Shown piece by piece: positions 1-64,000 of a DNA stretch of 64,000 nt. This DNA comes from Nodosilinea sp. E11 (GTDB lineage: Bacteria; Cyanobacteriota; Cyanobacteriia; Phormidesmidales; Phormidesmidaceae). The position numbers and the translations under genes were made by a program. Where the stretch lies: contig NZ_CP136514.1 in the NCBI RefSeq assembly GCF_032813545.1, positions 124,001-188,000 of the forward strand, in the 5' to 3' direction. Under the pieces are notes generated by a model. The model made no database searches, was not told where the DNA came from, and was given only the letters and a program-made list of their open reading frames with translations. Within the stretch, counting starts at the first letter, position 1, and each line of letters begins with the position of its first letter.

Positions 1-1241
1 CGGCCTATTTTGTGCCCGTGGTGCTCGTGATTGCCCTAGTCTCCCTGCTGGGTTGGTGGTTCTTTGCCGAGACCCTGCGGCCAATTCTGGTGTGGGGCGC
101 AGGCTTTCTGCCCTGGGTAGATCCGACGTTGAATTCGTGGCTGCTGGGACTTTTGGCTGCGATCGCAGTTTTGGTGATTGCCTGCCCCTGCGCCCTCGGG
201 TTAGCCACTCCTACCGCCCTAATGGTGAGTTCTGGCATGGGGGCCAAACGGGGGGTGCTGATTCGATCTGGAGACGCGATTCAGGTGATGAAGGATATTC
301 GCACTGTGGTGTTGGATAAAACCGGCACCATCACCCAGGGCAAACCAGCCCTCACCGATGTGCAGGTGATGGGGCCGAACCTGTCCCGGCAGCAGTTGCT
401 GCGGGCCGCCGCCAGTGTAGAAGCGGGTTCTGAGCATCCCCTGGGGCAGTCCATTATCAAAGGAGCCCGAGCCGAAGGGATAGAGATTCCTGCCGTCAGT
501 GAGTTTCAGGCGCTCACCGCCCGAGGGGTGCAGGGACGGGTCGAGGGTGAACTGGTGCGGGTCGGCAGTCGCCGCCTGCTGCAAGAGGCTGGCATCTCGC
601 CCCAACCGCTGGAAGCCGCCCTAGCAGCACTAGAAGCCCAGGGCAAAACCGCCATGGCCGTGGCCATTGGCGACCAAGCCGCTGGGGTAATCGCCGTCTC
701 AGATACGGTCAAGGCTGACTCTAAAGCCGCCATTGCCCGCTTCAAAGCCCAGGGCATTACCCCGGTGATGGTGACGGGCGACAACGAACGCACCGCCCAG
801 GCGATCGCCACCGAAGTCGGCATCGACCGGGTGCTGGCCGGGGTGCTGCCCGAGGGTAAAGTAGACGCCATCAAGCACCTACAGAGCAAACACGACAAGG
901 TGGCCATGGTAGGAGACGGCATTAACGACGCCCCGGCCCTGACCCAGGCGGATGTGGGCATTGCCATTGGGGCGGGGGCCGATGTGGCAATTGAGGCCGC
1001 CGATGTCACCCTGGTACAAGGAGAACTCTCCAAGGTGAACGAAGTCTTTCAGCTCTCCCGCGCCACCTTCCGCAAAATTGTGCAGAACCTGTTTTGGGCC
1101 TCGATCTACAATCTGTTAGCGATCCCCATTGCGGCTTTGGGTCTGCTGCATCCGATGCTGGGGGTGGTGGCCATGACCGCCAGCTCCCTCTCGGTGATTG
1201 GCAACTCGATGCTGCTAAAGCGACTGCAATTTGAGGAGTAA
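1..1241 (+). CDS. Cu(I)-type P1B heavy-metal ATPase, 5' partial
   Basis: C-terminal part of a copper-transporting P-type ATPase that pumps Cu(I) across a membrane using ATP. The frame is open from base 3 (AYFVPVV...), so the true start and the metal-binding domains lie before the window. Visible motifs in order are the CPC ion-binding motif in a membrane helix (IACPCALGLATP), the phosphorylation loop DKTGTIT, the SEHPLG loop typical of P1B pumps, and the hinge GDGINDAP. Two C-terminal helices carry YN (IYNLLAIP) and MTASSLS, the residue set known for Cu(I) selectivity in the P1B-1 class. In cyanobacteria such pumps serve copper export or delivery to thylakoid plastocyanin (CtaA/PacS type); which one cannot be decided without the N-terminus. 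No partner gene is adjacent: the next feature is a hairpin repeat and an IS630 element. Confidence 0.93.
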   Translation, partial: AYFVPVVLVIALVSLLGWWFFAETLRPILVWGAGFLPWVDPTLNSWLLGLLAAIAVLVIACPCALGLATPTALMVSSGMGAKRGVLIRSGDAIQVMKDIRTVVLDKTGTITQGKPALTDVQVMGPNLSRQQLLRAAASVEAGSEHPLGQSIIKGARAEGIEIPAVSEFQALTARGVQGRVEGELVRVGSRRLLQEAGISPQPLEAALAALEAQGKTAMAVAIGDQAAGVIAVSDTVKADSKAAIARFKAQGITPVMVTGDNERTAQAIATEVGIDRVLAGVLPEGKVDAIKHLQSKHDKVAMVGDGINDAPALTQADVGIAIGAGADVAIEAADVTLVQGELSKVNEVFQLSRATFRKIVQNLFWASIYNLLAIPIAALGLLHPMLGVVAMTASSLSVIGNSMLLKRLQFEE

Positions 1242-1303
1242 TTTCAACGCGAAACTAGACCCTAGGGCATGGGGATCAAGTCACTAATGGGCCTCGACAA
1301 GCT

Positions 1304-1347
1304 CAGGGCGAACATTCGCCCTGTTCGCGCAGCGGCTCCTTTGGAGC
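1304..1347. repeat. Double hairpin downstream of the Cu ATPase
   Basis: A perfect 9-bp stem (CAGGGCGAA / TTCGCCCTG, positions 1304-1312 and 1315-1323, 2-base loop) is followed at once by GCTCC-TTT-GGAGC (1335-1347). It lies about 60 bp after the ATPase stop and could end its transcription, although there is no T-tract. The sequence resembles a dispersed REP-type palindrome. Confidence 0.5.
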
Positions 1348-1373
1348 AACCTGTCGAAGGGCATCACCTGGGT

Positions 1374-2072
1374 TTACGGCACAGAGCTACAGGTGCATAT
1401 TACGTCCCGCCTTACGTGGATACCCCTACCGGGGGGGATGCTCTCAGTTATTCGCTGGCGATCGCCCTGCCGGTCAGCCCAGGGCCACCAATGATAGTTA
1501 GTTAGGGCCTTAATCTCGGATTGCATCGACAGCAGAGTGCGGCAGCGGGCCTCAAGGACATCTTCGAGATCACTGAGGGCGTCAAAGCAGCGGTTGACTA
1601 AGGGCTCATCGGCGAGTCGCCAGAGCCGTTCTGCCGGCTGTAACTCGGGTGAGTAAGGCGGCAAGACCTCTAGATGAATGCCGTCGGGTATCACCAGGTC
1701 TTTGCAGGTGTGCCATCCAGCCCCATCGATGACCAACAAAATCCGCTTGTGAGGGCCAGCCCCGACTTGATCTGCAAAGGTAGCCAGGGCTTGGTTAAAC
1801 CAATCGCTATTCACCCGAGGCAGAATGAGCCACTCGGTATCGCCGGTCGTGGGATGAACAAACCCGTAGAGGTACGTCCACTCATAGCGTGGGTCAACCA
1901 GGGCCAACGGTCGTTGCCCGACTTTGGCCCACACCTTGCGAATAATCGGTTTCAATCCCAAGCGATGCTCATCAAACGACCACGCTTCGACCAGCGCGTC
2001 AGGATATTGCTGTTCTAGTTCAGCCTTACGCTCCGGGAGTTTTTTTAAACGCCTCTTGGGCTTCCGGATCAC
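1374..2072 (-). CDS. IS630 transposase, C-terminal DDE part (orfB)
   Basis: Catalytic half of the IS630 transposase. The three acidic residues of the Tc1/mariner-like DDE fold are visible: D in SFDEHRLGLKP, D in LVIDGAGWH, and E in LQPAERLW. The family's usual C-terminal signature LTNYHWW lies near plus-strand position 1485, so the roughly 35 residues after it are probably readthrough beyond the normal end. The apparent start (MIRKPKRRL) lies inside the overlap with orfA and has no convincing ribosome-binding site, so production presumably depends on frame slippage from orfA at the A7 tract. Confidence 0.85.
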   Translation of the reverse strand: MIRKPKRRLKKLPERKAELEQQYPDALVEAWSFDEHRLGLKPIIRKVWAKVGQRPLALVDPRYEWTYLYGFVHPTTGDTEWLILPRVNSDWFNQALATFADQVGAGPHKRILLVIDGAGWHTCKDLVIPDGIHLEVLPPYSPELQPAERLWRLADEPLVNRCFDALSDLEDVLEARCRTLLSMQSEIKALTNYHWWPWADRQGDRQRITESIPPGRGIHVRRDVICTCSSVP

Positions 2073-2535
2073 CTTTGCGATGCCGAGGACGAGGCACTTG
2101 CAGCGATTGCTCCAAGCGCTTGAGATAGTCCCACCCTCGCTGGGGCCAGACCTTCGTTACCCCAGTGACCTCAGCGATGACGCGCGCCACCTTGGGCCCA
2201 CTCCAGACCCCGTCATCGTCCGGGGGCGATTGCAATCGAGCTTCCAAGGCTTCGAGCTGCTTGGGGTTGAGCAGACTCCGTGACTGTTGCGGTCGCTGGT
2301 CTTTGCGGCGATTGCGCAGCCCATCAGCGCCATCACGGTTGTAATCTTTCACGACAACTCGGGCGTAGTCGTAGTGAAAGCCCACAGCTTTAGCGGCATC
2401 AGTCAGCGTCGTTTGTGTGTGAACCAGCCACAGCAGATGCCAACGTCGAGACTCGACCGGGTCAACGCTAGCTCGATAACGCGCTTTAAGCTCGTCGGCT
2501 GAAAAATGAGGTTCGAGATGGAGGGGTCTAGGCAT
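2026..2535 (-). CDS. IS630 transposase, N-terminal HTH part (orfA)
   Basis: First 169 codons of an IS630-family transposase, with two helix-turn-helix regions (about residues 10-150) that bind the element ends. The frame ends just after residues FKKTPGA, at a run of seven A on the coding strand (GTTTAAAAAAACTC). The catalytic half continues in the +1 frame from the same run as ...KKLPERKAELEQ. An intact transposase would therefore need slippage on the A7 tract, by RNA polymerase or the ribosome; otherwise the copy is a frameshift mutant. The other IS630 copy in this window has the same arrangement, which favours recoding. Confidence 0.85.
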   Translation of the reverse strand: MPRPLHLEPHFSADELKARYRASVDPVESRRWHLLWLVHTQTTLTDAAKAVGFHYDYARVVVKDYNRDGADGLRNRRKDQRPQQSRSLLNPKQLEALEARLQSPPDDDGVWSGPKVARVIAEVTGVTKVWPQRGWDYLKRLEQSLQVPRPRHRKGDPEAQEAFKKTPGA

Positions 2536-2644
2536 CCCTCAACCCTACACTATTCCGGAGGTATACAAGTCGGATTTGGTATGAGTCAGTATTCTCGGCT
2601 TTTCTGGGTTACCTGGAACTGGCCTTGTACAGTCACAGATTCGC

Positions 2645-2806
2645 ATGAGCGATCGCTCCCCAGACTGCCCCGAGTATGATGGGCTCGAAGCATCCAGACT
2701 GGCCATGATGGAGACAACCTCGTTGCGTGAAGAGAAGCCGAAGCTATCGGCCAAGGGAAGGCTGTGTCTGATGCAGACCATTAACGCACTACGGGCCAGC
2801 CAATAA
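2645..2806 (+). CDS. Small hypothetical protein, 53 aa
   Basis: Open frame from ATG 2645 to TAA 2806 (MSDRSPDCPEYDGLEASRL... ending NALRASQ). It is hydrophilic, without signal peptide or membrane segment, and rich in E, K and R in its second half. It converges on the CheB/CheR kinase gene and overlaps its 3' end by 18 bp. I do not recognise the family. The balanced composition and helical look make a real small gene plausible, but there is no strong ribosome-binding site, and the reverse strand is also open here. Confidence 0.35.
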   Translation: MSDRSPDCPEYDGLEASRLAMMETTSLREEKPKLSAKGRLCLMQTINALRASQ

Positions 2807-5800
2807 TTCCTGAACCTTAGCCGTCAGCGTTTTAAGCTTAACCGGCTTACTCATGTACTCAGTTGCCCCCGCCCTTAAACAACGTTCCCGATCGCCTGCC
2901 ATCGATAGAGCGGTGAGGGCAATAATGGGAATATTTTGAACATTTCCTTCAAGATCTTGGCGAATCTGTCGAATAGCCTCCAGGCCATTTACCCCGGGCA
3001 TTTGCACATCCATTAGAATCAGCGCTGGTTTTTCGGAGCGAGCCATCGCTACGGCCTCTGTGCCGTTATGGGCCACAATGAGTCGAAAGCCCTTGGCCTC
3101 AAGGTAGCTGGTGGTAGCTTCGATATTAGCCTCATTATCCTCAGCCAGTAGAATCAGGGCAGAGCTATTCACCGATGAGGCCGAAATTGGGGTCGATGCG
3201 CCGATCGCAGGGGCTGGGCTGGGCTCAGGGTTTAGCTGAGGGGCCAGTGTGGGCGACTGGATGGGCAGCACGATGGTAAAGCTGCTGCCGACACCGACCG
3301 TGCTCGTGCAGAACACTTCGCCCCCGTGGAGTTCTACCAGTTGTTTGACCACGGCCAGACCCAATCCGGTGCCGTCGTACTGGCGGCTGAGGTCGCTCTC
3401 GACCTGGGTGAAGGGTTGAAACAGGGTAGGAATATCTGCTGCTGCGATGCCAATGCCGGTGTCGGTGACACTGAAGCTAACCCGGTCATCTTCAGCACGA
3501 ATAGCCAGAGTCACCTGGCCCCCCTTAGGGGTAAACTTGACAGCGTTGTCGAGCAGATTCACCAGCACCTGCTGCAGTCGGCGGGCATCGCCCCACAGGT
3601 TGGGAAGGTCAGCGGGCCGGTCGAGGTCAAGGGTAATCTGTTTTTTCTGGGCCTGCTGGGTGACCAGTTCTAAACTGCGGTGACAAAGTTCGGGGACGGA
3701 GACAACGGCCCAGATTGGTTCCAGCTGCCCGGCCTCGACTTTGGAAAGGTCGAGAATGTCATTGATCAGATTTAGGAGATGGGTGCTGCTTTGCTCAATG
3801 GTGGCCAGAGCGTGGATCTGGCGATCGCTAACCTCCCCCAAAATGCCTTCCAGCAGGTTTTCGGTCATGCCCAAGATGGCGTTGAGGGGAGTACGCAATT
3901 CGTGGCTCATGACGGCCAGAAAGCTACTCTTGGCCTGGCTGGCGGCCCGGACCTGGTCGTTGGCGTAGGCCAAGGCTAGGGCAATTTGCTTTTCTTCAGT
4001 CACTTCGTAAGCCGCTCCAGCAATACCGACAAGGCGGCCATCCAGGTCGATCAGGGGTTCTAGCTTGAGGTTGAAGTAGCGATCGCCCCCCGCTTGATCC
4101 AGCCGAAACTGCAAGGTCTGCCGAGTTTGGCTGGCCAGCACTTGCTGCTTTGCATTGGTAAGTGGTTGGATATTGATGCCCGAAAAGATCTCGGGATCGG
4201 TTTTGTGGAGAAAATCGGCCTCGGTGAAGCCGGTGAGTGGGTTATAGACCCACTGGTAAGCCAGGTCACAATCCTGGGTAAACACCATGATGTTGGACTG
4301 GTCGAGGGTAAGACGAAACAGGGATTCGTTTTTGACCAGAGCCTCTTGGGTGCGCTTTAGATCCGTTACCTCGGTGACAACAGCGCCCACCCTATCTCCG
4401 ACGGGGTAGTAGCTGGCGATCCAGTGACGAATTTCATCGGGGGCGGCGGGGGTAGTGCCGGTAATTTCGAGGTTGGTGATGGCTTCCCCCGTTTCAATCA
4501 CCTGGCGCAAAATAGGCTCCAGGGTGTCCGCCAGATCCGGCAGGATTTCTCCGGGAGTTTTGCCTAAATGGTCAGCGACAGGTAGCCCGTCAATTGCCGC
4601 CAGCACCGGATTAATGCGTATGTAGCATAAATCGGCATCCAGCAGGCAAAGGCCAACGGGGGTGGTGGTATAGGTGGTTTCTAGCAGTTCCAGGGTTTCG
4701 GAGAGCTGGCGCTCCGTTTCCTTCAACTCGTTGATATTGACAAAGGTGATCACCAGGCCATCTACTTGGCCCCGTCTTTGGCAATAGGGATGTACCCGCA
4801 TTAACAGGTTTTCTCCGGTGGTGGTAAGGCGGACTTCTCGTTCCAGAGGACATTCTGTTTCAAACACCTCCTGTAAAGGCTCTAGAAGGTTGATCCCCTC
4901 TAAACTGTGGGTCAGATGCATTAGGGGGCGGTTAATGTCGGTCTCCACCAGATTGACAGCGACAGTGGCCGCTTCGGTAAATTTGCGAATGCTCAGATCC
5001 AGATCGAGGAAAATGACGCCAATGTCGATACTCTGGAGCAGGTTGTTAAAATCGGCGGTGAGTTCTGTGAGCTCGGCAATTTTAGCCTGGTACTCGGCAT
5101 TGATGGTGTAGAGTTCTTCCGCCTGGGATTGAAATTCTTCGTTCGTGCTTTGCAATTCCTCATTGGAGGCCAGCAGTTCTTCGTTGGTAGACTGTAGCTC
5201 TTCGTTGATGGTTTCGAGTTCTTCAATAGTGGACTGGAGGCTTTCGCGGCTCCGCTGTAGCTCATGTTCTAGCTCGATAATGCGCAGGGTGGTATCTTCG
5301 CCCAGCTGCAAGGATTTGCCTATCGCCGGAGATGGTGGATCTGGACGGTTATCTTCGAGCACCAGGGTGGCAAACCCATCAATGCTGGAGCCACTGGAGG
5401 TGTAGGTGGCGGTGATCTGTAGAGAGCGATCGCCTACAATGGTTTTGGCCGGAATGCCTATGTAGGTCACGGGCTCTCCATCTCGATAGGCACGGCTGAG
5501 GGCGGTGCTAACGGGTACCCGAAGATCGTCGGGGAGCATAGCGGTAATTTGCTGGGTCACTTTTCCCTGGGGAACTTGCAGCAGCCGGGCCGCATCTACC
5601 ACCACGTGCAACAGGTTTTGGTGGTTATCGAGCAGCACACAGGTCGCCTGACGGCTGGCGTAAACATTCACCAGAGCTTGCTGAAGCAGAGGATTCAGGG
5701 GGGACGGAGACTTTTCTGTAGAGCGAAAGTTTGAGGAGGATGCAGTTGAACTTTGGGAGAACCTCCCCACACTGGGCAGATTGAGCAAGGGCAGCCGCAC

Positions 5801-7243
5801 ATCGCGCCGCTTTTGGAAAATCTTCCACTTTTGGTTGAGGGGGGTGAACTCTGCTTCCAAATCGCCTAAGTTTTCACATTCCCCCAAAAATAGAACACCT
5901 TTTGCCGCCAAGGAAAAGTGAATGGTCCGCAGGACTTGCTGTTGACTGTCTGGGCGCATATAGATCAGCATGTTGCGGCAGCTAATCAGATGCATTTGGG
6001 TAAAGCCAGGATTTTCGAGCAGGTTATGGGGGGCAAAAATAATGTTTTCCCGAATGCGACGCTTCACATGAAACCGTCCATTGCGCCAGGTAAAGTACTT
6101 GTTCAATAGGGAGGCAGGTAAGTCGTTGGCAACCTGCTCTGGGTAGGCCCCCTCAGAGGCCTGTTGCAGGGCATGGGTATTGACATCGGTGGCAAAAATT
6201 TTGATGGGCATGCGCTGCTCCATCTGTTCCATCAGGTAGTCGAGCAGAATGGCTAAGGAATAGGCCTCCTCCCCAGTGGCACAGGCCGATACCCAAGCCC
6301 GAAGCGTATCGGTTTGGGCCTGAATGAGAGCGGTCAGCAGGTCGGGTAAAATCCGGTGTTCTAGCACCTGCCAGGCTTCAGAATCACGAAAAAAGTGCGT
6401 CACGCCGATCAAATAATCCTGCTTGAGCCGCTGTCGTTCCTCAGCGGAGTGACGCAGACAGTTGAGGTATTCGTCAATGGTGTTGCAGCCCGACAGCGAG
6501 CAGCGCAGATAGGTACGACGGCTGAGGGTAGAGGTTTTATAGTGGGAAAAATCCAAATTTTCGGATGCGTCCAGCAGATCTAGAATTTGCCTTAGCGTAG
6601 CCGGTTCAATCACAGCATCCGTAGGGTTGCCTGTTTGGAAATAGCTCTGCCCCCCCGGCTGGGTAAATTCGTAGATTAAACGGGCCAGCTCGTCAGGCGG
6701 TAGGGTTCGTCTAACGACGCCCCTATCAATAGCGTGTTGAGGCATGGCCGGAACGATGGCGGTAGCCGGGGCATGCGCCAGGGTAACCCCCCCGGCGGCC
6801 CGAATGGCGCTCAGTCCCTGGCTACCGTCCTGACCTCCCCCCGAGAGCACCACACCGATGGCCCGATCGCCACAGTCGCTAGCCAGGGATTCAAAAAACA
6901 GGTCGATGGAGAGGTTGACCTGCGATCGCGGCCTCGGTGATTGATCAACCAGGTGTAGCCGTCCAGATTGCAACACCAGGTTTTGCCCCGGCGGGATCAG
7001 GTACACCTGGTTGGGCTGCAGGGTTACGTCCGTTATCACCTGCTGAACCACCATATTGGTATGGGGACGCAGCAGCTCTTGCATCAAACTCTCAAAATCG
7101 GGGTGCTGCTGCAACACCACAACAAAGGCGACCCCGCTATCGCTAGGCATGGCCGCAAAGAATTGCTGTAGGGCTGGCAGGCCCCCGGCAAAAGCCCCTA
7201 AGCCAACAACAAATTTTGGGGAGTTGCGGGGGGGAGACATCAT
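2789..7243 (-). CDS. CheB-like/CheR/PAS hybrid histidine kinase (1484 aa)
   Basis: Cytosolic signalling fusion. Approximate order: CheB methylesterase-like domain (1-190), CheR methyltransferase (210-480) with the SAM-binding loop ACATGEEAYSL near 321 and LISCRNMLIYM, a long EEL-rich coiled coil (about 655-735), PAS domains (about 740-1090), HisKA with MSHELRTPLN near 1113, HATPase (N-box LLDNAVKFTP, then GTGLGLAVV), and a C-terminal receiver (AEDN near 1364, acceptor in LMDVQMPG near 1411, KPVKL). Oddity: the CheB nucleophile motif GxSAGG reads GAFAGG, so Ser is replaced by Phe18, and the catalytic His aligns with a Gln (LQQHPDF); only the Asp region (GGGQDGSQGL) remains. The esterase domain is therefore predicted inactive while CheR looks intact. 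The gene starts 35 bp after the 7279-11829 kinase and is probably cotranscribed with it. No DNA-binding output domain is present. Confidence 0.93.
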   Translation of the reverse strand: MMSPPRNSPKFVVGLGAFAGGLPALQQFFAAMPSDSGVAFVVVLQQHPDFESLMQELLRPHTNMVVQQVITDVTLQPNQVYLIPPGQNLVLQSGRLHLVDQSPRPRSQVNLSIDLFFESLASDCGDRAIGVVLSGGGQDGSQGLSAIRAAGGVTLAHAPATAIVPAMPQHAIDRGVVRRTLPPDELARLIYEFTQPGGQSYFQTGNPTDAVIEPATLRQILDLLDASENLDFSHYKTSTLSRRTYLRCSLSGCNTIDEYLNCLRHSAEERQRLKQDYLIGVTHFFRDSEAWQVLEHRILPDLLTALIQAQTDTLRAWVSACATGEEAYSLAILLDYLMEQMEQRMPIKIFATDVNTHALQQASEGAYPEQVANDLPASLLNKYFTWRNGRFHVKRRIRENIIFAPHNLLENPGFTQMHLISCRNMLIYMRPDSQQQVLRTIHFSLAAKGVLFLGECENLGDLEAEFTPLNQKWKIFQKRRDVRLPLLNLPSVGRFSQSSTASSSNFRSTEKSPSPLNPLLQQALVNVYASRQATCVLLDNHQNLLHVVVDAARLLQVPQGKVTQQITAMLPDDLRVPVSTALSRAYRDGEPVTYIGIPAKTIVGDRSLQITATYTSSGSSIDGFATLVLEDNRPDPPSPAIGKSLQLGEDTTLRIIELEHELQRSRESLQSTIEELETINEELQSTNEELLASNEELQSTNEEFQSQAEELYTINAEYQAKIAELTELTADFNNLLQSIDIGVIFLDLDLSIRKFTEAATVAVNLVETDINRPLMHLTHSLEGINLLEPLQEVFETECPLEREVRLTTTGENLLMRVHPYCQRRGQVDGLVITFVNINELKETERQLSETLELLETTYTTTPVGLCLLDADLCYIRINPVLAAIDGLPVADHLGKTPGEILPDLADTLEPILRQVIETGEAITNLEITGTTPAAPDEIRHWIASYYPVGDRVGAVVTEVTDLKRTQEALVKNESLFRLTLDQSNIMVFTQDCDLAYQWVYNPLTGFTEADFLHKTDPEIFSGINIQPLTNAKQQVLASQTRQTLQFRLDQAGGDRYFNLKLEPLIDLDGRLVGIAGAAYEVTEEKQIALALAYANDQVRAASQAKSSFLAVMSHELRTPLNAILGMTENLLEGILGEVSDRQIHALATIEQSSTHLLNLINDILDLSKVEAGQLEPIWAVVSVPELCHRSLELVTQQAQKKQITLDLDRPADLPNLWGDARRLQQVLVNLLDNAVKFTPKGGQVTLAIRAEDDRVSFSVTDTGIGIAAADIPTLFQPFTQVESDLSRQYDGTGLGLAVVKQLVELHGGEVFCTSTVGVGSSFTIVLPIQSPTLAPQLNPEPSPAPAIGASTPISASSVNSSALILLAEDNEANIEATTSYLEAKGFRLIVAHNGTEAVAMARSEKPALILMDVQMPGVNGLEAIRQIRQDLEGNVQNIPIIALTALSMAGDRERCLRAGATEYMSKPVKLKTLTAKVQELLAGP

Positions 7244-7278
7244 TAGTCAATGGAACGCAAGGGAGAAATAACAGAAGT

Positions 7279-10200
7279 TTAGAGCAACGTGACAGCCTCT
7301 TCTGTAGAGGATTTTGCCAGCAGGGTTGAAATCACCTGGGCCAGATGCTTGAGGCGCATGGGTTTGCTGATATAGTCATCGGCTCCGGCAGCCAGGCAGC
7401 GCTCTCGATCGTCAGGCATGGCCAAGGCCGTGAGGGCCACAATGGGCACGTTGGCCAGGGCTGGCTGTTGGCGAATCTGGCGAATGGCTTCTAACCCGTC
7501 GAGCTGGGGCATTTGAATGTCCATCAAAATTAAATCTGGGTTGGTGCTAGTGGCTAGGTTAACCGCTTCCAGGCCATTGGGGGCAACAATCAAAGAGTAA
7601 TCTTTGGCGGTTAGATAGGCGGTGATGGTGCTGACATTAGCGGCGTTGTCTTCGGCTAGCAAAATTAGGGGAGCTGTAGCGGGATCTAATGGAGCAGTGG
7701 CCCCGATGGAGGGGGGGGCTGTTGCCAAGAAATTGTCGGTGGGGATGATGGGCAGTTGCAGGGTGAAACAACTACCCCTGCCGACTGCGCTGGTCAGCGT
7801 TACTTTGCCGCCATGGATTTCGGTAATCTGTTTCACTAGGGCTAACCCCAACCCAGTGCCCTTGTACTGGCGGTTGAGGGAGCTATCGAGCTGAATAAAG
7901 GGTTGAAACAGCTTGTTCGCGTTCTCAGGGCTGATGCCAATGCCCGTATCGGCAACTGACAGAGTCAAGATCCCCACCGTGGCGGAGGGCTCCCTCTCAG
8001 GATGAATGAGTTCTCGATTGAGAGCGATCTCCTCCGGTGTCAGAGAGGTGTAAGAGGCCGAGACAGTGATACGGCCCCCTTCCGGGGTAAACTTAACGGC
8101 GTTGCTAAGCAAGTTAACGAGCACCTGGCGCAGGCGACGCTCATCTCCATAGATCTCGGGTAAGCGTTTGGAAACGTGCGTTTCAAGATGCAGACATTTT
8201 TTGTAGGCCTGTTGTTTGACCAGGGTAAGGCTGGAATTACAGAGCAGACCCACATTGACCGCAGCATAGTCGAGTTCGAACTGTCCAGACTCAATTTTGG
8301 CCACATCTAACACATCGTTAATTAGTGATAACAGATGGTTGCCGCTGGTTTCGATGATGGTCATGCTGCGGCGCTGACGGTCGGTGATGGGGCCAAAGAC
8401 TTCTTCTTGCAGTCCCTCGGTCATGCCCAGGATGGCATTGAGGGGGGTACGCAGCTCGTGGCTCATATTGGCTAGAAATTCATCTTTGAGGCGGGTGGCG
8501 CGGACTAGTTCAGCGTTGGTGCGCTGCAAGTCTAGTTCAACCTGCTTGCGATCGCTAACATCACTGGCGGTTCCAAACCATTCCACAACATCGCCCTGCT
8601 CATTCAGCATGGGGATCGCACGGGAGAAAATCCAGCCAATGGTGCCGTTCTGTTTAATAACCTGGTGTTCTAACTCAAACGGGCTTTTTGTTTGAATCGC
8701 CTTCTGGATAGCGGTCCATACTCGGAGCTGTTCTCTAGGGGGAATATAGGTCTCGACCCATGACTTGCTGGGGCTATCGATACTGACCAAAAAATCTTTG
8801 CCGTCAAGCGGTTGCATTTCTCGCCAATCGGCGCTCATTCTGTAGACGACGTCTGAGCTGGCATTGATAAATACGCGGAGTTCTTCTTCGCTATTCCGCA
8901 GAGCGGTTTCGGCCTGTTTGCGATAGGTAATGTCACGGTTAATGCCGACTATCTGCAATGGGTTGTCCTGACCATCTCGCTGCACCTGAGCGGTTGTTTG
9001 AATCCAGCGCAGTGAACCATCGGGTCGATGAATGCGAAATTCGGCGTGGAGGTTATTTTCTCCTTTAAGAACAGCGGGGATCTGATCATCAATGCTAGCG
9101 AGGTCGTCAGGATACACCATGGCGATCCATTCGGCATAGGTAATGGGGTGATCCAGATCTTGTAGACCAAAAATCTGATACATCTGCTCGTCCCAATCAA
9201 GGGTCTCGGCTAGATCCCAAGTCCAAGTGCCGTAAGCTCCCGCTTCTAGCGCCAGAGTGAGGCGAGTGGTCAGATCGCGCAGCTCAAGTTCGGCTTGTTT
9301 GCGATCGGTGATGTCGCAATTAATGCCCACTAGGCGGGCGGGGTTGCCTTGGGCATCGTGCTGCACCTGGGCAAACGACTGAATCCATCGCAATTCGCCA
9401 TCGGTGCGCCAAATGCGAAACTCGATCCCGGTGTAAGGTGCGCCCTCAATGGCGGCCTGCAGCAGCGCCTCAACCCGCTCACTATCGTCGTGGTGAACCT
9501 GGCTGCGCCAAGCTTGCCAAGGCGTAAACTGGCTGGTTTCAGGAATGCCATACATGCGACACAGCGCCGCATCCCAATACAGTTGCAGGTCTAAGTCCCA
9601 ACTCCAAACGCCCAGTTGGCCTGCCTCCAAGACGAGGGAGAGACGATCACTTAGGTTTTGCAGGGCAATTTCGGCCTGTTTGCGATCGCTCACATCTGCA
9701 AAGAGAACGAAGACCTGACGGGGTGCATCTTTGCCAACGGGGCAAACCAGTACTTCAAACCAGCGATCAAACACATCTGATCGAATGTCTTGACGAATGG
9801 GTTTACCCGTTGAAAGTACCTGGGCATAGAGGTCGTTCCAAAATGACGCGATTCCCGGCATGAGTTCGCTAGCAGTTTTACCCACCGGATCAACAGAAGC
9901 AAGTCTACAATGCCGACTAAAGGCGGGGTTGGTTTCTAAGAAGCGGTGCTCGTAGGGAGTGCCTGCGTCATCAAACAACACCTCAGCGATGCAGAACCCT
10001 TCCTCAATGGAATTGAACAGTTGGCGGTATCTTTCTTCTGATTTCCGCAAGGCAAGTTCGGCCTGTTTGCGATCGGTAATATCGCGAATGACAAACACCA
10101 CCTCATCGGCATCACAAGGAGCCACCCGCACCTCTCTAACCCGTTGCATCCCTTCCATCTCAACCACCTGTTCGCTCACCTGGACAGTTTGCGTACTCAA

Positions 10201-11829
10201 GGCTTGTGTAATGCGATGCAGGTGAGCTTGGGCAACCTCAGGGGGCAACACTTCTGTCATAGTGCGCCCAACCAACATATCGAGGCCCGTGATCTCCAGC
10301 GTGGAGTCGGAGGGGTAGAAGTTCAGGTATAACCCGTCACGGTTAACCCGGAAGACATGATCGGGCAAGGCTACCAGCATGGCTTGCAGCCTTGCCCGGC
10401 TCTCTTTCAGATCTACTTCCATGGTTTTGCGATCGGTAATGTCGGAAGACATGCCACAGAGCGCGTAGACCTCACCCTGCTCATCCCGCAGCAAAAACTT
10501 ATTGGATAAAAAGACCCAGTCTTCACCATTGACTCGAACGATTTCTTCAAACTGCTGCACACCACCCTGTTCTAACAGCAGCAGGTCATTCGTCCGAAAG
10601 GTGTCAGCAATCTCAGAAGGAAAAAATTCGTGAGTAGTTTTGCCAATAACGTCTTCAGACTGGCAGTTAAAGAGCCTCAGAAATGTTTGATTGATAAAGA
10701 TGTATCGCCCTTGCAGATCTTCAACAAAAATCTTGGCCGGAGAACTGTTTAAGATGTCGTATAGCTCCGTCTGGCTTTTTTGAAGGGCGGCGGTGCGCTC
10801 GGCAACCTTTTGCTCTAGCGATCGGTTGAGGGCTTGGAGGGCTTGTTCAGCTGCCACCCGCTGGGTTACATCCTGAGCCATCACCAGTTCAGCCCGTCGC
10901 CCCTCAAACTCCGAGGCATAGGACACAATCTCGACCTGAATGACCCGGCCATCTCGCAGGCGGTGCTGCCAGATGCCAGCCATATCAAGCCCTGAATCCA
11001 CTTGGGTCACATTTTCCAGCAGGCGGGACACGTCTTCTAAAGGGCGAATGTCGGCAATAGTCATGGCTAAAAATTCTGCCCTGGCATAGCCATATTTGGC
11101 GATCGCAGCATCATTGACCGCCAAAAAGCTCAGGGTTTCCAGGTCATACACCCACATGGGCTGAGGGTTGCAGTTAAATAGGTGGCGATAGGTGGCTGCC
11201 TGGGCTTTTAAGGTCTCTCGGAACCTGCCATTTTTTTCAGCAATACGCTGGCATTCTTGTTCGATGCGTTGTTCCGCTTGTTTTCGTTCGACGTCAAACC
11301 GTTTCTGTTTACTGATATTTGTAAAGTAACCCACCACCTCCTGGGGCAATCCCTGGGTATCCCGGGAAAGAACTAGTTCGTCACGGATCCACACGTAATG
11401 CCCATCCCGATGGCGAATCCGGTAATCATGTTGAAGCTTGCCCTGCTCAAACAGTTTAGGGATTGCAGCAAACACACCAGAGGCATCGTCCGGGTGCAAA
11501 CGCTGCTCCCAAAAATCCGGTTCTGCTTTGAACTCGTCTGCGGTATAGCCTAAAACAGTCTCAATGCTTTGGCTGATATAGGTGCAGGAGTAGGGATGGA
11601 CAGCCTCACAACTGTAGGTGGTCGCTGGGCTGGTGTTAATAACCCACTGTAGCCGATAAGTTTGGGCTTCAAGCTCGGCAATGTGTCGCTGCTGTTGCTG
11701 AATCTGCCCCTGTAGTTGAGCCTGGGTTTGGCGAGCAGCAGCATGCTCAGCAGCTAGCTGTTGGGCATAACGCTGAATCTGGGCTTGAGCTGCCTCTAGT
11801 TGCTGTTGGACGTGGTGATCTCGGGACAT
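7279..11829 (-). CDS. Multi-PAS hybrid histidine kinase (1516 aa)
   Basis: First gene of the two-kinase operon. A Gln-rich coiled coil (1-65) is followed by about eight PAS/PAC modules, each ending in a DITDRKQAE-type linker, then HisKA (MSHELRTPLNAILGM near 1123), HATPase (LLSNAVKFTPEGG near 1242, then GTGLGLALV), and a C-terminal receiver (LLAEDNAAN near 1391, acceptor in LMDIQMPQ near 1434, KPMRL). No membrane segment or GAF/phytochrome domain was seen, so it is probably a cytosolic sensor whose PAS ligands are unknown. The kinase core and receiver resemble those of the downstream CheB/CheR kinase, suggesting an ancestral duplication. The nearby stretches hold no stand-alone response regulator. 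Confidence 0.93.
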   Translation of the reverse strand: MSRDHHVQQQLEAAQAQIQRYAQQLAAEHAAARQTQAQLQGQIQQQQRHIAELEAQTYRLQWVINTSPATTYSCEAVHPYSCTYISQSIETVLGYTADEFKAEPDFWEQRLHPDDASGVFAAIPKLFEQGKLQHDYRIRHRDGHYVWIRDELVLSRDTQGLPQEVVGYFTNISKQKRFDVERKQAEQRIEQECQRIAEKNGRFRETLKAQAATYRHLFNCNPQPMWVYDLETLSFLAVNDAAIAKYGYARAEFLAMTIADIRPLEDVSRLLENVTQVDSGLDMAGIWQHRLRDGRVIQVEIVSYASEFEGRRAELVMAQDVTQRVAAEQALQALNRSLEQKVAERTAALQKSQTELYDILNSSPAKIFVEDLQGRYIFINQTFLRLFNCQSEDVIGKTTHEFFPSEIADTFRTNDLLLLEQGGVQQFEEIVRVNGEDWVFLSNKFLLRDEQGEVYALCGMSSDITDRKTMEVDLKESRARLQAMLVALPDHVFRVNRDGLYLNFYPSDSTLEITGLDMLVGRTMTEVLPPEVAQAHLHRITQALSTQTVQVSEQVVEMEGMQRVREVRVAPCDADEVVFVIRDITDRKQAELALRKSEERYRQLFNSIEEGFCIAEVLFDDAGTPYEHRFLETNPAFSRHCRLASVDPVGKTASELMPGIASFWNDLYAQVLSTGKPIRQDIRSDVFDRWFEVLVCPVGKDAPRQVFVLFADVSDRKQAEIALQNLSDRLSLVLEAGQLGVWSWDLDLQLYWDAALCRMYGIPETSQFTPWQAWRSQVHHDDSERVEALLQAAIEGAPYTGIEFRIWRTDGELRWIQSFAQVQHDAQGNPARLVGINCDITDRKQAELELRDLTTRLTLALEAGAYGTWTWDLAETLDWDEQMYQIFGLQDLDHPITYAEWIAMVYPDDLASIDDQIPAVLKGENNLHAEFRIHRPDGSLRWIQTTAQVQRDGQDNPLQIVGINRDITYRKQAETALRNSEEELRVFINASSDVVYRMSADWREMQPLDGKDFLVSIDSPSKSWVETYIPPREQLRVWTAIQKAIQTKSPFELEHQVIKQNGTIGWIFSRAIPMLNEQGDVVEWFGTASDVSDRKQVELDLQRTNAELVRATRLKDEFLANMSHELRTPLNAILGMTEGLQEEVFGPITDRQRRSMTIIETSGNHLLSLINDVLDVAKIESGQFELDYAAVNVGLLCNSSLTLVKQQAYKKCLHLETHVSKRLPEIYGDERRLRQVLVNLLSNAVKFTPEGGRITVSASYTSLTPEEIALNRELIHPEREPSATVGILTLSVADTGIGISPENANKLFQPFIQLDSSLNRQYKGTGLGLALVKQITEIHGGKVTLTSAVGRGSCFTLQLPIIPTDNFLATAPPSIGATAPLDPATAPLILLAEDNAANVSTITAYLTAKDYSLIVAPNGLEAVNLATSTNPDLILMDIQMPQLDGLEAIRQIRQQPALANVPIVALTALAMPDDRERCLAAGADDYISKPMRLKHLAQVISTLLAKSSTEEAVTLL

Positions 11830-12206
11830 TGTAAAAGTATTCCCTGAAGACCTTGGTGTTTGATGGCTGAAGCAAAAATTAGTTTAGAGGACGTTTGAAA
11901 AAGATCTGAGGGGTCAAAAATTATGCTAGCTGCCTGACCATAATACAGAACGTAATTGCTCAATTCCCAGTTGAGTTTAGGAAAACTTACTGGAAAGGTC
12001 GCAGTTTATGGGGCAGGCAAAAAGCCATCATCTCTTGTGGAGGGGCACCTCTGGCAATTGTGATGGAGTACGTCAAGAACCAGGAGGGGGTGGAGGGTGA
12101 GTAAGCTGAGCCCCCGTGTTCGCTCTCATCACCCAGTCGCTTCGCGTCAGGGTGATTTCCCTCTCACGTAGTTAAACGACATCGTTGCCAACTTAACGGA
12201 GGAATT

Positions 12207-12251
12207 GGCGGCTCTAGCCGCCGCGGCTGACATGCACCTCAGATGTCAGCC
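12207..12251 (+). promoter_or_regulatory. Two perfect hairpins in the leader of the CDF transporter
   Basis: GGCGGC-TCTA-GCCGCC (12207-12222) is followed at once by a 9-bp perfect stem GGCTGACAT / ATGTCAGCC (12225-12233 and 12243-12251). They lie about 100 bp before the metal exporter start. No T-tract follows, so a structured 5' leader or protein-binding site is more likely than a plain terminator. I cannot match it to a known metal riboswitch. The rest of 11830-12333 holds no gene that I can see. Confidence 0.4.
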
Positions 12252-12351
12252 CCCCGAACCAATAAGATTTGGCCTGATTACAATTCACCACGGCCTCTGG
12301 CTGAGGTGAGCACGCCCCTACAATGAGTTAAGCGTGTATGAGAAGACAAGC

Positions 12352-13278
12352 ATGGCTGGTGGTGCATCCAAAGTTTCAATCTATGCCGCATTGGGAGCCA
12401 ACATCGCCATTGGCATTGCCAAATTTGTCGGTGCTGCCATCAGCGGCAGCTCGGCCATGTTGTCAGAGGGCATCCACTCCGTGGTCGATTCTGTTAACGA
12501 GCTGCTACTACTCTATGGCCTGAAGCAAAGCGAAGCTCCGCCCAGCGAGCAATTTCCCCTGGGTCGTGGGCAAGAACTGTATTTTTGGTCGCTGATGGTC
12601 GCGGTGCTGATTTTTGCTCTGGGGGGTGGCGTGTCGATGTATGAGGGGTGGCATAGCTTTCAACACCCTGAGGTCGGTGATCATGCCTTAGTCAGCTATA
12701 TCGTGCTGGCCACTGCCGCCGTGTTTGAAAGCTTAGCCCTAACCGTGTCTATCCGGGAGTTTAACAAAAACTATCCCCGCAAAGCTGAGGTGAGTTTATG
12801 GCAGGCCATTCGCGACAGTAAAGATCCCAGCTCATTTATTGTCATTGTGGAAGATGCCGCTGCGCTGGTTGGCCTTTCTATTGCCTTCGCCGGGATTGTG
12901 CTCACCCAGGTGTTCAACAATGCTGTCTATGACGGCGCTGCGTCCATCTTGATTGGGCTATTGCTCACCGTAGTCGCCATTCTGTTGGTCATCGAAACTA
13001 AAAGCCTACTGATGGGGGAAAGCGCTTCTTTAGCGGTGCGAGACAGCATCAAAACCCTCGTCAAGGCTGACCAGTCTGTCTCTGACATGGGGCCACCGAT
13101 TACCCTGCATCTCGGCCCTCGAGATATCATGCTGGCGATGAATATCGAATTTTGCGATCATCTCTCTGCCGATGAGATTGAAGCGGCGGTACGCCGTATC
13201 GAGCAGAGCATTCGCACCACCCATCAAGACGTGAACCGCATCTTTATTGAAGCGGCCTCTCTCGATGGAGCTGATTAA
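12352..13278 (+). CDS. Cation diffusion facilitator (CDF) family transporter
   Basis: Inner-membrane divalent metal/proton antiporter of about 308 residues. About six hydrophobic helices occupy the first 220 residues and a cytosolic C-terminal domain follows. The first metal-site helix shows SEGIHSVVDSVNEL, with His and Asp spaced as in CDF proteins; the second shows VEDAAALVG. Substrate (Zn, Fe, Mn or Co) cannot be assigned safely. The start chosen is ATG 12352 (MAGGASKVSIYAALG), preceded by a purine-rich GAGAAGAC; an in-frame GTG at 12334 would add six residues. The gene stands alone. Its hairpin-rich upstream region may respond to metal. It is flanked by a signalling operon and decayed sequence, not by other metal genes. 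Confidence 0.9.
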   Translation: MAGGASKVSIYAALGANIAIGIAKFVGAAISGSSAMLSEGIHSVVDSVNELLLLYGLKQSEAPPSEQFPLGRGQELYFWSLMVAVLIFALGGGVSMYEGWHSFQHPEVGDHALVSYIVLATAAVFESLALTVSIREFNKNYPRKAEVSLWQAIRDSKDPSSFIVIVEDAAALVGLSIAFAGIVLTQVFNNAVYDGAASILIGLLLTVVAILLVIETKSLLMGESASLAVRDSIKTLVKADQSVSDMGPPITLHLGPRDIMLAMNIEFCDHLSADEIEAAVRRIEQSIRTTHQDVNRIFIEAASLDGAD

Positions 13279-13484
13279 AAGAACACCGCTGCGAAGCAAT
13301 TTGCAAGGATAGGCGAGTAGAGGGGCTTTCAGTAAAGCCCCAGGTAAGCGTGTGGATAAAGCACACCAAGGTACAGGGACAAAACTTGGAATGAAAGCAG
13401 AACGCTAGAGCTGAAGGGGATTTGACAGATCAAGGGAAGAGGCGGTGAGCTAGGAATTACCACACCCCTACCATCGCCCGCCTC

Positions 13485-13721
13485 ATGAACGAGATTACCC
13501 GAATTCAAGCCGCTCTGCGACCCCACCTGCCTTGGCACGGTTCCCAACTGAGGTTTCTAGCCCTCTTTCTAGTCGCGCTGTTTCGCGTCGATCAGGTGAA
13601 TGTAGACAAGCTCGCGAGTGTCTTTGCCAATCAGGCGCAGTTTGATCTTGACTACAATCGCCAAGTCAGAAAGAAGCTGGCAGAACGGGAAGAACTCATC
13701 TTTTCCTCTATCCTTCACTAA
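13485..13721 (+). pseudogene. IS4-type transposase N-terminal fragment
   Basis: Frame beginning MNEITRIQAALRPHLPWHG, then FLALFLVALFRVDQVNVDKLA, the typical N-terminus of cyanobacterial IS4-group transposases. Homology stops after about 55 residues, and the tail (VRKKLAEREELIFSS) looks foreign, so this is a truncated remnant joined to other sequence. The DDE region is absent. Confidence 0.6.
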
Positions 13722-13849
13722 AGTGCACTAACCCATCTTTATTTTGGTAATTCCGTTGAAGATCGCCGTCAAGAATTTGAACCCTACTGGAGTAGATTCT
13801 AGGTAGGGTAAAGGAGAAAGACAATACAAGTTTTCCAAACTTTATTCTC

Positions 13850-14290
13850 ATGGACAACCTCAATTTATGCTTCAGCAATCTAGAGAGAGATCGACCTCGC
13901 ATTGAGAGACACATTAAGACCTTTAATCAAAATATGCAGGCCGCTGGCAGCGATATCAACGTAAACTTTCCTTTTTTGGATATACACAAAGGCTTTACTG
14001 AACCATTCCGTACCAATGCACGTTTGAGTGAAACATTCGACCACATTGGCCTGTTCAGCCATAATCCGCGTTTTCCCTCTTATGACAAAAACCAGAGATG
14101 GGGCCTTAACTACCCCAAGGCCCAGATTATGATGTCGTGAATTTTGTTGCACTCTTTCGTGAAGTCCTTGCGGTTCCGCCTATCGAGAGATTAACTAACC
14201 AAGACAAGAAAGACTTCTTTAGAAAATTTGAGCATGAGGTGAGCGATCATCTTCCTATCTAGTTGCGGTTGCCATTACCCGAGGTTTAAC
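13850..14290 (+). pseudogene. Endonuclease/exonuclease/phosphatase C-terminal remnant
   Basis: Decayed C-terminal part of an EEP-superfamily nuclease-like protein. The first frame (13850-14140) contains TFDHIGLFSHNPRFP. After a frameshift near 14118 the reading continues as PDYDVVNFVALFREVLA... and ends EHEVSDHLPI. The SDHLP motif is the metal-binding Asp-His near the C-terminus of EEP enzymes. An in-frame TAG then stands where a Trp codon (TGG) would be expected, followed by LRLPLP. The N-terminal catalytic half is missing. Neighbouring remnants on both sides show that this whole stretch is degraded. Confidence 0.6.
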
Positions 14291-14381
14291 TAAAAAGGCT
14301 TTTTGGTGTGTTTACGGTGTGCTTGCTAAGCTTTGCCTCTGTTCTGGGGATAACTAACTGCACCGGCCCATCCCAGCATCT

Positions 14382-14549
14382 ATGGCTCTCACCATTCCCG
14401 AATCCATCCCATCCAAGTCCAGCGAGGGCGAAAAGGCGCTATTCAACGTCCTCAAAACCAAGCTGTCAAAGGATTTCACTGTTTGGTATGAGCCCCGCCT
14501 ACAGGGCAACCTTAGCCAAAATGGCAACATAACTTTACACCTGGCATAA
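14382..14549 (+). pseudogene. NERD-domain protein N-terminal fragment
   Basis: Open frame of 55 codons starting MALTIPESIPSKSSEGEKA and continuing LFNVLKTKLSKDFTVWYEPR. This is the usual opening of nuclease-related-domain (NERD) proteins, often NERD-helicase fusions. After QGN it runs into unrelated sequence and stops, so the catalytic core is gone. Confidence 0.55.
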
Positions 14550-14607
14550 TGCGGTCTGAACCGCCTCACCCCTGATTTAAGCCCTCTACTTCCCCTCTCC
14601 CCTAGGT

Positions 14608-17600
14608 ATGGTCACCATTCTCTGTATCGATGCTGACCCGCTGACACCGCAGCTACTAGCGGCTCAACTGGCCCAAACTAACCTAAAGGTCAGCGTGGTG
14701 GTGGCCTCTACGGTAGCGGCGGCGATCGCCCAACTGCAAGCCCTGGCTGCTGGTGGCCTAGAGCTACCTCTGGTGGTCGCCCACCAAGCGCTGACCGAGG
14801 CGGCATGGCTGGAGCCATTGTACCGGCAGTTTCCCCAGGCGCTGACCCTGTCCCTTGGCGAATCAGCCGAGTTGGCAGCAGTTGAGCGGTTGATTCCCCC
14901 GGGGCAGCTCTACCGTTGTCTGGCGCTACCCCTAGACCCAATTGATCTGCGGCTGACCCTAGGGGAGGCGCTGCGGCGCTACCGCCACGAGCAGGCCCTG
15001 GCCAAGCTGCAGGCTGAGCTGGAGGCCGCCCACCAGCTCATGGCCGACTTTACCGATTGCACCGACAGTGCCCGCCCGTCTGCCCCTGTCGGTCTGCCCG
15101 ACTACTGGCAAACCGACCTGGCCCTGCGGGCCAATGTAGCCCAACAGCAAGCCCTGCTCTCGGCGCTGCCCGATATCACCTCGGTGCTGAATGCCCAGGG
15201 GCAATACGTCGATTTTTCCTTTAACGGGTTTACCGGAAAGTTAGTGCCCGTCGCCTGCGCTGACTTGGTGGGGGTCAATGTGACTGAGGCTTTTCCGCCC
15301 GAGGTCGCCCGTCAGTGGCTGGAGGGCATTGAGCAGGCCCTGGCGACGGGGGAACCCCAGGGCTTTGAGCAGCAGTTGTGCTTTGGCGATCGCATTCAGT
15401 ACGAAGAGGTGCGGATAGTGCCCTACCAGGACGACCTGGTGCTGTCCCTGGTGCGCGACATTAGCGAGCGTAAAACCGCCGAGATCGCCCGGCAGGAGAG
15501 CGAACAGCAGCTCCAGCTCACCCTGGCCTTTACCGGCATTGGCACCTGGCGCTGGTACCCCGCCACTGGCGAGCACCAGTGGACGGGGCCGATGGGCGAC
15601 CTGCTGGAGATCGACTTGGCCCAACCGGATATATACCAACAGTGGCGCGATCGCATTCACCCCGACGATTTGGAAGGGGTGGAGGCCAGTATGCAGACCG
15701 CCCTGGCCAACCGTCAGCCGTTTGCAGACGAGTACCGCTACCGCCTGAGCGACGGCAGCATCGGCTGGCGCTGGGTAAAAGGCCAAGGCCACTACAGCGA
15801 GACGGGCGACCTGGAGTACGTGCTCGGGGTGGTGCAGGACACCACTGCCCCCCGTCAGATCGAAGCTGCCCTGCGCGAGAGTGAGCAGCGCCGCCTACTG
15901 GCCCTCGATCTGACCAACACCGGCAGTTGGGAATTTGACGTGGTCACTAGCGTCGTGGTGTGGAGCGACAGCCACTACCGCTTAATGGGCCTGCCGCCGA
16001 GCTCCCAGCCTGTCTCTTACCACGTCTGGCGCGATGCTCTACACCCCGACGATCGCGATCGTGCGGAGGCGACCTTTGCCCAGGCGATGGCCACGGCTAC
16101 CCCCCTAGAGATGGAATACCGGGTGGTGTGGCCCGATGGCACCGTCCACTGGGTGCTGAGCCGGGGCCACGGCGTCTACGACGACCAGGGCCAGCCCCTG
16201 AAGATGCTAGGGGTAATGGTAGATATCGGCGATCGCAAGGCGGCGGAGATCGCCCTGAAGCAGAGCCAGGATCAGTTGCAGATGGCTCTCAACTTTGGCC
16301 AGATTGCCATCTGGAGTTGGGATGCCGCTGCAGACCAGTTGCGCTGGAATGACATTGGCTATCGCCTGTGGGGCATCGACCCCAGCATAGAACCGCTGAC
16401 CCACGACCACTGGCTCCAGGCAATTCACCCTGAGGACAGGGCCATTGTGGAGTATGAACTGCGCCAGGCGAAGGCTGATCGGCGGGCGGTGACCTACGAA
16501 TATCGTGTGGTGTTGCCCGACGGCACCCATCGATGGATTGCCGATACAGGCCAGACCATCTATGCCCCAGGCGGTCAACTCCTCGGTGCCGCCGGGGTAA
16601 TGTACGACATCACCCAGCGCAAAACCGCCCAGCTCGCCCTGCAAGAGAGCGAAACCCGGTTCCGGCAGCTGGCCGAAACCGTGCGGGAGGGCTTTTACGT
16701 CTTTGATGGGCAGACCGGACAATACGAGTACACCAACTCTGCCTTTAACGAGTTGGTTGACCTAGATGCCCTGGCTGAGAATGGCATGGCCTACTGGCTC
16801 AATCACATCCATCCCGACGATCGCGATCGAGTTGACGTCGCTGCCCAACAGCTATTTCGGGGCATCTCGTTTGAGCAGGAGTACCGCTTCCAGGGCCGCG
16901 ACGACCAATTTCGCTGGATCCGATCCCAGGCATTTCCAGTGAGCAATGCCGTTGGCGACATCGTGCGGATTGTCGGCACGGTGGAAGACATCAACGAGCG
17001 CAAGCGTACCGAGCAGGCCCTAGCCCTGGCCGAAGAGCGCTACCGCCGGGCCACCCAGGCCGCCAAATCGGCGGTATGGGAGTTAAATCTCAAAACGGGC
17101 CGGGGCTATCTAGACCCCAGATTCAAAGCCCTGGCAGGCTACACCGAAGCTGACCTGGCCAATGACTCAACCGAATCATTCGTCCTGCTTTTTCCAGAAA
17201 ATGCAGACCTTGACCCGGCCCGACCAACCTCGGCAAATCTTGCTGAGGTCAGTCTGGCCTTCGGTCTAAACGAGACCCTAGCCTTGATCCACCCCGAAGA
17301 TCGGGGCTTCGTCACCGCCACTTTTCGCTCCTTTTTGGCTGAGGTGATCGCTGACCCCGCCGCCCGGCCCGACCTGGTGGCGGAGTACCGGCTGTGCCAC
17401 CAGGACAATTCAGAGGTTTGGGTGCTGTCGCGGGGGCAGATTCAGTGCGACGACCAGGGGCAGCCCACCCTGATCGTTGGCACCACCACCGACATCACCG
17501 ATCTCAAACGGGCAGAGCAGGCTCTCCAGCAGCTCAACCATGAGCTAGAGCAGCGGGTGCAGCAGCGCACCCAAGAGATCGAAAAACTGGCCGCCATCGT

Positions 17601-20600
17601 AGAGAACAGCACCGACTTCATCGGCACCGCCAGCCTCAACGGCGAGGCCACTTACATCAATCGGGCCGGGCGGCAGCTGCTAGGTCTGCCCCTAGAGGGG
17701 CCTATCGACCAGCCCGTGACCAACTTTCACAACCCGGCGGCGGCAGCCACCCTAACCCAAGAGGCTCTGCCCATAGCCATGCAGCAGGGCTTTTGGCGGG
17801 GCGAGACCACTCTACAGCACCAGTGCACCGGAGAAACCATTGCCGTTGAGCAAATCATTTTCACTGTCTATGAACCAAATACTCAACAGCCCGTGTGCCT
17901 GGCCACGATGTGTCGGGATATTCGCGATCGCGTGCGCCTTGATGCCGAACGCCAGCAGGCGGAGCTGGCCCTCAAGGAGAGCGAAGCCCGCTTTCGGAGC
18001 ACCTTTGAGCAGTCGGCCCTGGGCATTGTTGAAGCCAGCTTAGACGGCCAAATGATGCAGGTGAACCAAAAGTTTTGTCAAATGATAGGTTACCCCATGG
18101 CAGAGCTACGGGGTAAAACCTACCGCGACATCACCCATCCTGACGATATTGGCGACGACGACGCCAATGTACAGCGCCTGCTGAGCGGCGAAGTCACCAG
18201 TTTTGAGATGGAAAAACGCTACCTGCGGGCCGATGGCAGCCTGCTGTGGGTGATTCTAGCGGGCTCTCTGGTGCGCGACGGGCTGGGGCAGCCTCAGTAC
18301 CTGCTGGGGGTAGTGAATGATATCAGCGATCGCAAACGGGCTGAGCAAGCCTTCCAGGAGTCGCGCAATATGCTGCAACTGGTGCTCGACACCATTCCCC
18401 AGCGGGTGTTTTGGAAAGATCGTGAATCGCGCTATTTGGGTTGTAACTCGGCTTTTGCCTGCGATCTAGCCCATACCCCTGACCAAATTGTGGGCCAAAC
18501 CGACGCCGACCTCGGTTTCGTCCATGCCCACCGCTATCACCAAGAAGACGCCCAGATTTTTTCTTCCCAAACCCCCCAGATCAACTACGAAGAACCTCTG
18601 TCACTGCCGACCGACCCCAACATTTGGACCCGCACCAGTAAAGTGCCGCTGACCAACACCAACGGCGAGGTGATTGGGGTGCTGGGCTGCTACGAAGACA
18701 TCAGCGATCGCAAACAGGCTGAAACCGCCCTGCAAGAATCGCGTCAGATGCTGCAACTGGTGCTCGACACCATTCCTCAGCGGGTGTTTTGGAAAGACCG
18801 TGAGTCACGCTTTTTAGGCTGCAACGCCACCTTCTCGGGAGATTTTCAGCTCACCCCAGAGCAGATTGTGGGCAAAACCGACGCTGACATGCCCTGGGCC
18901 GCCTACGCTGAGGCCTACCAAGCCGACGATGCCCAGGTGATAGCGACTCAAACCCCCAAACTGGGCTACGAAGAACCCATGAGCGGGGGTAGTGACGGGG
19001 AGCGGTGGATTCTCACTAGCAAAATTCCGCTGACCAACGCCAACGGCGAGGTGATCGGGGTGCTGGGCTGCTATGAAGACATCAGCGACCGCAAACAGGC
19101 TGAAGCCAGACTACGGGAGCAAGAGCAGTTTCTGCGCAGCATTTACGAAGGGGTCAGTCAGCCCATTTTTGTCTCCCAAGTCGGGGCCGATGGCAGCGTG
19201 CGCATGGACGGGCTGAACCCTGCTGGGGAGGCTCTGCTGGGTAAATCTACCGCCGAGATCGCGGGCAAAACCCTAGCCGAGGTCTTTGCCCCCGCCGAAG
19301 CCGCCGAACTTCTACAGCGCCATCAGTTCTGCATCACCGCCCGGCAAGCCGTTAGCTTTGAAGAAAACATCAACTTCCATGGGCAACCCCACTGGATAAT
19401 CAGCACCTATACTCCGCTGCTCAACCAATCGGGCACCGTCTTCCGGGTGGTGGGCACTGTCTTTGACATCACCGATCGCAAGCTGGCCGAAGACGCCCTC
19501 AAGACCCTTAACCAAGAGCTAGAGCAGCGGGTACAAGACCGCACCCAGGCCCTGCGACAGGCCACGGAACTGGCTGAAGCGGCCAGTCAGGCCAAGAGCA
19601 TGTTTCTGGCCAACATGAGCCATGAGCTGCGTACACCCCTCAACGCCATCCTGGGGTTTTCGCAGCTGATGGCCCGCGAAGCCGACCTAGGCAGCGCCAA
19701 CCACCGGTCACTGGAGATCATCAACCGCAGTGGCGAACACCTGCTGGAGCTGATCAACGACATTTTGGAGATGGCCAAAATTGAGGCCGGGCAGCTCAGC
19801 CTCAACCCGGTTGACTTCGATCTCGATGCCCTGCTCAACGCTGTAGCCGATCTGTTTGATGTGCGAGCCAGGGGCAAGGGGCTAGAGCTGATCGTCAATC
19901 GCCATCCGGCTCTACCGAGCTATCTGCACAGCGATGAAGCTAAACTGCGCCAGGTGTTGATCAACTTGATCAGCAATGCGGTTAAATTTACTGCCCGGGG
20001 GCAAATCTGCCTCAGGGTGGCTGCGACCCAAGATTGGCTCAATCGCCCAGGGGTAGGCTCCCGTCTGTCAATCAGCTTTACGGTCACTGACACCGGCATT
20101 GGCATCGCCACGGCAGACCTCAACCGGCTGCTGGAGCCGTTTGTCCAGGCTCACCAGGGTGCGGGCATCCACGAAGGGACTGGGCTGGGGCTAGCCATTA
20201 GTCGCCAGTTTGTGCGCCTGCTGGGCGGTGAGATCACCATTGAGAGTGAGCCGGGGTTGGGCTCTGCCTTTACCTTTACCATCCCCATGGCGGTAGCCGA
20301 AGGGAAAACCGTCCCGGCCCCAGAGGCGCCCCTGGCCCAGGTCGCCGAGCTAGTCCCCGGGCAACCGACCTACCGCATTTTGGTGGCCGACGATGACTCG
20401 GCCCACCGCCACCTGCTCAGTCAACTGCTGCGTTCCGTGGGCTTTGAGGTCGATGAGGCCGAGGATGGCCAGGGGGCGATCGCCCTGTGGGAAAGTTGGC
20501 ACCCCCATTTGATCTGGCTCGACATGCGAATGCCGATGATGACCGGCTGCAAGGTGGCTCACTACATTCGCGCCCAGGAACAGGCGGCTGCCCTAGCACC

Positions 20601-21030
20601 GACCAAAATCATTGCCCTCACCGCCAATGCCTTTGCAGACGATCGCGCTCTGGCCTTGGCCCAGGGCTGCGATGACTTTGTCAGCAAACCCTTTCAGCTC
20701 AACCACGTACTGCTGAAAATGGCCGAACATCTTGGTGTTGACTATGTCTATCGCGCAGCGTCCCAGAGGGTGGCCACTGCACCTATGGACGATACCAATG
20801 CGATCGCGGCCCTAGGCACCCTACCCCAGAAACTCTTGGCGCAGCTCTACGATGCCACACTCAAACTCGATAGCGAATCTCTGGCCGAGATCATCGAGCA
20901 AATCGCCCTCAACAACAGACCTCTGGCAGCACTTCTACATCAGCAACTTGAAATTTTTGCCTTTGACACCATCCACACCCTCCTTCAGCAGGTTTCAAAG
21001 GGCACTGGTTTTCTAACGGGTGACGGCTAG
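14608..21030 (+). CDS. Giant multi-PAS hybrid histidine kinase (2140 aa)
   Basis: The longest gene of the window. A degenerate receiver-like N-terminus (ILCIDADPLTPQLL, about 1-125) precedes some eleven PAS/PAC modules with DISDRKQAE-type linkers. HisKA (MSHELRTPLNAILGF near 1670), HATPase (LISNAVKF, then GTGLGLAIS), a receiver (ILVADDDSAHRHLL near 1924, acceptor in IWLDMRMP near 1970, KPFQL) and a C-terminal helical tail follow. Two adjacent PAS modules (about 18358-18720 and 18727-19090) share long identical stretches such as QLVLDTIPQRVFWKDRESR and GVLGCYEDISDRKQAE, a recent internal duplication. No membrane segment is evident. ATG 14608 follows purine-poor sequence, so the start is moderately sure. 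The gene stands alone, without an adjacent response regulator. Confidence 0.93.
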   Translation: MVTILCIDADPLTPQLLAAQLAQTNLKVSVVVASTVAAAIAQLQALAAGGLELPLVVAHQALTEAAWLEPLYRQFPQALTLSLGESAELAAVERLIPPGQLYRCLALPLDPIDLRLTLGEALRRYRHEQALAKLQAELEAAHQLMADFTDCTDSARPSAPVGLPDYWQTDLALRANVAQQQALLSALPDITSVLNAQGQYVDFSFNGFTGKLVPVACADLVGVNVTEAFPPEVARQWLEGIEQALATGEPQGFEQQLCFGDRIQYEEVRIVPYQDDLVLSLVRDISERKTAEIARQESEQQLQLTLAFTGIGTWRWYPATGEHQWTGPMGDLLEIDLAQPDIYQQWRDRIHPDDLEGVEASMQTALANRQPFADEYRYRLSDGSIGWRWVKGQGHYSETGDLEYVLGVVQDTTAPRQIEAALRESEQRRLLALDLTNTGSWEFDVVTSVVVWSDSHYRLMGLPPSSQPVSYHVWRDALHPDDRDRAEATFAQAMATATPLEMEYRVVWPDGTVHWVLSRGHGVYDDQGQPLKMLGVMVDIGDRKAAEIALKQSQDQLQMALNFGQIAIWSWDAAADQLRWNDIGYRLWGIDPSIEPLTHDHWLQAIHPEDRAIVEYELRQAKADRRAVTYEYRVVLPDGTHRWIADTGQTIYAPGGQLLGAAGVMYDITQRKTAQLALQESETRFRQLAETVREGFYVFDGQTGQYEYTNSAFNELVDLDALAENGMAYWLNHIHPDDRDRVDVAAQQLFRGISFEQEYRFQGRDDQFRWIRSQAFPVSNAVGDIVRIVGTVEDINERKRTEQALALAEERYRRATQAAKSAVWELNLKTGRGYLDPRFKALAGYTEADLANDSTESFVLLFPENADLDPARPTSANLAEVSLAFGLNETLALIHPEDRGFVTATFRSFLAEVIADPAARPDLVAEYRLCHQDNSEVWVLSRGQIQCDDQGQPTLIVGTTTDITDLKRAEQALQQLNHELEQRVQQRTQEIEKLAAIVENSTDFIGTASLNGEATYINRAGRQLLGLPLEGPIDQPVTNFHNPAAAATLTQEALPIAMQQGFWRGETTLQHQCTGETIAVEQIIFTVYEPNTQQPVCLATMCRDIRDRVRLDAERQQAELALKESEARFRSTFEQSALGIVEASLDGQMMQVNQKFCQMIGYPMAELRGKTYRDITHPDDIGDDDANVQRLLSGEVTSFEMEKRYLRADGSLLWVILAGSLVRDGLGQPQYLLGVVNDISDRKRAEQAFQESRNMLQLVLDTIPQRVFWKDRESRYLGCNSAFACDLAHTPDQIVGQTDADLGFVHAHRYHQEDAQIFSSQTPQINYEEPLSLPTDPNIWTRTSKVPLTNTNGEVIGVLGCYEDISDRKQAETALQESRQMLQLVLDTIPQRVFWKDRESRFLGCNATFSGDFQLTPEQIVGKTDADMPWAAYAEAYQADDAQVIATQTPKLGYEEPMSGGSDGERWILTSKIPLTNANGEVIGVLGCYEDISDRKQAEARLREQEQFLRSIYEGVSQPIFVSQVGADGSVRMDGLNPAGEALLGKSTAEIAGKTLAEVFAPAEAAELLQRHQFCITARQAVSFEENINFHGQPHWIISTYTPLLNQSGTVFRVVGTVFDITDRKLAEDALKTLNQELEQRVQDRTQALRQATELAEAASQAKSMFLANMSHELRTPLNAILGFSQLMAREADLGSANHRSLEIINRSGEHLLELINDILEMAKIEAGQLSLNPVDFDLDALLNAVADLFDVRARGKGLELIVNRHPALPSYLHSDEAKLRQVLINLISNAVKFTARGQICLRVAATQDWLNRPGVGSRLSISFTVTDTGIGIATADLNRLLEPFVQAHQGAGIHEGTGLGLAISRQFVRLLGGEITIESEPGLGSAFTFTIPMAVAEGKTVPAPEAPLAQVAELVPGQPTYRILVADDDSAHRHLLSQLLRSVGFEVDEAEDGQGAIALWESWHPHLIWLDMRMPMMTGCKVAHYIRAQEQAAALAPTKIIALTANAFADDRALALAQGCDDFVSKPFQLNHVLLKMAEHLGVDYVYRAASQRVATAPMDDTNAIAALGTLPQKLLAQLYDATLKLDSESLAEIIEQIALNNRPLAALLHQQLEIFAFDTIHTLLQQVSKGTGFLTGDG

Positions 21031-21058
21031 AATGTAGGCAGTGATGGCCTTTTAGCCA

Positions 21059-21151
21059 ATGCGATGTCCCTATTGCCAGAGTGAGCGCACTGTCAAGAAC
21101 GGTAGAACACCCTATAAAAGAACAAAACGCTACCGAGTTGATTCATCCTAG
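21059..21151 (+). pseudogene. IS1-type InsA N-terminal fragment
   Basis: Thirty codons reading MRCPYCQSERTVKNGRTPYK, then TAG. The CPYC zinc-finger half and VKNGRT pattern match the N-terminus of IS1-family InsA/transposase proteins. The rest of the element is absent. Confidence 0.5.
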
Positions 21152-21164
21152 GATCTTCTCAACG

Positions 21165-21304
21165 CGTGCCCTGGCCCGCACAGTTGTTGCTGAATGGACT
21201 GAGGTCTTTTACAACCGACAACGGTTGCACTCGACCCTTGGATATCTGTCCCCAGTGTAGTTTGAAGAAAACTATTGGTGCTCTTTGAATAGCCTGAGCG
21301 CAGC
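21165..21304 (+). pseudogene. IS3-family transposase C-terminal fragment
   Basis: The reading ARTVVAEWTEVFYNRQRLHS continues TLGYLSPV, then TAG, then FEENYW. The motif YNRQRLHSTLGYLSP is the C-terminal signature of IS3-group orfB transposases; the TAG replaces the usual Glu/Gln before F. It is only a scrap and abuts the parA remnant. Confidence 0.65.
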
Positions 21305-21519
21305 CTAAAGTACCTGTCCACTTCCTTGAGTCAAGATCACCCGGACACTGTTCAAGTTGGGGTCAAGATACGTCCTCAGCAGCCAGGAGGTCAGCGAACT
21401 CTGCGGCTCACAGTCCACCAACAGGACTCGGTAGCCTCCGAAAGCATCTTCCCTAGTGTCAGCACCGTGCTGCTCTTCCCCTGGCCCCCATTGAAGGAGG
21501 CGATCGTTATGGTCTGCAT
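21305..21519 (-). pseudogene. ParA-family ATPase remnant
   Basis: N-terminal scrap of a ParA/MinD-type partition ATPase. Reading down from ATG 21519 gives MQTITIASFNGGQGKSSTVL, with the deviant Walker A in NGGQGKSS. After about 35 residues a frameshift moves the reading to RVLLVDCEPQSSLTSWLL, the expected Walker A' region (D in VDCEPQ), ending at TAG 21305. Most of the gene is missing. Because ParA genes are common on plasmids and mobile islands, it hints at a former plasmid or island backbone. Confidence 0.6.
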
Positions 21520-22579
21520 CGGATTAGAGCCAAAAGCTTCCTCAGAAATACCATGGTTTCCTAAACAATTAAAAGATCACTTGGTACATTAGTCAAATGG
21601 CTTTTTGGTGAATTTCCCTTTTTACTAGCTTCCTATTTAGCTAATGGCTTTTACCATGCCCTGGATGAGTCGCACCCAGGCGATCGCTTGAAGCGGCAGA
21701 TCGCTAGGGCTGGGGCGTAGGTAGGGGTAGAGCTTCTATCCGACATTCCGCAGGTTGACGAAATGGATATTTAGGGCAGTTAGGATAAGCTCAGGGCACG
21801 CATTGGGATCGCGCGTTGAAGATAGAGAACCTGGATCACTTAGGCTTAGTCGCCGCGCTTGTGGATGAGATCGGGATGGTAGACCTCGCCGACGAGCTGC
21901 TCGGCAAGCATAGCTTGAACCACATCAGCCCAGGGCAAGTGCTGAAAGCGATGATTCTCAATGGGTTGGGGTTTGTCAGCGCGCCGTTGTACCTAGTCAG
22001 CGAGTTTTTCGAAGGCAAACCCGTAGAGCACCTGTTGGGGCCTGGCATCACAGCGGCGCATCTCAACGATGACCGCCTGGGGCGAGTGTTGGATCGCCTG
22101 TTTGAGTACGGCACGACGCTGTTTTTTCTGAAGGTGGCGATGCAGGCGGTTCAGCGCTTTGGGGTCAGCGTTAGTCAGGGGCACCTGGACTCAACCTCCT
22201 TTGCTCTCGACGGCGAGTACCCGTCTGCGAACGGGTCTAAGAGTGTTCCAACAAATAAAACATCCATTTACTAAGCGGACTGTGGGGTGATTTCGACGAA
22301 CCACTTATCTAACCCTGGTAAACGACGGAACTGCTTTTCCAGGTCTGCCATCGCTGATTGGGTCAGCTTAACGCCGGTTTCATAGGGTTGGGTCACGAGA
22401 CTGACGGTAGGGCGGTTGCCCTTGAAGGTCAAGGATTCAGCGAACCGTACCACCGTCTCGATGGAGTTCAATAAACTGCCTCGCCAATGCTGCTCCAACC
22501 ACCCAAAGGTGCGCTCTACAGGATTGTATTTGCTGTGATAGGGCGGGTAGTAATATCAAGTCCGCTTAATGAACCACAC

Positions 22580-23128
22580 TTAGCATTGAAACGCCTTCCA
22601 CCAGTGGAACTGAGTCAAGCCCGAGATGAAATCGGTGAGGTTTAGGAGTTGTACACAGCGCTGCTCCACCCGTTCCAAGAGGTCATCTAAGGTCTCAAAC
22701 ACCCGGTTCGCTAAAGCTTCATTGAGGATAGGCCAGAGTCGCTCTGCCGGTTGCATATGCGGGGAGTACGGTGGCAGAAAGGCCAGGTGTAGACCTTCGG
22801 GTACGACCACCTGCTCTGAGGTGTGCCACCCAGCTTGATCCATGACCAGCACGACTCGGTGCTTGGGGCCAATGCCAAAGTGTTCGGCAAAATCAGCCAA
22901 GGCCCGATTAAACAGGTCGATAGTGACTCGAGGCAACAGCCACCAGTAGGTTTGTCCGCTGCGAGGATGGACAAAGCCATAGAGCCAAAACCAGTCATAG
23001 CGACAGTGGACGGGAGCACTGAGCGATCCAAGCCAGTTATCGACCCACACCCGACGCAGGATGGGATGGAGCCCCAAGCGATGTTCGTCCATGGCCCATA
23101 GCTGCACGTCGGCGTCGGGATGGGCCAT
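22580..23128 (-). CDS. IS630 copy B transposase, DDE part (orfB)
   Basis: Catalytic half with D in WAMDEHRLGLHP, D in LVMDQAGWH and E in MQPAERLW, ending LTQFHWWKAFQC, the usual C-terminus of the family. The apparent start (MAHPDADVQ) is internal to the intact fusion. Expression depends on slippage from orfA at the A8 run. The stop lies 27 bp from the element end. Confidence 0.85.
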   Translation of the reverse strand: MAHPDADVQLWAMDEHRLGLHPILRRVWVDNWLGSLSAPVHCRYDWFWLYGFVHPRSGQTYWWLLPRVTIDLFNRALADFAEHFGIGPKHRVVLVMDQAGWHTSEQVVVPEGLHLAFLPPYSPHMQPAERLWPILNEALANRVFETLDDLLERVEQRCVQLLNLTDFISGLTQFHWWKAFQC

Positions 23129-23654
23129 TTTGATTTCCGTCAGTTGAGCGTGCAGATTTTTTTTCCCACACCCACTGCTCCTCTTCGGTGGCGGCGTGCT
23201 GATGCTCAGGTCGAGGTACCTTGAGAGAGAACTCCATCTGTTTGAGAATCTCCCACCCCCGTTGGCGATGAACCGAACGGCCTAGGTGCTCACTGAGCCA
23301 GTCGGCCACCTTGCGTCCATTCCAAAAGCCGCCATCCGGAGGCTCCTCTTGCAAGGCTTGGTACAGTAAGGCTTGCATTTCATCTTCAAGAATGACTTGC
23401 CCATTGCCCTGATTGTGCTGCCGTTGGTCGCCAAGCGCCGCCGGGCCTTGACGGTTATAGCTTCTAACGATTTCATAAATCCAGGCTCGGCTGTAGCCGG
23501 TCATCTCAGAGACCTCAGCGGTACTCTTGCCCGATTGCAATAGCCAGATCAGCTGATAATGCCCTCGTTCAATCCCGCTCTTAGCCGATTTATAACGCTG
23601 TTCGAGTTCCTCGGTGCTCAAATATGATGCCAGGGTAAGACGACGTCCCATCAC
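23037..23654 (-). CDS. IS630 copy B transposase, HTH part (orfA)
   Basis: Helix-turn-helix half of the transposase, starting MMGRRLTLASYLSTEELEQR. At residues WVWEKK the coding strand carries a run of eight A (GGGAAAAAAAATCTGC). The frame without slippage continues SARSTDGNQ... and ends without a DDE domain. A +1 (equivalently -2) shift on this run joins it to NLHAQLTEIKMAHPDADVQ, the catalytic part. The sequence differs clearly from copy A, so the two elements are different IS630 types that share the same recoding-like junction. Confidence 0.85.
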   Translation of the reverse strand: MMGRRLTLASYLSTEELEQRYKSAKSGIERGHYQLIWLLQSGKSTAEVSEMTGYSRAWIYEIVRSYNRQGPAALGDQRQHNQGNGQVILEDEMQALLYQALQEEPPDGGFWNGRKVADWLSEHLGRSVHRQRGWEILKQMEFSLKVPRPEHQHAATEEEQWVWEKKSARSTDGNQNGPSRRRRAAMGHGRTSLGAPSHPASGVGR

Positions 23655-25937
23655 CCTTATCCTCGTCTTTCAACCCTACTATTCTAAGGTCGATTAGCCG
23701 GACTTGATATAAGCGAGTTGAATGGTAATCTGCTCGCGTTGAGCGAGCGCCACCAACCGGTGCATGAATTGCGTCCGTCGAGAGTTGTTTTCGGGGCCAT
23801 TATCCGCGTTAATCACCCAACGACGAATGTGGGGGAACTGAGCTTTAACCTGCTGCCACCAGTCCTCTAATCGGTCGACGATGCAGTCTGCGGTCAGTTT
23901 TGACGTCACTAACGCCAATGAAAGTTGGTTGTATTGGGGCAGAAAAATGCCAAACGGGGTCACGGTGGCGGTGGGCTTAAAATCGTGGTCAGCCGCTCGA
24001 GAGCTAACCCGACTTTTTCCCCCCTCGGTCATAGTCGCCGACCTTGACCGTCGCTTTGGCATCAATGGAGAGCCGCAGGGTGTGGGCATCAGCATCGGCG
24101 GCTTGGTTGACCCGATTCACTTCGCTAAAAATCGCCTCGGTTTCAGCAATCACCTTTTGAGGCTTGGTCTTAGCAACCCGCTTCAGGCGATAGCCCAACT
24201 GATTTAATCGCTGGCGGATCACTTCGTCACTCGGTAGCTCAGCATCGCTATAGCCTTTTTGCGCCATCAACTGGCGGCGCACCTCAGGCGCACTCAGACG
24301 GGTGTACAGCCGCTGACTGGTGAGCGTTGGGTCAGCTTGGGTTTGAGGCTCGACAATCGCCTGAATATCAGACAGCAATTGGGGCAGTTTAGCTTCTACG
24401 GGCTTGCGACCCCGCTGAGCAAAGGCATCCTCAATTGGGCCGTGGTTCAGTTCAAAAAGGCCTTTTCGAACCGTGCCCCGATTCCAGCCCAACTCCCGTT
24501 CGGCTTTCACGGCCCCGCCGCGACCCAGCGATTGAACCACTTGCGCCATAAACTGTCGGCGCTCTGTTCCTTTCAGTCGGGTTGCAGTGTCTTTCAATAA
24601 CGCCTTGAGGCTATCGGTTAACACTAGAGGGGCATCATCCATCATCTAAGTGGGAGAACAGCACAGGTCTTGCCTAATCTAATGGATGATCATTTACATG
24701 GGCTACTCTAACGTAGCGTCAGAGACCGATTCCGAGGCCCCCCAGGCGATTGAGATTTGTCGGGGCTATTCGAGAGACCATCGCCCCGACTTGAAGCAGT
24801 TTTTGGTCAATTTGATTTGTACGGCCGAAGGTGGCATTCCGGTGTGGTTTAAGGTCGGCAGCGGTAATGAGACTGACAGTCAGACCTTTGCGGGGCTGAT
24901 GGCAGCGTTTGCTGAGCAATGGGAGACGCCTGCGCTGATGGTGGCTGATGCAGCGTTTTATAGCGAACCTAACCTCCAGGCAGTAGGGAGTTTGCCGTGG
25001 TTGAGCCGGGTGCCTGTGACCCTCAAGGCTGCTCAAACCCTGGTCGATAGTAGCGTTGACTCCTTGATGGAGATGCCCTGTGAGCTGGAGGGCTATCGGC
25101 TATGGGAGCAACGGCAGACCTACGGCGGGGTGGAGCAGCGCTGGATTCTGGTGGAAAGCCCACACCGTCGTGAGTCGGACGATTGGCTAAAGCCCCTCGA
25201 AAAGGAGAAAAAGGGGCTGCAACGGCAGTTGCAACAGCTGTGCAGCCAGACCTTTGCCTGTAAGCCCGATGCCATGGAGGCGCTGATGCGCTTTCAGGAC
25301 ACCCTCACCGGCTACAAGCTCACTCAAGTCGCGCTGGTGCCGGTTGCCGCCAAGCACCCCCCCGGCCGGCCCAAGCGCGCTAACCCGTCAGAGCCAGCCA
25401 CGATAGGGTATCAGTGGCAAGCGACCCTGGAGCGCACCGCTGAGTACGAGGCCCAGTGCCGACAGCGCCATCGTCGTTTCATCCTGGCGACCAATGTCCT
25501 GGACGCGCAGGCCTATCCTGCCGAACGGCTGCTGCGCGAGTACAAGGAGCAGCAGCAGGTCGAGCGCGGCTTTCGTTTCCTCAAAGACCCCCTCTTCTTC
25601 ACCAGTAGTGTCTTTGTCAAAAAGCCCCAACGGGTCGAAGCTCTCGCCCTCGTGATGGCCTTGACTCTGCTGGTCTACAGCCTCGGTCAGCGCCAGCTCA
25701 GAGCCCAATTGGCTCAAGCGGGTGAAACGGTGCTTGACCAAAAGAAACGCCCGACGTCCATCCCAACCTTTCGCTGGATTTTGCAGACGTTCCAGGCGAT
25801 TCACCTCGTTTCGATAAACGCAGGTCAGCAGGTCAGCAACCTATCTGAGGAACGACGCAACATCATCCGTCTCATGGGCTTCCCGGCCTGCCGCTACTAT
25901 CTCCTAAATTAAGTCCTGTCAACCTGCGGAATGTCGG

Positions 25938-27419
25938 CTATAACGGCCAAGGCTGGGCCTGAATGCCTGCCCACTCGCTTAACTCGTTGCAGAGCCATTC
26001 AATTTCCCGACGAGTACTGTAGACGATAATCATTTGATCATTAGATGAGAAGTTCAAGTTGATTCGATAGCTGGTTCGGTTCGCCGCGCCAGCAGAAATT
26101 CCCATTAGTTCTCCTTGGAGAATTACAATTTTTTCCCCACCTTTTAGCCGGTCGAAAGTAACAAAGACTGTCCTATCTTTTTTTTGAAATGCAATATTAG
26201 CACTAGTATTATTGAATGAACCTCTAACGTTCATCAAGAACACATCAAGCACTTTCCTTGGGCTTGACCCTTTGAGCACTATAACTATAAGAATTGGGAG
26301 AATTGGAAGAAATGGAAGAAATGGAAGAACCGCAGTAAGCAACATAAGAAACAAAGTAAACAGAAAATCTATAAAAAACATTGCAAACGTTATTAAGGCT
26401 AGTGCTAGATAAGTCCAGAACAGTAAGTTGTCATTCACGCCTGGAAAGGTATATAGAATTTGATTTAGTGGTACTCTTAGTTGAAGAGTGGTTTGAGTTG
26501 CCTTCAGGGAAATAGAGGAGGAGGAGGGACGTGTTGTTGTACCTAAGAAAAGTTTCTGTACGGTTAAGGTCACTTTTGGCTCTTGACGAGGCTTGAGAAA
26601 ATGTAGCCTTGCGTCTTGTGCTGATGCCGATCTTTTGGCTAGGCTTGGGTTTGTTAGCCACTCAATCCAACTGATGAAAGGCTCGCTGAGGGTTGTCAAA
26701 TGCTTAAATTCGACGTGTAAATCGTTCTGAGTCAAATCAGCAGGATGTTGACCTGTCGCCAAATAAATTAAAGTCATACCGACACCATACAAATCGGATG
26801 CGGGTAACGATCGGCCACCAAATTGTTCGGGTGGCATATAACCATAGGTGCCAACCACTGTTACCGTGCCACCATGAGCGGCTGTTTGTGCCGAGCCAAA
26901 ATCAATCAGATAAACGTTACCAAGACTATTGCCACTACGGTTTTTGAGCAACACATTGCTCGGTTTAATATCACGATGAATGACAGGCGGCTGAAGTCGA
27001 TGAAAGTACTCCAAGATGTCTATTAAGTCTTTAGCAATTGCCGTTAATTCTGCTTCACTAAACCTGCGTCCGTCCTGTATCCATTGTTGAAGTGAGCGTG
27101 CCTCAATGTAACTTTGTACCAGCGCAAAACCCTTGCAAAACTCGGTTTTAATCTCAAAAAAATCAAGGTGTTGGGGTATTGCTGGGTGATTAAGAGCTTT
27201 GAGGGTTTCTGCCTCTCGTTCAAATAATTTCAAATCCTCCCAGGTAAAATCTGGGCTAAACAGTAAGAGTTTAATGACAACAGGCAATTGGTTTTTTAAA
27301 TCGTGCGCCAGAAGCGTTTGCCGTCCAGGCTTGCGACCCAGCAGTGCTTGAATTTGATAGCGATCGTACAAGATTTGATTGACGAACGGACTGTCAGCAC
27401 TGCCATCGAACTCGACCAT
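25938..27419 (-). CDS. Membrane serine/threonine protein kinase, paralog 1
   Basis: Hanks-type kinase of 493 residues. The N-terminal catalytic domain (about 15-275) shows lysine in VVIKLLLF, catalytic loop HRDIKPSNVLLKN, DFGSAQ, and GTYGYMPPEQF. The glycine loop is unusual (LLGRKPGRQT instead of GxGxxGxV). Two or more hydrophobic segments lie around 330-385 (WTYLALALITFAMFFIDFLF; LPILPILIVIVL), followed by a C-terminal domain ending WLCNELSEWAGIQ, shared by all three paralogs. The kinase probably faces the cytoplasm, anchored in the membrane. ATG is preceded by AAAAAGGTTTACCA, conserved in all three copies. Its stop codon abuts the IS1634 end. It is the most downstream of three tandem copies, 63 bp after paralog 2. 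Substrates are unknown. Confidence 0.92.
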   Translation of the reverse strand: MVEFDGSADSPFVNQILYDRYQIQALLGRKPGRQTLLAHDLKNQLPVVIKLLLFSPDFTWEDLKLFEREAETLKALNHPAIPQHLDFFEIKTEFCKGFALVQSYIEARSLQQWIQDGRRFSEAELTAIAKDLIDILEYFHRLQPPVIHRDIKPSNVLLKNRSGNSLGNVYLIDFGSAQTAAHGGTVTVVGTYGYMPPEQFGGRSLPASDLYGVGMTLIYLATGQHPADLTQNDLHVEFKHLTTLSEPFISWIEWLTNPSLAKRSASAQDARLHFLKPRQEPKVTLTVQKLFLGTTTRPSSSSISLKATQTTLQLRVPLNQILYTFPGVNDNLLFWTYLALALITFAMFFIDFLFTLFLMLLTAVLPFLPFLPILPILIVIVLKGSSPRKVLDVFLMNVRGSFNNTSANIAFQKKDRTVFVTFDRLKGGEKIVILQGELMGISAGAANRTSYRINLNFSSNDQMIIVYSTRREIEWLCNELSEWAGIQAQPWPL

Positions 27420-27424
27420 TGGTA

Positions 27425-27493
27425 AACCTTTTTGAGGTGATTGAAGTAGATCAATGTCAGCGGTTACTCAAACCTTACCCACTCAAAAAGGTT
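27425..27493. repeat. 12-bp inverted repeat across the kinase 1/2 spacer
   Basis: AACCTTTTTGAG at 27425-27436 (leader of paralog 1) is perfectly complementary to CTCAAAAAGGTT at 27482-27493, which overlaps the last codons of paralog 2 and gives it a QPF C-terminus unlike its relatives. It could be a terminator-like structure or a rearrangement junction. Confidence 0.45.
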
Positions 27494-28994
27494 GCCTCCA
27501 AGGCATTTTTTGAATACCTGTCCACTTGCTTAACTCACTGCTGAGCCATTCAATTTCCCGATGAACGCCTTCGATGGTAATCATTTGATCATTATCTGGA
27601 AAGTACAAGCCGAGTTGATATCTGAAATAAAAATTATTGTTGGTCTGGATCGGTTCGTCATTAGAAATGCCTATCAGTCTTCCTTGACAAATTACAGTTT
27701 TTTCCACACCTTTTAGCAGGTTGAGAGTGACAACAACTTCCCTATCTTTTTTTTGAAATGTAACATTAGCACTAGTATTGGGTAAACCTCTAGCATTTTC
27801 AAAGCGATTGCCAAGCGCTTTCGCTAGTCTTGGAACTTGAAATGTAGGTAATATCTTAGAAAAAGATATCAGAAAGCCTACAACCAGAAACGGCAAAGCA
27901 AGACAAAATTTGCTGATAGGTGTTTCAAAGAAAGGCAGTGAGACTAGTTCTAGATAAGCGGGGAACATCAGGAGGACTAGTGGTAGATAAGCCCAAAACT
28001 GCATGATGTCATTCATACCCGGAAAGAAATATCGAATTTGCGTTAATGGTACTTTTAGTTGAAGAGTGGTTTGAGTTATCTCCAGGGAAATAGAGGAGGA
28101 GGGATGTGTTGTTATACCCAAGTGTTTTGTTTGTCTGATCAATGCCGCTTTTGGCTCTTGGCGAGGCTTAAGAAAGTGTAGCCTTGCGTCTTGTGCTGTT
28201 GCCGGTCTTTTGGTTATGCTTGGGTCTGTTAGCCACTCAATCCAACTGATGAAAGGTCCGCTGAGGGTTGTCAAGTGCTTAAATTCGACGTGTAAATCGT
28301 TCTGAGTCAAATCAGCAGGATGTTGACCTGTCGCCAAATAAATTAAGGTCATACCGACACCATACAAATCGGATGCGGGTAACGATCGGCCACCAAATTG
28401 TTCGGGTGGCATATAACCATAGGTGCCAACTACTGTTACCGTGCCACCATGAGCGGCTGTTTGTGCCGAACCAAAATCAATCAGATAAATCTCACCAGGA
28501 CTATTGCCACTACGGTTTTTGAGCAACACATTGCTCGGCTTAATATCACGATGAATGACAGGCGGCTGAAGGCGATGAAGGTACTCCAAGATGTCTATTA
28601 AGGCTTTGACAATTGCCATTAATTCTGCTTCGCTAAACCTGCATCCGTCCTGTATCCATTGTTGAAGTGAGCGAGCCTCAATGTAACTTTGCACCAGCGC
28701 AAAACCCTTGCCAAACTCAATTTTCACCTCAAAAAAATCAAGGTACTGGGGTATCGCTGGATGAGCAAGAGCTTTTAGGATTTCTGCCTCGCGCTCAAAT
28801 AATTTCAAATCCTCCCAGGTAAAATCTGGGCTAAATAGTAAGAGTTTAATGACAACAGGCAATTGGTTTTGTAAATCGAGGGCCAAAAACGTTTGCCGTC
28901 CAGGTTTGCGACCTAGGAGTGCTTGAATTTGATAGCGATCCTGCAAGATTTGGTTTACAAACGGACTGTCAGTACTGCCATCGAACTCGGCCAT
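27483..28994 (-). CDS. Membrane serine/threonine protein kinase, paralog 2
   Basis: 503-residue paralog of the neighbouring kinases with all catalytic motifs intact (VVIKLL, HRDIKPSNVLLKN, IDFGSAQ, GTYGYMPPEQF). The kinase domain is nearly identical to paralogs 1 and 3, while the membrane and C-terminal parts diverge more, as if the sensory half were under separate selection. Hydrophobic segments lie at about residues 330-390 (FWAYLPLVLLMFPAYLELV; FCLALPFLVVGFLISF). The C-terminus ends QKMPWRQPF, altered by the inverted repeat. Only about 20 bp of the common leader precede the ATG before a Tn3-transposase scrap begins, so the original promoter seems lost or replaced. Confidence 0.92.
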   Translation of the reverse strand: MAEFDGSTDSPFVNQILQDRYQIQALLGRKPGRQTFLALDLQNQLPVVIKLLLFSPDFTWEDLKLFEREAEILKALAHPAIPQYLDFFEVKIEFGKGFALVQSYIEARSLQQWIQDGCRFSEAELMAIVKALIDILEYLHRLQPPVIHRDIKPSNVLLKNRSGNSPGEIYLIDFGSAQTAAHGGTVTVVGTYGYMPPEQFGGRSLPASDLYGVGMTLIYLATGQHPADLTQNDLHVEFKHLTTLSGPFISWIEWLTDPSITKRPATAQDARLHFLKPRQEPKAALIRQTKHLGITTHPSSSISLEITQTTLQLKVPLTQIRYFFPGMNDIMQFWAYLPLVLLMFPAYLELVSLPFFETPISKFCLALPFLVVGFLISFSKILPTFQVPRLAKALGNRFENARGLPNTSANVTFQKKDREVVVTLNLLKGVEKTVICQGRLIGISNDEPIQTNNNFYFRYQLGLYFPDNDQMITIEGVHREIEWLSSELSKWTGIQKMPWRQPF

Positions 28995-29011
28995 TGGTAA
29001 ACCTTTTTGAG

Positions 29012-29189
29012 CTGAACACTACGGATGCCTTTGGCATCTTTGCATCAAAGGTACCCAACTTCATGGGGCTCACCCCCGAGATCAGCAATCAATATGCACG
29101 GTTGATCGCGAACGCTGTCATCTACTACAACCCTGCCATTCTGTCGCGCCTACTCACCAAGTACGAGGTCAGTGGGAATGCGAAAGCAT
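29012..29189 (+). pseudogene. Tn3-family transposase C-terminal scrap, copy 1
   Basis: The frame reads ASKVPNFMGLTPEISNQYAR, then LIANAVIYYNPAILSRLLTK. The pattern SNQ-ARLIANA-IYYN-AILSRLLTKYE-SGNAKA is a C-terminal signature of Tn3-family TnpA. Homology stops after AKA, where element R begins shortly after. It lies head-to-head just upstream of kinase paralog 2. Confidence 0.7.
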
Positions 29190-29202
29190 CAGGGAGGGCG
29201 GC

Positions 29203-29233
29203 GTGGGTTGAGTAGTTGCCTGCGCGCGCAGCT
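29203..29233 (+). repeat. Element R, truncated copy R0
   Basis: GTGGGTTGAGTAGTTGCCTG followed by CGCGCGCAGCT matches the first 30 bases of the longer repeats at 31479, 36202 and 37885. The copy breaks off into unrelated sequence at about 29233. Confidence 0.65.
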
Positions 29234-29235
29234 AT

Positions 29236-29640
29236 CCAGCCAACACAAAGAAACTAAATGAGCCAAAATCGCAGCTTCACTACTTTGGGCCCTATCCCGT
29301 GGGCAATCAGACACACCTCTGGCTACACTTGGCCAGCAGTACACCTGGGGGCTACAGCAGCGGTGAGCAATTTGCTATCACTAGCAATACAGATCACAGC
29401 ACAGCACAGGCGCTCACCTCGACTACCGGGTTAAAAGAGTTGGCCAGCGGTGAATGGGTCAGGCATTATGCTGACGTGCTACATCTACCGCTCAACCCTA
29501 ATGCCGCGATCGCGCAGTCTAGCCCCACTATTGACACGCCCGGCATGGTGGAGCTTATAAAAAGCTTTGAAGGATTCCATCCCAAAGCCTTAGTAGGACT
29601 GCCAGCAATGGCGCTAGAGTTTTGGTACCCGCATCCCTGA
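29236..29640 (+). pseudogene. Truncated GH24 lysozyme-like fragment
   Basis: The open frame reads SQLHYFGPYPVGNQTHLWLH..., then a short linker and MVELIKSFEGFHPKA. IKSFEGFxPKA is the start of phage-type (GH24) lysozyme domains and contains the catalytic Glu, but the following GxGT and Thr-Asp regions are missing: the frame ends EFWYPHP at a TGA. An in-frame GTG at 29299 is one possible start. The first half of unknown fold looks like a linker or cell-wall-related domain. The fragment lies between kinase units and was probably truncated by the rearrangements. The remaining 29641-29766 shows nothing recognisable. Confidence 0.45.
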
Positions 29641-29766
29641 CCAGTACAGCACCATCGACCAGGTCGCTGCAGCGTGAGCTACTGGCTTACCTGGAGCGAA
29701 ACTGCCTACCCGCAACGCGCCCTTGGGACTTGCCGATCCCTAGTCTGCTGCCCTAGCCAGCTTCTG

Positions 29767-31275
29767 CTATAACGTCCAAGACTTGGCCTGGATGCCTGCC
29801 CAATCGCTTAACCCATTGCAGAGCCATTCGATTTCCTGACGATCGCCATCGACGACAATCATTTGGTCATCAGATAGGAATTTTAAGCTGAGCCGATAGC
29901 GGGTCAAGGTCTCCGCGTCAACAGAAATACCTACTAGTCTGTCTTGAAAAACTACAGGCGACTCCACACTTTCTAGCAGGTTAAGAGTAACAATAACTGC
30001 CCTATTCTTTTTTTGAAGTGTAATATTAGTACTAGTATTGGGTAAAACTCTAGCACTTGCAAAGCGATGACCCAGCGCTTCGCCTTGACTTGAAATTTGA
30101 CGTCTAGGTTGTTGCATTAAAAACGTTATCCTAGAACCTACTAGTAAACCTAAAGCCAGAAACAATAATGTAACCCAAAACTTGTTGAAAGGTGTTGCAA
30201 AAAACGGCAGTGAGACTAGCTCTAGATAAGATAATAAAATCATTGAAGCTAGTGCTAAATAAGTCCATAATGCCTGATTTCTATTGCTATCTAAAGCTGT
30301 AAAGATATACTGGATTTGCCTTGATGGTACTTTTAGTTGGAGAGTGGTTTGAGTTGCTTTCACGAAAATAGAGGATGAGGATGGACGTGTTGTTGTCCCT
30401 AAGTGGTTTTTTTGTTTGGTCAATGCCGCTTTTGGCTCTTGATGAGGCTTGAGAAGGTGTAGCCTTGCGTCTTGTGCTGATTCCGGTCTTTTAGCTAGAC
30501 TTGGGTTCGTTAGCCACTCGATCCAATCAATGAAAGACTCGCTGAGGGATGTCAAATGCTTAAATTCGACGTGTAAATCGTTCTGAGTCAAATCAGCAGG
30601 ATGTTGACCTGTCGCCAAATAAATTAAAGTCATACCGACACCATACAAATCGGATGCGGGTAACGATCGGCCACCAAATTGTTCGGGTGGCATATAACCA
30701 TAGGTGCCAACCACTGTTACCGTGCCACCATGAGCGGCTGTTTGTACCGAGCCAAAATCAATCAGATAAACCTCACCAGGGCTATTGCCGCTGCGGTTTT
30801 TGAGCAACACGTTGCTCGGCTTAATATCGCGGTGAATGATAGGCGGTTGAAGGCGGTAAAGATACTCCAAAATATCTAGCAAATCTTTAGCAATTGCCGT
30901 TAATTCTGCTTCACTAAATCTGCATCCGTCCTGTACCCATTGTTGGAGCGAGCGAGCCTCAATATAACTTTGTACCAGCGCAAAACCCTTGCCGAACTCG
31001 ATTTCTACTTCAAAAAAATCAAGGTTTTGGGGTATCGATGGATGATCAAGAGCTTTAAGGGTTTCTGCTTCGCGCTCAAATAATTTCAAATCCTCCCAGG
31101 TAAAATCTGGGCTAAATAGTAAGAGTTTAATGACAACAGGCAATTGGTTTTGTAAATCGTGCGCCAAAAACGTTTGCCGTCCGGGTTTGCGACCTAGCAT
31201 TGCTCGAATTTGATAGCGATCCTGCAAGATTTGGTTTACAAACGGACTGTCAGCACTGCCATCGAAATCGGCCAT
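29767..31275 (-). CDS. Membrane serine/threonine protein kinase, paralog 3
   Basis: 502-residue third paralog. Motifs are VVIKLLLF, HRDIKPSNVLLKN, IDFGSVQ and GTYGYMPPEQF, with the same odd glycine loop LGRKPGRQT. Hydrophobic helices near residues 330-395 (LWTYLALASMILLSYLELV; FWVTLLFLALGLLVG) are followed by a C-terminal domain ending WLCNGLSDWAGIQAKSWTL. The duplicated unit includes the kinase, its short leader, a Tn3 scrap and the start of element R, so paralogs 2 and 3 arose by duplication of a segment of about 1.75 kb. The region between units contains the lysozyme fragment. Confidence 0.92.
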   Translation of the reverse strand: MADFDGSADSPFVNQILQDRYQIRAMLGRKPGRQTFLAHDLQNQLPVVIKLLLFSPDFTWEDLKLFEREAETLKALDHPSIPQNLDFFEVEIEFGKGFALVQSYIEARSLQQWVQDGCRFSEAELTAIAKDLLDILEYLYRLQPPIIHRDIKPSNVLLKNRSGNSPGEVYLIDFGSVQTAAHGGTVTVVGTYGYMPPEQFGGRSLPASDLYGVGMTLIYLATGQHPADLTQNDLHVEFKHLTSLSESFIDWIEWLTNPSLAKRPESAQDARLHLLKPHQEPKAALTKQKNHLGTTTRPSSSSIFVKATQTTLQLKVPSRQIQYIFTALDSNRNQALWTYLALASMILLSYLELVSLPFFATPFNKFWVTLLFLALGLLVGSRITFLMQQPRRQISSQGEALGHRFASARVLPNTSTNITLQKKNRAVIVTLNLLESVESPVVFQDRLVGISVDAETLTRYRLSLKFLSDDQMIVVDGDRQEIEWLCNGLSDWAGIQAKSWTL

Positions 31276-31292
31276 TGGTAAACCTTTTTGAT

Positions 31293-31470
31293 CTCAACGA
31301 TACGGATGCTGTTGGCATCTTTGCATCAAAGGTACCCAGCTTTATGGGGTTCACCCCTGAGATCAGCAATCAATGTGCACGGTTACCGAGAACTCTGTCA
31401 CTTACTACAACCCCACCATTCTGTCGCGTCTACTCACCAAGTACGAGGTCAGTGGGGATGCAAAAGCATC
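31293..31470 (+). pseudogene. Tn3-family transposase C-terminal scrap, copy 2
   Basis: Second copy of the scrap found at 29012, beginning LNDTDAVGIFASKVPSFMG and later SVTYYNPTILSRLLTKYEVS, with a frameshift after NQCARL. It is more decayed than copy 1 and sits in the same position relative to kinase paralog 3. Confidence 0.65.
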
Positions 31471-31478
31471 AGGGCGGC

Positions 31479-31655
31479 GTGGGTTGAGTAGTTGCCTGCT
31501 CGCGCAACTAGCCGAACTGGCTTACCCCACCCCTATCGCCACAGGAGACCCTGCATAGCTGCGTGGTTATTGTCCAGCACTGGACAGATTTTGGAACGTT
31601 TCACGAAAGAGCTGCCGAGAGAGATTATGGTGCCACTCTGCGGCGCGGGCAACTA
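31479..31655 (+). repeat. Element R, copy R1 (two-hairpin repeat)
   Basis: Repeat of about 170 bp. Features are GTGGGTTGAG at the left edge, the inverted repeat TAGTTGC / GCAACTA (31489-31495, 31504-31510), CTGGCTTAC, a second hairpin TGTCCAG-CA-CTGGACA (31571-31586), and the conserved block GGAACGTTTCACGAAAG followed by CTGCCGAGAGAGATT. It shares this order with R2 and R3, in the same orientation. No open frame is conserved among the copies. Confidence 0.7.
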
Positions 31656-31838
31656 GCCTAGGCAATTCTACTATTCTTAAAGCTCTTCGTAGCCGAGAGT
31701 GCACGCCACAATTGTCGCCTGGTTCTTGCTTGTCGACATTGCACTCACTTAGGGACACTATGGACAACTTATGCCTAGAGATAGATGAATTCCTCCTGAG
31801 ACTAATTATGCTAACAGCAGTAAAGGACTTTATAAAGT

Positions 31839-32138
31839 GTGAGTGCTGTGGCTTTTCATCAAAACTATTTAGGGATTGAGCAGCCTGCCGTTGGTCAACT
31901 GATTCGAGAGCTTCGGCAAACCTTAAAACTGACCCAGGAGAAGTTTGCGGCTCAACTTGGAGTCTCCTTTCCTACCATCAATCGTTGGGAAAACGGACAT
32001 GCCACCCCTTCTCCCTTAGCACTCAGACAAATTGAAACTTTGCTGAACCAGTTAGTAGAGTCACCTAATGGAGCCCTACGGGAGCGCAGTCGGGCAATCC
32101 AAGGAAAATACTTGCCCTCAAGGATGCTAAAAGCATGA
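31839..32138 (+). CDS. XRE-family helix-turn-helix regulator (99 aa)
   Basis: Small DNA-binding protein with a Cro/CI-type HTH at about residues 18-75: IRELRQTLKLTQEKFAAQLG, then SFPTINRWENGHATPSP. The start is GTG 31839, with AGGA about 11 bases upstream. The stop TGA overlaps the ATG of the downstream hybrid kinase (ATGA at 32135-32138), so translation is probably coupled. The kinase lacks a DNA-binding output, so this regulator is a natural candidate partner, although no receiver domain is present and any link would be indirect. About 200 bp upstream lies element R1. Confidence 0.88.
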   Translation: MSAVAFHQNYLGIEQPAVGQLIRELRQTLKLTQEKFAAQLGVSFPTINRWENGHATPSPLALRQIETLLNQLVESPNGALRERSRAIQGKYLPSRMLKA

Positions 32139-35100
32139 GGGCAGAGCAACATCAGGCGATGCCCGACAAGCCTTTTAAAGGCGGTGATGAGATAGAAACA
32201 CTCCTGCGATCGCACGATTGGTCACAAACGCCTCTAGGGGCGATCGAAACCTGGACGGACAGCTTGAAAGCGGCAGCGCAAATTCTGTTGACTGAACTCA
32301 ATCAAGCTCAAAACCCAGAACCGATGCTGGCTGCATCGGTTCTGCCATCACAGAATTGCACCCAAACAGCTACCTTACGCCAAGCGGCCCAATCCAATGC
32401 GTTTCGGGTCACCCTTGCCGAGGCACTGCGCCCGCTAACCGATGCTGATGAGATTCAAGCCACCGCTGCCCGGATTCTGGGCGAACACTTAGGGGCTAGC
32501 CGCGTCATCTATGCTGAAGTATTGCCGGGCGGCAAGGACGTAATTGTCCATAAAAACTATATAAATGGTGTTGCCGAGCTGAGCGGGCAATATTGTTTAG
32601 ACGAGTTTGGACGTAATTTGACCGATGACCATCGAGCGGGGCGAACGGCGATCGTTCCCAATGTAGCGAACTCCCTCAGATATACAAACCGCGAAAAGGC
32701 CATGTATCGGGCGATCGATATTGCGGCACATCTCGATGTTCCCCTGATCAAAAAGGATCAATTCGTGGCGCTGCTGGCGGTTCATCAGGCAACCCCGCGG
32801 CAATGGACAGAGGGCGAGGTGAAATGGGTTGAAGAGACAGCAGAGCAGACCTGGGCAACGGTTGAACGTGCCCGTGCTGAAGCCGCGCTACGTAAATCTG
32901 AAGCGAAATATCGCACGGTGTTCGAGTCGATTGACGAAGGCTTTTGCACCATTGAAGTGCTCTTCGATGCCGATGGCAAGCCAGTTGATCACCAGATTTT
33001 GCAAGCGAATCCTGCCTTCAAGCGGCAATCTGGTATTGCTAACCTAGAAGGCAAAAGGGCAAGCGAACTGGTACCGGGGCAAGAACAGTATTGGAATGAC
33101 CTTTACGCTCAAGTCATTCACACCGGTGAGTCCATCCGCACTGAAGAGCGAGCTGACGCGCTTGATCGCTGGTTCGACGTTTTGGTTTCACGGATCGGCG
33201 ATGCCGCAATGCGTCAGGTAGCGATCGTATCGACTGATATCAGCGCTCGCAAACGAGCGGAAAATACGGTGCAACAAACCTCTGCTGAACTCGAACGACA
33301 AGTGCGAAAGTGGGACGCGATCGCCGCTACCGTCCCCGATTTTATTTATACCTTCGATTTGTCTGGACGATTCACTTACATTAGTCAAGCGTTACTCGAC
33401 CTGTGGCAAAAAGCATCGGCTGAAGCACTGGGAAAAAACTTTTTTGAGTTAGATTACCCCGAAGATTTAGCGGCTCGATTGCAACATCAGATTCAGCAAG
33501 TGATCGAGACGCGCCAACCGCTTAAAGATGAAATGCCTTACACGAGCGCGATTGAAACCAGAGCCTACGAGTATATTTTTGCGCCAATGTTTGATGCGAC
33601 TGGCGCAGTCGAGGCCGTCGCAGGAGTAACGCGAGATATCACCGATCGCAAACAGGCAGAAGCAGCGTTGCGGCAAACCTCAGCCGACCTCGAACGTCAA
33701 GTGCGAAAGTTTGATGCAACGCTTTCGACCCTCACTGAATTGATATTTAGCTTTGATCAAGATGGGCGGTTTCTTTACGTCAATCAAGAATTGCTCGACT
33801 TGTGGGGAATCACTGCAGCAGAGGCGATTGGCAAGACAATGGCTGAACTTGATTATCCCCCAGCCGTTGAGCAGCAAGTGCTGAACGATATGCGACGAGT
33901 CTTTAAGACCGGAGATACCGTTAAAAACGAAGCTGCCTACACTAATCCAGCCGGAGTCGAGGGCTACTTTGAATATATTTTGAGCCCAGTGTTTGCCGCC
34001 GATGACACCGTAGAATCTGTTGTCGGTTCATCTCGCGACACCAGCGAACGCAAACGGATGGAGATTGCTCTGCGGGAAAACGAGGAGCGTTTCCGCACTC
34101 TGGCAGATAATATGTCTCAATTCGCCTGGATGGCAGACGAGGCTGGTTGGATCTTCTGGTACAACCAGCGCTGGTTCGACTACACGGGAACGACCTTAGA
34201 GGAGATGCAGGGTTGGGGCTGGCAACAGGTGCATCATCCGGATCATGTCGATTGCGTGGTTGAGCATTTCCGCTACTGTCTTGAAACGGGTGAGCAATGG
34301 GAAGACACCTTTCCGCTCCGAAGCAGAGACGGAACCTATCGTTGGTTTCTGTCTCGTGCCATCCCGATCCGAGATGAGCAAGGACAGATTTTGCGCTGGT
34401 TTGGCACGAACACTGATATTACCGATCTCAAACAGGCAGAAGCCAACCTGCAAGAGAGTGAAGAACTGAAGCGACGCATTCTAGAAAGCAGTCAAGACTG
34501 CATCAAAGTTTTAACGTTAGAGGGACGACTTCTCTACCTAAATGTAGGCGGATTGGATCTCCTAGAAATTGACGATCCGGCCTCTGTTTTGAACAGCCAA
34601 TGGCTCGATTTCTGGAAAAACGAAGACCGCCAAAGTGCAGAAGCCGCGCTTGCATCTGCCCAAGCAGGCAATGCCGGTCAACTTCAAGGCTGCTGCCCCA
34701 CGGCAAAGGGCAACTTGAGGTGGTGGGATGTCATCGTCACTCCCATCCGAGATGCATCGGGAAGGGTTGCACAACTGTTATCAATCTCGCGCGACATCAC
34801 AAAGCAAAAGCAAGCTGAATCAGAACAAGAGCACCTGCTAAAGCGAGAACAAGCGGCACGAGAAGAAGCAGAACGCGCCAACCGGATCAAAGACGAATTT
34901 TTGGCAGTGCTGTCCCACGAGTTGCGATCGCCCCTGAATCCAATTTTGGGCTGGACACAACTGCTGCGAAACGGTAAACTCGCCTCCTCCCGTCAAATGG
35001 ATGCCTTAGCCACGATTGAGCGCAACGCCAAACTACAATCGCAACTAATTGAGGACTTGCTTGACGTTTCCCGCATCATGCAGGGCAAGCTCACTTTAAC

Positions 35101-36025
35101 AGCCGCTCCAGTTAGTTTGGCATTTGTCATTGCTGCTGCCGTTGAAACCGTGAGGTTAGCGGCAGACGCGAAAAATATTCAAATCACACTTGATCTTGAC
35201 CCAAACGTTGCTCCGGTCTCGGGCGATGCTGCTCGACTGCAACAAATAGTCTGGAACCTGCTCAGCAATGCGGTCAAGTTCACAGACAATGGTGGACAGG
35301 TAACGGTTCAACTACGGCAAGTCGCTGCCGCAGGCAGGGGAAATGCGGTGGCCCAAATTCGAGTTATCGATACGGGTAAAGGAATCAGCCCGCAATTTCT
35401 GCCCCATGTGTTTGAGTATTTTCGCCAAGAAGACGGCTCCACGACTCGCAAATTTGGCGGTCTGGGATTGGGACTAGCGATCGTGCGGCAAATTGCGGAA
35501 TTGCACGGCGGTAAGGTCAACGCAGAGAGCAGCGGTGAGCATCAAGGTGCGACCTTCATCGTGCAGCTACCGGCTCTGCCTCAGGCACCGCCGATCCTTT
35601 TTGAACAAAACCAGCTTCAATCCGCTTCAGAAACACGCTTAGACAACGTGCAAATTTTGCTCGTTGAGGACGATGCCGATGCTCGTGAGTTTCAGGCTTT
35701 CCTGCTGGAGCAGCACGGGGCAACCGTAGCAGCCGTTGCTTCAGGTGTAGAAGCGCTGCAAACGTTAGAGCAGCTTATTCCAGATGTGATTGTCAGCGAT
35801 ATTGGCATGGCAGACATGGATGGCTACAGGCTAATGCAGCAGATTCGCTCGCGTCCACCCGCTCAGGGAGGGACGGTGCCAGCGATCGCGCTCACGGCTT
35901 ATGCCGCCGAAATCGATCAAAAGAGAGCCCTCGAAGTTGGCTTTCAAACACACTTGACGAAACCGTTAGAGCCAGAACGATTCGTCAGCGAGATTGTAAC
36001 CCTGCTCAAGCCCAAGCGAGTCTAG
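32135..36025 (+). CDS. GAF/PAS hybrid histidine kinase (1296 aa)
   Basis: Cytosolic hybrid sensor kinase. After an N-terminal segment (SHDWSQTPLGAIETW, a PAS-like signature) comes a GAF domain (about 90-245, LRPLTDADEIQATAARILGE). Five PAS/PAC modules follow (about 255-900), then HisKA (LSHELRSPLNPILGW, His near 926), HATPase (LLSNAVKFTDNGG near 1036, GLGLGLAIV) and a receiver (LLVEDDADARE near 1174, acceptor in VSDIGMADMDG near 1221, KPLEPE). It is coupled by a 4-bp overlap to the upstream XRE regulator. It differs from the kinases at 2.8-21 kb in its LRSPLNPILGW H-box and GAF input, so it belongs to another subfamily. Confidence 0.92.
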   Translation: MRAEQHQAMPDKPFKGGDEIETLLRSHDWSQTPLGAIETWTDSLKAAAQILLTELNQAQNPEPMLAASVLPSQNCTQTATLRQAAQSNAFRVTLAEALRPLTDADEIQATAARILGEHLGASRVIYAEVLPGGKDVIVHKNYINGVAELSGQYCLDEFGRNLTDDHRAGRTAIVPNVANSLRYTNREKAMYRAIDIAAHLDVPLIKKDQFVALLAVHQATPRQWTEGEVKWVEETAEQTWATVERARAEAALRKSEAKYRTVFESIDEGFCTIEVLFDADGKPVDHQILQANPAFKRQSGIANLEGKRASELVPGQEQYWNDLYAQVIHTGESIRTEERADALDRWFDVLVSRIGDAAMRQVAIVSTDISARKRAENTVQQTSAELERQVRKWDAIAATVPDFIYTFDLSGRFTYISQALLDLWQKASAEALGKNFFELDYPEDLAARLQHQIQQVIETRQPLKDEMPYTSAIETRAYEYIFAPMFDATGAVEAVAGVTRDITDRKQAEAALRQTSADLERQVRKFDATLSTLTELIFSFDQDGRFLYVNQELLDLWGITAAEAIGKTMAELDYPPAVEQQVLNDMRRVFKTGDTVKNEAAYTNPAGVEGYFEYILSPVFAADDTVESVVGSSRDTSERKRMEIALRENEERFRTLADNMSQFAWMADEAGWIFWYNQRWFDYTGTTLEEMQGWGWQQVHHPDHVDCVVEHFRYCLETGEQWEDTFPLRSRDGTYRWFLSRAIPIRDEQGQILRWFGTNTDITDLKQAEANLQESEELKRRILESSQDCIKVLTLEGRLLYLNVGGLDLLEIDDPASVLNSQWLDFWKNEDRQSAEAALASAQAGNAGQLQGCCPTAKGNLRWWDVIVTPIRDASGRVAQLLSISRDITKQKQAESEQEHLLKREQAAREEAERANRIKDEFLAVLSHELRSPLNPILGWTQLLRNGKLASSRQMDALATIERNAKLQSQLIEDLLDVSRIMQGKLTLTAAPVSLAFVIAAAVETVRLAADAKNIQITLDLDPNVAPVSGDAARLQQIVWNLLSNAVKFTDNGGQVTVQLRQVAAAGRGNAVAQIRVIDTGKGISPQFLPHVFEYFRQEDGSTTRKFGGLGLGLAIVRQIAELHGGKVNAESSGEHQGATFIVQLPALPQAPPILFEQNQLQSASETRLDNVQILLVEDDADAREFQAFLLEQHGATVAAVASGVEALQTLEQLIPDVIVSDIGMADMDGYRLMQQIRSRPPAQGGTVPAIALTAYAAEIDQKRALEVGFQTHLTKPLEPERFVSEIVTLLKPKRV

Positions 36026-36029
36026 AGAT

Positions 36030-36189
36030 GGTGCATTTTCACAAGCGGTGCCAATTCGGCTAGCTCGACCTTCTCCACTAACACCACCATCAACCCCAAG
36101 TGCTTCAGCTTCTCGATCTTTAACGCGCGTTCCCAATGCTAGCTGCACACTCTATTCAATCTTCATTTCGTTAAGCTGCAGAATGTCGG
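36030..36189 (-). mobile_element. Truncated IS1634 end with transposase N-terminus
   Basis: Reading inward from 36189 gives CCGACATTCTGCAGCTTAAC, close to the IS1634 end at 21740 (CCGACATTCCGCAGGTTGAC). The coding strand then continues KIEKLKHLGLMVVLVEKVEL, matching KIENLDHLGLVAALVDEIGM of that element. It is cut off at about 36030, immediately after the kinase stop. Confidence 0.65.
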
Positions 36190-36201
36190 GTTAAGGGTAT
36201 G

Positions 36202-36366
36202 GTGGCCTAAGCTAGTTGCCTGCGCGCGCAGCTCGCCGATCTGGCTTACGCTGATGCACCTAGAGGGTAATTGTCCTACGTGGTGTAGGACAAAGTTTGG
36301 AACGTTTCACGAAAGGGCTGCCGAGAGAGATTGTGATGCTGCTTTGTAGCATGGGGCAGCTACTCC
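36202..36366 (+). repeat. Element R, copy R2
   Basis: Shares TAGTTGCCTGCGCGCGCA, CTGGCTTAC, TAATTGTCC and GGAACGTTTCACGAAAG with R1. Its second hairpin is the strongest, with a 9-bp perfect stem TTGTCCTAC / GTAGGACAA (36271-36279, 36285-36293) and a 5-base loop. Stem bases differ from R1 and R3 but stay paired. The sequence 36367-36586 shows no further gene. Confidence 0.7.
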
Positions 36367-36586
36367 AGGCCAATATGGCCTGATCAGGGCTACTCCCAAG
36401 CGCTGGAGCCGTGGGGAACAAACACTCCATTAGTGTAGTGAGTTCATTTTGATCTTTGAAATCTCGGAGGGCTCAAAATAGGGCGCTAAAGCAAGCTAAA
36501 GCTGAAATACCCTAGGCTGACGTTTTTTTGACCACCCCCAGCCGTATCATGCCCCTATTCTTAAGAAGTTCTCAACGGAACAATTG

Positions 36587-37747
36587 ATGCGATTGGCAGA
36601 ATTCATTCTTGGGAACATCGAGCCCATTCTCGTGGACTGGGAAGCGTTTGCACGTAGTCTCGCGCCTGGGATGAAGATGACTAAACTCGCCCTGCGTGAC
36701 GACGCCGAGGGGATGTTGCGGGGGACGGCGCTGGACATGCAGACCGGCCAAAGCCTTGCCCAGCAGTCGAGCAAGTCTAAAGGCCACGGCGGCGCTGGTA
36801 GCGAGGAGAGCGACCCGCTCGACCATGCCTCGGTACTGCACGGCGCGGCCCGTGTGGGCTCGGGTTTTGACATTATGGAGGTCGTCTCTGAATACCGCGC
36901 CCTACGCGCCAGCGTGCTCCGCCTGTGGCGTTTGAGCTGCCCGCAGATCGACATCAACGACCTCGACGACATCACCCGATTCAACGAGTCGATCGATCAA
37001 TCGCTCACCGCAGCCGTTGGCAGTTACACCGATCGCGTCGATCAGTCACGGCGCATGTTTCTGGCAATCCTCAGTCATGACCTACGCAACCCGCTGAACT
37101 GCATCAGCATGGCTACACAACTTGTCTTGCGCACTGCAAATCAAGACTCAGGCTCTGCCAAAACGCTGTCGATAATCGAGAAGAACACGGAGGTGGTCAC
37201 ACGGTTGATGGACGACCTGATTGACTTCGCCTCGACGGGGATAGGCAGCGCAATGCCGCTAACGCGCGATGCGGTCGATCTGGAAAAACTTTGTCGCAAC
37301 GTCTTTGAAGGATTCTGCCTTGCCTACCCTCAGCGTACGCTGCGCTTTCACTCGGCTGACGACCTCATAGGCGACTGGGATGCGGCCCGGCTCCGCCAGG
37401 TCGTCTCCAACCTGATGGGTAACGCGATGCAGCACAGGTCAGCTGAGGAACCGGTAGAACTATCGGTCACCTCAGAAGGATCTACCGTGGTCTTGAGCGT
37501 ACATAACCAAGGGTCGCCAATCCCGCCAGAGATGCTGGACACAATCTTCGATCCGCTCATGCGCCACATCATGCCAGAATCGACAGCGCAGCGCGTTCCG
37601 GGTAGCATCGGGCTGGGGTTGTACATTGTGCACGAAATTGTCGTTGCCCACGGAGGAACGGTAGAGGTCGCTTCGACGGCGGCAGAGGGCACAACGTTTA
37701 CCGTCCGCCTACCGCAGCTACGTCCGGTTGAGGGCAATCGTCAGTAA
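36587..37747 (+). CDS. RsbRD-like N-terminal histidine kinase (386 aa)
   Basis: Sensor kinase without membrane segments or receiver. An all-helical N-terminus (about 1-145, LAEFILGNIEPILVDWEAFA... SGFDIMEVVSEYRALRASVL) resembles the RsbRD sensory domain. HisKA follows with FLAILSHDLRNPLNCISMA (His near 166), then HATPase with NLMGNAMQH, a variant G1 region (SVHNQGSPIP instead of DxGxG), and IGLGLYIVHEIV. ATG 36587 was chosen over the in-frame TTG 36584; the ribosome-binding site is weak. The H-box HDLRNPLN and the N-terminal domain are commoner in proteobacteria than in the multi-PAS kinases here, so horizontal transfer is possible. It is flanked on both sides by element R. Confidence 0.85.
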   Translation: MRLAEFILGNIEPILVDWEAFARSLAPGMKMTKLALRDDAEGMLRGTALDMQTGQSLAQQSSKSKGHGGAGSEESDPLDHASVLHGAARVGSGFDIMEVVSEYRALRASVLRLWRLSCPQIDINDLDDITRFNESIDQSLTAAVGSYTDRVDQSRRMFLAILSHDLRNPLNCISMATQLVLRTANQDSGSAKTLSIIEKNTEVVTRLMDDLIDFASTGIGSAMPLTRDAVDLEKLCRNVFEGFCLAYPQRTLRFHSADDLIGDWDAARLRQVVSNLMGNAMQHRSAEEPVELSVTSEGSTVVLSVHNQGSPIPPEMLDTIFDPLMRHIMPESTAQRVPGSIGLGLYIVHEIVVAHGGTVEVASTAAEGTTFTVRLPQLRPVEGNRQ

Positions 37748-37884
37748 GCCTAGGGTGCTGCTGCATCAAACGGCGTCAAATTCACGCGTTTTAACTTTGA
37801 ACGGACAGAATGACACTGCTGGGAGGTAGCTGAGGTGACATCGATTAAGCCGAGTGCGCAAGGAGCTTAACCTGCTGAAGGCTT

Positions 37885-38058
37885 GTGGGTTGAGTAGTTG
37901 CCTGCACGCGCAACTACCCTTTCTGGCTTACCTTACACCTATGCCCATAGGAGGCCCTGACGTAGCTGCGTGGTAATTGTCCAGCGCAGTGTTGGACAAA
38001 TTTTGGTACGTTGCACGAAAGATCTGCCGAGAGATTGTGCTGCTGCCCTGATGCGCGG
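37885..38058 (+). repeat. Element R, copy R3
   Basis: Starts GTGGGTTGAGTAGTTGCCTG and shares CTGGCTTAC, GTAGCTGCGTGGTAATTGTC, the ACGTTGCACGAAAG variant and CTGCCGAGAGATTGTG with R1. The second hairpin is TTGTCCA / TGGACAA (37977-37983, 37993-37999). The copy lies between the RsbRD kinase and the convergent response regulator gene. Confidence 0.7.
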
Positions 38059-38114
38059 ATAATCATACATAGAATCACATTAGAGCAGCAGATTTAGCAA
38101 GAGATGTAACTGGG

Positions 38115-38798
38115 CTAGTCTTTAATCGAAGAGGTCAGCATCCGATATCCCATGCCCCGTATGGTCTCAATGCAATCGCTGTAGAGCTTCTTGCGCAAAT
38201 AGCCCACATAGACATCCACAATGTTAGAACCCGGATCATAGTCATAGCCCCACACTAGGTCGAGCAATTGCTCTCGACTAAGCACCTGCCCGGCATGGCG
38301 CATGAAGGTTTCGGTCAGGATAAATTCTCGGGCTGACAGATCGACTAGTTTGCCTGAAACCTGCACTTGCCGGGTGAGCCGATCTAGCACAATGGGGCCG
38401 ATGGTTAGAATGTTGTCGTTTGAGGTTCCTGCCGGTTGAATATTGCGCAGCCGGGCTTTGACCCTGGCCAGCAATTCTTCAAACCGAAAGGGCTTGGTGA
38501 CGTAATCGTCGGCTCCGGCTTCGAACCCATTCACTTTGTCGTGGATGTCATCCCTTGCCGTAAGCACGATGATGGGCTGGCTAAAACCCTGTCCCCGTAG
38601 CTCATTCAACAGCACCATGCCGTCTTTATCAGGTAAGCCCAGGTCGAGAATCATCAGGTCAAAGTCGCCACTGAGGGCAAAGTCAGTAGCCTGAGCTGCG
38701 TTGACCGCATGGGTGGTAGTAAATCCGTTGGCCTGTAGCCCTTTGGCTAAAAATGAGACGATCCGGGGCTCGTCCTCCACAATTAAGATTCGGCTCAC
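38115..38798 (-). CDS. OmpR/PhoB-family response regulator
   Basis: 227-residue transcription factor. The receiver domain (1-118) has acidic residues in VEDEPRI, acceptor Asp in MILDLGLPDKDG, Thr in LTARDD and Lys in TKPFRF. A winged-helix DNA-binding domain (about 130-225) shows LSAREFILTETF and YVGYLRKKL, ending CIETIRGMGYRML. Its ATG overlaps the stop of the upstream sensor kinase by 4 bp, so the two form a two-component pair. It is the last gene of a seven-gene operon with glycosyltransferases and an ABC exporter, suggesting that the locus regulates itself. Confidence 0.95.
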   Translation of the reverse strand: MSRILIVEDEPRIVSFLAKGLQANGFTTTHAVNAAQATDFALSGDFDLMILDLGLPDKDGMVLLNELRGQGFSQPIIVLTARDDIHDKVNGFEAGADDYVTKPFRFEELLARVKARLRNIQPAGTSNDNILTIGPIVLDRLTRQVQVSGKLVDLSAREFILTETFMRHAGQVLSREQLLDLVWGYDYDPGSNIVDVYVGYLRKKLYSDCIETIRGMGYRMLTSSIKD

Positions 38799-40324
38799 AA
38801 TGGCAACTCTCGGGCTAGCTTGTCAGGTAGAGCCAGGGTAAAGGTAGACCCCTGGCCGGGTTGGCTGTTTAGATCAACCTTACCGCCATGGGCTTGGGCA
38901 ATGGCCTGCACAATGGATAAGCCTAGGCCAGTGCCCTCTGGATGAGGTTTGCGGCTGTTGCCACGAACAAAGCGTTCAAAGATCCGCTGTTGGTCGGCGG
39001 GGTCAATGCCTTCACCGGTGTCTTTCACCCAGAGATAAACCTGTCCCTGGCGCAACGCTGATCCGAGGGCAATCGTATCCCCCGGTTCGGTGTGGTGGGT
39101 GGCGTTCTGTGCCAGATTGACGATTGCCTCCGTCAGGCGCTGGCGGTCGGCAATGAACTGGCCAGTTCCCAGGAAGTCAAGCCGCCAGCGACGATCCGCC
39201 AGTGCCGTGATTTTGGTGAAGAGTTCTTCTGTGAAGAGGGTCAGGTCAATTAACTCAGGAGTTAAGAAATCAGGACGTTCGGCTTTAGCCAACAGCATTA
39301 GCTCATTGATAAATCGGCTGATGCGATCCAGCTCATCTAGCACAATATCGAGGGTTTCTTGCTGCTCTTCAGGGGTAGAGCCCATCAGTTCTAGATGGCC
39401 TCGAATGATGGTGATGGGGGTGCGCAATTCGTGGCCAACATCGTTGAGGAGCTGCCGCTGGCTGTTGAAGATAGCTTCAATGCGATCCATCATGTCGTTG
39501 AAAGTGACGGCCAGTTCGGCAATGTCGCCGCTGCCGCGAACTGGAATACGCTCCGTCAGGTTTGATTCGCTGATAGATCTAGCGGTTTGACTGAGGAGTC
39601 GCAGGGGGGCCAGTACTTTACCAGCAGCAAGCCACGCCAGCAGAGATGCGATCGCCAGCACCATCAGCGATACCTGAGTGACAATCTGCACTGCCTCATC
39701 TACTTCATTCCGTGCTCTTGATGTCAGGTAGGCCACGACAAAAACGCCGCCGATTTGTCCGGTTGTCGAGTTCAGTTCAGATTCAGAATATAGCCGTACT
39801 GGTTCTGCCTGGTATAGCACCAGGCCCGAGGGCGTCATTTCGATCCCTTTGCTGGGCATGGTCAACCCTGCCCACCGTTGTACTAGGGGCGCATTGGGTT
39901 TGACGGCAGCTGGTAATGCTAGAGAACTGGCCCGGTAAAACTCTTCGTTGGCAATGGTGATTAAATACTCGCCATCTTCAGGAATATTCCGAGATAAAAA
40001 GACATCAAATATCGCTTCAATGTCGTCATTAAAAGGTTGTCCAGTGCCCGGATTGTTCCCACCTCTAAGCTGGCGAAATTCTTCAATTTCTTGCTGTAGA
40101 GACTGCTGAACCCGTTCCTCCAGTCTAGCAATCAAAATCTGTCGAACCACTAGTACTGAGGTGAAGCTAGAAAGAGACATCAGCACCAGGTACCAAATGA
40201 GAATGCGGGTACGGGCTGCTCCAAAAATTTGCCACCGTCGACTTGCTTTGAAGTCTGTAGAATTTAGTCTAACGATCCCATCCCTTGGCCCCATCGATTG
40301 TCCCTTTGAAGAGTTTGCAGCCAA
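38795..40324 (-). CDS. Two-pass membrane sensor histidine kinase
   Basis: 509-residue sensor. The first membrane helix is at about 43-65 (ILIWYLVLMSLSSFTSVLVV), followed by an extracytoplasmic sensing region of about 150 residues. The second helix is at about 215-240, then HAMP (LRLLSQTARSISESNLTERI), HisKA (VGHELRTPITIIRGH), and HATPase (NLAQNATHHT, VKDTGEGI, GTGLGLSIV). Start ATG 40324 could be replaced by an internal Met at residue 11. It starts only 15 bp after the phosphotransferase-like gene and overlaps the regulator gene by 4 bp. The extracytoplasmic domain probably senses a periplasmic or envelope signal, perhaps linked to the glycan exported by the operon; that link is inference. 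Confidence 0.93.
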   Translation of the reverse strand: MAANSSKGQSMGPRDGIVRLNSTDFKASRRWQIFGAARTRILIWYLVLMSLSSFTSVLVVRQILIARLEERVQQSLQQEIEEFRQLRGGNNPGTGQPFNDDIEAIFDVFLSRNIPEDGEYLITIANEEFYRASSLALPAAVKPNAPLVQRWAGLTMPSKGIEMTPSGLVLYQAEPVRLYSESELNSTTGQIGGVFVVAYLTSRARNEVDEAVQIVTQVSLMVLAIASLLAWLAAGKVLAPLRLLSQTARSISESNLTERIPVRGSGDIAELAVTFNDMMDRIEAIFNSQRQLLNDVGHELRTPITIIRGHLELMGSTPEEQQETLDIVLDELDRISRFINELMLLAKAERPDFLTPELIDLTLFTEELFTKITALADRRWRLDFLGTGQFIADRQRLTEAIVNLAQNATHHTEPGDTIALGSALRQGQVYLWVKDTGEGIDPADQQRIFERFVRGNSRKPHPEGTGLGLSIVQAIAQAHGGKVDLNSQPGQGSTFTLALPDKLARELPL

Positions 40325-40338
40325 AACTTAAGGTGAGT

Positions 40339-41355
40339 TTAGGCCAACACAAGTTTTTGCAGCCGGATTTCGCAGAGAATCAAAATTTCTTCAGTTAAAT
40401 GGCGACGAGAAGGGATGCGGGTACTGATATGAATGTGACGAACTAAGCTCAGTACGTTGTAAAGCTCAATGGCCATAGGAAGTTGGTTTGGGTCAGCAGT
40501 AGGGTCAGCCGCACTGGAGGAAATCCAGGCTTGAATAAATGTATCTCTCAATGTGGCTACTTGAGCATCCATGGCCGCTGAATCGCCCATCTGCCGCAGG
40601 CTCTGCTCGGTGATGTGAGCCATGAAGTTGCCGATATCGAGGGCCGGATCTCCCTGGCAGCAGAGATCGAGGTCTACGAGCCAGAGACGGTGGTGGTCTA
40701 CGAGAATTTGATCGGGGTAGAAGTCGCGGTGGATGAGGGTGGGCGGCTGGCTGGTTGGATAGAGTGTGGTGGCGAAGGTGTCGCAGTGCTGAAGGATGAT
40801 TTCAATGCGCGATCGCCATTGGGGATGCTGGTCAGCTACCAGGGGAAGGCGATCGTGAAGGATGCGGAGTTCGTCGGCTAGGGTGTGGGCTTGGGTGGTA
40901 GGGATGGCGGTGTGATGAAGTTTGCGGGCCAAGGTAGCCATGCTACGGGCGAGGGGGATGCCAGCAGGCGTGGGCAGTATATCTGTAGCGGGAATGCCGG
41001 GGACTTTTCGCTGTAGCCACATCTGCCAGTCAAGGACGACGCCCAGGGGTTCGGGAACGGAGAAACCGTCAGGGCTATCGGCGGCAAAGCCTTGATTCCA
41101 TAGGGCTTGCTGGACTTCGTAGCTCTTCCAGTCGGTGCCTTTGGCGCGAATTTTGCCCAGGAGGGTGAGGGGGCCATCTAGTGTGTCGATCTGGTACTCG
41201 ATCAAAGCGCGTCGTCCAGGCTTGTGGCGAACCAGGGTGGAGGCCGTGACTGCACGCAGGTTAGGAAGGGTGGATTGCAGTTGCCCCTGAGCCTGGTGTG
41301 AGTCGAGGGCGTCCTGCAAAAAAGGAATCTTCGGATCTAGCGACGAATCTGGCAT
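40339..41355 (-). CDS. Aminoglycoside-phosphotransferase-like kinase
   Basis: Small-molecule kinase of the APH/choline-kinase fold, about 338 residues from ATG 41355 (MPDSSLDPKIPFLQ). A longer frame to 41466 exists but overlaps the ABC exporter. The Brenner-type catalytic motif is HRDFYPDQIL, in which Gln stands at the usual Asn position of HxDxxxxN; the metal-binding Asp is in LVDLDLCCQGDPALDIGNF. Such kinases phosphorylate sugars, amino sugars or lipids; the substrate here is unknown. It lies 10 bp after the ABC exporter and 15 bp before the sensor kinase, so it belongs to the glycan operon, where it might prime or modify the saccharide. Antibiotic resistance is a less likely alternative. 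Confidence 0.85.
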   Translation of the reverse strand: MPDSSLDPKIPFLQDALDSHQAQGQLQSTLPNLRAVTASTLVRHKPGRRALIEYQIDTLDGPLTLLGKIRAKGTDWKSYEVQQALWNQGFAADSPDGFSVPEPLGVVLDWQMWLQRKVPGIPATDILPTPAGIPLARSMATLARKLHHTAIPTTQAHTLADELRILHDRLPLVADQHPQWRSRIEIILQHCDTFATTLYPTSQPPTLIHRDFYPDQILVDHHRLWLVDLDLCCQGDPALDIGNFMAHITEQSLRQMGDSAAMDAQVATLRDTFIQAWISSSAADPTADPNQLPMAIELYNVLSLVRHIHISTRIPSRRHLTEEILILCEIRLQKLVLA

Positions 41356-41365
41356 GGAAAAACCC

Positions 41366-43228
41366 CTATTCAAAGTGGGTGTTTTGTGGGGGCATTGGGC
41401 CAAACGTCCCCACAGCGTCCTCTCGAATTGCAGATTGCATTTTGAACAAAGCCGCGTAGGCCCCATTTCGTCGCATCAAGTCCTGGTGGGTGCCCTGTTC
41501 CAGCACCTGCCCCTGTTCGAGGTAGAGGATCTGATCGGCCTGAGTCGCCAAGTTGAGGTCGTGGGTGATGAGAAAAGTGGTGCGATTTTGAGCCAGTTTT
41601 CGCAGGGCATCTACCACGGCCTGCTCGTTGGCTTTGTCAAGGCCGGTGGTGGGTTCGTCGAGAATCAGGATGGGGGTGTGACGGATGGCGGCCCGTGCGA
41701 TCGCAAGCCGCTGCCGCTGCCCACCGGACAGAGTTGCCCCCCGTTCCCCCACTACCGTGTCGTAACCCTGGGGCAAAGCGGTAATGAACTCGTGGGCATT
41801 GGCTGACCGGGCAGCCGCTTCAATGTCGGCATCGCTGACCCTGGCAATGCCGTAGGTGATGTTCTCCCGAATGGTGGCGGCAAATAGCAGGCTCTCTTGC
41901 AGTACGACGCTGATTTGGGGGCGCAGGCTATCTAGGGTGTAGTCGCGGATATCGCGCCCGTCGATCAGCACCCGTCCTTTTGTCGGATCGTAGAGCCGCA
42001 GTAGTAGGCTCATCAGGGTAGATTTACCGCTGCCGGAAGGCCCCACCACCGCCACCTGCTGTCCGGGGCGTACCGAGAGGGTGATGCCCTTCAACACCTC
42101 ATGGCTTGGTTCGTAGCCGAAATGAAGAGTTTCCAACCGCACCGCTCCCTGGAAGATGGGAGCGGGTTGGGCATGGGGCAGGTCATCCACCTCTGGGGTT
42201 TGCTCCAGTACATTCAAAATACGCTCCCCGGAAGCGGCGGCTTTGGCCAGGCGGCCGGTGTATTTAGCAAAGTTTTGCACTGGCTTAAAGGCGTTCTTCA
42301 GATAGGTCATAAACACCAGCACATCTCCTGGGGTAAGGGCATCTTGAATCACCAGGTGGGCACCGTACCAGAGCACCAGGGCGGTTCCCAGGGCAATCAG
42401 CACATCCACAGTGCGCTCCAGGTTGGCAGCGAGACGTTTGGTTTCGACAGTGTCTTCCAGGCTGCGGCGGTTTTGCTGGGCAAAGATATCGGCAAAGGCA
42501 TTTTCTAAAGACAGCGCCTGCACCAGCTTGATCGCCGCCAACGATTCTGCCGCTGTCGCCGCTACGGCTCCCTCCTGCTGTCGCTGCTGGTAGGAGGCGT
42601 GGCGAATCCGTTGGCTCAACCGGGTGGCTGTCAGCCAGAACAGAGGAAAGGTCACCAGGGAGAGCAGGGTCAGCTGCCAATCGAGCCAGACCATGACGAT
42701 AACCATGCCGGTCAGGGTCAGAAGGCTGGACACCAGGGGTAGAGCGGCTGTCAGCAAAATTTCCTGTAATCGGCTGGCATCGCTGCTGACTCGGATAATT
42801 AAATCGCCGCTGCGAGCCTGGTGGTGATAGCCCAGGGAAAGCCGCTGCAGATGGCGGTAAATGCGATCGCGTACCCGCATCATCACCCGACTGCCCACGA
42901 TCGCTAGGCTGACGGTACTCCAGTAGGCTGCGATCGCCCGCAGTCCAGTAATCGCGACCATGCTCGCGACTGCTACCGTCAACAGAAGCACCGGATCCAG
43001 GGCTTCTAGCGGGGGCCAGGGCACTCGACCACCCTGGGGCGACATCAGCACGTAGTCAAAGATGACCTTCAGGGGCCAGGGCTCCAGGACTCGCAGCCCC
43101 ACTTCAGCCAGCAGCGCTATGCCAGAGACCAGCAGCAGCGGCCACTGGGGACGAATATCAGGCCAGAAATGACGCACAACGCGCCACAGCCCAGGAATCG
43201 CTTGTTGAATCGGAGCCGTTCGGTTCAT
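41366..43228 (-). CDS. ABC exporter, fused membrane and ATPase domains
   Basis: About 620 residues from ATG 43228 (MNRTAPIQQAIPGLWR), an MsbA-type half transporter that dimerises. A six-helix transmembrane domain (about 20-310) is followed by a nucleotide-binding domain with Walker A GPSGSGKST, Q-loop VVLQESLLFAATIREN, signature LSGGQRQRLAIARA, Walker B ILILDEPTTGLD and the H-loop THDLN. The start was chosen because it forms an ATGA overlap with the stop of the upstream glycosyltransferase; an upstream in-frame Met at 43309 would overlap that gene by 85 bp. Position in the operon suggests that it flips or exports the lipid- or peptide-linked glycan made by the three glycosyltransferases. Confidence 0.93.
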   Translation of the reverse strand: MNRTAPIQQAIPGLWRVVRHFWPDIRPQWPLLLVSGIALLAEVGLRVLEPWPLKVIFDYVLMSPQGGRVPWPPLEALDPVLLLTVAVASMVAITGLRAIAAYWSTVSLAIVGSRVMMRVRDRIYRHLQRLSLGYHHQARSGDLIIRVSSDASRLQEILLTAALPLVSSLLTLTGMVIVMVWLDWQLTLLSLVTFPLFWLTATRLSQRIRHASYQQRQQEGAVAATAAESLAAIKLVQALSLENAFADIFAQQNRRSLEDTVETKRLAANLERTVDVLIALGTALVLWYGAHLVIQDALTPGDVLVFMTYLKNAFKPVQNFAKYTGRLAKAAASGERILNVLEQTPEVDDLPHAQPAPIFQGAVRLETLHFGYEPSHEVLKGITLSVRPGQQVAVVGPSGSGKSTLMSLLLRLYDPTKGRVLIDGRDIRDYTLDSLRPQISVVLQESLLFAATIRENITYGIARVSDADIEAAARSANAHEFITALPQGYDTVVGERGATLSGGQRQRLAIARAAIRHTPILILDEPTTGLDKANEQAVVDALRKLAQNRTTFLITHDLNLATQADQILYLEQGQVLEQGTHQDLMRRNGAYAALFKMQSAIREDAVGTFGPMPPQNTHFE

Positions 43229-44526
43229 CGTTTCACGTTCTCTTGGTAAACCATTCCCTTGGTGGAGGGGTGCCCCGAGGGCGGGGTGGGTTGCAGAGAC
43301 TGGGCGCACCCACCCCTGCCCCTCCCAAGAGGGGCTTGCTCTGGCTCTGGGATTTGATTTTGGTGCTCAGGAGACCCCTGTCCAAAAGCCATGGCCAAAA
43401 TTTGCTGTGCCACCTTCTCCCAGGTGTGATGGGCAAGGATGTGTTGCTGCCCCGCCTGTCCGAGTTGTTGCCGCAGTTCCGGAGACTGCCACAGCTCCTC
43501 TAGAGCAGCTGCCAACGCACCCTCATCCCCCGAAGGACACAGCCACCCGGTATGACGGTGGGTGACCAGATGGGACAACTGCCCAATATCGCTGACCACC
43601 ACCGGCAACCCCGCCGCCATGTATTCCACTACCTTTAAAGGGGAAAAGTAGAAATCTAAATGGGTTGGATAGGGCGCGACGCCTACATCCATCGACGCTA
43701 GGAAAGCAGGAATCTGCTCAGGGGATACTGCTCCAGTCAAGTGGGCAAAGGGGAGCAAGCCTCTTTGCTCCAAATCGGTTTGCAGGGTATCTCGCTGGGG
43801 GCCATCTCCCACTATCAGTAGCCGAGCCTGAGGAACCCGTTGATGCAGTTTGGCGAAGGCGTTCACCAGATGGGAGAGCCCGTGCCAGGGCTTCAGAGAA
43901 CCGATAAAGCCAATGGTGAAGGCATCTGAACCCTTGGGAATGGCAGGTTCTAGATCGGTGGTAAAGCGTTGGTGATTCACCCCGTTGGGAATAACCTGCA
44001 CTTTATCGGCCATGCCCCAACGGCTCAGATAACCTTTGACTTCCTTAGATACGGCCACGATCCCCTGGGCAGCACGAAACACGCACTCAGCTACGCGTTC
44101 CGCCTGCTCCCGATGCACTAGGCCACGGTGCTCGGCCTGCTCTTCAATCAGAGGCGCATTGACTTCCAAAATGCCGGGAATTCCCGCAGTTTGGGCAAAC
44201 TCCATGGCGCTGTAGCTCCAGAGAGAGTAGCGTTCATAAATCAGATCAAAGGGGCCACTGAGTTCTAGCTCAACCTGCAAATCGGGATTGATCGTGAGGG
44301 CAACCTGCTCCCTTAACCCCGCCTCTCCTTTGGGGATGGGGGGTAGGCGATGCACCTTTACGCCCGCCAGATCTGCCGGAGTTTGATCACCCCATCGCAC
44401 AGCAAACAGCTCCACCGTTGCCCCTTGCTGTTGGAAGGCACGAATCACCTCTTGAACATGAATAGAACAGCCCTTCTGGCCAAACACAGGAATCCCCGGA
44501 TCAGCGCAGATGTAGGCAATGTGCAT
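43225..44526 (-). CDS. GT4-family glycosyltransferase, second
   Basis: GT-B retaining glycosyltransferase of about 433 residues. The N-terminal acceptor domain begins HIAYICADPGIPVFGQKGCS, followed by IYERYSLWSYSAM. The linker VQVIPNGVN leads to the donor domain (FTIGFIGSLKPWHGL, LLIVGDGP, then SPLKVVEYMAAGLPVVVSD with the nucleotide-sugar Glu). ATG 44526 is preceded by GGAGG; a GTG one codon upstream is also in frame. A Pro/Gly-rich C-terminal tail extends past the usual end. Four-base overlap with the ABC exporter and close spacing after the preceding GT4 show cotranscription. Donor and acceptor are unknown. Confidence 0.92.
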   Translation of the reverse strand: MHIAYICADPGIPVFGQKGCSIHVQEVIRAFQQQGATVELFAVRWGDQTPADLAGVKVHRLPPIPKGEAGLREQVALTINPDLQVELELSGPFDLIYERYSLWSYSAMEFAQTAGIPGILEVNAPLIEEQAEHRGLVHREQAERVAECVFRAAQGIVAVSKEVKGYLSRWGMADKVQVIPNGVNHQRFTTDLEPAIPKGSDAFTIGFIGSLKPWHGLSHLVNAFAKLHQRVPQARLLIVGDGPQRDTLQTDLEQRGLLPFAHLTGAVSPEQIPAFLASMDVGVAPYPTHLDFYFSPLKVVEYMAAGLPVVVSDIGQLSHLVTHRHTGWLCPSGDEGALAAALEELWQSPELRQQLGQAGQQHILAHHTWEKVAQQILAMAFGQGSPEHQNQIPEPEQAPLGRGRGGCAQSLQPTPPSGHPSTKGMVYQENVKR

Positions 44527-44530
44527 CACT

Positions 44531-45793
44531 CTAGACCTCCTGTAGTGCGGGTGCGGCAGCGGTGGAAGGTTGAAAGCAATCTCTCAGCACGGCTGCATTG
44601 TGGGCAATGTCGAATTGAGTTTCGATCAGGTGTCGGGCCTGGGTAGCGATCGCGGTTTTCAGGTCTGGCTGAGTCAGCAGCGTTTGCAAAGCGTTTGCTA
44701 ACCCCTCCACGTTTCGCTGAGCTACCAGCAGCCCCGTTTCTCCGTTTCGGATAATTTCGGGAATGCCGGTGACCTCGGTGGCCACGCAGGGAGTGCCCAG
44801 GGCCATGGCTTCAAGCAGGGCCGTGGGCAAACCATCCCGATTGCCATCAGTTCCAATCACGTAGGGGGCGGCAAACACGGCGGCTTGCTGCATCAAGGCA
44901 AACACGTCTCCCTGGGGACGGGGGCCGACGATGTCTACCCAATCATTGAGGTGAAGGGCAGTAATACGCGATCGCAGATCTTCCGCCATCGGCCCACTGC
45001 CTACAATCTGGCAGGTAAACTCACAGCCCCGCTGTTTCAGCAGTCCGCAGGCCTCAATTAGGTAGGTCAGCCCTTTCTTCTCCACCAGCCGACATACGGA
45101 TAGGATGCGCGGTGCCCGCTGCACCGGGGGCTGGTAGTGCAGCTCACTTAAGTCCATACCGTTGTAGATGCGACGGACGTTCCTGGCATCTGGCCCAAAC
45201 TGCTGCCGCAAATAAGCCACGTTATAATCGCTGACCGTCACCACCGTTGCCGCATCCCGCAGCTTTCGCCGCAAATCCTCCGGATCCACGTCATTGTGAA
45301 AAATGTCCTTGGCGTGGGCTGTAAAGCTGTAGGGCACATCGGCAAAGTGGGCGGCCAACCGGGCGACGCTGGTGGCGACGCTGCCAAAATGGGCGTGCAG
45401 ATGGGTGATGCCCCGCTGCCGAATTTCCTGAGCTAACCAGGCCGCCTGATACACCACACTGGATCGCTCGCCTGCGGCATAGCCCAGCTTTGGCCATAAA
45501 TCCGGCATCACGTTAGCCGCTTGTTGCAGTTCGGCCCAAAAGTAGGTGGCCGCATTGGGGGCCAGAGTGGCGATCGAAGCATTCATGCGCCCCTGGACAG
45601 GCTTTTTTAGGTAACTTACCGGCGCTCGCACTCGGGCAATTTTGTCCTGAAAATGGGTGTCTGCCGGGGGGCGCAGGGCGAAAATGTGTAGGTCTAAGCC
45701 TGCCGCCTCATGGGCCAGAATTTCATTGACGATGAAGGTCTCGGAGTAACGCGGGTAGCGTTTGACGATGTAGGCGATTTTGGGAGTAGTCAT
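44531..45793 (-). CDS. GT4-family glycosyltransferase, first
   Basis: 420-residue GT-B enzyme. The N-terminal KIAYIVKRYPRYSETFIVNE is typical of colanic-acid/exopolysaccharide-type GT4 enzymes; GITHLHAHFG carries the acceptor-side motif. The donor domain includes VRRIYNGMDL, RILSVCRLVEKKGLTYLIEA, LLEAMALGTPCVATEVTGIPE (EX7E-type) and GETGLLV. It starts 9 bp after the GT28-like gene and ends a few bases before the next GT4 gene. It probably adds a hexose to a lipid- or glycan-linked acceptor at the cytoplasmic membrane face. It is similar in fold to, but clearly different from, the second GT4, so the product likely carries at least two different linkages. Confidence 0.92.
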   Translation of the reverse strand: MTTPKIAYIVKRYPRYSETFIVNEILAHEAAGLDLHIFALRPPADTHFQDKIARVRAPVSYLKKPVQGRMNASIATLAPNAATYFWAELQQAANVMPDLWPKLGYAAGERSSVVYQAAWLAQEIRQRGITHLHAHFGSVATSVARLAAHFADVPYSFTAHAKDIFHNDVDPEDLRRKLRDAATVVTVSDYNVAYLRQQFGPDARNVRRIYNGMDLSELHYQPPVQRAPRILSVCRLVEKKGLTYLIEACGLLKQRGCEFTCQIVGSGPMAEDLRSRITALHLNDWVDIVGPRPQGDVFALMQQAAVFAAPYVIGTDGNRDGLPTALLEAMALGTPCVATEVTGIPEIIRNGETGLLVAQRNVEGLANALQTLLTQPDLKTAIATQARHLIETQFDIAHNAAVLRDCFQPSTAAAPALQEV

Positions 45794-45802
45794 GGTTTCA
45801 AT

Positions 45803-47131
45803 TCAAGATGCCCTTGGGGTGGATATCGGTTGGGCGCTCAGCAGGTGTCGCATCTCTACCAGCAGATTGTCCAAACCATTCAGGTTTACCGAGGGGCGCA
45901 CCTGGTTAGGCGCAACGGGCTGGTGAAGCCATTCAGTTAACGCGGTAGGGCTGAGGTGATCGGGATGTAGCACATCTATCAGGCCCATCTGTTGCAGTCG
46001 CTCGGCCCGAATCCACTGTTCCTGACGAGGGGTGATACGAGGCACCAATAGGGCAGGTTTTTGGAAAGACAGAATTTCGCAGGTGGTATTGTAGCCGCCC
46101 ATGGCAACGACCCGACTGGCCTGTTCTAGCAGCAGGGTTGGCTCTTCGAGGTAATCTACAATGCGTAGTTGGGGATTGTGGGATGCTCTCTCGAAGAGAG
46201 TTTGCTGAACGGCGGGCGGCATAAACGGCCCAGTTACCAGCACACCGGTCATGCCTGCGGGAAAGGTAGTCTGGGCAAACGCCTGGGCGAGGGCAGTGCC
46301 ATCCTGACCGCCCCCCACCAAGCACAGCACCAGATTGTCTTGGGGCAGGTTGAGCGCTTCTAGACTAGCCCGTAGGTTGGGACGCATATAGCTCAGGCGA
46401 GGGCGCTGATCGAGGTACCCCAGGGGCCGCATCTTGGCGACGATATCTGCTGGTAGGTCGTATTCTTGCCGCAGGTCGTACAGGCTAGGGTCGCCGTAAA
46501 TCCAGATGGCGTCGTAGTAGTGGCGCAGAGCAGCGAGACTGTCAGCCCGTCGCCAGTCTCGTCGCACGGTGTCAGGGGTATCTAGCACATCCCGCAATCC
46601 TAAAACACAGCGGATGTGGGGCTGCGATCGCACATAGTCTAAGGTGGGATCCAGTTCTCGCATAGCGCCGCGAGGCACATTGTCCACAATCAGCACATCG
46701 GGCTGAAAGCTTTTGACGGCGGTGCGGATGAGTTGCGATCGCAGCCCGATCATCTCCTTCAGTTCCAACCCCAGCCGTCGGGACTGATACTGCCCATCCT
46801 CACGTTTCTGGAGCGCGGGCAGAGTCAGGCAGTCCACCCCATCGGGCGTGGGTACATCGCTGGCGTCGCGCATGCCACTGATCATCAAAATGTCGGAGTC
46901 AATGGTTGAGCTGCCTAAGGTTTGAGCAATCAGTAAATTTCGTCGCTTGTGACCTAGCCCCATCGTGTCGTGGGAATAGAGCACGATGCGCCACCGCCGC
47001 CGCCCCTGATTGCCACTCGAAGGAGCGTCGGATTTCCCCTTAATATCTGACAACAGTGAGGAGTCAGGATTTTCCCCGGTACGAAGAAGCAACCCGGCAA
47101 GGGAAAGTCTAGTCGAGTTGATTGAAAACAA
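45803..47131 (-). CDS. MurG/GT28-like glycosyltransferase
   Basis: 442 residues and the first gene of the seven-gene operon. After about 45 variable residues comes VLYSHDTMGLGHKRRNLLIA, the glycine-rich N-terminal motif of the GT28-like group. DVLIVDNVPRGAMREL follows, and the donor domain has LVLCLVGGGQDGTALAQAF and VVAMGGYNTTCEILSFQKPA, the expected nucleotide-sugar pocket (GGxNT). C-terminal IRAERLQQMGLIDVL matches the family. An ATG near residue 59 (MGLGHK) is possible but would break the motif, so the long form is preferred. It probably performs the first or an early transfer in the pathway. CTTAA-type direct repeats 65-190 bp upstream may control it. Confidence 0.88.
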   Translation of the reverse strand: MFSINSTRLSLAGLLLRTGENPDSSLLSDIKGKSDAPSSGNQGRRRWRIVLYSHDTMGLGHKRRNLLIAQTLGSSTIDSDILMISGMRDASDVPTPDGVDCLTLPALQKREDGQYQSRRLGLELKEMIGLRSQLIRTAVKSFQPDVLIVDNVPRGAMRELDPTLDYVRSQPHIRCVLGLRDVLDTPDTVRRDWRRADSLAALRHYYDAIWIYGDPSLYDLRQEYDLPADIVAKMRPLGYLDQRPRLSYMRPNLRASLEALNLPQDNLVLCLVGGGQDGTALAQAFAQTTFPAGMTGVLVTGPFMPPAVQQTLFERASHNPQLRIVDYLEEPTLLLEQASRVVAMGGYNTTCEILSFQKPALLVPRITPRQEQWIRAERLQQMGLIDVLHPDHLSPTALTEWLHQPVAPNQVRPSVNLNGLDNLLVEMRHLLSAQPISTPRAS

Positions 47132-47195
47132 GGGATGCTCCTTTACGGCTCAGTAGACAAAATGGCTTGGGGACTATCCGCAATTCGACATTCAG

Positions 47196-47323
47196 TGGAC
47201 AAGTAAGGTTAAGGAGAAGGCTCTCCAAATTACAAACTGACTGTGCTCAGAGCATGGCAGGGACTTTTGCCCTGGCTCCCCAAAACCTTAGGCCAGCAGG
47301 TTTCTGGTTAAGTCAAGATTAAG
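47196..47323 (-). promoter_or_regulatory. Candidate OmpR-type operator (Pho-box-like repeats)
   Basis: On the minus strand, upstream of the glycan operon, CTTAATCT (47316-47323) and CTTAACCA (47305-47312) recur at 11-base spacing, the spacing used by OmpR/PhoB dimers. Nearer the gene are CTTAACCT (47206-47213) and CTTGTCCA (47196-47203), 10 bases apart. CTTAACCT repeats are the known form of the cyanobacterial Pho box. The operon's own regulator or an SphR-like protein are candidate binders. Confidence 0.4.
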
Positions 47324-47368
47324 TATTTTTAGACTATTGGCCGTCTCTAAGGCCTAGGTGAAGGTTGT

Positions 47369-47647
47369 ATGAGAACGTTTTCATCTCGAAGTTCCCGCCA
47401 TTCTTCCTGGATTGGGCTTTCCATCGACCCAATGGTCTGCACCAACAAGACAGGCTACACCTCCAGGTATGGCTCTTTGGGAAGTCTCTGCTGCAGTCAA
47501 GCCCCATCAGAGCAATGGCTTCGCGATTCTATTGGCCCAGCACAACTTTTGACTTGGGACTACTTGGCAGAGTTGATGATGACGATCGATCCTCAGCGGA
47601 GGCGCTGCCTCAGCCAAAAATGGAGCATCGGTAGGGCAATTCGGTAG
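47369..47647 (+). CDS. Possible small hypothetical protein, 92 aa
   Basis: Frame from ATG 47369, with GAAGG about five bases upstream, to 47647. It contains QWLRDSIGPAQLLTWDYLAE followed by LMMTIDPQRRRCLSQKW. The C-terminal half looks protein-like; the first half is Ser-rich and less convincing. It overlaps the convergent ATPase gene by 55 bp, and another frame is also open over the same stretch. No family recognised. It may be leader sequence rather than a gene. Confidence 0.25.
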   Translation: MRTFSSRSSRHSSWIGLSIDPMVCTNKTGYTSRYGSLGSLCCSQAPSEQWLRDSIGPAQLLTWDYLAELMMTIDPQRRRCLSQKWSIGRAIR

Positions 47648-48684
47648 CCAAACTGAGGGCCATAGATCAAACCCTTTTGCTCCAGACTGGTGAGCGCCCC
47701 CTGCAAGCCCCCGCCCCGTGAAAGCTGGTGTTTTTTGATGTAGGCGCTGGACTGGGGGCTACCGGTGGGGTCGAGGGCCAGGCTTTCGAGCACGCGGGCC
47801 TGGGTGGGGGGCAGCAACAGCAGCAGCGCTTCAAAGGTGACCGCCATATCTTGCACCAGGGCCAGCATGGTGCTGTGCACCTGGTGCGCTTGAATGAGCT
47901 CAGGCGTTGGCGAGGCGATCGCAGTGCAGGTGAGCCACAGGCGCTGGGCCAGGGTAATGGCATCTTTCATGTGACCCTGCACGTAGCTGAGAAATAGCTC
48001 CAGGGCTTGGCTTTCAGGGTCGAACTTGAGGCCCGCCGTGGCTAAGGTGCTGATTACCCAGGGTTGCAGGTCGCGATCGCTCAGGGGGGTGAGGGCAATT
48101 ACCGGCAGCTGGCTGGCGATCATCCAGGGTTCGGCTACCGTGGCAATCAGGGCGTAGCTGACCCGGCTCTGGTACTCAACCTCCTGACGTAGATGACTCT
48201 CCCACTTGCCCTGACGATCCCACGAACGCATGTGGGGAAAGTTGTGAAACATAATCACCACCTGGCAGTCGAGCCATTCTGCCAGGTATTGGGGCAGCGC
48301 CAGCAGGCACTGAAACAGGGGCCACTCTTTGCCTGGGGGCTTAGGCCACACCAGCCGCGCCTCGGCCCCCAGGGTGCAATCAACACTCAGGGGCTGATTC
48401 AGACTCCACTGCTGAATTTGAGCAATTTCGCCTGGTTCTGAGAATGCCCCCATGATGCCATCGGCCAAAAATCGCAGAAACTGACTCGCATTGCGGCAGC
48501 GCAGCAAATCGATTTCGAGACAGCGTGATTTTTCCTGACGGGCAGCATTGCGAATTAGGGTGCGGCGGCCAATGCCCGGCACCCCAATCACCACAAAATC
48601 ACTGTCTTGACGCAGCAGAGCGCAGACTTGCTCCAGTTCGTTTTCTCGGCAAACTAGGGCCTGGGGCACAAACGGATTAATCAT
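47593..48684 (-). CDS. Orphan ATPase with AAA/STAND-like fold
   Basis: 363-residue protein. The N-terminal nucleotide-binding region reads LVCRENELEQVCALLRQ and then FVVIGVPGIGRRTLIRNAAR, a P-loop in which the usual Lys (GxGKT/S) is Arg. A hydrophobic strand followed by polar residues (CQVVIMFHNFPHM) replaces a clear Walker B. ALTPLSDRDLQPWVISTL resembles the sensor region of archaeal-type ATPases, and a C-terminal winged-helix-like segment has ARVLESLALDPTGS and LTSLEQKGLIY. Many cyanobacteria carry ATP-binding proteins of this architecture with unknown function. It is divergently transcribed from the P2A ATPase over a 90-bp spacer containing a palindrome. With K replaced by R, ATP hydrolysis may be weak or absent. 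Confidence 0.65.
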   Translation of the reverse strand: MINPFVPQALVCRENELEQVCALLRQDSDFVVIGVPGIGRRTLIRNAARQEKSRCLEIDLLRCRNASQFLRFLADGIMGAFSEPGEIAQIQQWSLNQPLSVDCTLGAEARLVWPKPPGKEWPLFQCLLALPQYLAEWLDCQVVIMFHNFPHMRSWDRQGKWESHLRQEVEYQSRVSYALIATVAEPWMIASQLPVIALTPLSDRDLQPWVISTLATAGLKFDPESQALELFLSYVQGHMKDAITLAQRLWLTCTAIASPTPELIQAHQVHSTMLALVQDMAVTFEALLLLLPPTQARVLESLALDPTGSPQSSAYIKKHQLSRGGGLQGALTSLEQKGLIYGPQFGYRIALPMLHFWLRQRLR

Positions 48685-48693
48685 TTTGGCATG

Positions 48694-48712
48694 AGCACTA
48701 TTTTTTAGTGCT
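48694..48712. promoter_or_regulatory. Palindrome in the divergent promoter region
   Basis: AGCACTA-TTTTT-TAGTGCT is a perfect 7-bp inverted repeat between the start of the ATPase (48684, minus) and the P2A pump (plus). TATAAG (48712-48717), with TTGGCA 20 bp upstream, may be the pump promoter, which the palindrome would overlap as an operator. Confidence 0.45.
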
Positions 48713-48774
48713 ATAAGTGAGAGCTAGGCACTCTCGGATAGTAGCACCCCATTCTTTTGAGGAAAATTCCCCCC

Positions 48775-51627
48775 GTGGCCCACAGTACTCTCCCCGGCCA
48801 AAGCGTTTCCGCCCCTGCGTCTGCAAACCTTTGGCATACCCTCAGCCCCGAGCGGGCGATCGCGCTGTTAGAAACCAGCCCCCAGGGGCTCAGCCCCAGC
48901 GAAGCCGAGCGTCGGCAGCAGGTCTATGGCCCCAACGAGCTTCAGGAGAGGGCCACCCGCAGCCCCTGGGAAATTTTGTGGGATCAGTTCAAAAACATCA
49001 TGCTGCTGATGCTGATCGCGGTGGCCCTGGTGTCGCTGGTGCTCGATCTGCGCCAGGGGGGCTTTCCTAAGGATGCGATCGCGATTTTTGCCATCGTGCT
49101 GCTCAACGGTCTGCTGGGTTATTTGCAGGAGAGCAAGGCCGAAAAAGCCCTGGCCGCCCTCAAAAATATGACCTCATCCCGAGTGCGTACCCTGCGCCAG
49201 GGCCAGGATCAGGAGATCGACGCCAAAGCCCTGGTGCCCGGCGATGTTGTGCTGCTAGAGGCAGGGGTGCAGGTGCCCGCCGATGGCCGTTTACTCAGTG
49301 CTGCCAATTTGCAGGTGCGCGAAGCGGCCCTGACGGGCGAAGCCGAGGCGGTGATCAAGCAACCTGAGCTGCTTTTGGAATCTGAGTCTGCCCTGGGCGA
49401 TCGCCTCAACCTGGTCTACCAGGGCACCGAAGTGCTGCAAGGACGCGGTACTGTGCTGGTCACCCAGACGGGCATGACCACCGAGCTGGGCCGCATCGCC
49501 ACCCTGATTCAGTCGGTGGAGTCTGAACCCACGCCCCTCCAGCAACGTATGGCTCAGCTGGGCAATGTGCTGGTGACCGGCTCCCTGGTGCTGGTGGCTT
49601 TGGTGGTAGCGGCAGGGCTGCTGCGCACTGGCGACCTTAGCCTGTTCGACGAGCTGCTAGAAGTCTCCCTCAGCATGGCGGTGGCCGTAGTGCCAGAAGG
49701 GCTGCCCGCCGTCATCACCGTTACGCTGGCCCTGGGCACCCAGCGCATGGTGCGCCGTCACGCCTTGATTCGCAAACTGCCAGCGGTAGAAACCCTGGGC
49801 TCGGTCACCACCATCTGCTCCGACAAAACCGGCACCCTGACCCAAAACAAAATGGTGGTGCAGCAGGTGAAGACCGTGGCTCACCAGTATGAAGTCACGG
49901 GCGAAGGCTACGCCCCTGTGGGGAACCTGTTAGAGAATGGGGCGGCCATAACCCCCCAATCCGACCCTGCTCTCCAAGCCCTGCTGATGGCCTGCGCCCT
50001 CTGCAACGACGCCACCCTGAACCAGTCGGGAAGCATTTGGACGCTGTTGGGCGACCCTACCGAGGGAGCCCTGCTAGCCGTGGCGGGCAAAGGCGGGTTT
50101 GATCAAGCCACGCTGGAGCAGCAAAGTGATCGCATTGGCGAAGTGCCCTTCACCTCAGAGCGCAAGCGCATGAGCGTCGTGGTGCAGGCCCGTGCCGCCT
50201 GGCCACTGGCACCCCAGGTCATGTTCACCAAAGGCTCCGCCGAACTGGTGCTAGAACGCTGTAGCACCAGCCAGGGCGACAGTCAGCCCGAGCCGCTCAC
50301 CGAGGCTCAGCGACGGTCTATTCTGGCTCAAAACGACGCCATGGCGGCGAGCGGGCTGCGGGTGCTGGGTTTTGCCATGAAGCCTACGCCCCTGAAGCCG
50401 GAACAAGTCGCCAATCCCAACGGCAACCTAGAGCCCGAGGAGCAGAACCTGGTCTGGCTGGGCCTGGTGGGCATGCTGGATGCCCCGCGTCCCGAAGTGC
50501 GCGACGCCGTGATTGCCTGTCGGCGGGCCGGCATTCGCCCGGTGATGATTACCGGCGACCACCCGCTGACCGCTAAGGCGATCGCCGAAACCCTCGGCAT
50601 TGCCCAACCCGGCGACACCATCCTGACCGGGCGTGAGCTGAGCCATCTCTCGGCAGAAGAGCTAGAGCGCACCGTACCCCACGTCAGCGTTTACGCCCGT
50701 GTCGCCCCCGAGCACAAGCTGCGGATCGTGCAGGCGCTGCAAAAGCAGGGCGAATTTGTGGCCATGACCGGCGACGGCGTCAACGATGCCCCCGCCCTAA
50801 AGCAGGCCGACATCGGCATCGCTATGGGCATCACTGGTACCGACGTCAGCAAAGAGGCCAGCGACATGGTACTGCTTGACGACAACTTTGCCACCATCGT
50901 CGCCGCCACCGAAGAGGGGCGCGTGGTCTACGACAACATTCGCCGCTTTATTAAGTACATTTTGGGCAGCAACATTGGCGAAGTGCTGACCATCGCCGCC
51001 GCCCCGATCATGGGCCTGGGCGGGGTGCCCCTCTCGCCGCTACAAATTCTGTGGATGAACCTGGTCACAGACGGCGTGCCCGCTCTGGCCCTGGCGATGG
51101 AGCCTGCCGAACCGAACGTGATGCAGCGCCCGCCCCACAATCCCCGCGAGAGCATTTTTGCTCGCGGACTTGGCAGCTACATGGTGCGGGTGGGCATCTT
51201 GCTGGCGGTGCTAACTATTGGCCTGATGAGTTGGGCCTACCGCTACACCACCGCCCCTGGCTACCCCGGCCACCCCGACACCTGGAAGACGATGGTGTTT
51301 ACCACCCTCTGCCTGGCTCAGATGGGCCACGCTCTAGCAGCTCGCTCAGATACCCGCTTAACAGCCCAGCTCAATCCTTTGTCAAATCCTTACGTATGGG
51401 GTGCGGTTTTGCTCACCACTGGCCTGCAAGTAGTGTTGCTATACGTTCCCCCTCTGGCCCAGTTTTTTGGCCTGCATTCTCTCTCGGCGATCGAACTAGC
51501 GATTTGTTTTGGCTTCAGCGCTCTGATGTTTGCCTGGCTGGAGGCCGAAAAACTGGTGATTCAGCTGGTGCTGCGGCGCAGAATGCCTAAACCCTCTTCC
51601 CTAACCACTGCTGAAGGTACCCGATGA
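48775..51627 (+). CDS. P2A-type cation (Ca2+-like) ATPase
   Basis: About 950-residue P-type pump of the PacL/PMR1/SERCA group. N-terminal [20 protein letters not shown], actuator loop LTGEAEAV, helix-4 motif [20 protein letters not shown], phosphorylation site [57 protein letters not shown]. Helices 5 and 6 carry [10 protein letters not shown] and [13 protein letters not shown], whose Asn, Glu and Asp residues form the ion site. The exported ion is probably Ca2+, with Mn2+ or Na+/K+ as alternatives. GTG 48775 (MAHSTLPGQ) was preferred because GAGG precedes it by 12 bases; TTG 48757 would add six residues. The stop is directly followed by the ATG of exoD, so the pair is translationally coupled. 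Confidence 0.93.
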
Positions 51628-52248
51628 ATGGCTGCTAACTCGCCCCGGTTTTCTGAGGAAATCAAGGCCCTCCTAGAGCGCCTGGCCCATCAGCCGCTGA
51701 CCCTGGCCCATGTGTTGAGCGAAACCGCTGAACGGGGCTTTTGCCTAGTGATTGGCCTGTTGGTGCTACCGTTTCTCTTCCCCATGCCGCCGGGGTTTAC
51801 CACCATTTTGGGGTCGGCCTGTCTGCTGTTGTCGTTGCAGATGGCGGTGGGGCGAAAAGTGCCCTGGCTGCCCCAGCGGATAGCGCAGTTTCAGTTTCCG
51901 CCCGTGCTGGCGCGGCAGGTGCTAGGCAACCTGCGGCGGGTAACACGCTTCAGCGAGCGGTTTGTACGGCCTCGCTTCACCCGGTTGGCTAACAGCCCCT
52001 CTATATGGCATGTCAACGGTGCCTGCATCAGTTGGCTGACGCTGTTGCTGATGAGCCCGGTGCCGATGACCAACCCCCTGCCAACCATCGGCATTCTCAT
52101 TTTTGTGGTGGCCACTCTCGAAGCCGATGGGGTGATGATGGTGCTGGGCTATGGGGTTATGGGGATGATTACAGCGGTGTTTGGGCTGCTGGGGTATGGC
52201 CTGTGGCGATCGCCTGATCTATTTTTACGCTGGTTCAGCGGCGGTTAA
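51628..52248 (+). CDS. exoD: ExoD-family membrane protein
   Basis: 206-residue integral membrane protein of the exopolysaccharide-synthesis ExoD family. Four or more hydrophobic helices are visible (LVIGLLVLPFLFPMPPGFTT, ILGSACLLLSLQMAVG, SWLTLLLMSPVPMTN, LPTIGILIFVVATLEADG), with the family signature around FPMPPGFTTILGS and TNPLPTIGI. ExoD was named for exopolysaccharide and alkali-sensitivity phenotypes in rhizobia; the biochemical role is unsettled. Its ATG starts at the base after the stop of the cation pump, so ion homeostasis is the more likely context here. Confidence 0.88.
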   Translation: MAANSPRFSEEIKALLERLAHQPLTLAHVLSETAERGFCLVIGLLVLPFLFPMPPGFTTILGSACLLLSLQMAVGRKVPWLPQRIAQFQFPPVLARQVLGNLRRVTRFSERFVRPRFTRLANSPSIWHVNGACISWLTLLLMSPVPMTNPLPTIGILIFVVATLEADGVMMVLGYGVMGMITAVFGLLGYGLWRSPDLFLRWFSGG

Positions 52249-52337
52249 CCAGCTAATTCTTAGCTAATGACCTACTTGTCAGACCCCGAGGGCGTCCCCG
52301 AAAATGGGGCTGAGGGTTATTCCTCCGCCGATGGTTT

Positions 52338-53773
52338 GTAATTGCTCAACTCAGTAGCCAATCAGACTGCTGTGAGGTAAGGGCACGAGAAATAGCGTCG
52401 AAGGCAGAGATACCCTGACGGCGAGCCGTATTCACCAGTGAGCGCACCTGGGCGAACAACTCTGCGCCCCAGTCGGAGCGAAAGCCATGGGTGACCTTGC
52501 GAAAGACCACACTCCATCGCAGCGCCTGTTCACTGGAATTATTGGTCGGCGGCACCGTCTCATCGTCGAGGAACAGCAGCAGATGCTCCCGAATCTTCAA
52601 GTAGCGTTTGAGCAATTGCTGACCCTCGGGCGACCTGGGCTTCAAGTTCAAAATCCCCCGTAGGCTGCCTCTCAATCGAGACCGGTACTGCCGAAGCGTG
52701 GATTCAGCCAACTGATGTCGTCGTCGATTCACGGCAATAGCACGCAGTAACAACCGCTTCATCCGAGGGGCAAACAGGTCATCGCCCGCATCAATGGCAT
52801 ACTGGCAATCCCTGAGTTGATGGGCCAGACAGACTTGCCACTGCTTGGCGGGGTGGGCCTTTTGCGCACTGAATAAATCGGAGACCCAGACCTGGGGGCG
52901 GTGCCCGGCCATCGTCTCGTCAATGACGGCCTTCCCCCGACTAGGGCGAATCACATGCAGGCACACCTGCTCATTCTGGAACACCCACTCCCACTGGTTG
53001 CGACCGTTGATGCGGGCACTGGTTTCATCGCTGCATACCAGACGGGCACGGCGCAGACGTGCGACAATTTGCGCCACTGGTGCGGCAAGTTGGGTTTGAA
53101 CCCGTTTTAGGAGGTTAGCAATTGCCCCTTCTGATATGGCCACCCCGTACAGGTCTCCCATCAGTTGGCTCAGCCGCTGATAGCTCACGGCATGACCGTA
53201 TCTCAGATACGTCACCACGCTGGCAATACTCTGTCCAAACGGCGAACCGGGCTCTAACCCTACCGGTACGGGAGCCTCATAGCTCTGCTGACAGCACGGA
53301 CAGTCTCCCCCATACCGTTCTACTCGGGTCACCTGAGGCTGAACCGGGGGCAGTTCAATCCGCTCATAGACCGCTTTGAGCTGTTGATGAGCACGTTCTA
53401 CCGCGCTGCCGCAGTGAGGGCAACGGTTCACTCGCGCTACCACCACTGGGTCGGGCGATGCGCTCAGGTCTCGGCCACCTCCCGCACGACCCACACTCGC
53501 CGTTCGCTCGCTTTGGCTTGGCTTAGAACCCTCTGAATTGGGCTTAAATCCTTTCGCCGGTGGCAAACTCGAATTGCGCGACGTTTTCTTGGTGCGTTTG
53601 CCTTTTAGCCGCTCGACGTCTGCCTGCAACGCTTGCACCATCTGCCACAGCTCTCGGATTAGAGCATCTTTCTCCTCAGAACTGAGGCCTTCTAACGGCG
53701 GCAGGTCTCTCATGCCAAAAGTCTACCACCCTCCCTCATTCGCCGGTACCCGTCAACCCAGTTGAGCAATTAC
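52338..53773 (-). mobile_element. IS66-family insertion sequence, copy 1
   Basis: 1436-bp element bounded by GTAATTGCTCAAC (52338) and its complement GTTGAGCAATTAC (53761-53773). Flanking octamers differ (GATGGTTT on the left, CAAACGTG on the right), so no target duplication remains, consistent with an adjacent deletion or recombination. The right end truncates the RIC gene. Copy 2 at 57362-58797 has the same length in the opposite orientation. Confidence 0.92.
52346..53713 (-). CDS. IS66-family transposase, copy 1
   Basis: 455-residue DDE transposase. An N-terminal leucine-zipper-like segment (ELWQMVQALQADVERLKGK) is followed by a zinc finger (NRCPHCGSAVE ... CPCCQQSYE), then the catalytic region with LVCSDETSARINGRNQW, VWVSDLFSAQKAHP, CLAHQLRDCQYAIDAGDD, and the late Glu in NNSSEQALRWSVVFRKVTHG. 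It is intact and probably active. No tnpA/tnpB accessory genes accompany it, as in the single-ORF IS66 subgroup. It differs from copy 2 at only a few residues (for example SPDPVVV versus SPDQVVV, and GSAVE versus GNAVE). Confidence 0.95.
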   Translation of the reverse strand: MRDLPPLEGLSSEEKDALIRELWQMVQALQADVERLKGKRTKKTSRNSSLPPAKGFKPNSEGSKPSQSERTASVGRAGGGRDLSASPDPVVVARVNRCPHCGSAVERAHQQLKAVYERIELPPVQPQVTRVERYGGDCPCCQQSYEAPVPVGLEPGSPFGQSIASVVTYLRYGHAVSYQRLSQLMGDLYGVAISEGAIANLLKRVQTQLAAPVAQIVARLRRARLVCSDETSARINGRNQWEWVFQNEQVCLHVIRPSRGKAVIDETMAGHRPQVWVSDLFSAQKAHPAKQWQVCLAHQLRDCQYAIDAGDDLFAPRMKRLLLRAIAVNRRRHQLAESTLRQYRSRLRGSLRGILNLKPRSPEGQQLLKRYLKIREHLLLFLDDETVPPTNNSSEQALRWSVVFRKVTHGFRSDWGAELFAQVRSLVNTARRQGISAFDAISRALTSQQSDWLLS

Positions 53774-54404
53774 CAAACGTGTATAGGGCATCGAACAGGG
53801 TGCGGTAGGTGTTGCAAGCCCAGACTGGCGAGGTGTAATCATCCGTGAGTTGACGCAGTTGGGCCAATGCCTGCCCGGCTTCGTCGTGCTCCAACTCCAT
53901 ACGCTGAATGGGGTTGGCCACACTGCCACAGTGGGACACGGGCAAAGTCGCGCTCAACTCAATCTGACGAATGAGCGGAAACAGCACCTGCTCCTCTTTC
54001 ATCAGGTGGGTGGTCAGGTGGGCGGCCATCGCCAAGACCAGGTCTTTGATCTCTGCCAGGCGAGGCTCTTTATCACTGTGAACCTTAGCGACTTTGGTCA
54101 CCAGTTTTTCCAGCCGGGGCAGTTCCTCGTGCAGGTAAGCGTGGTGGATGCGCTCGATGTGATCCGCCAGTTCCGTCAGGGAAAGGGCTGTGAGATCCAG
54201 GTCTGGGGAGGGATCGGTGGTGGCAAAATCCTCCAGCTGGGCCAGGAAGGACTGCACATCAATACCTCGCTGGGCGCAGGCTGCGGCCAGGGTGCGCTGT
54301 CCGCCACAGCAGTAGTCTACCTGGACCTGTTCAAATAATCGGGAGATGGCGGGATGGTCTCGCACAATGTGGCCAACGGTGTCTGTATCGCGAAAGGTGG
54401 TCAT
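53736..54404 (-). CDS. scdA: RIC/ScdA iron-sulfur repair protein, C-terminally truncated
   Basis: Di-iron protein of the YtfE/ScdA/DnrN family, which repairs iron-sulfur clusters damaged by nitric oxide or peroxide. The N-terminal ScdA_N domain has VGHIVRDHPAISRLFEQVQV and the CCGG motif (DYCCGGQRTL). The hemerythrin-like domain shows His ligands in HIERIHHAYLHEELPRLEKL, MAAHLTTHLMKEEQVLFPLI and MELEHDEAGQAL. The family normally ends with another HxHxENxxLFPRA-type ligand helix; here the sequence stops after TYRTLFDALYTF and runs into the IS66 end (GNCSTGLTGTGE). The last one or two iron ligands are therefore missing, and function is doubtful. It follows the haemoglobin gene at 59 bp, a sensible nitrosative-stress pair. 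Confidence 0.88.
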   Translation of the reverse strand: MTTFRDTDTVGHIVRDHPAISRLFEQVQVDYCCGGQRTLAAACAQRGIDVQSFLAQLEDFATTDPSPDLDLTALSLTELADHIERIHHAYLHEELPRLEKLVTKVAKVHSDKEPRLAEIKDLVLAMAAHLTTHLMKEEQVLFPLIRQIELSATLPVSHCGSVANPIQRMELEHDEAGQALAQLRQLTDDYTSPVWACNTYRTLFDALYTFGNCSTGLTGTGE

Positions 54405-54463
54405 GGTTCAATCTCCTGCGTGGTAGCGATCCCAGGGTTCTTGGAGAATCCTGGGATCTAGGG

Positions 54464-54838
54464 TTACTGATTCAACACATCGCGCTTGTGTTGCGGAGCA
54501 GCGGCGATCGCGGCCACCTGGGCTCTCAAGTCCTCTGAGATGCCCAATTCCTCTAGAGTGATCATCAAGTCTTCGGCGACGGCATCGAAATGCTCGCTGT
54601 TGAGCCCGTGGTGTTTAACCAGTTCTTGATGGGCTTCACGCATGTAGCGGCCATCGTACTTGTCGGTGCCGCCAAAGGCATAGGTCAAGAATGCCTTTTG
54701 GTGAGCCCGCTGCTTGGTCATGTCCACATCGGCAAAGAAGTGCTTGATGCGGTCATCTTGAAGCACTCGCTCATAAAATTTATCGACGGCTAAATCAACC
54801 GCCGCTGCGCCACCCAGTTGGTCAAATAATGTCGTCAT
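54464..54838 (-). CDS. glbN: Group 1 truncated haemoglobin
   Basis: 124-residue 2/2 globin closely resembling cyanobacterial GlbN. It begins MTTLFDQLGGAAAVDLAVDK, with the glycine motifs FDQLGG and YAFGGTDKYDG. The proximal haem His is in MREAHQELVKHHGLN, and distal-side residues are in RAHQKAFL. It ends APQHKRDVLNQ, the usual C-terminus. Known roles of the family are NO/nitrate-linked detoxification and protection against reactive nitrogen species. It lies between a small membrane-protein gene and the truncated RIC gene, which suggests a former nitrosative-stress operon read from about 55.1 kb. Confidence 0.95.
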   Translation of the reverse strand: MTTLFDQLGGAAAVDLAVDKFYERVLQDDRIKHFFADVDMTKQRAHQKAFLTYAFGGTDKYDGRYMREAHQELVKHHGLNSEHFDAVAEDLMITLEELGISEDLRAQVAAIAAAPQHKRDVLNQ

Positions 54839-54906
54839 CGGTTGTCCTTTGAAATAAAAAACGGTTGAGAGATGCCCAAATTCTTGAAGAAACCAAGAAT
54901 CTGGAA

Positions 54907-55116
54907 TTAGCTTCGTTCGACGATGGGGGTTACGGGCTGGGGCTGTTCGCGCAGGGTGGGCTGTTCAAAGAGGGCACACACCGCCCGCACCATAAACAGC
55001 ACCATACCGATCGCCTCCAGGGTGAAAACGATGTCGCCCGGGAGCACCAACCATACCGGTAAACTAACGTTTCTAGTCTGACAGACCGTTCTCAACTCTT
55101 TTATGAGGTAGCTCAT
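54907..55116 (-). CDS. Small predicted membrane protein, 69 aa
   Basis: One hydrophobic segment (LVLPGDIVFTLEAIGMVLFM...) lies between a basic N-terminus (SYLIKELRTVCQTRN) and a Pro/Gln-rich tail. No family recognised. It sits 68 bp upstream of the haemoglobin gene on the same strand and may lead that operon. ATG 55116 has no strong ribosome-binding site, so the start is uncertain. Confidence 0.5.
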   Translation of the reverse strand: MSYLIKELRTVCQTRNVSLPVWLVLPGDIVFTLEAIGMVLFMVRAVCALFEQPTLREQPQPVTPIVERS

Positions 55117-55589
55117 AGTTCAACCCAAATCTTGTCAATATGCAAAGCCAGGCTCTTACCTCGTAAACCCTGGTCTCTCAATGCGTTGGGGTTTGGGCGA
55201 TCGCCGCGAGGAGAAACCGTGGGGCACCAGTGCTTATGGGGGCTGGCGATCGCTCTGGCTAAAGCCCTTGGGGTTTCCTAACCGGAAGTACAACGCCCTG
55301 ACCTGCTCCAGTCGGGACGGAGCCTAATCCTCACCCGGCGAAAATTTCTGTTGACCGATATAGATTTATTGACGGCTACAATCAAAACTCGTAGATGATG
55401 CCGTTACCGGTCAGCTGTCCATCGCTATGGCCTCTCTATCCCAAACCTTCGACACCACCCGCGCCGAAATCGTCGCCGCGATGGAGCAGCGCATCGATAA
55501 TGGCGATCGACTAAGCTGATAAAGCAAACCAGGCAAATGAGAGCTACCAGACACTGTTAACGACACTGTAACGCCTGAGGGGCAAGGCT
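55117..55589. other. Gene-poor spacer with a 30-codon frame
   Basis: About 470 bp between the haemoglobin operon and darG. It contains a short plus-strand frame at 55427-55519 (MASLSQTFDTTRAEIVAAME, then QRIDNGDRLS and a stop) that looks like the N-terminus of a larger protein but has no continuation. I see no RNA gene or mobile end. The promoter of the haemoglobin operon should lie near 55120-55180. Confidence 0.4.
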
Positions 55590-56630
55590 CTACCCAATCC
55601 AAGCTTGGGTTTTGAGGTGGTTCCAAGCCATGACGAGGTGCTGAGGCTTGAAAAGGTTTTTCTTGCGATCGCTCCATTCTTGCACCCGCGCAATGGCTAT
55701 CTCACAATCGACAGCAGCCTGAGGGTCTTCTTGGGCTACCCAGTGCAGGGTCGCCAGCATTTCCATGCCGTAGGGGGTTTCAAACCCTTCGATGAGTTGA
55801 CTGACTCGTTCTAAATAAGGGTCAGCTTTTTGACTCTTAGCCAAGAACCGTTGGGCCGCCTCGTGTCCTTCAGGCAAGACCTGAATCTGGGCGCGATCAC
55901 TGCCGTCACCGTACCCACGAATGTAGTGGCCCTCCATACCTTGCAGGGCATGGCCTAGGTTATGGGCATAGGGGCCATAGCGAAAGCGTTGGTAGATCAA
56001 GGTTTGTAGCGTAGGCTCTCCTGCCACCTTGAGAAAGTACGCCAGCTTTTGAATTTCGATGCGGCTGGCGCTATACCCCGGTAGCCCGTAGAGTTCTAAA
56101 ATCCGAATCAAGGAGGCTCTAAAGGCCGTCATCGGGGGCTTTGAGGTGGCGATCGCCATCGCTTCAACTGGCGGTGCCCCGGCAGGTTCAAACACAATTA
56201 CCTCAACATTGGGCAGCGGTTTGAAGGCGTCAATAATCAGCGGTTTGACGTCGGCCCAGTCTAATCCCCCGTTGCCACAACCCAGGGGGGGAATGGCAAT
56301 CGACCGAATTCCCAATCGTTGAACGTCTGCTACTAAAGCAGCTAGCCCGGCCTTGATATCGTCAAGCTGGGAGGGTTGCTTCCAGTGGCGTTTGGTCGGG
56401 AAGTTGATGATGTACCGGGGGTTCAACAGCGAGTCAGTGGCGACAGTAAACATGCAGCCTGGCTCGACCTCGCTGTTTTTGCACGCTTTTTGATACTGCT
56501 TAAAGTTCTCTGGAAAGGCTCGCTTAAATTGCAGCGCCACTCCTTTGCCCATCACACCCACACAGTTGACGGGGTTCACCAGGGCTTCTGTTTTTTCGTC
56601 TAGGAGGTTGCCTCGCTTTAGCTTGAGCAT
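55590..56630 (-). CDS. darG: DarG-type macrodomain antitoxin
   Basis: 346-residue protein with the two-domain layout of DarG. The N-terminal macrodomain (1-155) has GNLLDEKTEALVNPVNCVGV, MGKGVALQFKRAFPENF, and the ligand loop IPPLGCGNGGLDW. The C-terminal domain (about 170-345) contains IQKLAYFLKVAGEP, YQRFRYGPYAHNLGHALQGM and GYGDGSD, the region known to neutralise DarT. DarG removes ADP-ribose from thymidine in DNA, reversing the action of DarT. The gene is complete, starts ATG 56630 and ends TAG 55590. The matching toxin gene is not intact; only a decayed scrap lies upstream (56724-56894). It is therefore an orphan antitoxin in an IS-rich zone. Confidence 0.9.
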   Translation of the reverse strand: MLKLKRGNLLDEKTEALVNPVNCVGVMGKGVALQFKRAFPENFKQYQKACKNSEVEPGCMFTVATDSLLNPRYIINFPTKRHWKQPSQLDDIKAGLAALVADVQRLGIRSIAIPPLGCGNGGLDWADVKPLIIDAFKPLPNVEVIVFEPAGAPPVEAMAIATSKPPMTAFRASLIRILELYGLPGYSASRIEIQKLAYFLKVAGEPTLQTLIYQRFRYGPYAHNLGHALQGMEGHYIRGYGDGSDRAQIQVLPEGHEAAQRFLAKSQKADPYLERVSQLIEGFETPYGMEMLATLHWVAQEDPQAAVDCEIAIARVQEWSDRKKNLFKPQHLVMAWNHLKTQAWIG

Positions 56631-56723
56631 TGCACCGTCATGTCACTAGTTCAATCGTACTGAATAAAGGAGTTGGATTCAAGACCCGTTAGGGGTGCCC
56701 GAGTCACCTGCATTTTACGCGTA

Positions 56724-56894
56724 CTACCACTGAGGGCGCAGGCGGGCTGTCATCGTTTGCCCAAATTGTCGCAAAATTTGGTTCACCTCGGCCGCGATCG
56801 CCTCATCCATCACCCCTATGCCGCGAATCAAGGGCCAGGGTACCGCTTGTTTGAGGGCCTAGCTTACGGTATTCAGGGTTCTCTCAGTCCCTAC
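56724..56894 (-). pseudogene. darT toxin C-terminal remnant
   Basis: On the minus strand, 94 bp before darG, the frame reads ALKQAVPWPLIRGIGVMDEA, then IAAEVNQILRQFGQTMTARL and RPQW, followed by TAG then a Tyr codon. The GI-V--EA----V---L pattern and a terminal R-W-Y-F/Y match the C-terminus of DarT ADP-ribosyltransferases, with TAG replacing the penultimate Tyr. A further in-frame TAG lies upstream of ALKQ. The catalytic N-terminal part is absent. The match is by memory of the family and not by alignment. Confidence 0.5.
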
Positions 56895-57006
56895 TCATTG
56901 AGCCATTAGCTTGAGCGGTGATGGTAATCAGTAGATTGCCATCAGATCTAGCAATATTCAACGGTTGGAATGTTGGACAAGGGAACTGTGTCAGGAGGAT
57001 TTTGCC

Positions 57007-57351
57007 ATGAAAGTAATGCGCCAAGTAGCCATTGGTGGACTATCTGCCGCCGTGCTTTTGGTGGGGGCTGCCGTAGTGCAAGCGGGGGGATGGGACAACT
57101 TTAAGCTGCAATATTATTCGCTGACGCGGATCTTTCATGACCAGGGGCGCGAGCTGGGGGATTTGCGCAAGCAAAATGTTGACCCTGAGGCGACCACCCG
57201 AATTGATCTGACGCAGCTGCTAGATGGTGGTCCGCCAAAGGACGGGATTCCTAGGGCGTGTTTTAAAACCTTTTGGCACAATGGCAGCAGTACAAGAGAA
57301 CTCTTAAACTGTGATGATTCTTCCACCTCAGCAAGCCCCTCGTCGGGGTGA
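57007..57351 (+). pseudogene. Secreted hypothetical protein, 3' end replaced by IS5
   Basis: ATG 57007, with AGGAGG eight bases upstream, starts MKVMRQVAIGGLSAAVLLVG, a typical signal peptide with AxA-like cleavage near VVQA-GG. The mature part (WDNFKLQYYSLTRIFHDQGR..., LTQLLDGGPPKDGIP) is unlike any family I know. After GIP the frame enters what looks like the left end of an IS5-type element (CTAGGGCGTGTTTTAAAACC near 57261), so the C-terminal residues RACFKTFWHNG... are IS-encoded. The protein is probably truncated, though still translatable and secreted. Confidence 0.55.
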
Positions 57352-57352
57352 A

Positions 57353-57361
57353 ATGAGCGAA
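57353..57361 (+). pseudogene. IS5 transposase, first three codons before IS66
   Basis: ATGAGCGAA is the start of the IS5 transposase (M-S-E). It is cut here by IS66 copy 2 and continues after the element at 58798 as TGAGCGAAAAACAGTGG (S-E-K-Q-W). Confidence 0.75.
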
Positions 57362-58797
57362 GTAATTGCTCAACTGGGTTGACGGGTACCGGCGAATGAG
57401 GGAGAGTGGTAGACTTTTGGCATGAAAGACCTGCCGCCGTTAGAAGGCCTCAGTTCTGAGGAGAAAGATGCTCTGATCCGAGAGCTGTGGCAGATGGTGC
57501 AAGCGTTGCAGGCAGACGTCGAGAGGCTAAAAGGCAAACGCACCAAGAAAACGTCGCGCAATTCGAGTTTGCCACCCGCGAAAGGATTTAAGCCTAACTC
57601 AGAGGGTTCTAAGCCCAGCCAAAGCGAGCGAACGGCGAGTGTGGGTCGAGCGGGAGGTGGCCGAGACCTGAGCGCATCGCCTGACCAAGTGGTGGTAGCG
57701 CGAGTGAACCGTTGCCCTCACTGTGGCAACGCGGTAGAACGTGCTCATCAACAGCTCAAAGCGGTCTATGAGCGGATTGAACTGCCCCAGGTTCAGCCCC
57801 AGGTGACCCGAGTAGAACGGTATGGGGGTCAATGTCCATGCTGTCAGCAGAGCTATGAAGCCCCCGTGCCAGTTGGGTTAGAGCCTGGTTCGCCCTTTGG
57901 TCAAAGTATCGCCAGTGTGGTGACGTATCTGAGGTACGGTCATGCGGTGAGCTATCAACGGCTCAGCCAACTGATGGGGGAGTTGTACGGGGTGACGATA
58001 TCGGAAGGGGCAATTGCGAATCTGCTCCAGCGGGTTCAAACCCAACTTGCCGCGCCAGTGGCACAAATTGTCGAGCGTCTGCGCCGTGCCCGTCTGGTGT
58101 GCAGCGATGAGACGAGTGCCCGCCTCAATGGTCGTAATCAGTGGGAGTGGGTGTTTCAGAACGAGCAGGTGTGCCTGCATGTGATTCGCCCCAGCCGGGG
58201 GAAAGCCGTGATTGATGAGACGATGGCCGGGCACCGCCCCCAGGTCTGGGTCTCCGATTTATTCAGTGCGCAAAAGGCCCATCCTGCTGAGCAGTGGCAA
58301 GTCTGTCTGGCCCATCAACTCAGGGATTGCCAGTATGCCATTGATGCGGGCGATGACCTGTTTGCCCCCCGGATGAAGCGGCTATTACTGCGCGCCATTG
58401 CCGTGAATCGACGACGACATCAATTGGCTGAATCAACCCTTCAGCAGTACCGGTCTCGATTGAGAGGCAGCCTACGGGAAATCTTGAACTTGAAGCCCAA
58501 GTCGCCCGAGGGTCAGCAATTGCTCAAACGCTACTTGAAGATTCGGGAGCATCTGCTGCTGTTCCTAGACGATGAGACGGTACCACCGACCAATAATGCC
58601 AGTGAACAAGCCTTGCGTTGGAGTGTGGTCTTTCGCAAGGTCACCCACGGCTTTCGCTCCGACTGGGGTGCAGAGTTGTTCGCCCAGGTGCGCTCGCTGG
58701 TGAACACCGCTCGGCGGCAGGGTATGTCTGCCTTCGAGGCCATTTCTCGCGCCCTTACTTCAAACCAGTCGGATTGGCTACTGAGTTGAGCAATTAC
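57362..58797 (+). mobile_element. IS66-family insertion sequence, copy 2
   Basis: 1436-bp element with ends GTAATTGCTCAAC and GTTGAGCAATTAC, flanked by the perfect 8-bp target duplication TGAGCGAA (57354-57361 and 58798-58805). It is inserted at codon 3 of an IS5 transposase. The intact duplication shows a simple recent insertion that has not recombined with copy 1. Confidence 0.96.
57422..58789 (+). CDS. IS66-family transposase, copy 2
   Basis: 455-residue IS66 transposase, nearly identical to copy 1. It has zinc-finger cysteines (NRCPHCGNAVE, QCPCCQQSYE), catalytic Asp residues in CSDETSARLNGRNQW and WVSDLFSAQK, and the late Glu in NNASEQALRWSVVFRK. It is complete and presumably functional. 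The start ATG 57422 lies 60 bp inside the element end. Confidence 0.95.
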   Translation: MKDLPPLEGLSSEEKDALIRELWQMVQALQADVERLKGKRTKKTSRNSSLPPAKGFKPNSEGSKPSQSERTASVGRAGGGRDLSASPDQVVVARVNRCPHCGNAVERAHQQLKAVYERIELPQVQPQVTRVERYGGQCPCCQQSYEAPVPVGLEPGSPFGQSIASVVTYLRYGHAVSYQRLSQLMGELYGVTISEGAIANLLQRVQTQLAAPVAQIVERLRRARLVCSDETSARLNGRNQWEWVFQNEQVCLHVIRPSRGKAVIDETMAGHRPQVWVSDLFSAQKAHPAEQWQVCLAHQLRDCQYAIDAGDDLFAPRMKRLLLRAIAVNRRRHQLAESTLQQYRSRLRGSLREILNLKPKSPEGQQLLKRYLKIREHLLLFLDDETVPPTNNASEQALRWSVVFRKVTHGFRSDWGAELFAQVRSLVNTARRQGMSAFEAISRALTSNQSDWLLS

Positions 58798-59535
58798 TGA
58801 GCGAAAAACAGTGGAACCAGATTAAACCCCTGCTGCCCCCGCAAAAATCTCGCACCGGCTGTCCGGCCAAAGACCACCGCCTGATCATCAATGGCATCCT
58901 GTGGATTTTGCGGACGGGTGCGCCCTGGTGAGGCTTACCGGAGCGTTATGGGCCGTGGTCAACTGTTGCCGGGCGGTTTTACCACTGGCGCAAGATCGGC
59001 CTGCGGCAACAGGTACTCACGACCCTCCAGGCGAACGTCGATGCCGAAGGCAAGCTCAATTGGGACATTCATTTTGTCGATGGCAGTGTCATCCGAGCCC
59101 ATCAGCATGCCGCTGGGGCAAAAAGGGGGACCTAGAGCCAGACTCGGACCTCTCTGCTGTTCAACAGGTGCAAATCCGGGAGGCATTGGGGCGTTCCCAA
59201 GGGGGCTTTAGCACCAAAATTCATCTGCGCTGTGAGGGCAACGGCTTACCCATCACCTTGCTGCTAACCGTCGGCGAGCGCCATGAGGCGGTCGTGTTTG
59301 AACAGTTAATGGAGCAAGGCGCAGTGAAACGCCCTACTGGGGGACGACCGCGCTTACGTCCCAAGCGGATTGCTGGAGATAAAGGCTATAGCAGCGGCCC
59401 CATTCGCCGCTATCTGCGACGGCGGGGGATTCGGGTGACCATCCCTCGCAAAAGCAATGAACGGCGACGAGGTAAGTTTGACAAGGCTCTATACCGCCAG
59501 CGCAATCAGGTTGAGCGGTGTTTTAATCGCTTGAC
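58798..59535 (+). pseudogene. IS5-family transposase remnant
   Basis: Continuation of the IS5-group transposase: SEKQWNQIKPLLPPQKSRTG and LIINGILWILRTGAPW, then an in-frame TGA where Arg is expected. After GLPERYGPWSTVAGRF and HFVDGSVIRAHQHAAGAK comes a frameshift at an AAAAAGGGGG run near 59123-59132. The next frame gives REALGRSQGGFSTKIHL, RPKRIAGDKGYSSGPIRRYL and RNQVERCFNRL before the sequence breaks at about 59535 into another transposase fragment. All DDE residues are recognisable, but the gene has at least four lesions (IS66 insertion, stop, frameshift, truncation). Confidence 0.85.
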
Positions 59536-60009
59536 AAGGACATTCGCTGTCGCCAGGTGGGCATCAATATCGCCTAACACGCATACCGGCCCCACCAGAT
59601 AGGCCTGTTCTGGCGGTGGAAAGAGGCCTTCTACCGCTTGAGTTCGACCAGCGGGGGTGGTGACCAACAGGTCTGACTTCACCCGAATCGCCCAGTTCCA
59701 CTGCTGGTTATTCAACCAGCGCATCAACTCACCATGGTTAAAGCCTCGGTCGGCTAGCAACGTCATCTGCACCTCCGGGGGCAGGACGGCTTGGGCGCAC
59801 TCTAGCACGGGCTTATACTGCTCAAAGCCCACGGTAGCACTGCCATGTTCCAGCACCACTTGGGCCAGGGTAAAGGAGCGTCCACCCCAGACAAAGCACA
59901 CCTCAATTAGACAAAAGCGATCCCATAGCATGCTGGTGTCCAGGGTCAGGAGGATGGCCTCGCAGGCATTGGCCGACAGTGCCTGCCGCAGCGTTGACCT
60001 TTTGGGCAC
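59535..60009 (-). pseudogene. IS4-type transposase internal fragment
   Basis: The minus-strand frame contains ILLTLDTSMLWDRFCLIEVC, VVLEHGSATVGFEQYKP, MTLLADRGFNHGELMRWLNN and VCVLGDIDAHLATANV. Two catalytic Asp residues (LTLDTSMLWD, LLADRGF) identify an IS4-group DDE transposase of the type common in cyanobacteria. Both ends are missing: the C-terminal side stops where the IS5 remnant begins, and the N-terminal side is lost near 60009. 60010-60182 shows nothing further. Confidence 0.75.
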
Positions 60010-60182
60010 TGTGCAACTGAATTTAACAGGACTTGTTTCTTATTTTTCCCATAGTTTTGGTCTCCATAGTGCGCAATTAGAAGAACTGGTTTTTCACTGG
60101 CCGCAGGGTAGGCCCGGCCCACCCTCTCTATAGAACCTGGCGCACTTAGCCAGGTCAATGCATACGCTACCGTTTTTAGATT

Positions 60183-61202
60183 ATGCCAATGGTTAACACA
60201 ATCAACCTGACATCCCTGAGCCTGGCGCTAGTACTGGGGTTGGGCCTGCAAACAGCTGCTCAGGGGCAGGCATCCCCGGTGTCTATGCCTTCCGCAGCGG
60301 CGATCGCATTCACTGCTGGCGATCGCCAGTATGTCTCCGAAATGGGTGGTTTTTCCGTCGCGATGCCAAGCGATCCTGAGGTGGTCACGCGGACGATTCG
60401 CGTGGGGGGTAGCCCCTTGGCCTGGACGCTCGCAACGGCCCGCACTGAGGCAGGCACCTTTGCCGTGGCTTATACCGATATCCCCCTGAGTCTTTTGGGG
60501 CAAGGGCAATCGGCTGTGCTCGAAGGCCTCAAGGCTCAGCCCCTGCTGGAAGATCTGGACTGGCAGGCGATCGCCAACCAGGGGGCGTCCGTTTATCTCG
60601 ATGACATCCCGGGCCGCGAGTATTTGTACCTGTCAGAGGGGCGCTTTTCTGATCTGCAGTTTTATTTGGTTAATCGCCGGCTGTACGTGATCATGGCTAC
60701 TGCCTCTGATTTAGATGCGGTCTATCAGTTTGTAAATTCTTTTCAGATTGCAGATCGCTGGCGTCCGTTTGTGAGTGAGGCCGGTAACTTTGGCGTCGAT
60801 GTGCCCACAACGCCAGTGGTGACGCCGCAGCAGCTTGAGTATCAGGGCATGGTGTTGATCTGGCGACAGTTCACGATTTACAACCTGATGGCGGTGGACG
60901 ATAGGTACCAGATTGCCTATGTTGACCTACCGGCCAGCGTTTCGACCAACGACGCAGATGCGTTGCTCAGCACAGTAGCAACGACCGTGCTGGACTCAGT
61001 AAACGCCAGCGCGTTGAGTGGGATGGGCCGACCCATTACTCTGCAGGGATATCCGGGCCGAGAATATTTGCTCACCGGGAATAACGGCATCTCCTACGCT
61101 GTGCGGTTTTACCGGGTGGCCGATCGCCTGTACGGCGTGGTCGCGGGCAGTCGGTCAGTCCACAATCTCGATCGATTCCTCAGTACGTTTCACTTTCGGT
61201 AA
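60183..61202 (+). CDS. Secreted two-repeat protein of unknown function
   Basis: 339 residues. Signal peptide (TSLSLALVLGLGLQTAAQGQA) near residues 8-30. The mature protein has two similar halves: YVSEMGGFSVAMPSDPEVV ... DIPGREYLYLSEGRFSDLQF ... RRLYVIMATASD ... FVNSFQI (about 48-195), then FVSEAGNFGVDVPTTPVV ... GYPGREYLLTGNNGISYAVR ... DRLYGVVAGSRS ... FLSTFHF (about 198-339). The shared pattern is a GxFxVxxP strand, an inner strand pair, PGREYL, RLY and a C-terminal F-SF/TF. I do not recognise a named family, but the pattern resembles small extracytoplasmic cyanobacterial domains. It is followed 43 bp later by another secreted protein gene. A second Met at 60192 (MVNTINL) is an alternative start. 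Confidence 0.7.
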   Translation: MPMVNTINLTSLSLALVLGLGLQTAAQGQASPVSMPSAAAIAFTAGDRQYVSEMGGFSVAMPSDPEVVTRTIRVGGSPLAWTLATARTEAGTFAVAYTDIPLSLLGQGQSAVLEGLKAQPLLEDLDWQAIANQGASVYLDDIPGREYLYLSEGRFSDLQFYLVNRRLYVIMATASDLDAVYQFVNSFQIADRWRPFVSEAGNFGVDVPTTPVVTPQQLEYQGMVLIWRQFTIYNLMAVDDRYQIAYVDLPASVSTNDADALLSTVATTVLDSVNASALSGMGRPITLQGYPGREYLLTGNNGISYAVRFYRVADRLYGVVAGSRSVHNLDRFLSTFHFR

Positions 61203-61245
61203 GTCGCCTGTTTCCGTTGCGACTGTGATTTAGGAATGTCCTCTC

Positions 61246-61647
61246 GTGGTTAGAACTATGAGGCCTTTACAGCTTTTAACCCTTGTTTTGAGTGTCGGTG
61301 TAGCGGGGGCGGCGATCGCACCAGCCCTGCCGGTAGGGGGTGCGATCGCACCGCCCGCGCCTGACAGCACCCATCACCACCTGGCCGGCCTGTTTCACAC
61401 CCTCGATGTCATCGAAGACGTGGATGATGTGGTCGACGGCGATTTTGGTGAGATCGATCCGGTCCGAAACGTGACCGAAGGCGTCGGCGATGCAGTGGAT
61501 GATATCAGCGACACCTATAACGACGTCACGGATTTCAGGATTTGGGAGCCCTTTACAGACATCGACGACAGCGTCGAAGACTTCTCCGATGACGTGGATG
61601 ACAGCATGCGCCACGTCTCCAACAATGTTGAAGATTGGTTCAACTAG
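61246..61647 (+). CDS. Very acidic secreted protein, 129-133 aa
   Basis: Signal peptide (MRPLQLLTLVLSVGVAGAAI) followed by a strongly acidic mature chain with a repeating pattern: VIEDVDDVVDGDFGEIDPV, EGVGDAVDDISDTYNDVTD, DIDDSVEDFSDDVDD, HVSNNVEDWFN. Asp/Val heptad-like spacing suggests an amphipathic or disordered cation-binding chain. GTG 61246 and ATG 61258 are both possible; the latter puts the signal peptide right at the start. No family recognised. It lies 43 bp after the two-repeat secreted protein on the same strand, perhaps cotranscribed. Confidence 0.6.
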   Translation: MVRTMRPLQLLTLVLSVGVAGAAIAPALPVGGAIAPPAPDSTHHHLAGLFHTLDVIEDVDDVVDGDFGEIDPVRNVTEGVGDAVDDISDTYNDVTDFRIWEPFTDIDDSVEDFSDDVDDSMRHVSNNVEDWFN

Positions 61648-61699
61648 TTTCAAGTGTTGCTGAATCAAGCAATGAATTTGCAGAAGCGAAAGGTTACTG

Positions 61700-61775
61700 C
61701 ATCGGCCCCCTAAATCTCCCAAACCTGAGGGACTTTGAGGTTGTCCGATTCCCCCAAAATTGGGGGCTAGGGGGG
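61700..61775. repeat. Cyanobacterial CCCCTAAAT/GGGGG intergenic repeat
   Basis: GGCCCCCTAAATCTCCC, then CCCCCAAAATTGGGGG, then CTAGGGGGGCC. The sequence folds back on itself and matches the dispersed intergenic palindromic repeats frequent in cyanobacterial genomes. It may act as a terminator for the secreted-protein pair. Confidence 0.65.
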
Positions 61776-61952
61776 CCAGATCATCCCGACAATCAGCTCC
61801 CACGACGGGTTTCTTAGATTTCTCATAGTTTTCATGCCTACGCTACTCCGTAAATTCTTCGCGATCTACTCTGTCCAAGTGAAATCCGCTATAGCACCTG
61901 CCATTTTCAGATCGTACATTTCTACAGGTTTAATTTTTGGGGCTAGCTATAA

Positions 61953-62111
61953 ATGGCGATAAAAATACGGCGAGTTATTGTTTGGTCTGTACTGTCTGTC
62001 GTTTTGACCTTCTTGATCTGTGCCCCACCTCTGGCTTTGTTCGCCCAGACGCAGCCCATCGTTTTGACCCAGAACCCTGCTATCGGATACTGCCTGGATA
62101 GCGGTGGTTAA
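61953..62111 (+). CDS. Short signal-peptide ORF, 52 aa
   Basis: ATG 61953 to TAA 62111. The N-terminus reads MAIKIRRVIVWSVLSVVLTF followed by LICAPPLALFAQ, a clear signal peptide or single membrane helix. Then come only about 20 residues (TQPIVLTQNPAIGYCLDSGG). It may be the truncated front of a larger secreted protein or a small membrane peptide. No ribosome-binding site stands out. The flanks 61776-61952 and 62112-62313 hold nothing that I can identify. Confidence 0.35.
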   Translation: MAIKIRRVIVWSVLSVVLTFLICAPPLALFAQTQPIVLTQNPAIGYCLDSGG

Positions 62112-62313
62112 GCTCAGCAACGGTTTCCGGCCTACGGCACAATAACGCAATCTATCCTCGACTAGTGGGTTCAGAAATCTTTTGCCAGTTCACCGCAGAG
62201 GACAACACGCGGGGTTAGTGAAGTGGTCTGCGAGCGATCGCATGTTTTAATAGCGAACCTGTCCTTCGAAAACCCTGCCGTCGCCGCCAGCACCCACCCC
62301 CTATCCTCTACCT

Positions 62314-64000
62314 ATGAAACTTACCTTTAGCTCTCACCTCAATCGCTTGGCCAAACAGGTACTACGCCCCGAGGACTCTGGCCGATATCGAACGACGGGA
62401 AAACGCGGGAACGCGGCAACGCAGAAACATGGGTTCTGGCAAAATCTTCAAAATTCCACTCAAAAACGACCTGACAGGGAAGCCGGTTTTGCCCCATCAA
62501 AACCCCTCCAAAGGCTGCGTCGCGGGCTGCTACTCGGCCTGCCAGTAATGTCTATAGCGGCTACCGGCATGGCGGTTGATGCCTTGCTGCCCCAACCGGC
62601 CCAATCGGCAGAGGAAATTCGCCTGCTGGTCACGGGGCCAATTCTCCTCACCCTATCGATAGATTCCCTCGCCACCTTTGCCGAAACGGGCGAAATTAAC
62701 GGCGATTTAAGAACCTACACCAGGTTTTTGGACGACAAAACCCTGGACCTGATGCGGAACGGGCTGAACCGCAAAATTCCCCTCGATGTGGTCACAGTCA
62801 GTCATTTGACCTATTCTCCCCTGGGGCGAGATACCTTGTTTAACCTGGGCAAGGTGTTTCAGGTCTATCGAGGCATTAATGGGCAAAGAGGGCTGCGGGC
62901 GGCGGTCATCGGGGCGGCAGCCAAGGCTGATGCGGAAGGCTGGACCTTGATCGATGTGTTGCGCGAGTTTCCCACCTCATCTATTGAAATTGAATTGTCA
63001 GACTTGCTGGCCCTGCAGCGAGAGCTGGCGGTGTACTTTAGCTACAACAACGCTGTGGTAGAAGCCATCCAGGCTCAGGCGGCCGCAGAGGCCGCCACTC
63101 AGGCCTCCCTCAACGTCGCGGAACTCCAGGATCTCAGCCAGCCCGGCCCGTTTCAGTACCGCACCCAAACCGTCACAGTGAGAAACCCCGCTCTGGGCCA
63201 AACCCGGCAGGGGCTGACGGTGGGCTACGACTTCGATGTGGATGTTTACATTCCTACCGGGCTGACGGCTCCCGCGCCGATTGTGATCATTTCCCACGGC
63301 TTTGGGGATGAAAAAGAAAGTTTCACCTTCCTGGCCAAGCACATTGCTTCCTACGGCTACGTGGCGATTGTTCCAGACCATGTGGGCAGCGATCTGCAAT
63401 ATCGCCAGGAGTACCTGCAGGGCTGGTTAAACACCCTGCTGAGCCCAATGGAGTTTATCGATCGCCCCCAGCAAATTTCGTTTCTAATCGACAAGCTGGA
63501 AGCGCTGGTGGCCGAATCGCCCGAGTGGGCTGCCCTTCTGGATGTGGACCGGATTGGCCTGGCGGGAGACTCCCTGGGCAGCAACACGGCCCTGGCTGTC
63601 GCTGGGGCAGAAATCACCTATTCGCGTCTGGTGCAGGCCTGCAACCGCGACAGTCTGCTGCTGAACTTTGCCCTGTACCTGGAGTGTCGGGCTCAGTATT
63701 TGCCGCCCGAAAATTACGAGCTGTCAGACCCTCGGGTAAAGGCTGTGATCACCGGGCATCCGCTGGGGGCAGCACTCTACGGGCCAGAAGGGATTCGCCA
63801 GATTGATGTGCCATTGCTAATGGTGTCGGGATCGAAGGATATTGTCTCTCCGGTGGTGACGGAGCAGATTCATCCCTTTATCTGGCTGCAGACGGAGCCG
63901 AAATACCTGGCCCTGCTGGATGTGGGCACCCATTTTTCGTCCAAGCCGGGACGAGATGCCGCAGGCGTCTTCAAGCTGCTGGCGGGAGAAAATCGGGATG
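62314..64000 (+). CDS. DUF1400 plus alpha/beta hydrolase, 3' partial
   Basis: Frame open from ATG 62314 to the window end (at least 562 residues). A basic N-terminus is followed by a hydrophobic segment (GLLLGLPVMSIAATGMAV, ending AQSA), a signal peptide or anchor near residue 95. Next is the cyanobacterial DUF1400 region (IRLLVTGPILLTLSIDSLAT, GEINGDLRTYTRFLDD), then an alpha/beta-hydrolase domain with the oxyanion-hole strand VIISHGFGDEK, the nucleophile elbow GLAGDSLGSNTA (GxSxG), an Asp candidate in VSGSKDIVSP and a His candidate in DVGTHFSS. It is probably an exported or membrane-anchored lipase/esterase; the substrate is unknown. The 3' end is outside the window. Family membership is well supported by the paired domain order. 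Confidence 0.88.
   Translation, partial: MKLTFSSHLNRLAKQVLRPEDSGRYRTTGKRGNAATQKHGFWQNLQNSTQKRPDREAGFAPSKPLQRLRRGLLLGLPVMSIAATGMAVDALLPQPAQSAEEIRLLVTGPILLTLSIDSLATFAETGEINGDLRTYTRFLDDKTLDLMRNGLNRKIPLDVVTVSHLTYSPLGRDTLFNLGKVFQVYRGINGQRGLRAAVIGAAAKADAEGWTLIDVLREFPTSSIEIELSDLLALQRELAVYFSYNNAVVEAIQAQAAAEAATQASLNVAELQDLSQPGPFQYRTQTVTVRNPALGQTRQGLTVGYDFDVDVYIPTGLTAPAPIVIISHGFGDEKESFTFLAKHIASYGYVAIVPDHVGSDLQYRQEYLQGWLNTLLSPMEFIDRPQQISFLIDKLEALVAESPEWAALLDVDRIGLAGDSLGSNTALAVAGAEITYSRLVQACNRDSLLLNFALYLECRAQYLPPENYELSDPRVKAVITGHPLGAALYGPEGIRQIDVPLLMVSGSKDIVSPVVTEQIHPFIWLQTEPKYLALLDVGTHFSSKPGRDAAGVFKLLAGENRD

Follow-up and report, generated by a model that had tools for sequence, protein, structure and literature searches.

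Element R marks joints between gene modules in Nodosilinea and shares the polarity of integron-type cassettes

Element R, a non-coding repeat of the cyanobacterium Nodosilinea, holds real joints between gene modules and marks modules that have been joined to new neighbors. R is also tied to integron-type cassette arrays, because adjacent copies share their orientation, because attC sites point the same way as R, and because some copies begin just after an attC site. We lean toward the explanation, which seems to us somewhat better than an even bet, that R is a repeat carried by cassettes, with ends that serve as secondary points of exchange, and that the copies described below are the joints of a relic array.

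The window is the whole stretch of DNA that we analyzed: 64,000 nucleotides from Nodosilinea sp. E11 (NZ_CP136514.1, positions 124,001 to 188,000). Its copies of R and the genes around them are as follows (gene assignments other than the transposase-like fragment are from Pfam).

27483..28994, minus strand: protein kinase paralog 2, part of a tandem duplicate unit
29107..29197, plus strand: C-terminal fragment resembling Tn3 transposase, left of R0; its duplicate at 31387-31477 is to the left of R1
29201..29238, plus strand: R0, consisting of the left-end palindrome (HP1) alone, with the Tn3-TnpA-like tail before it; profile score 28 bits
29767..31275, minus strand: protein kinase paralog 3, the module between R0 and R1
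31421..31702, plus strand: R1, long-core R, core at 31487-31655; profile score 225 bits
31839..32138, plus strand: XRE-type HTH gene, which opens the module between R1 and R2
32135..36025, plus strand: PAS/GAF hybrid histidine kinase, in the module between R1 and R2
36161..36411, plus strand: R2, a long-core copy that has an internal deletion (core at 36213-36363) and includes part of the right extension; profile score 180 bits
36584..37747, plus strand: histidine kinase (HisKA and HATPase), the module between R2 and R3
37809..38071, plus strand: R3, a copy that includes most of La (the left extension), with its core at 37893-38062; profile score 269 bits

A first-pass annotation had described four copies in the same orientation, starting at 29203, 31479, 36202, and 37885, and the repeat search, the profile, and BLAST all agree with this. 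It had also proposed that the copies share an ordered set of blocks. This holds for R1, R2, and R3, which are divergent copies of one element (R1 and R3 are 81% identical), but not for R0, which is the left-end palindrome alone. The direct-repeat families that make up R in the window each have a single orientation: 29195/31471/36195/37877 (43 nt, with the R2 member only 65% identical to the R0 reference), 31479/37885 (75 nt, 84%), 36251/37957 (78 nt, 78%), and 31582/36288/37994 (68 nt). The profile was built from 22 aligned copies that include R1, R2, and R3, so the scores in the window are partly by construction. Independently of the profile, a BLAST search of R1 against its own genome found R3 (E = 1.7e-39), R0 (E = 2.7e-11), and R2 in two pieces (E = 1.8e-13 and 1.1e-6), so the similarity of the copies is not due to chance. 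No additional copies were found in the 84 kb at C1:124001-208000 (C1 is the contig of the window).

As annotated at first, the modules hold a protein kinase, an XRE-type gene with a hybrid kinase, and a histidine kinase; for the last of these, first labeled RsbRD-like, no RsbRD domain was reported in 36584-37747 at E = 1e-3. The flanks to the left of R0 and R1 are also similar to each other (89% for 29107-29197/31387-31477, 83% for 28023-28102/30301-30380, and 89% for 28093-28392/30374-30673). Here a kinase gene and a Tn3-transposase-like tail have been duplicated in tandem, and the duplication lies outside R. (The transposase-like ORF at 28919-29215 matches Pfam only weakly, short of the cut-off.) In another Nodosilinea genome (G011, contig C6), a homologous unit of kinase plus TnpA tail likewise lies between two copies of R. 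None of the four R copies in the window is at an end of the recognized transposase gene at 24686-25912.

The long form of R comprises La (about 140 bp), a core, and a right extension. The core measures about 108 or 177 nt, its two ends are inverted relative to each other (TAGTTGCC...GGCAACTA), and R occurs in long (about 177 nt), short (about 108 nt), and minimal (25 nt) forms. The palindromic ends read GTTGCC...GGCAAC, and by eye many copies have a TA at either end. The left palindrome has a 7-8-7 architecture and in many copies overlaps a GTAG tetranucleotide; an inverted copy of the palindrome closes the element. R does not seem to be decayed coding sequence: the aligned copies differ by indels of 2 and 5 nt, which disrupt any common reading frame. 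Read backwards, the right extension resembles the end of a Trypco1 protein, and there are hits to PF19493 just beyond R in G019:C19 and G011:C6. We considered whether R might simply flank Trypco1 genes on their 3' side, but cores of R occur without Trypco1 and, counted by eye, some 43 of the 52 Trypco1 hits fall on contigs for which the search lists no R.

R is not confined to the window. It is present in 14 of 22 Nodosilinea congeners and, as far as we have seen, is restricted to this genus and its near kin. Copy numbers are low, with 1 to 22 matches per matching congener (22 in G011), clustered on a few contigs. In the genome of E11, most R is found on the contig that contains the window; this contig is 498 kb long and carries none of the 42 tRNAs that were found. 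A megablast search of a plasmid collection gave no match, and no stretches of viral contigs had the left-end pattern. A limited literature search, partly by title and the start of the abstract, found no earlier printed description of R or of integrons in Nodosilinea.

The link to integrons rests first on orientation. Adjacent copies of R have the same orientation in 55 cases and opposite orientations in 4; not all loci are independent, and leaving out the stretches from G011:C29, which is nearly identical to G017:C37, gives 49:4. Orientation is uniform in 22 of 26 R-bearing stretches, and the remaining 4 have one switch each. These single switches, together with a weak trend in GC skew (25 of 36 blocks, p = 0.03), leave room for replication-linked polarity.

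Second, we compared R to attC sites, whose R'' and R' boxes have the consensus RYYYAAC...GTTRRRY and whose arms pair. Our covariance model for attC has 10 rows, 7 of them from sites beside R. Covariation in the model is strong (20 pairs, 12 of which changed on both sides; none of 500 shuffles scored as high). All attC hits in R-bearing stretches were counted; 9 of 11 hits in one set of loci lie outside these stretches and were not. The orientation of attC matches that of the nearest R in 44 of 44 cases, or 44 of 47 if we include three weaker matches on the opposite strand at the same places. Among attC sites over 300 bp from any R, 27 of 27, in 7 stretches, share its orientation. Also, 17 of 91 copies of R start 2-51 bp after an attC (at 2 or about 48 bp), always in its orientation, although 7 of the 17 attC sites were in the search model. 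Random intergenic placement gave a mean of 1.09 such starts and a maximum of 5 in 500 trials. A narrower count without some weak attC hits gave 40 of 40 for orientation and 16 of 91 copies, versus 0.17 expected under uniform placement. By eye, the two spacings fit the short and full forms of La. Since these 17 copies start at the crossover boxes of different attC sites, always in their orientation, R behaves there as the leading part of cassettes. The other 74 copies do not begin after an attC, and neither do R0 to R3 in the window.

The genome of E11 has attC sites in at least 16 places, 15 of them at E ≤ 1.8e-6 and 4 of them in the model; this is a lower bound because only 150 of 2,235 candidates were scored. 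It also encodes an intact integron integrase (C7:51091-52029; 466 bits versus a cut-off of 265), which is on C7 and not on the contig of the window, and three attC sites lie 1.3-3.9 kb from it. Within the window, the covariance model that reports the 15 good sites found no attC. (A home-made attC scorer, which did not separate the window from shuffled sequence, was superseded by this model.) In R-bearing stretches, no attC hit overlaps a profile hit of R, so R itself does not qualify as an attC site. Thirteen congeners were searched for the integrase, and there was none over the cut-off in the R-bearing genomes G003, G004, G007, G009, G010, or G011.

The evidence for module joints comes from comparing genomes. 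The clearest case is a module of 3,574 bp (95.6% identity between G011 and G017) that ends inside R on both sides and has different neighbors in the two genomes; its left neighbor in G017 is found in G011 on another contig, beside another R. More generally, modules that diverged loci have in common often end in an R that both genomes possess. Of 215 internal ends of homologous segments, 14 fall inside R in both genomes, versus a mean of 0.54 and a maximum of 4 in 200 control placements, but the control is too lenient, because R was placed in each genome separately, and it overstates the enrichment. By our reading, these 14 ends represent some nine or ten separate joints. Types of flank are reassorted at the left palindrome, and at the ends of R left flanks are found with new right flanks (this analysis used 50 of 180 HP1 matches with up to 5 errors, excluding inverted-end matches and short flanks). 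The breakpoints are at the left palindrome and at core positions of about 121-174, and are mapped to no finer than 25-52 bp.

Breaks are not more frequent where R is present. Gaps with R break homology about as often (96 breaks and 16 passes) as gaps without it (161 and 29; Fisher p = 0.87), and length-matched comparisons agree (p = 1.0 and 0.65), so these regions are plastic everywhere. Unique segment ends are near R at the level of intergenic chance: 35 of 337, versus 35.2 expected (9.1 if placement were uniform); 183 of the ends are intergenic, and 33 of those are near R. In near-identical colinear loci (G017/G011 and G008/G011), 8-9 pairs of R copies are passed unbroken.

How might such joints arise? 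We favor the explanation that R travels with integron-type gene cassettes and that insertion by the integron set its polarity. Later exchange between copies of R, whether at the conserved left palindrome or in the right-end block, would have given modules new partners, and fragments of R of differing lengths may be its scars. The four copies in the window would be the joints of a relic array on a plasmid-like replicon, in which recognizable attC sites were lost or never present. The exchange was probably ordinary, with RecA-type or microhomology recombination between copies of R as the default. If this is true, the plasmid-like replicons of Nodosilinea contain arrays of integron origin where the joining of large signaling and metabolic modules is marked, and perhaps mediated, by a repeat other than attC, and these replicons would offer a concrete place to study the reshuffling of regulatory gene sets.

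Of the other explanations, the one that survives best, at roughly one chance in a handful, is that R is a MITE, a non-autonomous transposable element of the ordinary kind, and that the joints merely reflect its intergenic location in a plastic replicon. Like a MITE, R has terminal inverted repeats and long, short, and minimal forms. TA can be seen next to both ends of many copies. Its flanks are unrelated, and both the breakage of gaps and the positions of segment ends fit this account. However, we found no empty site among the stretches that we fetched (at one candidate, the other genome has a different spacer of 589 bp) and no proven target duplication, and the 55:4 polarity, the agreement with attC in orientation, and the fixed distance from attC in 17 copies also speak against a MITE.

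Two related proposals strike us as doubtful, and equally so. In one, R is a true site-specific recombination site: a recombinase (the integron integrase or a small plasmid tyrosine recombinase) would bind the left palindrome and the inverted right end, and would excise and insert modules in one orientation. The polarity of R, its two inverted simple sites around a variable middle, and the breakpoints at the left palindrome and in the core would suit this. By eye, small tyrosine recombinases (ORFs of about 180-210 amino acids) are also present on R-bearing contigs of G017 (C35, C36, C38, and C39), G011 (C24, C26, C27, and C28), and G004 (C16, C24, and C25). But these may just mark plasmids, as G019 has four on contigs without R and the R-bearing G009 shows none. 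Also, the crossover is located only to within 25-52 bp, the palindrome of R has GTT and AAC in the opposite order from attC, and no attC hit overlaps R. In the other proposal, R is a second, non-attC class of cassette site with two palindromic ends, on which the integron integrase or a small tyrosine recombinase encoded by a plasmid would act in one orientation; then large multi-gene modules of several kb, with genes on either strand, would shuffle among Nodosilinea plasmids alongside normal cassettes.

It is improbable that R is a structured RNA or a 3' element of mRNAs. R has hairpins, substitutions within the left palindrome leave G-T 63 times and A-C 13 times, and the upstream ORF is on the strand of R in 49 cases versus 16. 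But the G-T excess is mostly from two positions, and the strand bias is near that of adjacent ORFs (316:140), while downstream ORFs are unbiased (37:30). (L055, a duplicate of L060, was excluded from these ORF counts; both were kept for the orientation of R.) The covariation term is 0.07, with double changes in 4 of 26 pairs; z-scores for single-sequence folding are unremarkable (-0.66, -0.98, and -1.56); and Rfam gave no match (none at the gathering threshold over the window and none at E ≤ 1 for 31380-38120).

We give very little credence to R being a REP/REPIN mobilized by a RAYT transposase of the IS200 type: the overlap of the left palindrome with GTAG in many copies and the inverted copy at the end of the element speak for it, but R-bearing G007 and G010 and R-rich G011 have no Y1 transposase (PF01797, E ≤ 1e-5), matches do occur where no R was found (G006, G012, G013, G014, G016, G018, and G021), and part of the GTAG of R belongs to the stem, while in GTAG-REPs this tetranucleotide is unpaired (PMC3733652). 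The genome of E11 has 6 Y1 matches.

Overall, the cassette-like layout of the first-pass annotation is supported, given the polarity, the agreement with attC in orientation, and the spacing from attC, and R also holds real joints between modules. The suggestions of that annotation, those of a recombination site, in the strict sense, and of a repeated RNA fare worse, the former because R does not raise the breakage of gaps and no enzyme is tied to it. Nor is the cargo specific to signaling: elsewhere, R adjoins an ABC-transporter operon, a MarR/epimerase module, and amidase, subtilase, and GNAT genes.

Among the closest known systems are integron cassettes and CALINs, which are clusters of attC sites without an integrase. 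Like these, R forms polar arrays with modules joined in one orientation, has palindromic ends around a variable middle, and, with La, extends from the crossover box of an attC in 17 copies. Unlike these, R is not overlapped by attC, and the modules in the window reach 4.7 kb, are partly on the opposite strand, and lack a recognizable attC. GTAG-type REPs and REPINs (PMC3733652) share a short palindrome and an inverted pair at the two ends; R differs in its low copy number on few contigs, in the pairing of GTAG, and in having no consistent Y1 transposase. MITEs resemble R in being non-coding and intergenic, with inverted ends and internally deleted derivatives; its polarity and its link to attC set R apart, and no empty site or proven target duplication was found. 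Finally, the dRS3 repeats and minimal mobile elements of Neisseria are examples of repeats arranged in arrays, between which homologous recombination can swap gene modules. R similarly lies between exchangeable modules, in a different genus, with a different sequence, and with a link to integrons.

A repeat search of the window bore out the four copies of the non-coding repeat R, all in one orientation, where the first-pass annotation had placed them. The copies, the modules between them and a neighboring group of paralogs are as follows.

25938-31275 (-), tandem trio of protein-kinase paralogs, the last two with a Tn3-transposase-like tail
29201-29238 (+), R copy R0
R0 to R1, protein-kinase module
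31421-31702 (+), R copy R1
R1 to R2, XRE and hybrid histidine kinase module
36161-36411 (+), R copy R2
R2 to R3, histidine kinase module
37809-38071 (+), R copy R3

The annotation had also given all four copies one set of blocks. This holds for R1, R2, and R3, which scored 225, 180, and 269 bits against a profile of R, in part by construction, as these three are among the 22 aligned copies in the profile. R0, however, is the left-end palindrome alone, so its score is low (28 bits). By BLAST, R1 and R3 are 81% identical across about 170 bp (E = 1.7e-39). The similarity to the left of R0 and R1 is distinct from R: it consists of a protein-kinase gene duplicated in tandem and then a stretch that resembles the C terminus of a Tn3 transposase (PF01526, 19.5 bits, under the cut-off of 24).

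The core of R starts with the left palindrome (HP1), TAGTTGCCTGCGCGCGCAACTAGCC, and finishes with GGCAACTA. Cores are either long (about 177 nt) or short (about 108 nt), minimal copies are HP1 alone, and in many copies the core is extended on the left (La, about 140 bp) and on the right. In alignments of R, indels between copies disrupt any common reading frame. The fold predicted by RNAalifold has 26 pairs, with double changes in 4 and a covariation term of 0.07. Non-Watson-Crick cells in HP1 are G-T (63) or A-C (13), with two positions supplying most of them, and this asymmetry gives no firm claim on strand.

Within Nodosilinea sp. E11, BLAST with R1 matched 11 places: six on C1 (the 498-kb contig that contains the window), two on contig C2, and one each on contigs C3, C6, and C7. 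Those on C1 are R0, R1, R3, the two pieces of R2, and a copy at 88.6 kb; the matches on C3, C6, and C7 and one of the two on C2 are just 21-34 bp. R3 as the query matched a further place on C2, at 16.0 kb. All 42 of the tRNA matches reported for this genome are on C7, so C1 looks like a plasmid or chromid. C1 also carries a 1.44-kb repeat, which is probably an insertion sequence, with inverted copies at 52335-53774 and 57362-58797 of the window and two more at 108.5-118 kb of C1 (92-100%).

Among 22 congeners, 14 had BLAST matches to R at E ≤ 0.1 and 10 at E < 1e-10; outside the genus, 1 of 15 genomes had a weak match (E = 0.003), which is probably due to chance. The exact left-end pattern of R was found in 26 stretches of the genome collection and in none of the viral contigs. 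Twenty-three of these stretches are from records named Nodosilinea, Leptolyngbya, Phormidium tenue, Tildeniella, or "filamentous cyanobacterium"; the other three (L184, L189, and L195) are short MAG contigs labeled Halomonas, Puniceicoccaceae, and Ectothiorhodospiraceae, and may be misbinned cyanobacterial pieces.

R is polar. In a first count of 71 copies in 40 stretches, adjacent pairs were in the same orientation 39 times and opposite once, compared to 316:140 for adjacent ORFs; in a larger count of 91 copies, the ratio was 55:4. Orientation is uniform in 22 of the 26 stretches with at least two copies, and switches exactly once in the other 4. Gene strand does not explain this, as on average just 63% of the coding length near R is on R's strand. 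A link to replication is possible: of 36 blocks, 25 have positive GC skew along R's strand (p = 0.03) and 23 have positive intergenic skew (p = 0.13).

Full-length La starts at or near CGTTAGAC. Upstream of it are varied hairpin sequences that carry the boxes typical of attC (integron cassette recombination sites). We built a covariance model from ten sites, of which seven were taken from beside R: 86.7% of cells are paired, 12 pairs have double changes, and none of 500 shuffles was equally good. The model found no attC in the window. Among the 150 candidates scored, out of 2235, it placed attC at 16 or more places in the E11 genome, at least 15 of them at E ≤ 1.8e-6; four of the places are members of the model. 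An intact integron integrase (C7:51091-52029, 466 bits) has three attC 1.3-3.9 kb away (C7:53282, 54399, and 55890), and an integrase fragment at C7:994126 has three at 1.5-6 kb. The C7 integrase and its adjoining attC are a chromosomal integron.

R starts after an attC in 17 of 91 copies, 4 of them at a spacing of 2 bp and 13 at 47-51 bp; when R was placed at random in intergenic DNA, the mean was 1.09 copies and the maximum was 5 (500 runs). The count of 17 is biased upwards because 7 of these attC are model members that were picked for being beside R, but the ten non-model attC alone still exceed the control maximum. Across the R-bearing stretches analyzed, attC has the orientation of the nearest R in 44 of 44 cases. 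For attC over 300 bp from any R, the orientation agrees in 27 of 27 cases across 7 stretches, and this agreement is free of that selection bias.

Left and right flanks reassort at HP1. The TnpA-like tail is to the left of both R0 and R1, yet R1 has a long core and R0 a bare HP1; the right flank of R0 recurs on contig C36 of another genome, G017. A second left flank (1.9 kb at 91.8%) is common to the 88.6-kb copy on C1 and G017:C36; one of these pairs it with a long core, the other with an R0-type right flank. Across 1,225 HP1 pairs (from 50 copies, out of 180 looser matches), 106 shared the left flank only, 69 the right only, and 18 both. The clearest joint involves a module of 3,574 bp that carries MarR-like and epimerase-like genes. 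It is 95.6% identical between G011:C24 and G017:C38, and both ends of its homology fall within R. The module's left neighbor in G017 sits on C25 in G011 and on C4 in genome G008, where R adjoins it, followed by other DNA; here the left homology stops at about 174 of the core and the right begins at about 121. The R at the G017 joint differs in sequence type from those of G011 and G008, which calls for more than one exchange. As for the window's hybrid-kinase and histidine-kinase modules in congeners, G007 keeps their order with a different repeat between them that starts with the right half of HP1; the order is swapped in G017, and the hybrid-kinase module is inverted in G022.

Other repeats occur in these regions. 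Members of a second family are about 250-550 bp long, with a hairpin resembling a terminator nearby; they often follow HP1 and also occur without it:

L045, 15782-16034
L078, L082, and L058
G007:C524, 13135-13371

A different repeat, at about 24.94-25.04 kb of G011:C24 (16940-17040 of the stretch), about 100-300 of L043, and about 12.0-12.3 kb of G019:C38, ends (in G011:C24 and L043) with an R-like right-end hairpin, while its left part is unrelated to R. Upstream of one ABC-transporter operon, G011 has this repeat, whereas G008 and G004 have R.

Homology breaks in gaps with R (96 breaks against 16 passes) were not in excess over gaps without it (161 against 29; p = 0.87); these regions break everywhere, with or without R. 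Near R were 35 of 337 unique homologous-segment ends, versus 9 expected from uniform placement and 35 from intergenic placement. Ends fell within R in both genomes in 14 of 215 cases against a control mean of 0.54, but this control put R independently in each genome and so overstates the excess. For ends that had R no more than 400 bp away in each genome, 14 fell inside R, 10 stopped before reaching it, 2 lay past it, and 2 were mixed. At near-identical colinear loci, 8-9 R pairs were passed unbroken. Together, the gap, segment-end, and colinear counts therefore make R a frequent joint place rather than a demonstrated hot spot.

We take R to be a cassette-borne repeat. Integron insertion would give R its common orientation and its boundary at attC, and exchange between copies of R would leave scars of varied length and mosaic flanks. 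The main rival is that R is a transposon (a MITE). That R belongs to a dedicated site-specific recombination system seems improbable. In R-rich G011, no resolvase (PF00239) was found at E ≤ 1e-10. Small tyrosine recombinases (open frames of about 180-210 amino acids) are present on many small contigs in the genus, often ones with R, and those on R-bearing contigs are candidate enzymes, as a lead only. Examples are:

G000:C2:2806-3294
G000:C2:30568-31035
G017:C36:17382-17870

Movement of R by a RAYT is unlikely. The most fitting class for R is a new form of cassette-array repeat, restricted to the genus; the attC sites and the integrase are new examples of an already known type.
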